From: Paludibacteraceae bacterium
GTDB lineage: Bacteria > Bacteroidota > Bacteroidia > Bacteroidales > Paludibacteraceae
Direction of reading: 5' to 3'
Assembly: GCA_017557345.1 (NCBI GenBank)
Contig: JAFYZR010000004.1
Coordinates: 1-38,819 of the forward strand
DNA: 38,819 nucleotides
Under the pieces are notes generated by a model. It was not told where the DNA came from. It ran no database searches and saw only the letters and a list, made by a program, of their open reading frames with translations. Each line of letters starts with the position of its first letter. Position 1 is the stretch's first letter. Positions 1-38,819 of this stretch are shown piece by piece. Both the position numbers and the translations under genes were made by a program.

Positions 1-1
1 C

Positions 2-2212
2 AAGGAAAACAATGGCGAACGCTTCACCATCAAGGAGCTGGAGCGCACGAAAAAGAACCTGGAAGCGCGACTGAAAAAGCTCCAGGACAGCAGTAAAAAG
101 GACGATGTCGTGACCTTTGAACAGTTGGGCGTGGATCGGATGTTCGTGGACGAAAGCGACAACTACAAGAACCTGTTTCTCTATACGAAGATGCGGAATG
201 TGGCAGGCCTGTCCACCTCGGACGCGCAGAAATCCTCAGATATGTTCGCCAAGTGCCGGTATATGGACGAGCTGACCGGCGGGCGCGGCGTGGTATTCGC
301 CACCGGCACCCCGGTCAGCAATTCCATGACGGAGCTTTACACCATCCAGCGTTATTTACAGTATGACCGACTGCAGGAGATGGGCATGGGCCACTTTGAT
401 TGCTGGGCCTCCCGCTTCGGGGAGACCACCACGGCCCTGGAGCTTGCCCCGGAGGGCACCGGCTACCGGGCAAGGACACGCTTCGCCAAGTTCTTCAACC
501 TGCCGGAGCTGATGACCATGTTCAAGGAAGTTGCGGACATAAAAACGGCGGATCAGCTCCATCTTCCTACCCCGGAGGTGGAGTTCCATAATTTCGTGTC
601 CAAGCCCACGGAGATGCAGAAGGAGATGGTCAAGGCCCTGTCGGAACGGGCCAGCCGGGTACACAGCGGCTCCGTGGACGCCCATGAGGACAATATGCTG
701 AAGATCACCTCGGACGGGCGGAAGCTGGGCCTGGACCAGCGGATCATCAATCCCATGCTCCCCGACGAGGAGTGCACCAAGGTCAATCAGTGCGTGGGGA
801 ACATCCTGCAGTTCTGGCGGGAGGGCGAGGATAAGAAACTGACCCAGCTGGTTTTCTGCGACATTTCTACCCCCAAGGGAAGGACAACCGCAGAGCCCAT
901 GGCGGCAAAGTTGGAGGGCAGCAAGCTGGATAACCCGGAGATCCATGCGCTGGAATCGCTTATCCCTCTGGAAGAAACGAAGGAACGCTCCTTTACCATC
1001 TACGAGGACATCCGCCAGAAGCTCATCGCGGGTGGGATGCGCCTGGAACAGATCGCCTTTATCCACGACGCAGATTCAGAAGCCAGAAAGCGGGAACTGT
1101 TTGCCAAAGTCCGCTCTGGCCAGGTCCGTGTCCTGATCGGGAGCACACAGAAGATGGGAGCCGGGACCAACGTACAGGACCGGCTTATCGCCCTCCACGA
1201 TTTGGATTGTCCCTGGCGGCCCCGCGATCTCACCCAGAGGAAAGGCCGCATCGAGCGGCAGGGAAACCGGAATCCCCTTGTCCACGTCTGCCGCTACGTC
1301 ACAGAGGGCACCTTCGACGCCTACCTCTGGCAGACGGTGGAAAACAAGCAGAAGTTTATCAGCCAAATCATGACCAGCAAATCCCCGGTCCGCTCCTGCG
1401 AGGACATCGACGAAACCGCCCTCTCCTTTGCGGAGATCAAGGCCCTGTGCGCCGGGGACCCCCGTATCAAAGAACGCATGGACTTGGACGTGGAGGTGTC
1501 CAAGCTCAAGATCATGAAGGCGGACCATCAAAGCAAGCAGTACCGTTTGGAGGACCAGCTCCTCAAATACTTCCCGGAGCAGATCGAGCAGAACAAGGGA
1601 TATATCCGGGGCTTTGAGGCGGATATGAAAACGCTGGAGGCCCACCCACTGCCCCAGGAGGGCTTCATCGGGATGCAGATCCGGGGAGACGCTCTGACCG
1701 ACAAAGAAAACGCCGGTGCCGCCCTGATTGACGCCGCCAAGGAAGTACAGGTCGGTCAGTCGGCGGAGATCGGCAGCTACCGGGGCTTTACCATGTCCGT
1801 GGAGTTCAGCGGCTTCATTACGGGATATGTTCTGACCCTCAAAGGAGAAATGTCCCATCGGGTGGAGCTGGGCGAGGACCCCAGGGGCAACCTGACCCGC
1901 ATAGACAACGCCCTGGCAAAGATGCCGGACCGTCTGAAGGCGGTGCAGAATCAGCTGGACAATCTGTATAAGCAGCAGGAGGCGGCCAAGGCCGAAGTGG
2001 GCAAGCCCTTCCCCTATGAAGCGGAGCTGACCGTAAAGACGGCGCGGCTGGTGGAGCTGGACCTGCAGCTCAATCTCAACGGCGGCCGCCCCCAGCCGGA
2101 GCAGGCGGTGGAAAAACGGGAACGCCCCTCGATCCTGGAGCGGCTGAAACAGCCCCTGCCGCAGAGAACGGCGGGCAAAACGAAAACTCATTCTTTGGAG
2201 GAGAGCTTATGA
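2..2212 (+). CDS. SNF2-type helicase region of a large ICE DNA-processing protein (5'-truncated)
   Basis: The reading frame is open from base 2 without a stop, so the window cuts into the gene; the GTG at 110 is internal. What remains is about 736 residues. Helicase motifs are visible: VDESDN near the start (Walker-B/DExx-like), FATGTPVSNS (motif III-like), IGSTQKMGAGTN (motif V) and QRKGRIERQGN (motif VI with arginine fingers). The last ~280 residues are charged and partly coiled. This arrangement is known from the very large methylase/SNF2 helicase proteins of clostridial ICEs, often above 2000 residues, thought to act on element DNA during transfer or to protect it. Its stop overlaps the next start (ATGA at 2209). 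GC-rich like the relaxase and recombinase modules. The family is clear; the exact role is not proven. Confidence 0.88.
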   Translation, partial: KENNGERFTIKELERTKKNLEARLKKLQDSSKKDDVVTFEQLGVDRMFVDESDNYKNLFLYTKMRNVAGLSTSDAQKSSDMFAKCRYMDELTGGRGVVFATGTPVSNSMTELYTIQRYLQYDRLQEMGMGHFDCWASRFGETTTALELAPEGTGYRARTRFAKFFNLPELMTMFKEVADIKTADQLHLPTPEVEFHNFVSKPTEMQKEMVKALSERASRVHSGSVDAHEDNMLKITSDGRKLGLDQRIINPMLPDEECTKVNQCVGNILQFWREGEDKKLTQLVFCDISTPKGRTTAEPMAAKLEGSKLDNPEIHALESLIPLEETKERSFTIYEDIRQKLIAGGMRLEQIAFIHDADSEARKRELFAKVRSGQVRVLIGSTQKMGAGTNVQDRLIALHDLDCPWRPRDLTQRKGRIERQGNRNPLVHVCRYVTEGTFDAYLWQTVENKQKFISQIMTSKSPVRSCEDIDETALSFAEIKALCAGDPRIKERMDLDVEVSKLKIMKADHQSKQYRLEDQLLKYFPEQIEQNKGYIRGFEADMKTLEAHPLPQEGFIGMQIRGDALTDKENAGAALIDAAKEVQVGQSAEIGSYRGFTMSVEFSGFITGYVLTLKGEMSHRVELGEDPRGNLTRIDNALAKMPDRLKAVQNQLDNLYKQQEAAKAEVGKPFPYEAELTVKTARLVELDLQLNLNGGRPQPEQAVEKRERPSILERLKQPLPQRTAGKTKTHSLEESL

Positions 2213-3084
2213 CGAGCGAAGAATTGAATACCACGCTGTATCAGAGGATGTTTGCGGAGCAGGAGCAGTTCAAGGCATGGCTGCTTACCCAGCCGCCCGA
2301 AGAAATCCTGAATCATACCTATGAGTACAGCGTGCGGGAGGACATCCTTATCACGCTGGAAAACAACGACCTTTACGACGAACAGGCGGAGGCGCTGCTG
2401 CGTTCCGAGAGCCCGCTGGCCGACGTTTACAAGGAGTTCTCCAAACAGGAGACGGATTATATGGATGTGGTCCTGGACAGTCTGGAGACCTGCGCAGACG
2501 CGGAGATCGCGCGGGAGCAGAAACGCCGGGAGGAATTACGGAACACCCCGGTTTATCCCTACCCTTACGAATACGCTGCTGAGAATGGAGAAGTGGAAAA
2601 GTATTGGCAATCCCGAAAGATCAGTATCGCCTGTAGGGATGCCATAGAAAAGGCCATCGGGGATCACTACGCCGACAACTGCCTGAACACTGCGGCGGCG
2701 GTGCGGCAGGTGGTGGATGTTTTCGGCTATGACCGCACACTGTACGTTCTGGCGGTCACGGTCCAGCACAAGGAAAGAGACGGGCGCATTTCCCATAACA
2801 ACAAGGAATGGGCGAAATCCGTCCCCGTCTTTGAGGACAGGATCGACGGAAGCGCGGACAACAACCGCTTTCTGGTGGTGGACAAAGTGAACCCCGGTCT
2901 TGTCGATCTGTTCGTAAGAGGTGCGCGAAGGGCCCAGGCGCAGGAGAAGGAGATGCAGGCGGAAAAGGCAAAAACCATACCTGCCGTAGCTGCCGACAAA
3001 CCCACCATCCTGGAAAAACTCAAAAGACCTCTTCAAAAAAATTCGCCGAATAATTCGGCGCATTTCCCGGAGCCGGAATTGTGA
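2209..3084 (+). CDS. DUF3848/DUF3849-type ICE protein
   Basis: 291 residues, translationally coupled to the helicase (ATGA) and to the following mobC-like gene (stop TGA overlaps its GTG). The N-terminal ~100 acidic helical residues resemble DUF3848. Residues ~115-240 contain a YPYPYEYAAENGE stretch followed by a region ending near FLVVDKVNPGLVDLF, the usual appearance of DUF3849. Both domains recur in Firmicute conjugative elements next to the big helicase; no biochemical role is established. The C-terminal LEKLKRPLQK motif echoes ERLKQPLPQ at the end of the upstream helicase, a shared tail that suggests a common docking peptide or ancestral duplication. No signal peptide or membrane segment is seen, so it is probably cytoplasmic. 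Confidence 0.8.
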   Translation: MTSEELNTTLYQRMFAEQEQFKAWLLTQPPEEILNHTYEYSVREDILITLENNDLYDEQAEALLRSESPLADVYKEFSKQETDYMDVVLDSLETCADAEIAREQKRREELRNTPVYPYPYEYAAENGEVEKYWQSRKISIACRDAIEKAIGDHYADNCLNTAAAVRQVVDVFGYDRTLYVLAVTVQHKERDGRISHNNKEWAKSVPVFEDRIDGSADNNRFLVVDKVNPGLVDLFVRGARRAQAQEKEMQAEKAKTIPAVAADKPTILEKLKRPLQKNSPNNSAHFPEPEL

Positions 3085-3419
3085 AAAACCGCAAACGGCA
3101 GATCCCCATCCTGTTTTGGGTATCTGAGGAAGAAAAGGAACAGATCGAGCAGAAAATGGCCCAGCTGGGCACCGGAAACATGAGCGCCTATCTGCGGAAG
3201 ATCGCCATCGACGGCTATGTGGTCAATTTGGATTTGCCAGAGCTACGGGAGCTGACCGCGCTTCTGCGCCGATCAAGCAATAACCTGAATCAGCTCACCA
3301 AGCGGGTACACGAAACGGCCCGTATCTACGATGCCGACATGGAGAGCCTGCGGACAGAATATGACAAACTGCTGGAGGCCGCCGATGCGATTATTTCCAA
3401 GCTGGCGGTGATCCGGTAA
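3081..3419 (+). CDS. mobC: MobC-like relaxosome accessory protein
   Basis: 112 residues, starting at a GTG that overlaps the stop of the upstream gene. The N-terminus (IPILFWVSEEEKEQIEQKM) resembles the ribbon-helix-helix type DNA-binding start of bacterial mobilisation proteins. The middle part LRRSSNNLNQLTKRVHET carries the conserved NNLNQ(L/I)..R segment of the MobC family. Family members bind oriT DNA next to the nick site and help the relaxase load. A MOBP relaxase lies 0.9 kb downstream on the same strand. The symbol is given by family resemblance. Confidence 0.85.
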   Translation: MKNRKRQIPILFWVSEEEKEQIEQKMAQLGTGNMSAYLRKIAIDGYVVNLDLPELRELTALLRRSSNNLNQLTKRVHETARIYDADMESLRTEYDKLLEAADAIISKLAVIR

Positions 3420-3523
3420 TGGATGGGGCGGCAGTAATCTCCTGCCGCCTTGCTCGCCGTATCCTTGCGGTACAGCTCCAAGTCTGTATAATGCCGGTAG
3501 AGCATAGGAAAGGAGGCTCCCCC

Positions 3524-3811
3524 ATGAAAACCGTTCTGAGAATCCTGATCACGCCGATCACGCTGATGGTCTCCCTGCTGGTCTGGCTCTGTGCCGCGCT
3601 GTTCTCCCGCACCGTATTCCTCTGGCAGATCGCCGGTGCCGTTCTCGGCCTCCTGGCTTTGATCGTCCTGTTTACCACGTCGGTCAAAAACGGTCTGATC
3701 CTCCTGGGCTTCGCTCTGGCGGTCAGTCCCATCGGCCTGCCGATGCTTGCGGCGAAGCTGCTGGGAGGCTTGCAGCGGGCGAATATGGCGCTGAAGGAGC
3801 TGCTCCATTGA
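3524..3811 (+). CDS. CD1845-family small membrane protein
   Basis: 95 residues from ATG 3524, chosen because AAAGGAGG lies at 3509-3516 and the ORF extension upstream lacks a ribosome site. Nearly the whole chain is hydrophobic: segments at roughly residues 8-30, 33-50 and 53-75 suggest two or three membrane helices, ending in a short amphipathic tail. This length, start (MKTVLRILITPI) and position between mobC and the relaxase match the CD1845-family proteins of clostridial conjugative transposons, whose function is unknown. It is probably an integral membrane accessory of the transfer region. Confidence 0.72.
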   Translation: MKTVLRILITPITLMVSLLVWLCAALFSRTVFLWQIAGAVLGLLALIVLFTTSVKNGLILLGFALAVSPIGLPMLAAKLLGGLQRANMALKELLH

Positions 3812-3833
3812 TCTGCAAATTTATGAACAGCGG

Positions 3834-3862
3834 TTGCCTTTTTTGCCCGGATACGGTATAAA
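3834..3862 (+). promoter_or_regulatory. sigma-A type promoter
   Basis: TTGCCT (3834-3839), a 17-base spacer and TATAAA (3857-3862) make a good housekeeping promoter about 30 bases before the zinc-finger gene at 3892. It would start a new transcript covering that gene and, past the hairpin at 4258, the relaxase. Seen in sequence; activity is inferred. Confidence 0.6.
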
Positions 3863-3891
3863 TTCCATAAACGGCGAAAGAGCGTGATGCT

Positions 3892-4257
3892 ATGGCAAAA
3901 CGAAAACCACTCGGACACTACTGCAAGATTTGCGGCGAGTATAAGGCAAACGAGAAGTTCTCAGGTAAGGGCCACGCTGCCCACATCTGCAAAGCCTGTT
4001 CCAAGCTGTCCCCGGAAAAACGCTCTGAGTTAATGACCATCCGCCGCCTCCTTGATCTTCCCTGGCGGCTTTCAAAGGAGCAGAAGGATTGGCTCGAAAA
4101 ACGAATCCACGACGAGCGCACGGAGGTCCGGGAGCTTGCGCAGGAGCAATATGATCTCAGATTCAGACGAATAGATTACCCGGAAAACGAAGCCGACGAT
4201 TTCGACGAATCTGACATAGAAGATATAATCGAAGAAGAAACAGAACTACCATTTTAA
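3892..4257 (+). CDS. small zinc-ribbon-like ICE protein, function unknown
   Basis: 121 residues. CKIC at about residues 11-14 and CKAC at about 33-36 (spacing ~18) form a plausible four-cysteine zinc-binding site. A basic helical middle follows, with a very acidic tail (runs of D and E in the last 25 residues). Its upstream start lies in AAAGAGCGTGATGCT, a weak ribosome site. It sits between the CD1845-like gene and the relaxase, with its own promoter and a terminator directly after its stop, so it may be made independently. I recognise the type from similar ICEs but no function; a DNA-binding or transcription-modulating role is only a guess. Confidence 0.62.
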   Translation: MAKRKPLGHYCKICGEYKANEKFSGKGHAAHICKACSKLSPEKRSELMTIRRLLDLPWRLSKEQKDWLEKRIHDERTEVRELAQEQYDLRFRRIDYPENEADDFDESDIEDIIEEETELPF

Positions 4258-4283
4258 GCGGTCTGCGTGGCAGGCCGCTTTTT
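4258..4283 (+). terminator. Rho-independent terminator or attenuator before the relaxase
   Basis: Stem GCGGTCTGC / GCAGGCCGC (one G-U pair), loop GTG, then TTTTT. It starts one base after the stop of the 3892 gene and ends 21 bases before the relaxase start, so relaxase expression from the 3834 promoter would need read-through. Confidence 0.78.
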
Positions 4284-4304
4284 CGTTGGGAGGTATGAGC
4301 ATCC

Positions 4305-5726
4305 ATGTCCACCACGCGCCTGATGTCGCTGCACACGGGAAAAGGCCGGAGCGTCGGCACGGCCATTCGTGACATCATCGACTACGTTGAAAACCCGGAG
4401 AAAACGAACCAGGGCCAACTTATCTCCTGCTATCAATGCAGCGCCCGGATCGCGGACAAGGAATTCCTGCTTTCAAAGAAACTGTACATTCAGAAAACCG
4501 GCCGGATGCGCGGAGCGGACGACGTGATCGCCTACCAGCTGCGCCAGTCCTTCCCTCCCGGCGAGATCACGCCGGAGGAGGCAAACCGGCTGGGCCGGGA
4601 GCTGGCCATGCGCTTCACCAAGGGCAGGAACGCCTTTATCGTCTGCACCCACATCGACAAGGCACATGTTCATAATCATATCGTTTTCAGTGCCGTCACG
4701 CTGAACTGTGACCGTAAATTCCGTGACTTCCGCGGCAGCGGCAGAGCCCTTGCCCGGATCAACGATACCCTGTGCATCGAAAATGGGTATTCCGTCGTGG
4801 AGGCCCCAAAGCACAACGGAAAGAGCTACAACAAATGGCTGGGCGACCGGGCGGGCCTTTCCCACCGGGAGCGCCTTTGCTGTGTGATCGACGAGGCGCT
4901 GAAACAGAAGCCGGAGAGCTTTTCCGCTTTACTGGAATTGCTCCGAAAGGCCGGATATGAGATAAAGGGCGATCCGGCGAATCCCTCCCTGCGGGGCGGA
5001 GAGCAGAAACGCTTTGTCCGCATGGACACCCTGGGCCCCGGTTATTCCGCCGCAGAGCTGAAAGCGGTCATTGCCGGAGAGCAGCAGCACAACCCGAAGA
5101 AGCGGAAGGCAAAAACGCCGAAGCAGCCCCAACGGAAAAATCAGCTCCTGATCGACATACAGGAAAAGCTCGCCCAGGGCAATGGGGCCGGTTACGCAAA
5201 TTGGGCCAAGCGGTTCAATCTGAAGCAGATGGCCCAAACCGTGGCCTATCTGCAGGACCATGATCTCATGGATTATGCAGCTCTGTCCCAGCGGGCCGAC
5301 GCTGCTTCCGTGAAATACCACGATTTGGCTGACAGGATCAAAACGGCGGAAACCCGCATGGCGGAGATCGCTGTGCTGCGGACGCAGATCATCAATTATG
5401 CAAAGACCCGTGATACCTATGTGGCCTACCGAAAGGTAGGATATTCCAAGAAGTTCAAGGCGGAGCATGAGGCAGACATTCTACTGCATCAGGCTGCGAA
5501 AAGACATTTTGACTCATTGGGGCTGAAGAAGCTCCCCACAGTCAAGGTGCTGAACGCCGAGTACGCAAAACTGCTGGCAGACAAGAAAGCGGCCTATGGG
5601 GACTATCGACAGGCCCGTGAAGAATGGAAGGAGCTGCTGACGGCCAAGTCCAATATTGACCGCATTTTGGGTATGGATGCCCCGGATAAAACCGTCCAAA
5701 GGGAACGTCCTTCGGAGCAGCGGTAA
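4305..5726 (+). CDS. MOBP-type relaxase
   Basis: 473 residues; GGGAGG at 4288-4293 precedes the ATG. Motif I is seen as DIIDYVENPEKT (putative nicking Tyr27). The metal-binding motif III is HIDKAHVHNHIVF at about residues 117-129, with the expected histidine triad. This is the MobA/VirD2-like relaxase of Tn1549-type clostridial ICEs. It would nick oriT, stay bound to the 5' end and lead the single strand into the recipient. The C-terminal half is a long basic, coiled helical region (residues ~250-470), normal for the family. The gene looks intact. MobC upstream is the expected partner; hairpins just downstream may belong to oriT or transcription stop. Confidence 0.92.
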   Translation: MSTTRLMSLHTGKGRSVGTAIRDIIDYVENPEKTNQGQLISCYQCSARIADKEFLLSKKLYIQKTGRMRGADDVIAYQLRQSFPPGEITPEEANRLGRELAMRFTKGRNAFIVCTHIDKAHVHNHIVFSAVTLNCDRKFRDFRGSGRALARINDTLCIENGYSVVEAPKHNGKSYNKWLGDRAGLSHRERLCCVIDEALKQKPESFSALLELLRKAGYEIKGDPANPSLRGGEQKRFVRMDTLGPGYSAAELKAVIAGEQQHNPKKRKAKTPKQPQRKNQLLIDIQEKLAQGNGAGYANWAKRFNLKQMAQTVAYLQDHDLMDYAALSQRADAASVKYHDLADRIKTAETRMAEIAVLRTQIINYAKTRDTYVAYRKVGYSKKFKAEHEADILLHQAAKRHFDSLGLKKLPTVKVLNAEYAKLLADKKAAYGDYRQAREEWKELLTAKSNIDRILGMDAPDKTVQRERPSEQR

Positions 5727-5738
5727 GCTGCCCGAAAA

Positions 5739-5757
5739 GCGATTTCGCAGAAATCGC
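5739..5757 (+). repeat. 8-bp perfect hairpin after relaxase gene
   Basis: GCGATTTC and GAAATCGC flank a GCA loop, 13 bases after the relaxase stop. It is the first of three inverted repeats clustered at 5739-5872 with no coding potential. No T run follows, so it is not a typical terminator. Confidence 0.6.
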
Positions 5758-5811
5758 GCAGCCGCGCTGAAGGCGCGAAATGGGGGATTGGGGAGCGCCC
5801 CAACAAGCAGC

Positions 5812-5850
5812 AAACCGTCCGGCCCCGCAAAGCGAAAGCCGGACGGTTTT
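5812..5850. terminator. 12-bp stem terminator between convergent genes
   Basis: AAACCGTCCGGC and GCCGGACGGTTT form a perfect 12-bp stem with a 14-base loop. On + the 3' arm runs into TTTT, and on - the arm also ends in T residues, so it can stop both the relaxase transcript and the kinase transcript coming from the right. Confidence 0.7.
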
Positions 5851-5852
5851 CC

Positions 5853-5872
5853 GCAAGTGTATATACACTTGC
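5853..5872. repeat. perfect 20-bp palindrome, possible oriT or regulator site
   Basis: GCAAGTGTATATACACTTGC equals its own reverse complement. It follows the 5812 hairpin by three bases and lies between the relaxase and the inverted kinase gene. A zero-spacer palindrome of this kind is more like a protein-binding site than a terminator. Position beside the relaxase gene makes part of oriT or a recombination junction possible; neither is shown. Confidence 0.55.
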
Positions 5873-5909
5873 CCTGCTTGCCGGTTTCTACAATGGAGCT
5901 TGACAGAAA

Positions 5910-7202
5910 CTATACTACTCTTGGCGAAAGCATAACCGTAACAGTAAACAAGTGATCCACTTTGTCGTATTCCCAGTTCATATCACCACCGTACTTTTTC
6001 AGCGTTTTCCTAACGCTCTTTAAGCCAAATCCATGCAATCCAGCGTCGTGCTTTGTGCTTATCAGCTGTTGGCCATCCGTTTTCGGCACATCATCACAGC
6101 TATTGTTCAAGACTATTACATATAGCGAGTTCCGCAAAAACGATTCAAAAGAAATGGTTTTTCCAGCCGAGTTTGATGCAGACTGAATGGCATTGTCCAG
6201 CAGATTTCCTAATATGGCGACAAGATCAATCGCTTCAATGCTGCCGAGATTGCAGGCACGAACATCATAATAGAATTGAACCCCCGCAAGTTCGCATTCA
6301 GTGACGTATTTATCGATTATCACATCCAATGTCTTGTTGCCGCTTTGACAGTGCTTTGTATAGGTTTCCAGTTGCTCGGAGAGCTTCTCAATGTAATCCG
6401 CAATTCTCGGATCAGAGTTCAGACTTTTAATGGCAGCCAGGTGTTTGCGGGTGTCATGGGCATAGATTTTGAGTTGTTGATTTTGATATTCAAGAATATC
6501 ATAATGCGTCTTTTCGTCCAACAGCCGGTCAAACTCGTTTTTGACCCGTATGTACTCCCCCTCTTTTTCGAGGTTGTGATGATAGATGACAAACAGCAGC
6601 ATACTGGAGCAAAACAGGAGAACGCTCATTACCGCAAAAATCGTTTTGCTGATTGGGCGTATCGGCTCATTCGCACTCACATACCAGAATGTCAGCAAGC
6701 AGGCAAAGGCTATAGCAGGATACAAATAGAAGCTGATCGGATAGCGCTTGGTGATTTGCCTGCGTTTTATGAAGTGGACAAAGACAATGCAAGAGAGGGA
6801 ATAGAGCAGTTTGCTTATGGAGACGATGATCACCAGCAGACGAAGATCCGAATTGTAATCCGTTGTGCTGCTATTGGAAAAAACAGACACCAGGAAAATC
6901 GTTGCAAACTCCCATACGCCGCAAAAAACCAGCAGGACCACCGAATACAGAATCGATAAAGCCCAGTTTAATTTGAAGCAGCATTGGGAAAACGCAAACA
7001 AAAGCAGGAATAGATAAAAGAAATTCAGCCAAATCGTGTTGTTGAAATAGGTGTTGATCACAGCGCCGCTTTCAAATATCACCAATCCCAAAAGGATACT
7101 CAGGACGGGATGCCGACGTTTTTCAGAGACGCTGTAAAAGAAATAATAGGTAATCGGGAATTCAAGCAGGTATACCAGACTTGAATAGAGCAGGTTCAAC
7201 AT
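5910..7202 (-). CDS. AgrC-like sensor histidine kinase (GHKL)
   Basis: 430 residues. The first ~210 residues form five to seven hydrophobic helices, as in peptide-sensing AgrC/BlpH/ComD kinases (HPK10 type). The phospho-accepting histidine is in YAHDTRKHL (about His249). The N box is ILGNLLDNAI and the G region is HGFGLKSVRKTL, marking a C-terminal GHKL ATPase. It would detect an extracellular peptide and phosphorylate the regulator encoded just upstream (6-base gap, GGGAGG at 7216-7221 on the minus strand). agrD and agrB lie 5 kb away on the other strand and are the likely source of the signal. Convergent with the relaxase gene. Confident for family, inferred for ligand. Confidence 0.9.
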   Translation of the reverse strand: MLNLLYSSLVYLLEFPITYYFFYSVSEKRRHPVLSILLGLVIFESGAVINTYFNNTIWLNFFYLFLLLFAFSQCCFKLNWALSILYSVVLLVFCGVWEFATIFLVSVFSNSSTTDYNSDLRLLVIIVSISKLLYSLSCIVFVHFIKRRQITKRYPISFYLYPAIAFACLLTFWYVSANEPIRPISKTIFAVMSVLLFCSSMLLFVIYHHNLEKEGEYIRVKNEFDRLLDEKTHYDILEYQNQQLKIYAHDTRKHLAAIKSLNSDPRIADYIEKLSEQLETYTKHCQSGNKTLDVIIDKYVTECELAGVQFYYDVRACNLGSIEAIDLVAILGNLLDNAIQSASNSAGKTISFESFLRNSLYVIVLNNSCDDVPKTDGQQLISTKHDAGLHGFGLKSVRKTLKKYGGDMNWEYDKVDHLFTVTVMLSPRVV

Positions 7203-7208
7203 AAGCTG

Positions 7209-7907
7209 TTAATGCCTCCCAAGGAACCAGAACCAAAACTTGTGAAACTCAGATTGTTTGCGTGAGGCAATGGATATTCTTGTTCCATCTGTCAGAAACA
7301 ACTCGGAGTAAGCGTATTTCTGGACATAGTGAAGATTTACATAGAAGGACTTGTGAACACCGTAGAAGAACGTCACAGGGAGCCTTTGGCAGCATGATTC
7401 GTAATCATCTCTTACACAGAGAACATCCGTAGTTGTATGGACATACACTTTCCGATTCTTACGTTCAATATACATGATTTCGTCGGCCAGAACCTGCTTA
7501 TACGCCCCGTCGCTGTAAAGGTACAAATCAATATAAGAGTTGTCGATGTATTCCATAGCCTTATCTAAGCTGGAGTAGAGCCTGTTCACATCAAAGGGTT
7601 TATCGAAGAAGCGGAAAGCCTGCAAATCCATAGCGTCATCCTGGTACTCCCGGTAGTTGGTTATAAAGAACAACGCGAGTTTCCTGTTTCGGTTGCGCAG
7701 TTCCTTTGCCAGCGAGATACCGTCGATTCCATCCATCTGGATGTCCAGGAAAGCAACATCATATATCTCGTTATTGTGGAATACCTCCACAGGATTCGAG
7801 GCTATAGTAATTGCACAGGGGATAAAATGATTTTTCATGTATCCAGCGATATGCTGCCGCAGGTTTTCCAAAAAGAATACTTCATCATCAACCAAAACCA
7901 CATTCAT
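7209..7907 (-). CDS. AgrA-like LytTR response regulator
   Basis: 232 residues. The N-terminal receiver domain has the acidic pair VDDE near residue 8 and the phospho-acceptor in FLDIQMDG (about Asp55), then FFITNY and FDKPFD. The C-terminal LytTR DNA-binding domain starts near residue 130 (YIERKNRKVYVHT, later VHKSFYVNLHYV). LytTR regulators bind pairs of ~9-10 bp direct repeats spaced about two helical turns apart. Three such pairs, with the same 21-bp period, occur at 8502, 12260 and 13182 in this window. First gene of a two-gene unit with the kinase. The ribosome site before ATG is weak, and a strong hairpin lies in its leader at 7929-7958, so expression may be tuned there. Confidence 0.92.
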   Translation of the reverse strand: MNVVLVDDEVFFLENLRQHIAGYMKNHFIPCAITIASNPVEVFHNNEIYDVAFLDIQMDGIDGISLAKELRNRNRKLALFFITNYREYQDDAMDLQAFRFFDKPFDVNRLYSSLDKAMEYIDNSYIDLYLYSDGAYKQVLADEIMYIERKNRKVYVHTTTDVLCVRDDYESCCQRLPVTFFYGVHKSFYVNLHYVQKYAYSELFLTDGTRISIASRKQSEFHKFWFWFLGRH

Positions 7908-7928
7908 AAAAACACCAACTGAAATAAT

Positions 7929-7958
7929 AATGCTCCCTCCTACTTAGGAGAGAGCATT
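7929..7958. repeat. hairpin in the leader of the AgrA-like gene
   Basis: Arms AATGCTCCCTCCTA and TAGGAGAGAGCATT pair over 14 positions with one mismatch (a G-U pair when read on the minus strand). The 3' arm is followed by TTTT on +, and by ATTATT on -. It could be a terminator for rightward remnants or an attenuator 20 bases before the regulator start. Confidence 0.6.
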
Positions 7959-8119
7959 TTATCATTGGTGACAACTAAAGTCAAATGAAGCATATAATCG
8001 TCGGTGTCAAGTTTGTAGAGTCGTCAATGTTGGGCGACACTTTACCTCGGAAAAATAGGACGTAGTTCTTAGGATCGAATTTGAGGAAGAAGGAAGGGCT
8101 GGAGGCGACGAGTTCTTCC

Positions 8120-8340
8120 TCAAATTCGGCGCGTATCTGCGTGCTCCCGCAGATACTCCGTCAACGCTTCGTTGGGAGACTTGAAATCCAGGCAAACCAT
8201 TGGAATCGTATTGGAGAAACGGTTATACCTCTTCAACTGCTTGCGGCCATCATCCAGACTATACATCCGCAGCTTTTTATAAAACCGCCGTTCATCCTCC
8301 CGATGCTGCCGTTCCACTTTCCCGTTATGTCTTCGCGTCG
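8120..8340 (-). pseudogene. remnant of an integrase-core (DDE) transposase C-terminus
   Basis: Reading the minus strand from about 8340 gives HNGKVERQHREDERRFY, a block typical of the rve/DDE integrase domain of IS481/IS3-type transposases. PNEALTEYL then follows near the end. Only ~70 residues survive. The rest of the element is missing and nothing like an N-terminal domain is seen to the right, so it is a dead fragment. It lies between the regulator and the secreted-protein pair and marks past insertion into the agr island. The exact IS family is not certain. Confidence 0.7.
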
Positions 8341-8501
8341 CAATCCGTATACATTATTTATAGCTTATTCCTGCATATGTACCTTAAGCCGTGGATCAGA
8401 GCGGCTACTGTTGCCGTTCGGGCACCTGAATATACAAACTTTGCAACGCTACAGCCATTTTTGAGATCTCTTGTTCAGTAATCAAAGTCCGAGAAAAATC
8501 C

Positions 8502-8568
8502 GCAATTCTGCGATATTATCTTGCAGTTCTGCATTTGAGGTAGCTATTATTTTGAAATATCGTATAGT
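8502..8568 (+). promoter_or_regulatory. LytTR direct-repeat site A with promoter, upstream of the secreted-protein pair
   Basis: GCAATTCTGC (8502-8511) and GCAGTTCTGC (8523-8532) are direct repeats 21 bp apart start to start, the geometry used by AgrA-family regulators. A -10-like TATAGT lies at 8563-8568, 30 bases after the second repeat, and the -35 is poor, as expected for an activated promoter. Transcription would run rightward into a ~400-base leader and the gene at 8970. The whole ~45-bp block is nearly identical to site C at 13182. Confidence 0.72.
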
Positions 8569-8731
8569 AGTCTTTGAAAAACTTGACTTTAGCGCAGTTT
8601 GAAGCAGGGCTTACAACGGCGTAACCATGTAGCACTGGTGTAGTATTGTTTCGACGGCATCTGGTTAGATTCCAAACTTTCTCTTATGCAAAATATGGAG
8701 GCAGCCAGATAGAAACAACAAAAGGATGTAA

Positions 8732-8809
8732 ATGTTGAAGCTATACAGATATGACAAAGGTGTGCTCCAGGACCTCAAGAATAGTGAATCAGAACCAAAC
8801 TTTAGATAG
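8732..8809 (+). CDS. possible 25-residue leader peptide, unknown
   Basis: ATG 8732 follows AAAAGGATG with usual spacing and encodes a 25-residue hydrophilic peptide starting MLKLYRYDKG and ending PNFR. It lies inside the leader between site A and the 8970 gene. There is no signal peptide or family. The rest of the 8569-8969 stretch has no other convincing ORF, so this could equally be chance in a regulatory RNA leader. Confidence 0.25.
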   Translation: MLKLYRYDKGVLQDLKNSESEPNFR

Positions 8810-8969
8810 ATATCGAAAGAGGTGAGTCCAATGGGCTGAGAAATGGTATCGATTAGACTATGAGAAGCAATAGGAAACTGTATGTCAGTTGAATCCTGCG
8901 GCTGTATAAGAGCATTCGATGATAAAATAATTAAAATTTATACCATTTCAAAAAACAGGAGATAAGAAC

Positions 8970-10325
8970 ATGAAAAGAAGAATCACTAAAATAATATCAG
9001 CTGTCCTTGTGTTGGTAATTTTTGCATCTCTTTCCACTTCCTTCGCCGCCAATGATTGTATTATTCTCTCGCGTGTGGTTTTAGAAGGAATTGCTGTTCA
9101 GAAGAATGCTGCAGAGGGAAACGGACTTCCCGATGCAGAATATGGTGCGCACAAACAAGATTTCAACACGAAACTTGTATTTAACAAAAACCAGATTGAT
9201 GACGATGAAGTGCGTTTAGAGGGATATGTTATTGATGATGTGAATATTCCGATACAAATTGTAGGATACATTAAAAAGTGGGATAACTATGCCTTGTTTA
9301 TCGATTCAACTGATAAAAAGGGGAACTGGGAAATCCTAAACTTTGCAGTGTATTTTGATTCGAGCAAAGCCATCATTTTCAATGAAAGTCTTTTAGAACA
9401 GGAAGCACCAATTCTAGCAGTATGCTTTAGAAACATAGCGAACGGGAAATACTATATTTTCGAAGAGATATTAGAGAAATGTTCGTTGTTAGATTCTTTT
9501 ATAAAACAAACTGGAATATTTGAAGGAGTATCAGATTTTGAAAATGCGTCTCCAAGTCAAATCTTGTGGATTGCAGCGCATATTAAAGACAAGTCATTTT
9601 CTTCGCAGGAAATCTCCTCTAATGAATACGGATTAAAAAGAAGCAGACAGACGCATGATTTAGTAACTGTAAGGAACGCCTTTGTAAACAGTTATACTTT
9701 TAATGGGCATTCGTGGGTTGAACAAATGATTGTAGTCCATACAGTAATGGCACCGGTTAATCTGTCTACAAGTCAGCTTGCAAAAGCCTTTCTTTCCGTT
9801 GAAAGCACCAGAACTACAAGGGACGGTTATCTTTATTCGAATTCTTGCCCGACGATAGAAATTGGACACGGAGCATTAACATCAGATCCGGGCACAAAAA
9901 TTGAAGCGTTGCTACAAAACTCTGACCATGAATTCAATTCTATGGTAACAGACGGCGAAGGAACCATGCCTTCTAACGTAAGCGTTGTACTAGGTATCTC
10001 CTACACTGTTCCCTATACAATCATTTCATTTGATTTAACATATAGTAACACTGTGCAGAAGGACTTGAATGAAAATTACGGTAGTTTTACGAATTATGCT
10101 CCGTCTCATTATCATCGCTCTGCTGAGGCGATATTTCCTAATAACTTCATTTTACAAGCTACCGATGACTTTTACTCCGTGGACTACACAATAATAGATT
10201 TAACTACTGCAACTTCTACCGGCTGTTATTTATCCTGCAAGTTTTCTTACTACGTATATGATGCATATCTATATGACGAGTTGTGTTATTATACAAGAAT
10301 AGTAAGCAACTATTATGCAGAATGA
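8970..10325 (+). CDS. secreted protein of unknown function
   Basis: 451 residues; ACAGGAG precedes ATG 8970 by 8 bases. A clear signal peptide is present: KRR near the start, a hydrophobic core at about residues 10-24 and an AxA-like cleavage site after SFA (about residue 26). The mature part has no membrane segment, no cell-wall anchor and no motif I recognise. It is rich in Ser, Thr and Tyr with many short beta-prone stretches, and only a few cysteines (CPT, GCYLSC, LCYY). It follows LytTR site A, and the 10352 gene follows after 26 bases. It is probably an exported effector or surface-associated protein under quorum control; function unknown. Confidence 0.75.
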   Translation: MKRRITKIISAVLVLVIFASLSTSFAANDCIILSRVVLEGIAVQKNAAEGNGLPDAEYGAHKQDFNTKLVFNKNQIDDDEVRLEGYVIDDVNIPIQIVGYIKKWDNYALFIDSTDKKGNWEILNFAVYFDSSKAIIFNESLLEQEAPILAVCFRNIANGKYYIFEEILEKCSLLDSFIKQTGIFEGVSDFENASPSQILWIAAHIKDKSFSSQEISSNEYGLKRSRQTHDLVTVRNAFVNSYTFNGHSWVEQMIVVHTVMAPVNLSTSQLAKAFLSVESTRTTRDGYLYSNSCPTIEIGHGALTSDPGTKIEALLQNSDHEFNSMVTDGEGTMPSNVSVVLGISYTVPYTIISFDLTYSNTVQKDLNENYGSFTNYAPSHYHRSAEAIFPNNFILQATDDFYSVDYTIIDLTTATSTGCYLSCKFSYYVYDAYLYDELCYYTRIVSNYYAE

Positions 10326-10351
10326 TTTATCCGGCATGGTAATTATAGGTA

Positions 10352-10987
10352 ATGAGGCGCATTCAACGGAAAAAAAACGGGCTTGTTCTTATCGTTCTTC
10401 TTATCATTTTGATGTCACTCACAATAGTGTTTCTTCATGTAGTCAAGAAAAAACTAATCCAAATGGCAGAAACTGAGGTTAATCGAAGATTGATATCAGT
10501 ACAACTTTCTGTAAATGAGAAACCTATTTACCTAGAAACATCCAAGATACAGATTATGGGGGACATATTTAAGTTAGTGAAGAATCAAGCCATTAAAGCC
10601 CGTCTAACTGTCTCTGCCCGTGATGAAAATGGATTCGAATTGTTTACCGTACCCCTCGGTTTGATTGATTTCCAAAAGGGAGAGCACCGATTAGAATACT
10701 GTGATCCAAGGTTTGGTCATGGGGAGAGTTCTCTGTGGTATTTTCTTCAAAAGTTCATATGGGTATACCATAAACGATATGCTGGGTATACTTATGATCT
10801 CCCAACCGTACTGTACTGTTCTGACAACTCACATATGTATGATGAGAACGGGATAGCGACAAAGGATGATTCAGTTAGTTTTAGCATTCGCTTCACATCT
10901 GGTAGGCAGTATGTTGGCTCTGTTCAGTTGACCTGTGGAAGCGAGAGAATGGATATAAGTATTTCTGATATAGCGCAATTAAACTAG
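10352..10987 (+). CDS. membrane-anchored protein of unknown function
   Basis: 211 residues. A basic start (RRIQRKK) is followed by one hydrophobic helix at about residues 10-28 (LVLIVLLIILMSLTIVFL) with no cleavage motif, so it is likely a single-pass protein with an outside C-terminal domain. No family recognised. The ribosome site before ATG 10352 is weak (AGGT), consistent with coupling to the 8970 gene 26 bases upstream. A strong terminator lies 23 bases after its stop. The pair forms one transcription unit with site A; the two products may act together at the cell surface, which is inference. Confidence 0.66.
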   Translation: MRRIQRKKNGLVLIVLLIILMSLTIVFLHVVKKKLIQMAETEVNRRLISVQLSVNEKPIYLETSKIQIMGDIFKLVKNQAIKARLTVSARDENGFELFTVPLGLIDFQKGEHRLEYCDPRFGHGESSLWYFLQKFIWVYHKRYAGYTYDLPTVLYCSDNSHMYDENGIATKDDSVSFSIRFTSGRQYVGSVQLTCGSERMDISISDIAQLN

Positions 10988-11009
10988 CTCATGTTGAACT
11001 AAACACTAC

Positions 11010-11048
11010 GGCGTGGACGGTCGTTTGACTGCCCACGCCTGCTTTTTT
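11010..11048 (+). terminator. Rho-independent terminator of the secreted-protein pair
   Basis: Stem GGCGTGG / CCACGCC extended inward by CGGTC / GACTG around a GTTT loop with one mismatch, then GC and six T residues. It ends the 8970-10987 unit. Confidence 0.88.
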
Positions 11049-11249
11049 ATCACGTTATTCTTTTGTGAAATTTGCCCTTGATACGTAATAGCGTCAAATA
11101 AGCCGGTGGATTGAAGGCCACCTCCAAGAATGAGAGAATGATCCCGGACTCCAGCAGGCAGCCAGAAAGAGGGCGAGTCTGCAGGCGTCTATGCTTGTGC
11201 CATGTTGTGCCATGGACAAGCATAGACAAATCGAGACGGAGAAAACGGA

Positions 11250-11612
11250 GTGGCTGAGCTAACGATCCGGGGAGCGCGCAAGCAGAAGAACTTTCTGGAA
11301 TGGAGCCGCCGGGTGGCGAAATGCCGTGGAAGCGGAGTAACGGTAAGCCGCTGGTGCGCAGAGCACTGCGTCAACCGGAAGACGTACTACACTTGGCAAA
11401 AGAAAGTGTTTGCCGCTATGATCGAGCAGCAGGAATTGTAGATGATGTAAACCGCGGAGCCGGAAAGCCGGTTTGTAGAATTGCCGTCACCGTCGGAGCG
11501 GTATGAACCGGTGGCTGCGATGAGGGTCGGCACGGCGTCGCTGGAATTGTATGGCGGAGCAAGCACTGAATTCGCTGCCGCACTCTGCAAGGCGATGATC
11601 CAGGCTGAATGA
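11250..11612 (+). pseudogene. broken IS66-type tnpA (accessory protein), plus start of tnpB
   Basis: The frame from 11250 encodes FLEWSRRVAKCRGSGVTVS and WCAEHCVNRKTYYTWQKKVF, typical of IS66 TnpA. Two in-frame stops, TAG at 11439 and TAA at 11448, interrupt it. The same frame then resumes with RFVELPSPSERYEP and LELYGGASTEF to a natural stop at 11610, giving the normal ~120-codon length. Just after, DFTGADWIYL in another frame resembles the beginning of TnpB but stops at once. The large transposase TnpC is absent. So this is an eroded end of an IS66 element, with nothing functional left; the stretch 11613-11817 holds no other gene. Confidence 0.8.
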
Positions 11613-11817
11613 CTTCACCGGAGCCGACTGGATTTATTTGTAAACATAAACGAGTTAGATTTGGGAGAACTGAGTCAAAAACGGACTTCCCCCAAGAAAA
11701 GCTTCGCAACTTGAAGGTAACCGACTTCTGTAATGCGCCTCACGGTTTCTCCGGGTAACGAAAAGAACAAATACTGGACGCTTAATTAAATAACAGCAAA
11801 TCTAGATGGTCGCAGGT

Positions 11818-12129
11818 TTATAGCTCAAAATAAGCTTTGACAAGCTTTCGCGCCTGTTCCTGCTGTGGACCTGGCATTCTTCCAATTAGCTTAACCAGGT
11901 CTTCTCCGCCTGCAGACAACTTTCCGATCAGGTAATAATCGGGAGTTTCACCCATTGCATCACATAGCTTGAAGAGAAGTGGAACTGTTGGCAGATTCTT
12001 GCCTCTTTCGATGTTTGACAGATGATTTTTGGAGATTCCTATTTGCTCAGCAAGCTTTTCCTGGGTCATCCCAAGTTCTTTTCTGCGTTGCATGAGTCTG
12101 ATACCGATGAGTTTTCCGTCACAATTCAC
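11818..12129 (-). CDS. XRE-family transcription regulator
   Basis: 103 residues with an N-terminal helix-turn-helix at about residues 10-64 (MTQEKLAEQIGISKNHLSNIERG, shown here in part). A short tail follows, with repeated charged helices (GPQQEQARKLVKAYF), probably for dimerisation. It is transcribed away from agrDB. The ~270-base space between the two contains an exact inverted repeat at 12188-12204 and LytTR site B. A single-domain repressor that controls itself and possibly agrDB is the natural reading. Confidence 0.88.
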   Translation of the reverse strand: MNCDGKLIGIRLMQRRKELGMTQEKLAEQIGISKNHLSNIERGKNLPTVPLLFKLCDAMGETPDYYLIGKLSAGGEDLVKLIGRMPGPQQEQARKLVKAYFEL

Positions 12130-12187
12130 TGTTCTTCACCACACGAGCGAATGGTATCATCTCTGGCGGTGAATATACACAAAGTAT

Positions 12188-12204
12188 AACAGAATAATTC
12201 TGTT
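12188..12204. promoter_or_regulatory. perfect inverted repeat, candidate operator of the XRE regulator
   Basis: AACAGAAT and ATTCTGTT flank a single A, an 8+1+8 perfect dyad 58 bases upstream of the XRE start. It lies beside a TATAAC-like element. Size and place fit autoregulation by an XRE dimer. Confidence 0.6.
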
Positions 12205-12259
12205 AAGTAATGACTTTTTGAGGAAAAATGATTACAGTTCTGCAATACAATGAAATTCG

Positions 12260-12327
12260 GCAGAAATGCGTATTATCTCTGCAATTCTGCTGTACCTGTT
12301 GAAAGGCAGAAATCTCATGGGTATTAT
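12260..12327 (+). promoter_or_regulatory. LytTR direct-repeat site B with promoter, upstream of agrDB
   Basis: GCAGAAATGC (12260-12269) and GCAATTCTGC (12281-12290) are again 21 bp apart. The -10-like TATTAT lies at 12322-12327, 31 bases past the second repeat. The predicted transcript starts about 60 bases before agrD. This matches an autoinducing loop in which the LytTR regulator activates the signal genes. Further partial half-sites (CAGTTCTGC at 12235, GGCAGAAAT at 12305) surround it. Confidence 0.72.
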
Positions 12328-12396
12328 CAGTTTGGAAGTCAGGAAACATTATAAGTTTTCGGCTATCTAAAACCGAAAGAATGGAGGAGAGCACAA

Positions 12397-12549
12397 ATGA
12401 AAAACAGCGTAAAAACTCTCGCGGGGAAGCTTGCAAAGATTACCGCTGTCCAAGCATTGAAAAGGGACGCGAACAGTACAACCTGCATTGCGGTGTTTCA
12501 GCCCAAAGTACCGGCAAAGCTGGCAAAGTTCAAATCCATTTCCAAGTGA
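12397..12549 (+). CDS. agrD: AgrD-like cyclic lactone autoinducer peptide precursor
   Basis: 50 residues from ATG 12397 with GGAGGAG at 12383-12389. The layout is that of AgrD. An amphipathic lysine-rich N-terminus (MKNSVKTLAGKLAKITAVQ) leads to a short linker (ALKRDAN), then STTCIAVF, and then the conserved tail QPKVPAKLAKF. In the family, AgrB cuts before the tail and joins the Cys thiol to the new C-terminus. That would make a five-member thiolactone ring CIAVF with an STT or NSTT exocyclic end. The exact N-terminal cut is unknown. It lies directly before agrB and shares 4 bases with it. Too short for routine ORF calling and read in a different frame from the longer ORF that covers it. Confidence 0.9.
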   Translation: MKNSVKTLAGKLAKITAVQALKRDANSTTCIAVFQPKVPAKLAKFKSISK

Positions 12550-13136
12550 TAACTAAACTCGCACAGAAGACTGTGGACGCCTTATGCGGCACTCAGATGA
12601 TCGGTGAAGAGGATAAGGATCTATATATCTATGGTTTTTTCGTCCTTTACACAAGGTTATTCTTCTTGATTATAACTATACTATTCTCCTTTATGTTTGG
12701 TATAGTCTGGCAAGGAATCTTGATGTATATAATCTTCTCACTGATTAGGAGCTACGCAGGAGGCGTCCACGCCTCTAAGGAAAGCATTTGTTTAACGGCA
12801 ACTACTGTGGCGTTATTCGTATGCGTTATGGTACTCGGGATCTGCATAAAGTGGGATAATGTAATTCTGATGTCGATAGTATTAGTATGTGCATGTTGCT
12901 GCATCGTATTCCTCAGCCCAATGGACACCGAGGAAAAAAGGCTAAGTCCAGAGGAGAGTAAACGGTATTCTCGTATAACTTGTCTTATAGCATCTTTGGT
13001 TACTTTTTTGTCGTGTCTGTGTGCAGTTTTCGGGTTGAGCTCTGTACTGTATATATGTACCGTTAGTTTTGGGTTGGAATCCATTTTATTATTAATTGGT
13101 CGCTTTAGACTGAGAGCAGCGCGGAAGAGAATCTGA
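12546..13136 (+). CDS. agrB: AgrB-like peptide processing protease
   Basis: 196 residues from GTG 12546, whose GTGA overlaps the agrD stop. The open frame runs further left to 12381, but that part is agrD out of frame. Starting here gives the usual AgrB N-terminus with EEDKDLYIYGFF. The catalytic His and Cys are in RSYAGGVHASKESIC, the family's GGxHAxxxxxC signature. Four to six hydrophobic helices follow, so it is an integral membrane protein. It cuts the AgrD tail and forms the thiolactone, working with the kinase/regulator pair at 5910-7907. An in-frame ATG at 12597 would delete conserved residues. Confidence 0.92.
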   Translation: MITKLAQKTVDALCGTQMIGEEDKDLYIYGFFVLYTRLFFLIITILFSFMFGIVWQGILMYIIFSLIRSYAGGVHASKESICLTATTVALFVCVMVLGICIKWDNVILMSIVLVCACCCIVFLSPMDTEEKRLSPEESKRYSRITCLIASLVTFLSCLCAVFGLSSVLYICTVSFGLESILLLIGRFRLRAARKRI

Positions 13137-13181
13137 GAAGTCTTCTCAGGAAATTGTCGAGGCATAAAGCAAGGAAGATCA

Positions 13182-13249
13182 GCAATTCTGCGCATTATTC
13201 TTGCAGTTTTGCTTTTGGGGTGGCGTTTTTCCTTGAAAAGACTTACTGT
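13182..13249 (+). promoter_or_regulatory. LytTR direct-repeat site C, between agrB and the RiPP cluster
   Basis: GCAATTCTGC (13182-13191) and GCAGTTTTGC (13203-13212) repeat site A almost base for base, including the following TTGNGGTNGC block. A weak -10-like TACTGT lies at 13244-13249, the same distance as in sites A and B. It begins 45 bases after the agrB stop and could drive the small ORF and, further on, the peptide-modification genes. Confidence 0.66.
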
Positions 13250-13526
13250 GAATTTAAACCGATTCTCTATAGTTTTGGCTTTAATCATGTTTCAATTGAT
13301 TCTTGGACAGTATCTCCTGCGGGAGATGCGAAGCTATTTGTCTTCTGTTCCAGACGTTGGAAAGCATGAGATTGCAGCCCTAAAAGCATGGGTAGAGCAA
13401 GGCTACAGTCCTTATAGCAACCCTTCTCATATTGCGGACGAGCAGGGCCGTGAGTTGCCTTTCATCCAAGCGTTTAGGACCGAGCAGGAACTCGGTGAAA
13501 ACGGAAGAACTGACTCACACGAATAA
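13248..13526 (+). CDS. small single-pass membrane protein, unknown
   Basis: About 92 residues if started at GTG 13248; an ATG at 13287 would cut into the hydrophobic helix FSIVLALIMFQLILGQYLL. Neither start has a good ribosome site, and GTG 13248 touches the -10-like element of site C, so the start is uncertain. After the helix comes a soluble ~60-residue part with ALKAWVEQGYSPYSNP and LPFIQAFR, which looks conserved in style but which I cannot assign. It lies next to agrB and site C. It could be a quorum-controlled accessory or immunity-type protein; that is a guess. Confidence 0.5.
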   Translation: MNLNRFSIVLALIMFQLILGQYLLREMRSYLSSVPDVGKHEIAALKAWVEQGYSPYSNPSHIADEQGRELPFIQAFRTEQELGENGRTDSHE

Positions 13527-13539
13527 TTGATGTGTCCGT

Positions 13540-13566
13540 GCAGCGGTCGGCTCCGCTGACCGCTGC
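13540..13566 (+). repeat. 12-bp hairpin after the small membrane ORF
   Basis: GCAGCGGTCGGC and GCTGACCGCTGC pair fully with one G-U, loop TCC, 14 bases after the stop at 13526. No T run follows, so it is a processing or weak stop signal rather than a classical terminator. The rest of 13567-13893 shows no gene. Confidence 0.5.
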
Positions 13567-13893
13567 CGCACACAAATCCATGCCGATGCTCTTTTATGTG
13601 ACAGTGGTGCAGTTCCGCCGTGATGGTGGTGCTAAAACTCCGTGCAAGTGGTGCTCATGCAACGGAATCTACACATGCTCCGTATAATTTGCCCATGAGC
13701 AAGGCATTTTATCCCAAGCATGTATGCTACTTTCATTAATTATTGTTCTTTAGACAGCTCTTCTAGAAACAAAATAGTAGCAGGTTGTTCTTTACATATT
13801 GCGGAAAGAAATCGTATTCCAGATCAAAGCGATAGTACCGATAAAGCATTAAGAGGGGAGCACTTTTTTGCAATCCTCTAAGGAAGTGATGTT

Positions 13894-14703
13894 ATGGATT
13901 CAGATAACACCAGAGAAGAATTATGGCGATTATATGAACGAACAAGACTTGATAGACAGTACTTTTTTAAAGGTTTGGATAGTCTTTTATTACCTGACAA
14001 TGCTAGGATTGTTGATATAGGCTGCGGGTCAGGCGGTTCGACTCAGATTATTCGGGAATGCTACCCTAAGGCTGAGATCTACGGAATTGACAGTTCGATA
14101 AAGGCAATACAGTATGCCTCAACTCTACTTAAAGATGAAAAAATAGTGTTTCTAAATACAGACGCGACACATATGCCGTTTCCGGATAGTTATTTTGATT
14201 GTTGTGTCGCGAAAATGTTTTTCGATATAGCCATTAAACATGAAGAAATAATAGAAGAGATTGTGCGTATCCTAAAGCCGCAAGGAATATTGCTTGTATA
14301 TGGGAACACAAGAAGTACAGCCCAGGGCTCTGACCTTCTGAAAAACACTGATAAATTGATCTCTGCCTATAAGCGTTATGTTCGCTTATCCGGGAGAAAG
14401 GGATTCAATGTTGAACATTTTGTGGATATTTTGACCAAAAAATATAGAATGACTGTTAGTGTACAAAAAATTATCAAAGACACTATCGATCCTGGTCGAG
14501 AACAGCTATCAAAGTATTATACACTTTCGGAGATCGAAATCGTACATTGTGCTGAAAACAATATTTTGTCCATATTGGGACTCATATCTCCTAAGGATGT
14601 GATCGAGTACGAAACTTCTTTAAGAGAACTATTAATGACAAGTAACGAGTACATTTCCTTTGAACAGGCAATTCTTTATGCAATCAAGGAGGGTGCACAA
14701 TGA
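13894..14703 (+). CDS. class I SAM-dependent methyltransferase
   Basis: 269 residues; AAGGAAGTG precedes ATG 13894. Motif I is VDIGCGSGGS at about residues 40-50, the acidic end of beta-2 is YGIDSS, the motif II region is NTDATHMPF, and post-motif LKPQGILLVYG appears near residue 130. This is the Methyltransf_11/25 fold. The C-terminal ~120 residues are helical and unassigned, probably for substrate. Its stop overlaps the radical SAM gene (ATGA at 14700), so the two are made together. It would methylate the peptide product or a building block; substrate unknown. Confidence 0.85.
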   Translation: MDSDNTREELWRLYERTRLDRQYFFKGLDSLLLPDNARIVDIGCGSGGSTQIIRECYPKAEIYGIDSSIKAIQYASTLLKDEKIVFLNTDATHMPFPDSYFDCCVAKMFFDIAIKHEEIIEEIVRILKPQGILLVYGNTRSTAQGSDLLKNTDKLISAYKRYVRLSGRKGFNVEHFVDILTKKYRMTVSVQKIIKDTIDPGREQLSKYYTLSEIEIVHCAENNILSILGLISPKDVIEYETSLRELLMTSNEYISFEQAILYAIKEGAQ

Positions 14704-16028
14704 AGTATAAATTTTCTAGATTTAGTTACTTTTTACCTACAAGTAGAGAAACAGACAATGGCACATATGTGTTTAATACATTAACACGTAGTCTAGTTAG
14801 GTTGCCGGAATTTATAAGTGATGCAGAGTTAGTAAAACTTAAAGAGGATGATATTGCTACTCTACATTTTCTCGGAGTCATTGTTGATGAAGAATTGGAT
14901 GAATTAGAAGCAATGAACATCTATATGGATTTGAAGAAATATGAGCAGAAACGATTGATGGTGACAATTATTCCAACGAACGCTTGCAACTTCAGATGTA
15001 TATACTGCTATCAGCCGGAGAAAACAGCAGTCATGAATGAAGTGACTGTTGCAAGAATACTTAAATGGTTTGAGAAAAACCTGCGTTATTATGATGAACT
15101 CAATCTGGGGTGGTTTGGCGGAGAGCCGTTGCTATGTTCGGACATAATGCTTAAACTGCTTAGTAGAATACGAGAATTGTGCAAAAGAAATGGAGTTGCA
15201 ATGGTTTCCTCCATTACCACCAATGGATATTTGCTCAATATTGATCTGTTCCAACAATTGCTCTTAAATGGCTTACTGTATTACCAGATTACTGTAGATG
15301 GAGATGAACCCACTCATAATGCGCAGCGTCCGCATAAAACCAATGGGGATTCATATAGCAGGATCATGCAGAATCTGTCTAACATAGCAAAGCTTCCACA
15401 AAGCCGCAGATTTGAGGTCGGTATCAGAATCAACGTGTCAGGGAATATGAAAATGGAAAACATCTACAGCTTTATAGACAAGATGGCTGAGATGTTTTCT
15501 AGTGATAAACGGTTTGTTATCATTTGGCAATGGGTTAGGGACTGGGGAGGTAGCCGGATCAGTCAGCATAACAAAAAAAATCTCGTGGAAACTAGCAGCG
15601 CCTGTACAAATTATATCAGCTATGCTAAAGAGAAGGGGCTACATGTGGCGGATCTGGTATCTATCATAACCGGTACTGATTCCTGTGAGGCTTATTACAA
15701 AAACGGATATGTAATAAACCTTGACGGCCATGTACATAAATGTGCGATGTGTATGGAGGATGAGAAAAACAACTGTATAGGATACATCGATGAAAACGGA
15801 ATCATGAGACTTGAAGTTTCAAAAGAGTTGAAATGGCTTGCTCATGACAAAATCACGGAAGAATGCGCATCCTGTGTGTATCTGCCAATGTGTTATACCA
15901 ATCGCTGCCATTATAGTACAAAGATTAAAGGTTCATTAACTTGCTTGGAATATAAGAATCTTGTGTTGCCTCAGATTGAGCGAATGATAGAAAAACAAAA
16001 ATTTTATACAGTTGGGTCGTGTGAATAA
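14700..16028 (+). CDS. radical SAM/SPASM peptide maturase
   Basis: 442 residues. The N-terminal ~85 residues (with NTLTRSLVRLP) have the form of the leader-recognition region of peptide maturases. The radical SAM motif CNFRCIYC (Cys96, 100, 103) binds the 4Fe-4S cluster, and GWFGGEPLL near 137-145 is the conserved GGEP. A SPASM-type C-terminus with many cysteines is present: KCAMC, then CASCVYLPMC and further Cys in the last 40 residues. This matches Cys-rich peptide maturases of clostridial RiPP systems of the CcpM type. It would form a carbon- or sulfur-linked crosslink or another radical modification on the precursor at 16405. Start overlaps the methyltransferase stop and GGAGGGTG precedes it. 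Confidence 0.9.
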   Translation: MKYKFSRFSYFLPTSRETDNGTYVFNTLTRSLVRLPEFISDAELVKLKEDDIATLHFLGVIVDEELDELEAMNIYMDLKKYEQKRLMVTIIPTNACNFRCIYCYQPEKTAVMNEVTVARILKWFEKNLRYYDELNLGWFGGEPLLCSDIMLKLLSRIRELCKRNGVAMVSSITTNGYLLNIDLFQQLLLNGLLYYQITVDGDEPTHNAQRPHKTNGDSYSRIMQNLSNIAKLPQSRRFEVGIRINVSGNMKMENIYSFIDKMAEMFSSDKRFVIIWQWVRDWGGSRISQHNKKNLVETSSACTNYISYAKEKGLHVADLVSIITGTDSCEAYYKNGYVINLDGHVHKCAMCMEDEKNNCIGYIDENGIMRLEVSKELKWLAHDKITEECASCVYLPMCYTNRCHYSTKIKGSLTCLEYKNLVLPQIERMIEKQKFYTVGSCE

Positions 16029-16077
16029 AGATATATGTTGTGAAACATTAAAAACCAAAACATGGGAGGATACTTTT

Positions 16078-16311
16078 GTGAGTGTGGAAACGATACGTGA
16101 AAAGGTGAAAGACATGTTTGAAGAAAATGGATTGGTCATCTTCCCTGGTGAGGAAGATGCATCACTCGACTTGGATTCTCTCAGACTGATCTCTCTTGTT
16201 GTGGCGGTAGAGAATACGTTTGAAATTGAGGTTCCAGAGCAGTATCTGTCACAGGCTATGCTCTCATCCTATAATGATTTTTGTGATCTCGTGGTCATGC
16301 TTTGCCGGTGA
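16078..16311 (+). CDS. acyl-carrier-like protein of a peptide maturation system
   Basis: 77 residues from GTG 16078, chosen because GGGAGGA lies 8-10 bases before it; the open frame extends to 16012 inside the previous gene. The sequence LDLDSLRLISLVVAVEN holds the DSL motif with the 4'-phosphopantetheine serine (about Ser34). EIEVPEQYLS then follows, as in acyl or peptidyl carrier proteins. Length is normal for a free carrier. Such ACP-related proteins are known beside radical SAM maturases in clostridial peptide systems. It implies that an acyl or aminoacyl group passes through this pathway, an uncommon feature for a RiPP. Confidence 0.85.
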   Translation: MSVETIREKVKDMFEENGLVIFPGEEDASLDLDSLRLISLVVAVENTFEIEVPEQYLSQAMLSSYNDFCDLVVMLCR

Positions 16312-16404
16312 AATATATCGCTGTAAGCATTGATCAGAGATACAAAATTCGTCTTTGGGGAGGGGCGTCAAAACTCCCACATCACTATAAAGGGGGTGAA
16401 TCAA

Positions 16405-16494
16405 GTGAAGAAGCTCGTTAAGCCGCGCATGAAGAAGGTCGCGAAGTTGTACGGTGAAAACCATGGTGGCAATTGCAATTGCGCAGGTGCCTAA
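16405..16494 (+). CDS. RiPP precursor peptide (29 residues) with Cys-Asn-Cys core
   Basis: GTG 16405 follows AAGGGGG (16390-16396) with 8 bases between, one of the best ribosome sites in the window. The peptide starts MKKLVKPRMKKVAKLYGE and ends NHGGNCNCAGA. A lysine-rich leader with a KL.K....V..LYGE pattern and a short Gly/Asn/Cys tail recalls clostridial CLI_3235-type precursors that occur with radical SAM, ACP-like and subtilase genes; the family link is from memory. It lies between the carrier and the protease genes and is followed after 35 bases by a terminator, as expected for a small, strongly expressed precursor. Cut site and modified residues are unknown. Confidence 0.82.
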   Translation: MKKLVKPRMKKVAKLYGENHGGNCNCAGA

Positions 16495-16529
16495 TCATGG
16501 CTTTCTATTCTAGGTAAGCGTCTGACACA

Positions 16530-16559
16530 GGGCAGAGCGCAAGGTGCTCTGCCCAATTT
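16530..16559 (+). terminator. terminator after the precursor gene
   Basis: GGGCAGAGC and GCTCTGCCC form a perfect 9-bp stem with a 7-base loop, then AATTTTTAATT. It would limit read-through from the precursor into the protease and YcaO genes and so set a high precursor to enzyme ratio. Confidence 0.88.
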
Positions 16560-16628
16560 TTAATTATATATGTTGTTTTTACCGCAGGATGGTTTCCTGT
16601 ATTATTTTAGAACTGGTGAAAGTCACAA

Positions 16629-18494
16629 ATGTACGAAACGATGGGAAAAAGGTGGGGGAAAAAAGGAATTATGGTAATTGGCATCGTAGACAGCGGAGTC
16701 AACGCTGCACATGTGGCATTTGGTGGGAATCTGAAGATTGTAGAAAAACACCATTTTTTTAAAGATTATGAAGGAGCTATCCATCATGATTCGGACGTTA
16801 GTGATGAAATTGGACATGGAACAAGTGTTTGCTGGATTATCAACAGATTTTTCTCTGATGCGGAATTTGTAATCTTTAAGGTGTTTAGCAATGATACAGA
16901 TGCCGATGAAGATATACTAATTCATACATTTGAGTACATTCGGGATTATATTCGATGTGATATTATAAATATCAGCGCAGGGGTACAAAATTGTTCTAAT
17001 ATAAAATATTTCAAGGAATTGTGTGATAGACTTCATCAATCTGGTACGATTATTATCAGTGCGTTTGATAATGAAGGTGGACTAAGTTATCCAGCATGTT
17101 TTGACAGCGTCATAGGTGTTGATATAAGCACCTCATGCTTCCAACCTAAGGACTACTTTTTCATTGAGAAATCGCCGATCAACATTCGCGGCTTTGGATA
17201 CGCACAAATACTACCATCTCTGATGAATCAATATTCAGAACAAAAGGGCGCAAGTTTTGTTGCACCAATCTTTGCTGGAATGTTAGCTAAAATGAAAGCT
17301 CAAGGGGATACAGCTGAACCGATGGAATTCCTGCGTAAGCATGCAAAGGCTTGTTATTCAGGCTTCTATGAACCAGTAGTATCTCATTCGGAAATAATGA
17401 ATGCATCCATATTTCCAGTATCAAAGGAAACAAAAGTACTGATTGAAAACGCAGGGATGTTGTCATTTAAAATTAGACATTTATATGACGTAAAGTATAG
17501 TGGCAACGTGGGGAAGCGCATATCGCAGCTCACATATCAAGGCTGTAAATTAGAACCATATCTTGAAGAAATGATTGTCGAACCCATTGAATCGATTGAT
17601 TTCAATAGCATAGATACCCTGATTATTGGACATATGAATATGCTGCAAACAGCTTCGAGAAACAGTAATATAAAGCATGAACTAATAAAAAAAGCAACTG
17701 ATTCAGATATACAGATATACATGTTCGACAATATTGGAGTTTCAAGAGAATTCTCTGATGAGGTTAATGAAAAAAAACTTCGCATTATATGCCCTTCTGT
17801 TAGTACGATAAATGTACCAAAGCAGCGTTATGGGAGGTTATACTGTTCATCCGTCCCGGTTTTGGGTATATTTGGAACAAGCCCGAAACAAGGCAAGTTT
17901 ACTTTGCAATTGAAACTGCGCAAAGAGTTGTCTGAAGCCGGTTATAAGGTCGCAAATGTAGGAACGGAACCCACAGCGATGCTGTTTGGATTCGAGGAAA
18001 CATACCCGATCGGGTTTAACTCAACTGTTGATATATCCGGAGAAAATGCAATACTCTACTTGAATCAACGAATACACTGCATCGAAGAAACAAATCCTGA
18101 TCTCATCATTGTAGGATCACAGTCACAGTCAGTTTCTAGTGGCGTTGAATCTACCGGCTATATGCCAATCAGGCAGCATGAACTGATCTTAGGAACATGT
18201 CCAGATGCGTATATATTATTGGTGAATACAACGGATGATGAGGAATACATCCACAGAACCATATCATTTTTATCATCCGTGACCACCGCGAAAGTAATTG
18301 CTTTGGTCGTTAGTCCGCTTGTATATCAGATAGAAGGTGGATATCAGACAAAACTATTACGATATATAGATAATAAAGAAATGGAGCAGAGGCTGCATGA
18401 AATGGAGAAAAAGTATAGCATTACTTCTTTTTCGTTAAACGATGATAAAATTGCAGGAAAGCTACGCTGTGTAATTGAGAATTTCTATTCTTGA
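16629..18494 (+). CDS. subtilisin-like protease fused to a DUF1611-like P-loop domain
   Basis: 621 residues from ATG 16629; ATG 16671 (next to AAGGA) would also keep all motifs. Residues ~15-235 are an S8 subtilase: IVDSGV (Asp21), IGHGTS (His63), SAFDNEGG (oxyanion Asn148) and GASFVAP (Ser209), so the triad is complete. There is no signal peptide, so it acts inside the cell. From about residue 275 a second part begins, with LIIGHMNML and a glycine loop FGTSPKQGKFT (~415), VGTEPTAMLFG and DLIIVGSQSQS. This resembles the nucleotide-binding C-terminal domain of DUF1611/DgcN-type proteins. Likely role: leader removal coupled to an ATP-using step, perhaps on the ACP or peptide. The domain pairing is unusual. 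Confidence 0.82.
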   Translation: MYETMGKRWGKKGIMVIGIVDSGVNAAHVAFGGNLKIVEKHHFFKDYEGAIHHDSDVSDEIGHGTSVCWIINRFFSDAEFVIFKVFSNDTDADEDILIHTFEYIRDYIRCDIINISAGVQNCSNIKYFKELCDRLHQSGTIIISAFDNEGGLSYPACFDSVIGVDISTSCFQPKDYFFIEKSPINIRGFGYAQILPSLMNQYSEQKGASFVAPIFAGMLAKMKAQGDTAEPMEFLRKHAKACYSGFYEPVVSHSEIMNASIFPVSKETKVLIENAGMLSFKIRHLYDVKYSGNVGKRISQLTYQGCKLEPYLEEMIVEPIESIDFNSIDTLIIGHMNMLQTASRNSNIKHELIKKATDSDIQIYMFDNIGVSREFSDEVNEKKLRIICPSVSTINVPKQRYGRLYCSSVPVLGIFGTSPKQGKFTLQLKLRKELSEAGYKVANVGTEPTAMLFGFEETYPIGFNSTVDISGENAILYLNQRIHCIEETNPDLIIVGSQSQSVSSGVESTGYMPIRQHELILGTCPDAYILLVNTTDDEEYIHRTISFLSSVTTAKVIALVVSPLVYQIEGGYQTKLLRYIDNKEMEQRLHEMEKKYSITSFSLNDDKIAGKLRCVIENFYS

Positions 18495-18537
18495 AGAAAA
18501 CATATGGTCAAAGATAACGTTGAAGGAGGCTAAGCTG

Positions 18538-20337
18538 GTGGATGTACATTCCTGGAACCGGAAAGATGCATTACCATATGAGAGTGTTGAGAGATTTAAA
18601 CAGATTATGTCTTCGCTTGGCATTGAATACTGTGTAGTTCAAGAAGAAAATTACAAAGATCATTGGTATTCAAACCGAATCGAAATCAAGGGGTTGCCTA
18701 CTATTGGCACAAATGGAAAAGGAATAACAGCGGAATATACCATGGCAAGCGCTATGGGGGAGTTTTTTGAAAGACTTCAGTGCGGAATGTTGATAAACTA
18801 TCTTTATCCTTTAAAAAGAAAAAGGGGAAACATGTCTCACGAAATAGAGCATGTAGCGGACGGGTTTAAAAAGTTTTTTTCTGAGGTCTGGCAGTCAGTC
18901 GGAGAAGATGATGCTAGGAAGATGGCATTATCAAATGCCAAGGACGGTGGAGTGTGTATTTGTGAAGATATATTTACAGGGGAAAAATACACGCTACCAG
19001 AAAACCTGCTGACCGTATTGTGCGGTGCTAATGGCACAGCAGCAGGAAATACATATGCAGAGGCTTTTGTTCAAGGTGTCAGCGAACTGTTTGAGCGATA
19101 TGCAACACAATTCATATTCAAAGAAAAATATGATGACATCTTCAAAGTAATAGAAGAGAAGGCTTATGCATCTCTCAATTCATACAAGCTGATTCAGGCG
19201 ATAAAAGAACGCAGGTATCATGTACGTGTGATCGACTGTTCCTTAGGCGGCAAGCTACCGGTCATCGGGGTTCTCATTTTCGATCCTAGCATGACCAGGT
19301 ACTATTTCAAGTTAGGTGCTGACGCGAATGTCGACATTGCTCTCCAACGTTGTATTACCGAAGTATTCCAAGGATCGAGTTTTGACCTTAATTTTCGTAT
19401 GCGCATGAAAGAATGCTATTCTTCCGATGTGAAAGAAGAAGGTTTTTGGTATGGCAGTAACAGAGCATACGATCATATAAGAGCAGAAATTGATGGAACT
19501 GGTAGTCTGCCACGCGCTTTCTTCAGAAGTATAGAAAATAAGACTAATGCCATATCAGGATTCTGCGACAGTATTGAGACAAATGACGAAGCAGTTGAAT
19601 TCATGCTGGGACGTTGCAAACAGATAACAAACATAGTTGGTTTGATAAACTATACGAAATATGGCATACCTTGTGTTAGAATCATCATTCCTAATATATG
19701 CGCATCCCTGTATTATCCTACGGATCGTGGTACTAGTCTATCTCAGACAATCACCGCAATCCGTGCATTCCGGACTGCGGTTGCCGAGGAAAAACTGCTA
19801 ACGAAGGAAGCCTTAAACTGCATTCTAGATATACTTGGTTATCCAGCTTATACATATGAGTTCAGCATGACAAAACTTTTAGGAGTCATTACGGATAATA
19901 TCGTTGATGCTCCTTATCTGTACAGCCCATATCTGTTTACGGCGTATCTTGCTTTATACCTGAAAGAATATGATATTGCTACGAAATACATGGAGATTTA
20001 TAACAAAAACGCCAAAACAAACGAAACTCTTAGACAACTGGACAGGATGGTTATCAAAGCGTTTATGGAAGGTGTTAAGGACGAGGAAATTCTTCAATTT
20101 GTCAGTGGTTTTGGAGAACATGAGAAAACTACAGCAGAAGTCAACAATTTGATAAACATCCATAAGAAAGGCTTCCAAGTACCATCTTGTCCTAATTGCG
20201 AAGTATGTGCTCTAAAAGAGGTATGTCATTATCATACATGGGAAAAAATTGAAGATTCCATGCTTAGGTATATTCCAAACTCCATGGATGGAGAATTTTT
20301 TAAGTTCATCTTGCAATGCCGTGAAACAGCATTGTGA
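18538..20337 (+). CDS. YcaO-domain peptide-modifying enzyme
   Basis: 599 residues from GTG 18538, which follows AAGGAGG (18523-18529) by 8 bases; the frame is open to 18475 inside the previous gene. YcaO features are present: GTNGKGITAEYTMASAMGEF and FERLQ at about residues 60-85, AAGNTYAEAFVQGVSELFER near 165-185, and KLGADANVDIALQRCITEVFQ near 260-280. These carry the glutamates that bind Mg-ATP in the family. YcaO enzymes activate a backbone amide to form azolines, thioamides or amidines. No E1-like partner and no PxPxP tail are seen. Instead the C-terminus has CPNCEVCALKEVC, a four-cysteine motif for a metal or cluster. Substrate is probably the 29-residue precursor. Confidence 0.85.
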   Translation: MDVHSWNRKDALPYESVERFKQIMSSLGIEYCVVQEENYKDHWYSNRIEIKGLPTIGTNGKGITAEYTMASAMGEFFERLQCGMLINYLYPLKRKRGNMSHEIEHVADGFKKFFSEVWQSVGEDDARKMALSNAKDGGVCICEDIFTGEKYTLPENLLTVLCGANGTAAGNTYAEAFVQGVSELFERYATQFIFKEKYDDIFKVIEEKAYASLNSYKLIQAIKERRYHVRVIDCSLGGKLPVIGVLIFDPSMTRYYFKLGADANVDIALQRCITEVFQGSSFDLNFRMRMKECYSSDVKEEGFWYGSNRAYDHIRAEIDGTGSLPRAFFRSIENKTNAISGFCDSIETNDEAVEFMLGRCKQITNIVGLINYTKYGIPCVRIIIPNICASLYYPTDRGTSLSQTITAIRAFRTAVAEEKLLTKEALNCILDILGYPAYTYEFSMTKLLGVITDNIVDAPYLYSPYLFTAYLALYLKEYDIATKYMEIYNKNAKTNETLRQLDRMVIKAFMEGVKDEEILQFVSGFGEHEKTTAEVNNLINIHKKGFQVPSCPNCEVCALKEVCHYHTWEKIEDSMLRYIPNSMDGEFFKFILQCRETAL

Positions 20338-20378
20338 AAAATTGCAAGGAACGGCTGCCGCATAGGGAGGAAATCGGT

Positions 20379-22187
20379 GTGAAAAAAGATAATTCGTTAC
20401 GAAAAGGCATAATGTTTCTATTTTCAGATATTATGCAAAAAGAACCTATGCTCCTAGTCATGGTGATCCTGTGCATTCTGTTGACGCTTACCACATCCAT
20501 TCTATTGATATATATCCCTTCGTATGCTGTAGCAGTGATAGGCGGAAGTGCAGCAATATCGTCGATAAAAAAACTCATTTTGATTACAATCGTATACTTT
20601 TTCACATCAATGATTGCTGGAGGTATACAGAATGGAAGAGGAATGCGGCAGCTCTATATCGGGCGGAATTTGCTGTACCGGTTGTTTTTGCGGCGACTGA
20701 ACGCAAAGTACGAATACACGGAAAGTGATGCAGGGCAAAAGGCCTATGAAAAAGCCCGTCAGGTATGTCTGTGGGGTACGGATGTCCGACAACTGCTCGA
20801 AGGGTTCATGAGTCTGATCGTTTGTGTTGTCAGCTTCGTCATTTATTCAAGCCTGTTAAGCCGCCTAACCCCATGGCTGATTTTCGTGATGGTTGGGTTG
20901 TCTGCCCTAAACTATATCACCCTTAAGAGGACGCAAAGGGCAAATGACAAGCGAATGGACGAACAGGCTGCCGAAATGCGAAAGTACTTTTACTTGATCA
21001 ACGCTTTTCAAAATACAAAGATCGGGAAAGACATCCGCCTTTACAGAATGGGTGATTGGCTATGTAGAGTGATGGACAAAAGCCTTCGTAAATTACAAGA
21101 AATACACAATGAATTTCAAGCACGTATCCGGGACAGCAGAGTCGTGGCGGCAGGAATAACGTTGCTTCGGGATGGTATTGCTTACGGCTATCTGATTTAT
21201 CAGGCATGCAATCACAGCATCACAATCAGCGAGTTTGTGCTATATTTTGGAATGATCAATCAGCTGACGGGATTTGTCAGCAATTGTATTCAGAGTTATG
21301 GTACGCTGCGTTTGGGCTGCGCGGGAATCTCTTCGGTCAGTGACTATTTTTCTGAAACCGAGGAACCAGAACGTGATAGCCAGGACAGCGGCATGCCTGC
21401 TTCTACCCCCAATATATCGATAGAGTTTCGGGATGTTTGTTTTTCATACGATGGTGTGAATAATATCCTGGATCATATCAATCTGGAAATTAAAGCCGGA
21501 GAAAAAGTGGCTCTGGTTGGAACAAACGGCGCCGGCAAAACAACGCTAGTGAAACTGCTGTGTGGCCTGTATAAGCCACAGTCCGGTCAGATATTCCTGA
21601 ACGGGCAGCCGACGGAGGAACTGACATTTTCTCAGAGGGCAAATTGGATCGGTGCAGTCTTCCAGGATTGTCTCATTCTTCCATACAGCATAGCGGAAAA
21701 CGTCTCAATGTTGCCATATGAAGAAACAGATATCCCGCGGGTAGAGGATTGCCTAAAGTGTGTCGGTCTTTATGAGGCGGTTAATAGGTCTTCTTCCGGT
21801 TTACGAACACAAATGACAAGAGCCGTGGATGAAAAAGGCATAGAGCTTTCCGGCGGGCAGCAGCAAAAGCTGCTGATGGCCAGAATGCTCTATCGTCTAA
21901 ATGCGTCGCTCTGGGTACTGGATGAGCCTACCGCGGCAATGGACGCTTTGGTGGAAAACGAAACCTACTCTTTCTTTCATGCTTTGTGCGGAGAAAGAAC
22001 TTGTATCTATATTTCGCACAGACTCGCAAGCACACGTTTTCTTGACCGGATCATTCTGCTTGACGAAGGGCGCATCGCTGAGGACGGAGCACACGAAGAT
22101 CTGCTCCGGAATAACGGCAAATACGCGCATCTATTCAAAATTCAAAGCAAGTACTATCGGGAGGAAAATGTAAATGAAGCATTATAA
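20379..22187 (+). CDS. ABC exporter, permease plus ATPase
   Basis: 602 residues from GTG 20379, preceded by GGGAGG at 20370-20375; the frame also allows GTG 20334 overlapping the YcaO stop, with a poorer ribosome site. About six membrane helices in residues 1-310, then an ATPase with Walker A GTNGAGKTTL, signature LSGGQQQKL, Walker B LWVLDEPTAAMD and the H-loop ISHRLAS. There is no C39 peptidase domain, which fits leader removal by the separate subtilase. It forms a unit with the next ABC gene (14-base overlap), probably as a heterodimer exporting or giving self-protection against the mature peptide. Confidence 0.88.
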   Translation: MKKDNSLRKGIMFLFSDIMQKEPMLLVMVILCILLTLTTSILLIYIPSYAVAVIGGSAAISSIKKLILITIVYFFTSMIAGGIQNGRGMRQLYIGRNLLYRLFLRRLNAKYEYTESDAGQKAYEKARQVCLWGTDVRQLLEGFMSLIVCVVSFVIYSSLLSRLTPWLIFVMVGLSALNYITLKRTQRANDKRMDEQAAEMRKYFYLINAFQNTKIGKDIRLYRMGDWLCRVMDKSLRKLQEIHNEFQARIRDSRVVAAGITLLRDGIAYGYLIYQACNHSITISEFVLYFGMINQLTGFVSNCIQSYGTLRLGCAGISSVSDYFSETEEPERDSQDSGMPASTPNISIEFRDVCFSYDGVNNILDHINLEIKAGEKVALVGTNGAGKTTLVKLLCGLYKPQSGQIFLNGQPTEELTFSQRANWIGAVFQDCLILPYSIAENVSMLPYEETDIPRVEDCLKCVGLYEAVNRSSSGLRTQMTRAVDEKGIELSGGQQQKLLMARMLYRLNASLWVLDEPTAAMDALVENETYSFFHALCGERTCIYISHRLASTRFLDRIILLDEGRIAEDGAHEDLLRNNGKYAHLFKIQSKYYREENVNEAL

Positions 22188-23991
22188 GCACAGTAATGTT
22201 CGTAGATCTTTCGCATTGCTTCATCGAATAGATCCTCTTTTTTTCCCATATGCTATTCTTAATGGCATTCTGCAATCCTTAATCAACTTTTTTCCGGTGA
22301 TTGTTCTGGCCCAAGTGATCAATAGAATTACTGAACAGCGGGATTTTAACTCGATTATTATAATTGCCCTCGCAGGTGTGATCGGCATATGGATCATCGC
22401 TGTGCTTCAAGCACTGGTGGAGAAAGAAGTAAACGTTCGAAGCCAGAATATTTCCTACAGTTTTGAAACTCTCGTCTCACGTACAACCATGTCTATGGAA
22501 TATGCGCAAATAGAGAGCGACGAGACAAAAAAGATGCAGTCTCAGATCAAGGCCGACCGCAGTTGGGGAAGCGGCTTTTTCGGCGTAACAGCCAAAACAC
22601 AGCAGATCATTCAGCAACTGACGAGCATTATTGTTGCAACAATTATTCTTATTCCTCTTCTGATTGAATCAGCAGCGAACAGTAACTGGTATTTGTTCGG
22701 AACAATCCTGTTGATGCTCGTCCTGTCTGTGGTTATTTCCCGTTTCTTTGATCGCTTCTATAGCAAACGTGAATCTGCCGAAATGCGTGACATGACGCAG
22801 GCGGAGACCAACAGTCGTTTTCACAGTATGACTGAAGGAAGTCATGCCATCAGCTATCGGGATATTAAGGAAATCCTTATTTGCGGGGCAATCTCCCTCA
22901 TCGCTCCCAGCGTAGAGAAGGAAAATGAAATCATCCATAAGCATGCGCTACGTCTTTCAAAGCTAAACTTTATAGGTGGATTGATGAAGGGCGGATCATC
23001 CGGTCTGCTGCTTGGCTTGTCCTACTGCATGGCTATGTTTTGCACCTATACAGGGAAAATCGCAGCAGGCAATATCGTGCAGTACGCGCAGGCTCTGTAT
23101 CAGCTGTCAGTCGGTGTTTCCTCTTTCCTGCAAACAAAAACCGAGCTGAAAGTGGATACAGACCGGCTTGCAAGCACACTGGATTATCTTGATATGGACA
23201 TGCCGCGAGCCGCAGTCGGCTCAATCAAGCCGCAAACCATGAAAGAAATTGAGTTCCGTGACGTTTCCTTTACCTATCCCGGTTCGGATCATCCTGCAAT
23301 CAACGGTTTGAACGTCAAAATCAACGTCGGCAGAAAAACAGCCATCGTCGGCTTAAACGGCAGCGGAAAAACCACGCTGATCAAGCTGCTGTGCCGTCTG
23401 TATTGCCCGGATCAGGGAAGCATATTGCTGGACGGCGTTGACATATGGAATTATGACGAAGCTATCTATCGTGATCTGCTGGCGGTTGTGTTCCAGGATT
23501 ATTCGCTGTTCTCCTTTTCTGTCGGCAGCGTGGTTGCCTCTTCTGAGACTTATGATGCCGATCGCGTGGAGGATGCCCTGAACAGGGCGGGAATGGGAAA
23601 ATGGATCCGGTCGTTGGGCAAAGGGCTGGATACGATCCTATATAGGGAATATGAAAATGACGGGGTGGATATATCCGGAGGTGAAGCACAGAAAATTGCC
23701 ATTGCGCGGGCAATCTACAAGGACGCTTCTCTGGTGATTTTAGACGAGCCAACAGCTGCGTTGGATCCCCAGGCTGAGTATGATACCTACACCAGGCTTG
23801 CTGATCTGATCGGCATGAAAGGCGTCATTTACATTTCACACCGCTTAACTTCTTGCAAATTCTGCGATGAAATCATAGTCGTGGATAATGGACATGTTAT
23901 CGAGCGTGGTACTCATTCGCAATTACTGAGCCACAATGGGCGATATGCGCAAATGTGGAATACTCAAGCACAGTATTACAAAGTGGAGTAG
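22174..23991 (+). CDS. ABC exporter, permease plus ATPase (second half of pair)
   Basis: 605 residues; GGGAGGAAAATGTAA precedes ATG 22174 inside the end of the previous gene. Six-helix membrane part in the first ~320 residues. ATPase motifs are GLNGSGKTTL (Walker A), ISGGEAQKIAIARA (signature), LVILDEPTAALD (Walker B) and ISHRLTS (H-loop). Both halves seem catalytically complete. It ends the RiPP operon; no classical terminator is obvious right after the stop at 23991, and the following 380 bases are degraded DNA. The pair would move the finished peptide out of the cell. Confidence 0.88.
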   Translation: MKHYKHSNVRRSFALLHRIDPLFFPYAILNGILQSLINFFPVIVLAQVINRITEQRDFNSIIIIALAGVIGIWIIAVLQALVEKEVNVRSQNISYSFETLVSRTTMSMEYAQIESDETKKMQSQIKADRSWGSGFFGVTAKTQQIIQQLTSIIVATIILIPLLIESAANSNWYLFGTILLMLVLSVVISRFFDRFYSKRESAEMRDMTQAETNSRFHSMTEGSHAISYRDIKEILICGAISLIAPSVEKENEIIHKHALRLSKLNFIGGLMKGGSSGLLLGLSYCMAMFCTYTGKIAAGNIVQYAQALYQLSVGVSSFLQTKTELKVDTDRLASTLDYLDMDMPRAAVGSIKPQTMKEIEFRDVSFTYPGSDHPAINGLNVKINVGRKTAIVGLNGSGKTTLIKLLCRLYCPDQGSILLDGVDIWNYDEAIYRDLLAVVFQDYSLFSFSVGSVVASSETYDADRVEDALNRAGMGKWIRSLGKGLDTILYREYENDGVDISGGEAQKIAIARAIYKDASLVILDEPTAALDPQAEYDTYTRLADLIGMKGVIYISHRLTSCKFCDEIIVVDNGHVIERGTHSQLLSHNGRYAQMWNTQAQYYKVE

Positions 23992-24373
23992 GCTTCCTCT
24001 GCCGAAGATGGAGAGTGCCCGAATTATGTGTCACCGTAGAAGTTGGAGAGAATAGTGCGAAAATATTGCAATCGGCGGTGGCCAGCGGCAATTGATGCGG
24101 TTGCCAGCGATAGCCCGACGGTGCCAGCGGCAGGATGCAAAACATTATTCCACGTTTCTCTTGACATGAGCCTCCATCGCACATGATTTCATGGCAAAGC
24201 GGCAGAACAGCGCCTTGTGGCTTGTTGCGTTTAGCCGTTTGACGATCCCCATCAGTATCGAACGCTTTTTCATCGCCTTTCGCCTCCGTTCTGAGGCCTA
24301 TGACTCGATTATGCTGTGCATGGTGTCCAAAGAAACGGACTTCAAATATTTATAATAAGTAGGAGTTTTAGAT
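23992..24373. other. non-coding, IS-like scar between exporter and BtrH-like gene
   Basis: The stretch has no plausible + strand gene. It contains repeats of GCCAGCG (near 24078, 24103 and 24124) and a minus-strand 42-residue ORF at 24145-24273 with a fair ribosome site (GGAGGCGAAAGGCG) that encodes MKKRSILMGIVKRLN and then a basic tail. I cannot assign this ORF; it looks like an insertion-sequence or junction remnant. A TATAAT at about 24350 may serve the following gene. Confidence 0.4.
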
Positions 24374-25414
24374 ATGAAAAGCAAAAAAGAAAAAGTGCTT
24401 CCGGTTGCATATCCTTCTATAACAAGCTGGCCATGGCATGCAATTCTTTTCTCCATATTGGAAACAAGAGAAGAGACAAAACCATGGATATATAGTAATT
24501 ATATAAATCTTGTTGGAGGAATGGATGATGTAGTAACTTCATTTGATTTTTCGCCGAATGTAATTGACTATGCAATATGCCCTTGGATAAATGCACAGCT
24601 GTTTAGCCGCGAATATTTATCGAAAAATCACAAAAATATAAAACAATTCTTTATAGACGCAATTGACTCTGGCGCATATATTTTTACAATTATTAATACA
24701 CAATATGCGTTTAGAAATATAATAGGAGAAAACATCGGAAAGTATATTCACGAGACTATGATATATGGATATGATGTTGAAAAAGGCAAATTCAATATTG
24801 CTGATTTTACATATAGAGGTAAATATTCATTTGAAGAAGTTGATATGGATTGCGTAGTTAAAGGATATTTGGACGTTAATGTTGAAGAAGATTATATTGC
24901 ACATAGGCGGGAAGGAGTGTTTTTACTTAAATTCAATGAAAGGGCTAAGTATAAGTTTGATTTGGCGTTAGTAAAGTATTATCTGAAAAATTACATAAAT
25001 GGTAAAGGATTAGATTGTACGACTCGTACAGTTATAACTGATAATTCATTTATGAATACAGGATTAGAAGAAAAAACGGGAATTAGTTCCTATGATCTGC
25101 TCTTTCATTATCTTACGCTTGTAGGCGCTGGAAGCAGAGCTATAGACAAAAGAATTCCACATGTAATTTTCGATCATAAAGAATTAATGTTAAAACGACT
25201 TTTGTTTATGATAGATGAAGGATTCATAGAAAATGATGAAAATATTATTTATAAAATAACCAAAATTAGAGATTTAGCTATGCAAAACAGAAACTTGCTT
25301 TTAAAAAGTATGGTAGCAAGCGTTCCTATTAAATCTGATGATATTATAAATAAATATATGACATTGCGTGACATGGAAATGGATTTATATGATTTAGTGT
25401 TACAACAATTGTAA
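24374..25414 (+). CDS. BtrH-like protein, possible papain-fold acyltransferase
   Basis: 346 residues; TAGGAG lies 8 bases before ATG 24374. The centre holds IHETMIYGYDVEKGKFNIADF (shown at 21 or fewer by splitting: IHETMIYGYD and VEKGKFNIADF), the style of the BtrH N-terminal family (butirosin biosynthesis protein H), whose members move acyl groups from a carrier protein. No signal peptide or membrane helix. Base composition is far more AT-rich than neighbours on both sides, so it was acquired separately or belongs to a different host pool. The carrier protein at 16078 makes a functional link attractive, but the family match is from pattern only and the nucleophile is not pinned down. Confidence 0.55.
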   Translation: MKSKKEKVLPVAYPSITSWPWHAILFSILETREETKPWIYSNYINLVGGMDDVVTSFDFSPNVIDYAICPWINAQLFSREYLSKNHKNIKQFFIDAIDSGAYIFTIINTQYAFRNIIGENIGKYIHETMIYGYDVEKGKFNIADFTYRGKYSFEEVDMDCVVKGYLDVNVEEDYIAHRREGVFLLKFNERAKYKFDLALVKYYLKNYINGKGLDCTTRTVITDNSFMNTGLEEKTGISSYDLLFHYLTLVGAGSRAIDKRIPHVIFDHKELMLKRLLFMIDEGFIENDENIIYKITKIRDLAMQNRNLLLKSMVASVPIKSDDIINKYMTLRDMEMDLYDLVLQQL

Positions 25415-25636
25415 TTGAAACCTGTAGCGTTACAATAGATGTGAGACTAAGAGAATAGAAAAAGCGGTTGAGTTTGTTAGAATGAAGCTACCACAAACCA
25501 AACTAACAAAAGGAGCTCAACCGTTATGAGTAGTATACTACAAACAAAGAGGTATTTGCCTCTACAGTTGTTCGATTTGAGCGTTATGAGAAGAGCCAGA
25601 CACCAGATGCAGAGCCAGGATGAAAGAGAGAATGTC

Positions 25637-25822
25637 ATGTCAAACACTATACGAAAAGAATATTGGCTCCCGTGTCCGGTGTGCAAAGGAAAAACGAGAA
25701 CAAGGGTCCATGAGGACACCACACTGGTGAACTTCCCCCTGTTCTGTCCAAAGTGCAAAGCGGTAACAAGGATCAACTTCGTAAAACTGAATATGGTACG
25801 GAGCGACGAGCCAGACGTATAA
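25637..25822 (+). CDS. cysteine-rich KTR-type protein
   Basis: 61 residues from ATG 25637; the frame is open to 25526, but the conserved part begins here. WLPCPVCKGKTRTRVHEDT and LFCPKCKAVTRINF give two CPxC knuckles and the KTR triplet that name this small zinc-ribbon family. It is common in Gram-positive conjugative elements, with no known function. An inverted repeat (CGGTTGAG near 25465 and CTCAACCG near 25517) lies in its leader. A bidirectional terminator separates it from the XRE gene. Confidence 0.8.
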   Translation: MSNTIRKEYWLPCPVCKGKTRTRVHEDTTLVNFPLFCPKCKAVTRINFVKLNMVRSDEPDV

Positions 25823-25828
25823 AACGCG

Positions 25829-25864
25829 GAGCCAGCTGCCTGATGATCAGGAGCTGGCTCTTTT
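25829..25864. terminator. bidirectional terminator between KTR and XRE genes
   Basis: GAGCCAGCT and AGCTGGCTC flank a 14-base loop, followed by TTTTCTT on +. The two genes point toward each other across it. Confidence 0.85.
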
Positions 25865-25865
25865 C

Positions 25866-26222
25866 TTATTCAATTTGGATCGGTGGGTTCCCCTTTTTTC
25901 GCAGACCGCTCAAGACGGCGACGATGATCGGGATCAAAACGTCCGCCTCTTCCTCAGTACAATCCGAAATCAGCAATCGAAGCTGGTTCAACATCGGTGA
26001 ATTCTTTACGAGTTCGGGGTAGAAGATTCCCTGCGAATCTACTTTAAGATAGCGGATCAACGGATACAGCTTATCCATGCAGGGATTACCCTTGCCGGTC
26101 TCAATGTTCTGCAGGGTGCGGTAATCCATATCCAGAGCTATAGAGACATCCTTTTGCGTCAAACCGGCTCGACGGCGACCTTCTTTTATGACATCTCCCA
26201 AAGGCTGCGAAAACTCATACAT
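25866..26222 (-). CDS. XRE-family transcription regulator of the ICE
   Basis: 118 residues with a helix-turn-helix at about residues 8-65 (LTQKDVSIALDMDYRTLQNIETGKG in outline: LTQKDVSIALD and YRTLQNIETG). Then comes a tail with ISDCTEEEADVLIPIIVAVL. It lies between the cargo and the integration module and is transcribed to the left. Two inverted repeats start right at its translation start (26223-26300), consistent with autoregulation and control of rightward genes. Different from the XRE protein at 11818. Confidence 0.88.
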   Translation of the reverse strand: MYEFSQPLGDVIKEGRRRAGLTQKDVSIALDMDYRTLQNIETGKGNPCMDKLYPLIRYLKVDSQGIFYPELVKNSPMLNQLRLLISDCTEEEADVLIPIIVAVLSGLRKKGNPPIQIE

Positions 26223-26300
26223 TATAATGCACCTCGAATAGCATTATAAAATCCGTATTCTTTCGACGAAAGGCGACATATTACGCATAAAATACGGATT
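26223..26300. promoter_or_regulatory. two inverted repeats, candidate operators for the XRE regulator
   Basis: TATAATGC (26223-26230) with GCATTATA (26241-26248), and AATCCGTATT (26250-26259) with AATACGGATT (26291-26300), are both perfect. They sit directly upstream of the minus-strand XRE gene. Binding by that protein is inferred. Confidence 0.62.
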
Positions 26301-26369
26301 ATATTGCTTTTCAGGCGTGTCGAAGTGTGGTGGTAGAGAGTGCTTATTGAGACAAATAAGCGCTTATTA

Positions 26370-26465
26370 TCAAAACAGCATTTCAATTCGTCCATCAGGA
26401 TAAGTATGAGTGTTCACCTGCATCAGATTACGTCTTAACTCACCATTCGCTAAGCGTATATCCAT
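26370..26465 (-). CDS. short fragment ORF, unknown
   Basis: The minus strand reads 31 residues beginning MDIRLANGELRR and ending YPDGRIEMLF. The frame stays open further upstream (QTIVRR), so this may be the C-terminal end of a lost gene rather than a complete one. No family recognised. The surrounding 26301-26605 holds no other gene. Confidence 0.25.
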   Translation of the reverse strand: MDIRLANGELRRNLMQVNTHTYPDGRIEMLF

Positions 26466-26605
26466 GCGCCGGACTATGGTCTGCGCAGATAGTATCGACC
26501 GTTGTTTCCACCTTCCATGAGGCTTTCATGGGTAGGGCAGGAAACAGCGGTTATTTTCGTGATATAGGCTCCCGTCCACATCGCTGCCGGGGCCCACCGC
26601 CTCCG

Positions 26606-26631
26606 ATCAGATCTCACCAAAGAAATCTGAT
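26606..26631 (+). repeat. hairpin next to the ribosome site of the sigma-like gene
   Basis: ATCAGAT and ATCTGAT pair perfectly around a 12-base loop and end two bases before GGAGG at 26633-26637. It may expose or hide the ribosome site or mark the end of a leader RNA. Confidence 0.45.
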
Positions 26632-26645
26632 TGGAGGTACATAAG

Positions 26646-27134
26646 ATGCCGGACAGGAAGAGCATCTACACCTTGAACAAGAAAGACCCGGAGGCCATTG
26701 TTTACACCGACGCCGACAGACGCATCATCCGTCTGACCCGCGCAGATTTCGATACGGAGGCAGATTTCCTCAAATGGAAAGCCTGGTCCGATGAAAATTA
26801 TCACGAAGAGGAAAAGGGCGATCATGTGGAAGACAACCACACTTCGCCCCTGGACGAAAAGACCGGCGCTGCGAATGGCCCGGAGGTCATCATTGAACAG
26901 CGGATCGAGAAGCAGGCCCAGGATCAGTACGCCGCCGAGACGGTGATCCGCATCAAGGGTCAGCTCACAGAAAAGCAGTTTCACCGCCTCTGGCTTCGCT
27001 ATGTGGAAGGTCTTGATGTGGAGGAGATCGCCAGGCAGGAGGGCAAGGGCCACTCCAGCATTTCCGAGAGCATCAGCGAGGCAAAAAAGAAAATTTCATC
27101 TTTTTTCTCAAAACACCCGACGAAACGGCCTTAA
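26646..27134 (+). CDS. sigma-70 region 4-like regulator of the ICE integration module
   Basis: 162 residues from ATG 26646 with GGAGG at the right distance. The N-terminal half is charged and variable. Residues ~105-155 (LTEKQFHRLWLRYVEGLDVEEIA followed by GHSSISESISEAKKKI, given in parts) look like sigma region 4 with a helix-turn-helix. Proteins of this kind stand before recombinase genes in many Firmicute ICEs and are thought to direct expression of excision genes. No region 2, so not a full sigma factor. GC-rich like the recombinases. Confidence 0.8.
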   Translation: MPDRKSIYTLNKKDPEAIVYTDADRRIIRLTRADFDTEADFLKWKAWSDENYHEEEKGDHVEDNHTSPLDEKTGAANGPEVIIEQRIEKQAQDQYAAETVIRIKGQLTEKQFHRLWLRYVEGLDVEEIARQEGKGHSSISESISEAKKKISSFFSKHPTKRP

Positions 27135-27672
27135 AAACGGCGGTTAGTGAAGGACACTTTTCTGTGGTTCTTTACTGACGCCTTGAAAACTGAATATACG
27201 GTGTTATAAGCACAGGACCCGCGTGAAGAGCGACATGGGGCGCGACGCCATGACAGGCAGCCGGGAGGTGAGGAAAAAGGCTGTCCGAGCGACCACCGCA
27301 AGCCTCAGACCCGATTCGGCACTTCGGGCGCGAAGACAGCGCGGGGAATAATGAAACTTGCTCACGCCCGTCCACAGACTAGAGACGGAGCCCTGGGATG
27401 CTTGCCGGCCTTACAAGCGGCATCATCCCGGAGTTATGACGGCCTTGCCAGAGGCGGCTTATAACATCCCCTTGCCGGGGACTGCGTGGCAAATACGGCG
27501 ATTCAAAGGTTTTTGACAGCAGGCCGGCTGCGCCGACACGATTCCTATGTTTACAGGAGTTTCAAAAGTCTGGCGCGGCTGCCCATCAAAGTCAGATACC
27601 ACGCGCTGGCAGCACGGGCTTCCAGCGCGTTCATGTGACCTTGATGAAACTACCGGGAAAGGAGCTTTCGCT
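27135..27672 (+). ncRNA. 538-base non-coding region with strong predicted structure
   Basis: No credible protein frame, yet it is GC-rich and full of short complementary blocks, for example GGGATG (near 27397) with CATCCC (near 27423) enclosing GCCG and GCGGC. CCCC..GGGG pairs occur near 27470. It lies between the sigma-like and DUF6870 genes in the integration module. From memory a similar spacer exists in related ICEs; a structured RNA, leader or recombination site are all possible. No family assigned. Confidence 0.4.
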
Positions 27673-27888
27673 TTGAATACTACCAAACTGCCCGAAGAAC
27701 ACAACGGGCTTGTGGACATCCGCGACGTTTCGGTCAATAAGAATCTGCCCAAGGAGGAACGAATCGCCGATTTCGTCAAGCAGATCAAAAATCCCTATCG
27801 TTTCCGCTGCGGTGATTTCGTGATAAACGCCTGCTTTTCCTCCGGCAACACAACCATAGAGGATTGTTTGAAAGGAATCTTACGGTGA
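27673..27888 (+). CDS. DUF6870-type small protein
   Basis: 71 residues from TTG 27673, chosen because AAAGGAG lies at 27658-27664 and the frame extension upstream belongs to the structured spacer. The sequence VDIRDVSVNKNLPKEERIADF then VKQIKNPYRFRCGDFV is the core of DUF6870, a small protein found immediately before serine recombinases in clostridial ICEs. Its role is unknown. It may assist recombination direction in the manner of an excision factor, which is inference. Confidence 0.78.
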   Translation: MNTTKLPEEHNGLVDIRDVSVNKNLPKEERIADFVKQIKNPYRFRCGDFVINACFSSGNTTIEDCLKGILR

Positions 27889-28011
27889 GCGACAAACTTG
27901 CGTATTCCCGCAGGGAGCGGTAAAATGGCTTCGGAAAAGGATCAAACAGGCTGAAGCCTTACCCCACTCTTTTTGCCGCGGGAACTTCCGGGACGAAAGG
28001 AGTGTTTTTTC

Positions 28012-29637
28012 ATGCCCAAATACAAAGCCGCCGCCTATATCCGTCTGTCCTATACCGACGACCGGGCCAGCGAGAGCGACAGCGTAGGCAACCAACGAAG
28101 ATTGATCCAGGATTTTGCAGAGCGCAGCCCGGATATTGAAATCGTAACGGAGAAGATCGACGACGGGTACAGCGGGATCATCTTCGACCGCCCTGCCTTT
28201 AAGGAAATGATGCAGGAGGTCATGGACGGGGCGATCAACTGCGTCATTGTCAAAGACCTGTCCCGCCTGGGCCGCGAGTACATCGAAACGGGCCGCTATC
28301 TGCGCCGCATCTTCCCGACCTACGGCGTCCGCTTCATCGCTATCACTGACAACATCGACACAGCTAGGGAAAACAGCAGCGACGAGCTGACCGTATCGGT
28401 CAAGAACATCATGAACGAAGCCTATTGCCGGGATATTTCCGTCAAGACCCGGACCGCACTGGATGTGAAGCGCCGGAACGGGGATTTCGTAGGCGCATTC
28501 CCGGTTTACGGCTACGTCAAATCCGAGGAAAACAAAAACCGGCTTGTTCCCGATCCCTACGCTTCCCGTGTGGTACAAGATATTTTCCGTATGCGCATGG
28601 CCGGTTCCAGCGCCCTGCATATCGCAAACGAGCTGAACAGCCTGGGGATTCTCTCCCCGCTGGCTTATAAGCGCAACAACGGTTTTCCCTATGGCAAAAA
28701 CGGTTATACAGACCGGGCAGATTGCAAATGGTCCGCCACCACCGTGATCCGTATCCTGCGGGACGAAACCTATACCGGGACGCTGGTACAGGGCAAGCGC
28801 GGGACAAGCAATTATAAAACCAAGGACCTGGAGCTTCGCCCCTCCTCTGAATGGGTGCGCATCCCTGACGCCCATGAGCCGCTCATTTCCAGGCAGGATT
28901 TCGAGCTGGTGCAGCGGATCAGCCGCTTGGATACCCGGACATCTCCCAACCAGGGTACGGTTTATCTGTTTTCCGGCATCCTGATCTGCGGCTGCTGCGG
29001 CGCTCGCATGACACGGAAAACCAACCGCATAAAAGGCAAGGAATATAACTATTATTACTGCCCTACGGGAAAGAAGAACGGCTGCCGCACTCCGGTCATG
29101 CTCCGGGAAAACGAATTGAAGGCCGTGGTGTGGCAGACCGTGAAATCCTATATCGACAACGTGGCTTCCCTGGAGGCCCTGTTGAAAACCATCGACCAAT
29201 CCAGCCTCAACCGGGCGCTGATCGCGGAATACAGCGGCCATATCGCGGAGAATGAGCGCCGACTGGATCAGGTCATGGAGTTCAAGGCAAACCTGTATGA
29301 GAGCCTGGTCAGCGGCGAGATTTCCAAAGAGGATTACGCCCAATTCAAGGCACGGTACACCCGGCAGATGGAGGACGCCAAAAAGAGCATCCGGCTTTTG
29401 AAGGAGAAGCTGGACGCCGTGAAGGAAAACCGCAGCGAACGCAATCGCTGGATTCAGCATTTCATTCAATTCTCCGAGCAGGATTCCATTGACCGCACAG
29501 CCTTGATCCACATGGTAGAGAGCATCCGCGTCCTCGGCAAAAAAGAGCTGAAGATCACCTTTGCCCATGAAGATGAATACCGGCAGGCCGCGGAGCTGAT
29601 CTGCCAGGCCCGGCAGAGCGAACGAAAGGCGGGTTGA
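28012..29637 (+). CDS. large serine recombinase 1
   Basis: 541 residues from ATG 28012, preceded by AAAGGAG; the frame opens earlier at 27973. The resolvase/invertase domain shows AAYIRLSYTDD (catalytic Ser in IRLS), DGYSGIIFDRP and VKDLSRLGREYIETG. A recombinase domain follows (GAFPVYGY, WSATTVIRILRDETYTG). A zinc-ribbon comes next (LICGCCGARM ... YYCPTG), then a coiled-coil. It acts on attachment sites by a serine-DNA intermediate, for excision and integration. First of three adjacent, translationally linked recombinases. Confidence 0.95.
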   Translation: MPKYKAAAYIRLSYTDDRASESDSVGNQRRLIQDFAERSPDIEIVTEKIDDGYSGIIFDRPAFKEMMQEVMDGAINCVIVKDLSRLGREYIETGRYLRRIFPTYGVRFIAITDNIDTARENSSDELTVSVKNIMNEAYCRDISVKTRTALDVKRRNGDFVGAFPVYGYVKSEENKNRLVPDPYASRVVQDIFRMRMAGSSALHIANELNSLGILSPLAYKRNNGFPYGKNGYTDRADCKWSATTVIRILRDETYTGTLVQGKRGTSNYKTKDLELRPSSEWVRIPDAHEPLISRQDFELVQRISRLDTRTSPNQGTVYLFSGILICGCCGARMTRKTNRIKGKEYNYYYCPTGKKNGCRTPVMLRENELKAVVWQTVKSYIDNVASLEALLKTIDQSSLNRALIAEYSGHIAENERRLDQVMEFKANLYESLVSGEISKEDYAQFKARYTRQMEDAKKSIRLLKEKLDAVKENRSERNRWIQHFIQFSEQDSIDRTALIHMVESIRVLGKKELKITFAHEDEYRQAAELICQARQSERKAG

Positions 29638-29639
29638 TC

Positions 29640-31298
29640 ATGGCGAGAAAAAGCAGAAAGGAAAACGTATCCGCTCCAGTGCCAGAGGCCAATGAGAACT
29701 GCCGCGCCGCGATCTATATCCGGCTTTCCGTTGAGGACAAGCACACAAGGTCCGTTTCCATTGAAACGCAGCAGCTAATTATCGCGCAGTATCTGGAGCG
29801 CAATCCGGAGATCAGCGTTTACCACACCTATATTGACAACGGTGCGACGGGCACAAACTTCCAGCGTCCCGGCTTCCAGCAGATGCTTTCGGACATAGAG
29901 GCTGGCTTCGTCAACTGCGTCATTGTAAAGGACCTCTCCCGCTTGGGGCGGAACACCATTGACACCGGGTATTACATCGAAACATGGTTCCCCCAGCGGG
30001 ACGTCCGCTTCATTGCCGTAAACGAGAACTACGACACCGCCGATCCCGATGATACGGCTTACGGGATCCTGATTCCTCTGCGGAACATGATCAACGAGGC
30101 TTACGCTTTGGACATCGCACGGAAGATCAAGGCATCCCAGCGACAGATGATGAAGGACGGAAAGTATATCGGTGGGCGGACGCCATACGGCTACCTGAAG
30201 GCCAAGGATGATTGCCACCAGCTTGTAGTAGACCCCGCAACCGCGCCGGTGGTCCGGCAGATGTTCCAATGGGCCTATGAAGGCGCGGGGCTGAATACCA
30301 TTGTCCTCCGGCTGAATGAGGCGGGCATCATGACGCCCAGCCATTACAAGTTCAGCATCGGGGAAATTTGCAATGAAAAGCAACTCGGAAGTGGAAAATG
30401 GCAGACCTTTACCGTGAAGAAAATCCTTCGCAGTGAAATCTACACCGGCGATTTGGTGCAAGGCCATACCACGATCATCGACCACAAGCAGGTCCCGGCT
30501 GGCCCGGAAAACCTGACCGTCGTGCGTGATACCCATGAGGCCATTGTCAGCCGGGAGTTGTTCGACACCGTACAGAAGAAATTGGATGAGACGGCCAAGG
30601 AAAACAAATCCCGCAAGGCTACACCCTACACAGCAAATATCCTGAAAGGCAAGGTGTTCTGCGCCTGCTGCGGCAGGGGCCTTCATCGGCAGCGTTGTCA
30701 GAGAAAGAAAACAGCTGACCGTTATGTTTTCCATTGCCTGACCAACAGCCGGATCGCACATGGCGCTTGCCCCGGCGTGTTCATCTATGAGGAAGCCCTT
30801 ATGGAAACACTTACAGGCATTATCTTGGATAATCTTGACGCCGTATTGGGGAAATACGCCTTGTGCCTGGAAGCACCCGCAACGCAACGGGAGGCCCGCG
30901 AGGAATTGGGTCAGAAGATCGTTTGCAAGAAGCAAGAACAGGCCCGACTCAGGGATCGTGCCCGCAGCCTCTATGAAAGCCTGACCCTGGGCGAGATCGA
31001 CAAGGACGATTACTTTTCCCTGCGGGAACGGTATGATTCCCGGCTTGCCCAAATTACCGAGGATCTTCAGCAGCTTGAAAAGGGCCTGGCTGCCATTGAC
31101 GCGCAAATCAAGGAAGCGCAGAAATTGAGACGCGATGCGGAAAGCATCCGCAAGGACCGGGCACTGACAGCGGAGCTGATCGACCGCCTGATTGAACGGA
31201 TCACCGTCACCCCGGAGAAGCAGATCACGGTGCAGATGAAATTCCGGAGCGAGTATGACAGCTATGGGGAGGTCTTGGAGAAATGCAGAGCTATGTGA
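29640..31298 (+). CDS. large serine recombinase 2
   Basis: 552 residues from ATG 29640, two bases after the stop of recombinase 1. Conserved: AAIYIRLSVEDK (catalytic Ser), DNGATGTNFQRPGF, VKDLSRLGRNTIDTGYY, the recombinase domain with GGRTPYGYLKA, zinc-ribbon VFCACCGRGL, and a C-terminal coiled-coil. All expected residues are present, so it seems active. It differs clearly from its neighbours and is not a recent duplicate. Confidence 0.95.
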   Translation: MARKSRKENVSAPVPEANENCRAAIYIRLSVEDKHTRSVSIETQQLIIAQYLERNPEISVYHTYIDNGATGTNFQRPGFQQMLSDIEAGFVNCVIVKDLSRLGRNTIDTGYYIETWFPQRDVRFIAVNENYDTADPDDTAYGILIPLRNMINEAYALDIARKIKASQRQMMKDGKYIGGRTPYGYLKAKDDCHQLVVDPATAPVVRQMFQWAYEGAGLNTIVLRLNEAGIMTPSHYKFSIGEICNEKQLGSGKWQTFTVKKILRSEIYTGDLVQGHTTIIDHKQVPAGPENLTVVRDTHEAIVSRELFDTVQKKLDETAKENKSRKATPYTANILKGKVFCACCGRGLHRQRCQRKKTADRYVFHCLTNSRIAHGACPGVFIYEEALMETLTGIILDNLDAVLGKYALCLEAPATQREAREELGQKIVCKKQEQARLRDRARSLYESLTLGEIDKDDYFSLRERYDSRLAQITEDLQQLEKGLAAIDAQIKEAQKLRRDAESIRKDRALTAELIDRLIERITVTPEKQITVQMKFRSEYDSYGEVLEKCRAM

Positions 31299-32809
31299 TC
31301 GCCCTCTATATCCGCCTTTCTTTGGAGGATTCCAAATATGACAGTCTGAGCATTGAGAATCAGCGCCTGGTCCTCCATGAGTATGCCGCCGCCATGCCGG
31401 AGGCCCTTCACGCCGAGGTGCTGGAGTTCATCGACAACGGATACAGCGGCACCAACTTCGAGCGGCCCCAGGTGCAGAAGCTCATCGAGATGGTGCGGTC
31501 CAATCAGATCAACTGCATCATGGTCAAGGATTTCTCCCGCTTCGGGCGAAACAGCATCGAAACCGGCTATTTCATCGAGCGCGTGTTCCCGCTGTTTCAT
31601 ACCCGCTTTATCTCTGTCAGTGACGACTTCGACAGTGACCGGCACAAGGGAGATACGGGGGGCATGGACGTTGCTTTCAAGTATCTGATAAACGAATACT
31701 ACAGCCGGGATATGTCCATCAAGACCAAAAGCGCCAAGTATGCCAAGATGCAGCGCGGCGAGTATCAGAGTAAGATATGTCCCTACGGTTACCGGAAAAG
31801 CGCCAATGGACGCATGGAGCCGGACCCGGAGGCTGCGGAAGTGGTGCGCCTCATTTTTCGGCTCTCCGCTGATGGAGTAAACGCCGCAGAGATCGCAAGA
31901 GAATTGTTCCGGCGGGGTATCCCCACGCCGGGGGAATACAAGGCAGCGCACGGAAACCATACGCATGATATATCCAGAACGCAAGGGATATGGTGTGGTT
32001 CCACCATCCTTCGGATGTTGGAGGACGAGCGGTACATCGGCACCTATGTCATCGGCAAACGCGCCGTGCTGGAGGTGGGTGGTAACCGGAGCCGCCTGAA
32101 AGATCGGGACAAGTGGTACATCATTCCCGACCATCACCCTGCTATTGTGGATCAAGCCACCTTCGAGCAGGCCAGAGCGAAACAGCTCCGCTATCCCCAG
32201 CCGAACAAGAAAACGCGGGACTATCCGTTGAAGGGCAAAATCTTCTGCGGCTGCTGCGGCCATGCCCTTACCTATTATTCCAGAAGGACGCCGTATTACT
32301 ATTGCCGGCACTCCGACGCGGACGAAAATAAGCCTTGCTACAAAATGCGCTTTGATGCAAAAGCACTGGAGGAAGCGGTTTTTACCACGCTGAAAGCGCA
32401 GATGGATGTGCTGGGCTCAGACGGTATCAAGAGGGATTCGCTGGGAAACGCGGTTGTGTCTCAACGCTCGGAGTATGAGCGTCAGATCAACGCCTTGGAG
32501 GAAAACAAGCTCCGGTTGTACGAGCAGTACCAGCTCCGGGAAATCGACCTGGATACCTTCAAGGCGAAGAAAGAGGCGCTGAACGCCCAACTCCTGAACA
32601 TCAAAAATGCCTACGCCTCATTGACGGCACAGGCAAAGCGTGAGCAGGAGGTAAAGGAGAAAGAGGCCCGGCGAAGCAACATCACAAAAGAGCTGACCGA
32701 GGCCGCAGGGCTAACCTCTGCACTGGCTTGCCTTTTGATTGACAAGGTACGAGTGTATCCCAGAGGCAGGATTGAAATAGTGAACAATGTACAGGACTTA
32801 TTTCTATAG
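31283..32809 (+). CDS. large serine recombinase 3
   Basis: 508 residues; ATG 31283 overlaps the previous gene by 16 bases. IALYIRLSLEDS holds the catalytic serine, followed by DNGYSGTNFERP, VKDFSRFGRNSIETGYF, ICPYGYRKS, WCGSTILRMLEDERYIG, the zinc-ribbon KIFCGCCGHALTYY, and a coiled-coil. Trios of this kind occur at the end of several clostridial ICEs. The sequence changes from GC-rich to AT-rich directly after its stop, so the element end (att site) may lie between here and 33007. Confidence 0.95.
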   Translation: MQSYVIALYIRLSLEDSKYDSLSIENQRLVLHEYAAAMPEALHAEVLEFIDNGYSGTNFERPQVQKLIEMVRSNQINCIMVKDFSRFGRNSIETGYFIERVFPLFHTRFISVSDDFDSDRHKGDTGGMDVAFKYLINEYYSRDMSIKTKSAKYAKMQRGEYQSKICPYGYRKSANGRMEPDPEAAEVVRLIFRLSADGVNAAEIARELFRRGIPTPGEYKAAHGNHTHDISRTQGIWCGSTILRMLEDERYIGTYVIGKRAVLEVGGNRSRLKDRDKWYIIPDHHPAIVDQATFEQARAKQLRYPQPNKKTRDYPLKGKIFCGCCGHALTYYSRRTPYYYCRHSDADENKPCYKMRFDAKALEEAVFTTLKAQMDVLGSDGIKRDSLGNAVVSQRSEYERQINALEENKLRLYEQYQLREIDLDTFKAKKEALNAQLLNIKNAYASLTAQAKREQEVKEKEARRSNITKELTEAAGLTSALACLLIDKVRVYPRGRIEIVNNVQDLFL

Positions 32810-32905
32810 AGCAAAAACAGCAATCTATAATTCTCATAGCGGTGACGCAGTTTTTCAAAAAACACTTCAAAGGGATGAAATGAACTACCGTCAAATGCGA
32901 TTTTA

Positions 32906-32914
32906 TGGTAAAAT
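32906..32914 (+). promoter_or_regulatory. extended -10 promoter of the Gabija genes
   Basis: TGG followed by TAAAAT is an extended -10 (TGn) element about 90 bases before the gajA-like start. No good -35 is seen. It is the only promoter-like element between the recombinases and the defence genes. Confidence 0.4.
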
Positions 32915-33006
32915 AGAATCGCAGCATATAAAGCGCCAAGATGAAGACGGTGATCATAGAGCTCATCAGCTTGCATTAAGCAAAGGCGCAAAGAGGAGCA
33001 TTAAGA

Positions 33007-35097
33007 ATGTATTTGAAAAAAATTCACATCGAGAATTATAGATTGCTCAAGAATGTAACTGTTTTACTAGATCCTTTGCTTACCCTTATAGTGGGAAAGA
33101 ATAACACAGGCAAGACTTCCGTTGCTAATCTAATCAGAAAAGTTCTCAACGAAGAAAAAACCATCTCAATAAACGATTATCCGCTTGAGTGCAGAACGCT
33201 TCTCTACGATACTGTAGAAGCATACTGGGCGGGAGCAATAGAGGTAGCAGAGATAAAACAACAGATTGCCGAAACGAGAATCTCGTTTTATATTGACTAT
33301 TCGGAAGAAGATGATAATCAGCCGCTTGGAGGCCTGAGTCCCTTTATCATTGACATTGATGAAAGTAATACAGTTGCCAGGATTGATGCAATTTACGCTT
33401 TTGAAGAACCGAAGGCCGAGGAGTTATTCACTCAATGCAAAGGCAGATATGATCGGTTACTACAGGCATGCCAGAAAGATGATCCGAATTATGGGAAACA
33501 AGAAGGTTATGACAGAACGCTCACTGCAACGGTAATAAAAGAACACTTCAACAAATTCTTTTCACTCAAAGTTTTGGCAGTTAATTCAAACAACGAAGAA
33601 GACTATCAAGAGAAACCATCAAGCATGTTAAAAAGACTTTTTATTTATCGCAGTATTGAAGCAGAAAGGAATCTCGACGAATCTGATAGCAAGAATGAAC
33701 GCCCTCTTACCGGAGTGATGAACCGAGTGTTTAATCCCACAGAAGACCTCGCTGAGGCGTTGAGTCCGATTATCGATGAACTCAATCGGTATGTTGATGA
33801 TGTCAGTTTTACGGCACAGGAAAAAATAAACACTCTCATGAATCAAATCATTGCGAGTATGATCCGGTTTGGATATCCCTCAGCGGAGGATTTGAAACTA
33901 AAAGCTAACGCTGATATTTCGTTGAAACAGCAAGTTTTAAGCAATACGGATTTAACCTATACATCTTCCGATGAAAGTGAAAGCTTGCCAAGTACGCATA
34001 ATGGACTAGGGTACAAAAACCTTATTAAGATATCCTTAATCCTTACTGAGTTTTCTAAAGCTGTTGTTGCAGATGCTACAGCTATACCACTATTACTTAT
34101 TGAAGAACCGGAAGCTCATATGCATCCTCAACTGCAAACAGCATTTGTGGGGTTTTTGAGTAAATTCCTTGAGGAAGCAATTGGTACCAAGAGACACTTG
34201 CAGGTTATTCTTTCTTCACACTCGTCACATGTAGCAAATACTGTCGAATTCAAGCAAGTAAGGTATATGAGAAGAACAATAGATGGGGTTATTTGCAAAG
34301 ATTTGCAGCAATTCTATCAGAGTGGTCAATCAGATGAGCAAAAAGAAAACCGTGACTTCGTACAGAAATATCTAAAACTTAGCTATTGTGACTTGTATTT
34401 TTGTGATAAGGCCATTCTTGTTGAAGGTGCGGCCGAAAGGCTGCTTATTCCGAGTATGATAATGAAGTGTGCTGAAGCAGGGGAATTTGGAGAAGTAAGC
34501 CCACCCCTTCAGTCACAGTATTATGCTCTTGTTGAAGTGGGTGGTGCTTATGCGCACAGATTTTATGATTTTTTGGATTTCCTTGAAGTCCCGACACTAA
34601 TTCTAACGGATGTTGATTATGTTTGTGAGCGCAACAAAAAATGTCAGAGGTCGCAGGCATTACATTCCTCAAATGGAGCAATTAACCGTTGGTGCCACGA
34701 TGTTTATGGCATAGCAGTATCGAAGCCGATTCCGATTGATAAAGTTATAGAGCTTTCCCAGGACTCTAATAAGAAAACAAATGCACTTCGACATATAGAG
34801 TTTCAAAAGGAAGAGAACGGAGCTTATCCAAGAAGTTTGGAAGAGTCCATACAAAATGTGAACAGGAAAATGTTTGACATTGACAAGAGTGTAACCGAGA
34901 TTCCATTATTTGAAGATAATGATTCGGGAGAAAGCAAAACTGATTTTGCTATTAAGTTGCTAACAGATCCAGAATTCGAGAATTTTCAAATACCCTCATA
35001 CATTAGAGATGGTCTCATTTGGCTCAACAATCAACCCAAGATGCCCGCCCGGGAAACTCCTGTCCGTCAACACAAACGTTTGATATCGACAAATTAA
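33007..35097 (+). CDS. gajA: GajA-like OLD-family ATPase/TOPRIM nuclease (Gabija)
   Basis: 696 residues; AGAGGAG precedes ATG 33007. N-terminal ATPase: Walker A IVGKNNTGKTS at about residues 28-38, the signature region STHNGLGYKNLIKIS, and Walker B LLLIEEPEAHMHPQ near residue 360, with SSHSSH after it. C-terminal TOPRIM: ILVEGAAERLLIP (catalytic Glu) and LILTDVDYV (metal-binding Asp pair). This is the OLD-type nuclease of Gabija, which cuts phage DNA when nucleotide levels fall. The helicase directly downstream, 15 bases away, is the GajB partner. AT-rich relative to the recombinases, hence a separate cargo. Confidence 0.88.
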   Translation: MYLKKIHIENYRLLKNVTVLLDPLLTLIVGKNNTGKTSVANLIRKVLNEEKTISINDYPLECRTLLYDTVEAYWAGAIEVAEIKQQIAETRISFYIDYSEEDDNQPLGGLSPFIIDIDESNTVARIDAIYAFEEPKAEELFTQCKGRYDRLLQACQKDDPNYGKQEGYDRTLTATVIKEHFNKFFSLKVLAVNSNNEEDYQEKPSSMLKRLFIYRSIEAERNLDESDSKNERPLTGVMNRVFNPTEDLAEALSPIIDELNRYVDDVSFTAQEKINTLMNQIIASMIRFGYPSAEDLKLKANADISLKQQVLSNTDLTYTSSDESESLPSTHNGLGYKNLIKISLILTEFSKAVVADATAIPLLLIEEPEAHMHPQLQTAFVGFLSKFLEEAIGTKRHLQVILSSHSSHVANTVEFKQVRYMRRTIDGVICKDLQQFYQSGQSDEQKENRDFVQKYLKLSYCDLYFCDKAILVEGAAERLLIPSMIMKCAEAGEFGEVSPPLQSQYYALVEVGGAYAHRFYDFLDFLEVPTLILTDVDYVCERNKKCQRSQALHSSNGAINRWCHDVYGIAVSKPIPIDKVIELSQDSNKKTNALRHIEFQKEENGAYPRSLEESIQNVNRKMFDIDKSVTEIPLFEDNDSGESKTDFAIKLLTDPEFENFQIPSYIRDGLIWLNNQPKMPARETPVRQHKRLISTN

Positions 35098-35112
35098 AGA
35101 GACGTGACGACT

Positions 35113-36828
35113 ATGCAAGAAAAAACAAACTATGAAATAGCCAAAGCATTTGCAGATAAAACTGATCAAGAAATAATAGCCGTTCTTCAATCAGGTAAAT
35201 CTTTCAGAGTCGAAGCGGGTGCAGGATCTGGTAAGACGTATTCTTTGCATCGTGTTGTTGAGTGGATCGATAAATATAAAGCTAAGGAGTATAAGCGAAA
35301 CGGGAAGCATGTTGCCTGTTTAACTTATACCAATGCAGCTGTAGATGTTATAGCATCCCGCATTTCATCAGATAGTTCCATCGTTCCATCTACGATCCAT
35401 AATTTCGTGTGGGAGAATTTACGGTGCTTTTCTTCTCCCTTAATTAGCGCTGTAAAGGAACTGAATCTTATTCCCACCGACCATACAGCTGAAGAAGTAA
35501 AGCGAGTGACCTACGACCTTGGTGTTAAATACTTAGATGAAACGGGAACACTTCACTTGTTCCATGATGATATTATCAATCTATTTGCTTGGTTTCTTGA
35601 AAATGCTAAATTCCGAATGCTTTTATCTGATAAGTATCCTTTAATTCTCATTGATGAATATCAGGATACATTTAAGATAATTACAGATAAACTATTAGCT
35701 TATTTCATTGAGCCGGAAAAAGGTCCACAGTTTGGGCTCTTTGGAGATTCTTGGCAAACAATATATGCATCAAATGGAGCATGCGGATCAATTCAAAGCG
35801 AAAAAATCTTTGAGATTAAAAAAGGATCAAACTTCCGATCTCAAGCAGTTATTGTAGACGCCTTAAATCAAATCCGGCCAAATCTCCCCCAGATATCAGC
35901 AGTAAATGAAAATGACGGAGAAATAATAGTCATAACTACAAATGAGTTCCGTGGGCAGAGAAGTGTTGAGAGAAACTTCAAAGATGAATTGCCTGATTCC
36001 GTTCTTTTCAGCTATATTACTTCTGTTCAAGAGAAACTGACGAGAAGGGGTTGGACGAGTGACACTAAGGTTTTGATGATTACTCATAGAATACTGGCAA
36101 AGCACCAAAACTATTTCAATTTTTTCGCTGCGCTTGGGGATCATTTAAGAGAGCAGGATGACAAACACTACGTTTTTTTCAGAGATAAGATTGAGCCTTT
36201 GTACACTGCTTTGATTCTTAACGACGCAAAGCGGATGTTTGATAGTTTAGGAACAGCTAGACAACCTGTTGAAACAAAAAGGCAGAAAAGGCAATGGCAA
36301 GATCTACGGATTGCTCTGGAAACCGCAAGACAAGGCACAATATATGATGTTCTAAAGGTGGCATATGATAGTCGATTAATTCCTATCCAGCCCGAAGTTG
36401 AAAAACTAATAAAACTATATGAGTCTGGTGTGTCCCAGGAATATCACAAAACAACTCTCGCTGAGTTTTACTCTATTCGATATGAAGAAGTTGTACATGC
36501 TATTGATTTCTTTAAAACTGATGGATTATACTCGACTGATCATGGGGTTAAGGGCGAAGAATTTGACAACGTTCTGCTGGTGATTGGAAGAGGTTGGAAC
36601 CAATATAAGTTTGAAGACACTATTTGGAAAGATGAAAGCTCACTTTCTGGGAATGATCTCAAGACATATGTTCGAAACCGAAATCTTTTCTATGTGTGTT
36701 GTTCGCGACCAAGAAAAAGACTAGCATTACTAATAACGGTTCCAATAAGCAGACAATTTAGGAGCTATCTGAATCGAGTCTTTGGAGCTGATCACATTAT
36801 GGAATACTTCCAGTTTATAAATCAATAG
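35113..36828 (+). CDS. gajB: GajB-like UvrD/Rep-type helicase (Gabija)
   Basis: 571 residues from ATG 35113; a GTG at 35104 in the same frame is possible, and neither has a strong ribosome site, which suggests coupling to gajA. Superfamily 1 motifs: FRVEAGAGSGKTYSLHR (Walker A), CLTYTNAAVDVIASR (Ia), LILIDEYQDTF (II), GLFGDSWQTIYA (III), KGSNFRSQ (IV), HGVKGEEFDNVLLV (V) and YVCCSRPRKRL (VI). In Gabija, GajB senses DNA ends and helps to activate GajA. Gene order and sizes match the known two-gene system. Confidence 0.88.
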   Translation: MQEKTNYEIAKAFADKTDQEIIAVLQSGKSFRVEAGAGSGKTYSLHRVVEWIDKYKAKEYKRNGKHVACLTYTNAAVDVIASRISSDSSIVPSTIHNFVWENLRCFSSPLISAVKELNLIPTDHTAEEVKRVTYDLGVKYLDETGTLHLFHDDIINLFAWFLENAKFRMLLSDKYPLILIDEYQDTFKIITDKLLAYFIEPEKGPQFGLFGDSWQTIYASNGACGSIQSEKIFEIKKGSNFRSQAVIVDALNQIRPNLPQISAVNENDGEIIVITTNEFRGQRSVERNFKDELPDSVLFSYITSVQEKLTRRGWTSDTKVLMITHRILAKHQNYFNFFAALGDHLREQDDKHYVFFRDKIEPLYTALILNDAKRMFDSLGTARQPVETKRQKRQWQDLRIALETARQGTIYDVLKVAYDSRLIPIQPEVEKLIKLYESGVSQEYHKTTLAEFYSIRYEEVVHAIDFFKTDGLYSTDHGVKGEEFDNVLLVIGRGWNQYKFEDTIWKDESSLSGNDLKTYVRNRNLFYVCCSRPRKRLALLITVPISRQFRSYLNRVFGADHIMEYFQFINQ

Positions 36829-36928
36829 CAACGGATGTTTTAGCACTATCTGCACTATATATCTGCGTTGAACTGCTCTAACTGGGCAAGAATGCTATGA
36901 CATCTAAAGCATGAATCGGGAGACAACT

Positions 36929-37351
36929 ATGACAATAGATGAATTTGCCACAAGAACGCAAACGAAAAAGAGTACAGTAATCTCTTGGGTATCGAAAGGA
37001 TTAATTCCTGGTGCCTACGGCGAGTATGTTCCTGATTCTGCCAGAATGCCTTATACAAGAGCTCGTGCGAAAACAGGCGAGAGTATTATTAAAAGTATTC
37101 TTAAAGCCTGTAATGCCAAAATGGGCATCTGCGCAGGGATTTATGGTATCGCTGAGGAAGATTTTAATACTTACATATCAGGGTTAATTAGTGGCGGATA
37201 TATTGCGTCATATGAGGCCGACGGAGTGCAGTACTATAATATTACTACGGCAGGAATTAGTTTTCTCAAAAACCAACAAAGAATAACCATCAAAGATATT
37301 ATTCCGGTAGTAGCAACTTTAGCTGGTGCGGCAGTTCCTTTACTGGCGTGA
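36929..37351 (+). CDS. small HTH protein with C-terminal hydrophobic tail
   Basis: 140 residues from ATG 36929 (GGGAGA 7 bases before); ATG 36911 in the same frame has no ribosome site. The N-terminus MTIDEFATRTQTKKSTVISW followed by VSKGLIPG resembles a MerR/excisionase-type winged helix. The middle has a second winged-helix look (GICAGIYGIAEEDFNTYISGL then GGYIASYEADG, read in parts). The end IPVVATLAGAAVPLLA is a possible membrane or membrane-contacting helix. It lies 100 bases after gajB on the same strand. It could be a regulator or third component of the defence island, or part of the old neighbouring element. No firm family. Confidence 0.6.
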   Translation: MTIDEFATRTQTKKSTVISWVSKGLIPGAYGEYVPDSARMPYTRARAKTGESIIKSILKACNAKMGICAGIYGIAEEDFNTYISGLISGGYIASYEADGVQYYNITTAGISFLKNQQRITIKDIIPVVATLAGAAVPLLA

Positions 37352-38395
37352 CAAAAACTGAAACCCCGAGTTATCGAAAACGGTAACTTGGGATTTCTGC
37401 TTTTGTAGAGCCTTATTTGTCCTGCGCTTGACATACGGGTGCCTCAGCCCGTGGAAGCAAATATGCTGCAGACCGTGAAGCTCCAGGAATCTCTTGAATC
37501 GTTTCTGCAGTGTTCTCGGCTCCATGGGTTTACTGGTTCCGGTGAGGATAAACGCGTCGTCAGGCGCATTGCCGCGAAGGCGGACAAGAAGCATGAGAAT
37601 GCCCTTCAACAGCGGGATCGGCCGAAGCGCCGCTTCCGTTTTCGGTGGTTGGACCACGAGCTTCGTATGGTCTCCGTCTTTTATCCGCAGCACGGTGCGG
37701 TTTATGGTCAGTACGCTTTCGGAGAAACGGATATCAGACCACATCAACCCACATAGCTCTCCGAGTCTCGGCCCGCAGCAAAGCGCCAGCAGATAGGCAA
37801 CGCCCGAAAGATCCGGTTCTGCCATGATGCATCGGGCAAGTGCCTCACATTCTGCGGCACACAGCGTTTCCACCTTGGGCTGCCGGACCACCGGACCTTT
37901 CACATCAAAGAGTGTGATATCCCGGATCGCGTACTTCTTGCCCGCCAGGCGAATGGCCGAGCGCAGTACGCTCATAATCCCGCTCACCGTCGAAGGAGCC
38001 AGGCCTCCTTTACCGTCAAGCCGACCTCGCTCCAATAATTCCTTCACGAAGGCAGAGACCATCTCCGCCGACAGGCTGCTTACCCGGATATTCCCCAAAC
38101 GGGGAACGATCTGGCTTTCGATCAGCGCCAGATAATGTTGATAGGAAGATGCTTTGATCTCCGTGGAACGGAGCGACAACCACATCGCCATGAGCGCTTT
38201 TACCGTCAGGCTGCAGTTGGGCATGGTCCGATACTGCTCGCCCTTCTTCCGTTCCAGGGCGTCCCGTACTTCACGGTAGCTTCTCCCGTATAAGGATGCG
38301 TACCGAGCCCTGCCATCGGTTTTTCTGCCGACAATATAACGTCCTTCCCAGCGGCCATCTTTCCGTCTGTAGATGTTTTCGCCTTTTCTGGCCAT
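37340..38395 (-). pseudogene. tyrosine integrase truncated before its catalytic tyrosine
   Basis: From ATG 38395 (AGGAGG 6-7 bases before) about 351 codons. The N-terminal AP2/SAM-like DNA-binding parts are intact (IYRRKDGRWEGRYIVG, then STEIKASSYQHYL). Catalytic residues seen: Arg in CCGPRLGELCGL, Lys in QPPKTEAALRPIP, and HGLRH near residue 314. Directly after HGLRH the usual continuation (T-F-A-T ... LGH ... Tyr) is replaced by PYVKRRTNKALQKQ and a short unrelated tail that runs through the 37365 hairpin. The tyrosine nucleophile is missing, so the enzyme should be inactive. Breakpoint lies at about 37440. Confidence 0.85.
37365..37392. terminator. hairpin between the HTH gene and the integrase remnant
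   Basis: CCCGAGTTATCG and CGGTAACTTGGG pair over 12 positions with two G-U pairs and an AAAA loop, followed by ATTTCTGCTTTT on +. It lies 13 bases after the HTH stop and can end both convergent transcripts. It falls inside the foreign tail of the integrase frame. Confidence 0.55.
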
Positions 38396-38488
38396 TTGAA
38401 AACCTCCTGTTTCAGACCAAAATGATGACGGCAAATCCTTTGGTTCTTTGCTTTTGACGCTTGGCAAACTGCTTGAATACCAGGTATC

Positions 38489-38499
38489 GCCGACTTGCT
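38489..38499 (+). repeat. 11-bp direct repeat, copy 1
   Basis: GCCGACTTGCT occurs here and again at 38711-38721, with a related GGCGACTTGTT near 38511. They lie just upstream of the integrase gene, where integrase arm-type sites are often found. Confidence 0.45.
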
Positions 38500-38554
38500 T
38501 TTCTGCAGGCCGGCGACTTGTTTCGACTGAAATTCCCGGAATCTGTCCAGATGA

Positions 38555-38582
38555 TTGACTTTAGTCCCGATTTTGCTATACT
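38555..38582 (+). promoter_or_regulatory. possible sigma-A promoter reading right
   Basis: TTGACT (38555-38560), 16-base spacer, TATACT (38577-38582). It would transcribe the 230-base leader toward the gene that starts at 38816. No ORF in that leader is convincing. Confidence 0.55.
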
Positions 38583-38710
38583 TATTTAGGCAAGTCTATT
38601 GGCATTGCGTGATCATCCGGTTGCCATGAATCGGGATAGATTACGAACTGACAGCGCAGACCCGCCGATTTCGTCCACATCGGATGTGTTCTGGCTGTTG
38701 CTTTTCGTCT

Positions 38711-38721
38711 GCCGACTTGCT
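38711..38721 (+). repeat. 11-bp direct repeat, copy 2
   Basis: Second exact copy of GCCGACTTGCT, 222 bases after the first. Confidence 0.45.
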
Positions 38722-38768
38722 GTAAAAACCCTTTTACCCGCACGGTGTGATATGCTCCCTCTATGAGA

Positions 38769-38793
38769 GACAGTGAAAAAGAAAAACACTGTC
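38769..38793 (+). repeat. 7-bp hairpin in the leader of the last gene
   Basis: GACAGTG and CACTGTC flank an 11-base A-rich loop, ending 7 bases before the ribosome site AGGGGGAG. Confidence 0.45.
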
Positions 38794-38815
38794 AAACATA
38801 GGGGGAGCAATCTTA

Positions 38816-38819
38816 TGCC
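38816..38819 (+). CDS. start of a gene cut by the window end
   Basis: AGGGGGAG near 38800-38807 followed after 8 bases by ATG at 38816 is a convincing translation start. Only the first codon is visible, so nothing can be said about the product. Confidence 0.45.

Follow-up and report, generated by a model that had tools for sequence, protein, structure and literature searches.

The window analysed here is the whole stretch of 38,819 nucleotides, of which positions 13894–23991 hold a precursor-containing set of eight genes, all on one strand and all intact. The features of this cluster and its surroundings are:

13894..14703, + strand: class I SAM methyltransferase (MT); Pfam Methyltransf_11, 71 bits; motif IVDIGCGSG
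14700..16028, + strand: radical SAM/SPASM-type peptide maturase; PF04055, 64 bits; TIGR04463, 173 bits; CX3CX2C
16078..16311, + strand: acyl-carrier-like protein with a DSL serine; PP-binding, 21.3 bits; TIGR04069, 23.4 bits
16405..16494, + strand: precursor peptide; GTG start, 29 aa; related leaders and strand control
16530..16554, + strand: terminator-like hairpin, possibly an attenuator; 11-pair stem followed by a T-run
16629..18494, + strand: fusion of an S8 subtilase with a TIGR04066/DUF1611-like P-loop domain; QhpE model and TIGR04066 matches
18475..20337, + strand: YcaO, E. coli-like branch, ending in a CxxCx5C motif; PF02624, 130 bits
20334..22187, + strand: ABC half-transporter 1; ABC_tran, 105 bits
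22174..23991, + strand: ABC half-transporter 2; ABC_tran, 104 bits
24374..25414, + strand: divergent BtrH-like protein, possibly an acyltransferase; family in 32/49 related loci
5910..7907, − strand: GHKL sensor kinase and LytTR response regulator, possible regulators
12381..13136, + strand: AgrB-like protein, possibly in signal processing; PF04647, 110 bits

The cluster probably, though not certainly, extends to the BtrH-like gene at 24374–25414.

Enzymes, precursor and hairpin

All the genes named in a sequence-only reading of this DNA (radical SAM/SPASM, YcaO, acyl carrier, subtilase, methyltransferase and precursor) are present and intact, with the SPASM region scoring below its Pfam cut-off (18.2 against 21.5 bits). 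The radical SAM enzyme carries the cluster motif CNFRCIYC at residue 96, and its best NCBIfam model is TIGR04463 (173.5 bits; cut-off 525), which scores higher than TIGR04068 (74.7 bits; cut-off 500); the PapB model (94 bits; cut-off 340) and SPASM maturase models also match below their cut-offs. The YcaO protein keeps its nucleotide/Mg motifs and has a single match among solved structures, E. coli YcaO (4q84; E 5e-24), its best NCBIfam model being YcaO_for_S12 (159 bits; cut-off 700). Its C-terminal CPNCEVCALKEVC motif is common to the YcaOs of loci L011, L034, L061 and L066 and absent from E. coli YcaO; it is compatible with the extra Fe-S-type domain described for ItfB.

The subtilase is a two-domain protein in which an S8 protease is joined to a P-loop domain resembling TIGR04066 (82 bits) and DUF1611 (32 bits). 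The best model of the S8 domain is QhpE (98.8 bits; cut-off 165), and of the catalytic triad D21 and H63 are each conserved in 46 of 47 aligned rows (one gap each) and S209 in all 47. TIGR04066 scores 82.4 bits on the whole fusion protein and 85.1 bits on the domain alone (E ~1e-23; cut-off 200), and is matched by 49/49 rows of alignment A3 (E up to 0.001). Against the PDB this domain recovers the DUF1611 structure 2g0t (E 7.5e-8), and its first part recovers WalK sensor chains (E ~1e-4). The carrier, scanned in profile searches as 16054–16311, lies marginally above the PP-binding cut-off of 20.8 bits and under the TIGR04069 cut-off of 70; its attachment serine is present in 38/38 aligned rows, comprising the window and 37 of 48 matches.

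The precursor ends in GGNCNCAGA (HGGNCNCAGA), and the predicted cleavage site would separate a leader of about MKKLVKPRMKKVAKLYGE from a core of about NHGGNCNCAGA. Across 50 sources (the window and 49 related loci), the leader pattern identifies 54 short ORFs in the coding direction as against 5 on the opposite strand; among non-overlapping ORFs near cluster genes with at least two cysteines, the counts are 35 and 0. Because short ORFs with the same leader pattern thus adjoin the same genes in related loci, the precursor is beyond chance. That the locus is a RiPP cluster with a single, tiny precursor as its substrate is well supported. In a set picked by hand, similar leaders are seen in 42 peptides from 34 sources, of which only two, those of the window and of locus L011, have the HGGNC core; the core of the latter (HGGNCSCSGN) shares seven of its final ten residues with the window precursor. 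The TIGR04065 precursor model does not match the window precursor, and of eight relatives' precursors tested one matches, at 19.5 bits (cut-off 26).

The hairpin lies 3′ of the precursor gene in a region (16495–16575) that folds better than its own shuffles (z −3.7); the same place in L011 has a z of −2.4, with 5/200 shuffles folding equally well. As a class, terminator-like sites show no excess in the stretch after the precursor (3 against 1.7 ± 1.4 in shuffles).

Known systems and related loci

By its sequence affinities, the cluster belongs to a divergent branch of the TIGR04066/04068/04069 "CLI_3235" system, one in which the protease is part of a fusion. The kit of radical SAM enzyme, carrier-related protein, TIGR04066 protein, subtilase and ABC transporter has already been described for systems of the TIGR04065/04066/04068/04069 type, including SacP23 of Paenibacillus polymyxa and the cluster of Roseburia intestinalis, whose accounts, in the portions available, give no product structure and mention no YcaO (PMC10731318, PMC4573289). 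The subtilase and ABC transporter of this kit are both present in the window cluster, which differs in having S8 and TIGR04066 in one protein, in scoring under the curated cut-offs, in having a radical SAM enzyme nearer TIGR04463 than TIGR04068, and in the addition of a YcaO and an MT. The suggestion that this might be an undescribed peptide class is thus partly borne out: the core kit proves to be known already, and what is new relative to it is the added YcaO, detected in 2/49 related loci.

The 49 loci include representatives from Clostridia and Paenibacillus, and contig ends truncate some of them. Counted anywhere in the fetched locus, the TIGR04066 domain is found in 49, S8 in 47, ABC proteins in 46, the carrier in 44 and the radical SAM enzyme in 39. 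For the random separation of genes among neighbourhoods, which the sequence-only reading had named as counting against it, the outcome is mixed. Since YcaO is detected in only two of the loci and the radical SAM enzyme in 39, the latter mostly occurs without the former; the pattern is not random, however, with YcaO as an addition to a kit that varies little. At the level of whole genomes, YcaO is present in 3 of the 38 searched (out of 49), twice within the cluster.

The full gene set is repeated at one locus only, L011, with the same order as in the window (MT, radical SAM, carrier, precursor, S8/TIGR04066, YcaO, ABC, ABC). L011 is the window's sister in both trees (support 100/100 and 99/95), with the enzymes of the two sharing 34–39% identity. 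In both, backbone chemistry has seemingly been added to the kit, and with cores of only about 11 residues they offer a minimal substrate for testing. A homologue of the MT is the first gene of the L011 cluster and also occurs in locus L044, which has no detected YcaO; this and the single repetition of the full set count against the pathway proposed below.

In genomes around the window's own, and with that genome counted, the fusion protein is found in 1/295 and 3/295, TIGR04066 in 3/295, and YcaO in 2/120 and 4/374; in the family of L011, YcaO is found in 1/19 genomes, again counting its own. Scans of viral contigs with the subtilase protein, the A3 alignment and the precursor DNA pattern recovered no relatives, and in a plasmid search five records match the subtilase part only. 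The full combination was not found described in the titles and abstract openings of the papers that literature searches listed. The whole set is rare in the data searched, but a YcaO with a radical SAM enzyme is less rare than the sequence-only reading supposed: precedents are the itf cluster and, according to the portion of a Bacteroidales survey available, 24 of its 1,340 areas of interest (PMC10352776).

The itf cluster of Bacteroides thetaiotaomicron (ItfB YcaO, ItfD radical SAM) may resemble the window in pairing a SPASM radical SAM enzyme with a YcaO bearing an extra Fe-S-type domain, for which the C-terminal Cys motif is the candidate in the window; according to its description, ItfB joins a YcaO to an [Fe-S]-recognition domain and forms an amidine. 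The itf cluster differs in its C39 and TonB-dependent transporters and in a precursor with an Ile-Thr-Phe end, and its available description does not name a carrier, S8-TIGR04066 protein or MT. The window core ends in AGA, and the absence of ItfB's Ile-Thr-Phe target from this precursor tells against an ItfB-like reading. SPASM-type models of ranthipeptide and sactipeptide maturases match the window enzyme below their cut-offs, and the window core is likewise Cys-containing; it is, however, very short, with a YcaO, MT and carrier added, and its thioether is a predicted one. In quinohemoprotein maturation, the radical SAM enzyme QhpD is followed by the subtilase QhpE, which probably acts after it; the window S8, in contrast, carries a P-loop domain and would act on a 29-aa peptide. 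Bottromycin and thiopeptides also combine a YcaO and a radical SAM enzyme in one pathway, but their partner proteins were not found among the window proteins scanned.

Proposed pathway and rival explanations

The gene content and order, the conserved precursor family and the intact active-site motifs are established at the sequence level. On this basis, we consider it probable that the locus is a RiPP operon of a fused-protease, CLI_3235-like branch, working as follows. Through the Lys-rich leader (KKLVKP...KVAKLYGE), the short core NHGGNCNCAGA would dock to the enzymes; a Cys-dependent crosslink, most likely a thioether, would come from the radical SAM enzyme; and the YcaO with ATP would activate a core backbone amide, most likely yielding an amidine (as ItfB does) and less likely a thiazoline at Cys. 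The MT would methylate the peptide, the S8 half would cut off the leader in the cytosol, as QhpE probably does after QhpD, and the two ABC halves would export the product. The carrier and the TIGR04066-like half, perhaps with the BtrH-like protein, may cap the peptide, probably at its newly exposed N-terminus, with a carrier-borne acyl or aminoacyl group; of the steps proposed, this is the least certain. The scores of three kit models and of Pfam SPASM, all under their cut-offs, weigh against the proposed mechanism.

Thiopeptide, TfuA thioamide and S12-modification readings were considered and set behind as rivals. An azole-type, TOMM/thiopeptide-like peptide, in which YcaO forms thiazolines at the two cysteines of the core and the radical SAM enzyme modifies elsewhere, appears unlikely. 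Besides those two cysteines, the YcaO and PF04055 pair would satisfy the antiSMASH-type thiopeptide rule as given in the available text (PMC13289728), and rule-based mining may accordingly call this cluster a thiopeptide. Yet at E up to 0.1 in Pfam the ten cluster-region proteins include no ThiF/E1-like partner, LanB-like dehydratase or TfuA, ten further window proteins likewise lacking the first two; the SagD-family model reaches only 41 of 219 bits; and the related L034 precursor has no Cys, though it has Ser. The window YcaO also lacks the Pro-rich C-terminal end seen in L069, an end that marks azole formers.

A decidedly unlikely reading is that the YcaO and MT are passengers beside an ordinary radical SAM-modified CLI_3235-like peptide. 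It would accord with the 47 related loci, some truncated, without a detected YcaO, with the MT of L044, and with YcaOs of the same branch found in settings where no RiPP kit is recognised; of 13 further YcaO neighbourhoods, five list a radical SAM gene and none lists S8-TIGR04066. Nevertheless, the genes overlap within the operon, they hold the same position in L011 despite deep divergence, and the HGGNC core is restricted to these two loci. Finally, that the YcaO/radical SAM pair acts on ribosomal protein S12, in the way that E. coli YcaO helps RimO, is scarcely credible. In its favour is the YcaO_for_S12 match, at 159 of 700 bits; but the radical SAM enzyme has SPASM peptide maturases as its best models, RimO is not among the 25 matches listed, and the genes are grouped around a precursor, together with a leader protease and an exporter.

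The carrier protein and a possible acyl cap

An acyl cap delivered by the carrier is plausible, although its support is weak; acyl addition is possible because the carrier serine is kept and the BtrH-like family is often nearby. The absence of a recurrent carrier-loading enzyme nearby counts against the acyl step. That step depends on an acyltransfer role that DUF1611/DgcN proteins presumably have, on a weak BtrH_N likeness that is missing in the window's copy, and on a BtrH-like family that went undetected in L011. BtrH_N is matched by 12/32 aligned BtrH-like members at E up to 1 (best 6.7e-6), with no match for the window's own protein at that threshold. The last 80 positions of the family profile match BRIC1 (E 2.4e-6) and CheA chains (E 0.009 and worse) in the PDB, which we take as a helical-bundle resemblance without function. 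A candidate BtrH/carrier fusion in L041 (11059–12180) was dropped at a profile-comparison probability of 3.7%. The available account of SacP23 interprets TIGR04066 as immunity rather than modification (PMC10731318), and that of dgcN names it a key gene of a D-Glu racemization pathway, with the reaction not given there (PMC12363236).

The carrier-like protein could instead deliver no acyl group and serve the modification enzymes as a scaffold or chaperone, a tentative reading, of somewhat less than even chance, that is compatible with the others. The neighbour families found in four or more loci include no recurrent loading or condensing enzyme, the PP-binding score is marginal and L011 has no detected BtrH-like gene; the invariant attachment serine and the co-occurrence of the BtrH-like family in 32/49 loci argue the other way. 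We regard as doubtful the fuller proposal of a new RiPP class, with a peptide of about 11 residues that would be crosslinked by the radical SAM enzyme, given a backbone amidine by the YcaO, methylated, and capped with an acyl or aminoacyl group from a dedicated carrier at the N-terminus freed by a protease-transferase fusion; the lack of a detected BtrH-like gene in L011 lowers its probability. If true, the cap step would be general to the whole kit, which in any case bears on the role of a carrier protein in a ribosomal peptide pathway. As for regulation, the upstream Agr-like signalling genes may control the cluster: a response-regulator family, named by eye, lies near 13/49 related loci, and AgrB is present in 4/49.

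Gene content, relatives and the sister locus

Open reading frame (ORF) and domain scans show that all the genes named by the sequence-only reading are present and intact on a single strand at 13894–23991: a methyltransferase, a radical SAM (rSAM) enzyme, a carrier, a precursor, a subtilase, a YcaO and two ABC proteins. Because four pairs of neighboring genes overlap by 4 to 20 bases, they likely form an operon. The subtilase is a fusion protein, with an S8 domain displaying an intact Asp/His/Ser triad followed by a domain matching TIGR04066 (82 bits against a cut-off of 200) and DUF1611_C (32 bits against a cut-off of 25).

Individual features in and beside the cluster
16078, + strand: GTG start of the carrier
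16405, + strand: GTG start of the precursor, MKKLVKPRMKKVAKLYGENHGGNCNCAGA, first residue taken as Met
24374–25414: BtrH-like family gene, beyond the limits of the sequence-only reading, with family members in 32 of 49 related loci

These proteins resemble TIGR04066, TIGR04068 and TIGR04069 of the CLI_3235-type system but miss the curated cut-offs of all three families. In the portions of the SacP23 (PMC10731318) and Roseburia (PMC4573289) accounts drawn on here, the subtilase and TIGR04066 are separate proteins and no YcaO is mentioned, whereas the window has a fusion and a YcaO. Judged on titles and abstract openings, no published description of the full combination was found. We file the cluster as a new variant form of an already known kit.

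A scan of an 84,980-species collection, with the TIGR04066-like domains of the window and of a distant homologue (A2) as baits, recovered 49 loci, probably including A2's own contig (L058); being keyed on two peptide patterns, it is escaped by loci lacking them. They come mainly from Clostridia and Paenibacillus, with a few from Bacteroidota, Spirochaetota and Latescibacterota and one Holosporales MAG. Iterated profiles run over the whole fetched loci detected TIGR04066 in 49, S8 in 47, ABC in 46, the carrier in 44, rSAM in 39, BtrH-like proteins in 32, the methyltransferase in four (weakly in L018), AgrB in four and YcaO in two, these counts being lower bounds because contig ends cut several loci. 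In the domain alignment, all 49 rows (48 relatives and the window) match TIGR04066 at E ≤0.001. On the same contig as L058, an S8-TIGR04066 fusion (L006, 9201–13060, − strand) adjoins glycosyltransferase-like genes and a short carrier-like ORF that Pfam did not match; no rSAM was seen near it.

One relative, L011 (Lachnospiraceae MAG20), shares the window's gene order throughout: methyltransferase, rSAM, carrier, precursor, S8-TIGR04066, YcaO, ABC, ABC. The two are sisters in the trees of S8-TIGR04066 (45 rows; support 100/100; 39% identity over 602 columns) and rSAM (37 rows; support 99/95; 35% over 431 columns), and their YcaOs are 34% identical. Their precursors agree at 12 of 29 positions overall and at seven of the last ten (HGGNCNCAGA in the window, HGGNCSCSGN in L011), and HGGNC occurs in no others of 42 family precursors. 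The retention of the gene set and core motif despite such divergence argues that these enzymes may act together. The second YcaO-bearing relative, L034, differs: its rSAM is BchE-like (60 bits against a cut-off of 481) rather than of the SPASM kind, and its methyltransferase-like protein scores 24 bits. It also has a carrier, S8-TIGR04066 and a Cys-free precursor with the family leader (9009–9128, MKDANKKKGLKKPVRKNSAENTVQVYSPEGKRLSGKISW); at 15581–18860 its BchE/B12-type rSAM gene overlaps the YcaO gene. Of the 49 genomes, 38 were searched for YcaO and three have it: in L011 and L034 within the cluster, in P. tritici (L069) elsewhere. L044 has a relative of the window's methyltransferase, and YcaO was not found there.

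The precursor family

The window and all 49 loci were searched, coding and opposite strands alike, with a leader pattern comprising a Lys-rich start, a hydrophobic-aromatic pair and a ribosome-binding-site-like sequence, yielding 54 ORFs on the coding strand versus five on the opposite one. Among ORFs with two or more Cys that lie no more than 700 bases from cluster genes and do not overlap them, the counts are 35 and zero. A set of 42 peptides from 34 sources was then hand-picked, made up of 39 of the 54 plus three others; the 15 left out are mostly distant from the cluster or overlap genes, although L033, L046 and L048 may hold genuine precursors among them. A KK/KP start is found in 40 of the 42, the aromatic pair in all, a Glu after it in 39 and at least two Cys in 39, counts that are descriptive since the set was chosen by eye. 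Three tandem precursor genes in L020 (5165–5525) differ solely in the two residues preceding the final CC.

In the window, the precursor gene is followed by a hairpin (z −3.7); L011 has one in the same place (z −2.4; 5 of 200 shuffles as good). In the stretch after the precursor gene, neither terminator-like sites as a class (3 versus 1.7 ± 1.4 expected) nor promoter-like sites (10 versus 11.3) are in excess. We infer that the hairpin might be an attenuator lifting precursor transcripts above those of the enzymes.

The YcaO and its settings

Among solved structures, the window's YcaO matches only E. coli YcaO, and its nucleotide/Mg motifs are conserved. Its C-terminal CxxCx5C, common to L011, L034 and two further YcaO loci (L061 and L066), is not in E. 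coli YcaO. This end could correspond to the extra Fe-S-type domain of ItfB from Bacteroides thetaiotaomicron. According to a review (PMC11002830) and PMC10352776, ItfB is a YcaO that carries a fused [Fe-S]-recognition domain; encoded beside the rSAM ItfD, it forms a backbone amidine whose nitrogen comes from ammonium. An Ile-Thr-Phe precursor was looked for beside L061 and L066 and not found. With eight rows and support of 80–93% on the window's side, the YcaO branch order is provisional.

In the order to which L011's genome belongs, 13 of 392 sampled genomes, L011's own included, have a YcaO of this kind. Thirteen neighborhoods were fetched from the other 12; rSAM genes lie inside the inspected 8.5 kb in five of them (L088, L089, L095, L098 and L099), S8-TIGR04066 is listed in none, and five show the Cys motif by regular expression; the L100 YcaO is a broken fragment. 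These settings indicate that the YcaO is an accessory of several systems, including rSAM ones, and that the novelty does not lie in the pairing of YcaO with rSAM by itself. The pair also recurs in 15 + 3 + 6 = 24 of 1,340 areas of interest tabulated in a Bacteroidales mining study (PMC10352776).

L095, L098 and L099 combine small GG-type peptides (Nif11-like by eye), three rSAMs, YcaO and a further ~585-aa protein with, by eye, an ATP-pyrophosphatase-like protein and C39-like ABC exporters. The Bacteroidales-type L061 (9086–19501) has YcaO, SPASM-type and B12-type rSAMs and a candidate precursor ending in GGYCCGNGCDNLS; inspection by eye adds TonB-like, LanC-like, glycosyltransferase and C39 ABC proteins.

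A possible acyl cap and the mobile context

The carrier alignment (38 rows: the window and 37 of 48 matches, the 11 weakest or shortest excluded) keeps a serine throughout, as DS in 35, ES in one and NS in two, which suggests phosphopantetheinylation. In the butirosin pathway, BtrH transfers an acyl group from a carrier. BtrH_N matches at E ≤1 were obtained for 12 of 32 BtrH-like rows (best 6.7e-6; one checked scored 20.9 bits, below the Pfam cut-off of 29.7) and not for the window's own protein. A PDB profile search with the TIGR04066-like domain hit 2g0t, a DUF1611 protein (E 7.5e-8). We infer that the peptide might be capped by a carrier-borne acyl group; however, no loading enzyme recurs in the neighborhoods of the related loci, iterated profiles detected no BtrH-like gene in the fetched L011 locus, and the authors of SacP23 assign its TIGR04066 protein to immunity in the part of PMC10731318 consulted.

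The window's contig looks clostridial, unlike the rest of its assembly (contamination 6.84%), whose larger contigs (C25, C40 and C90) look Bacteroidales in the proteins inspected by eye, as do neighbors in genomes of the same family and order. The five rows closest to the window in each of the S8-TIGR04066 and rSAM trees are from Bacillota. Outside the window, the cluster is nearest in tetranucleotide make-up to the clostridial L034 (0.81) and L022 (0.79), but for another part of the window the closest match is a small contig from its own assembly, and the differences are small throughout. The contig is probably a clostridial mobile element placed in the wrong genome bin, or a transferred element. 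The G+C of the RiPP operon region is below that of the mobile-element parts.

Mobile-element features of the window
1–5726 and 27973–38467: helicase-like protein, DUF3848/3849, MobA-type relaxase and tyrosine integrase
1–5726 and 27973–38467: serine recombinases, one confirmed with Pfam and two others recognized by eye
33007–36828: two-gene Gabija-like defense system (GajA 589 bits, GajB 590 bits) on the same mobile element as the RiPP operon
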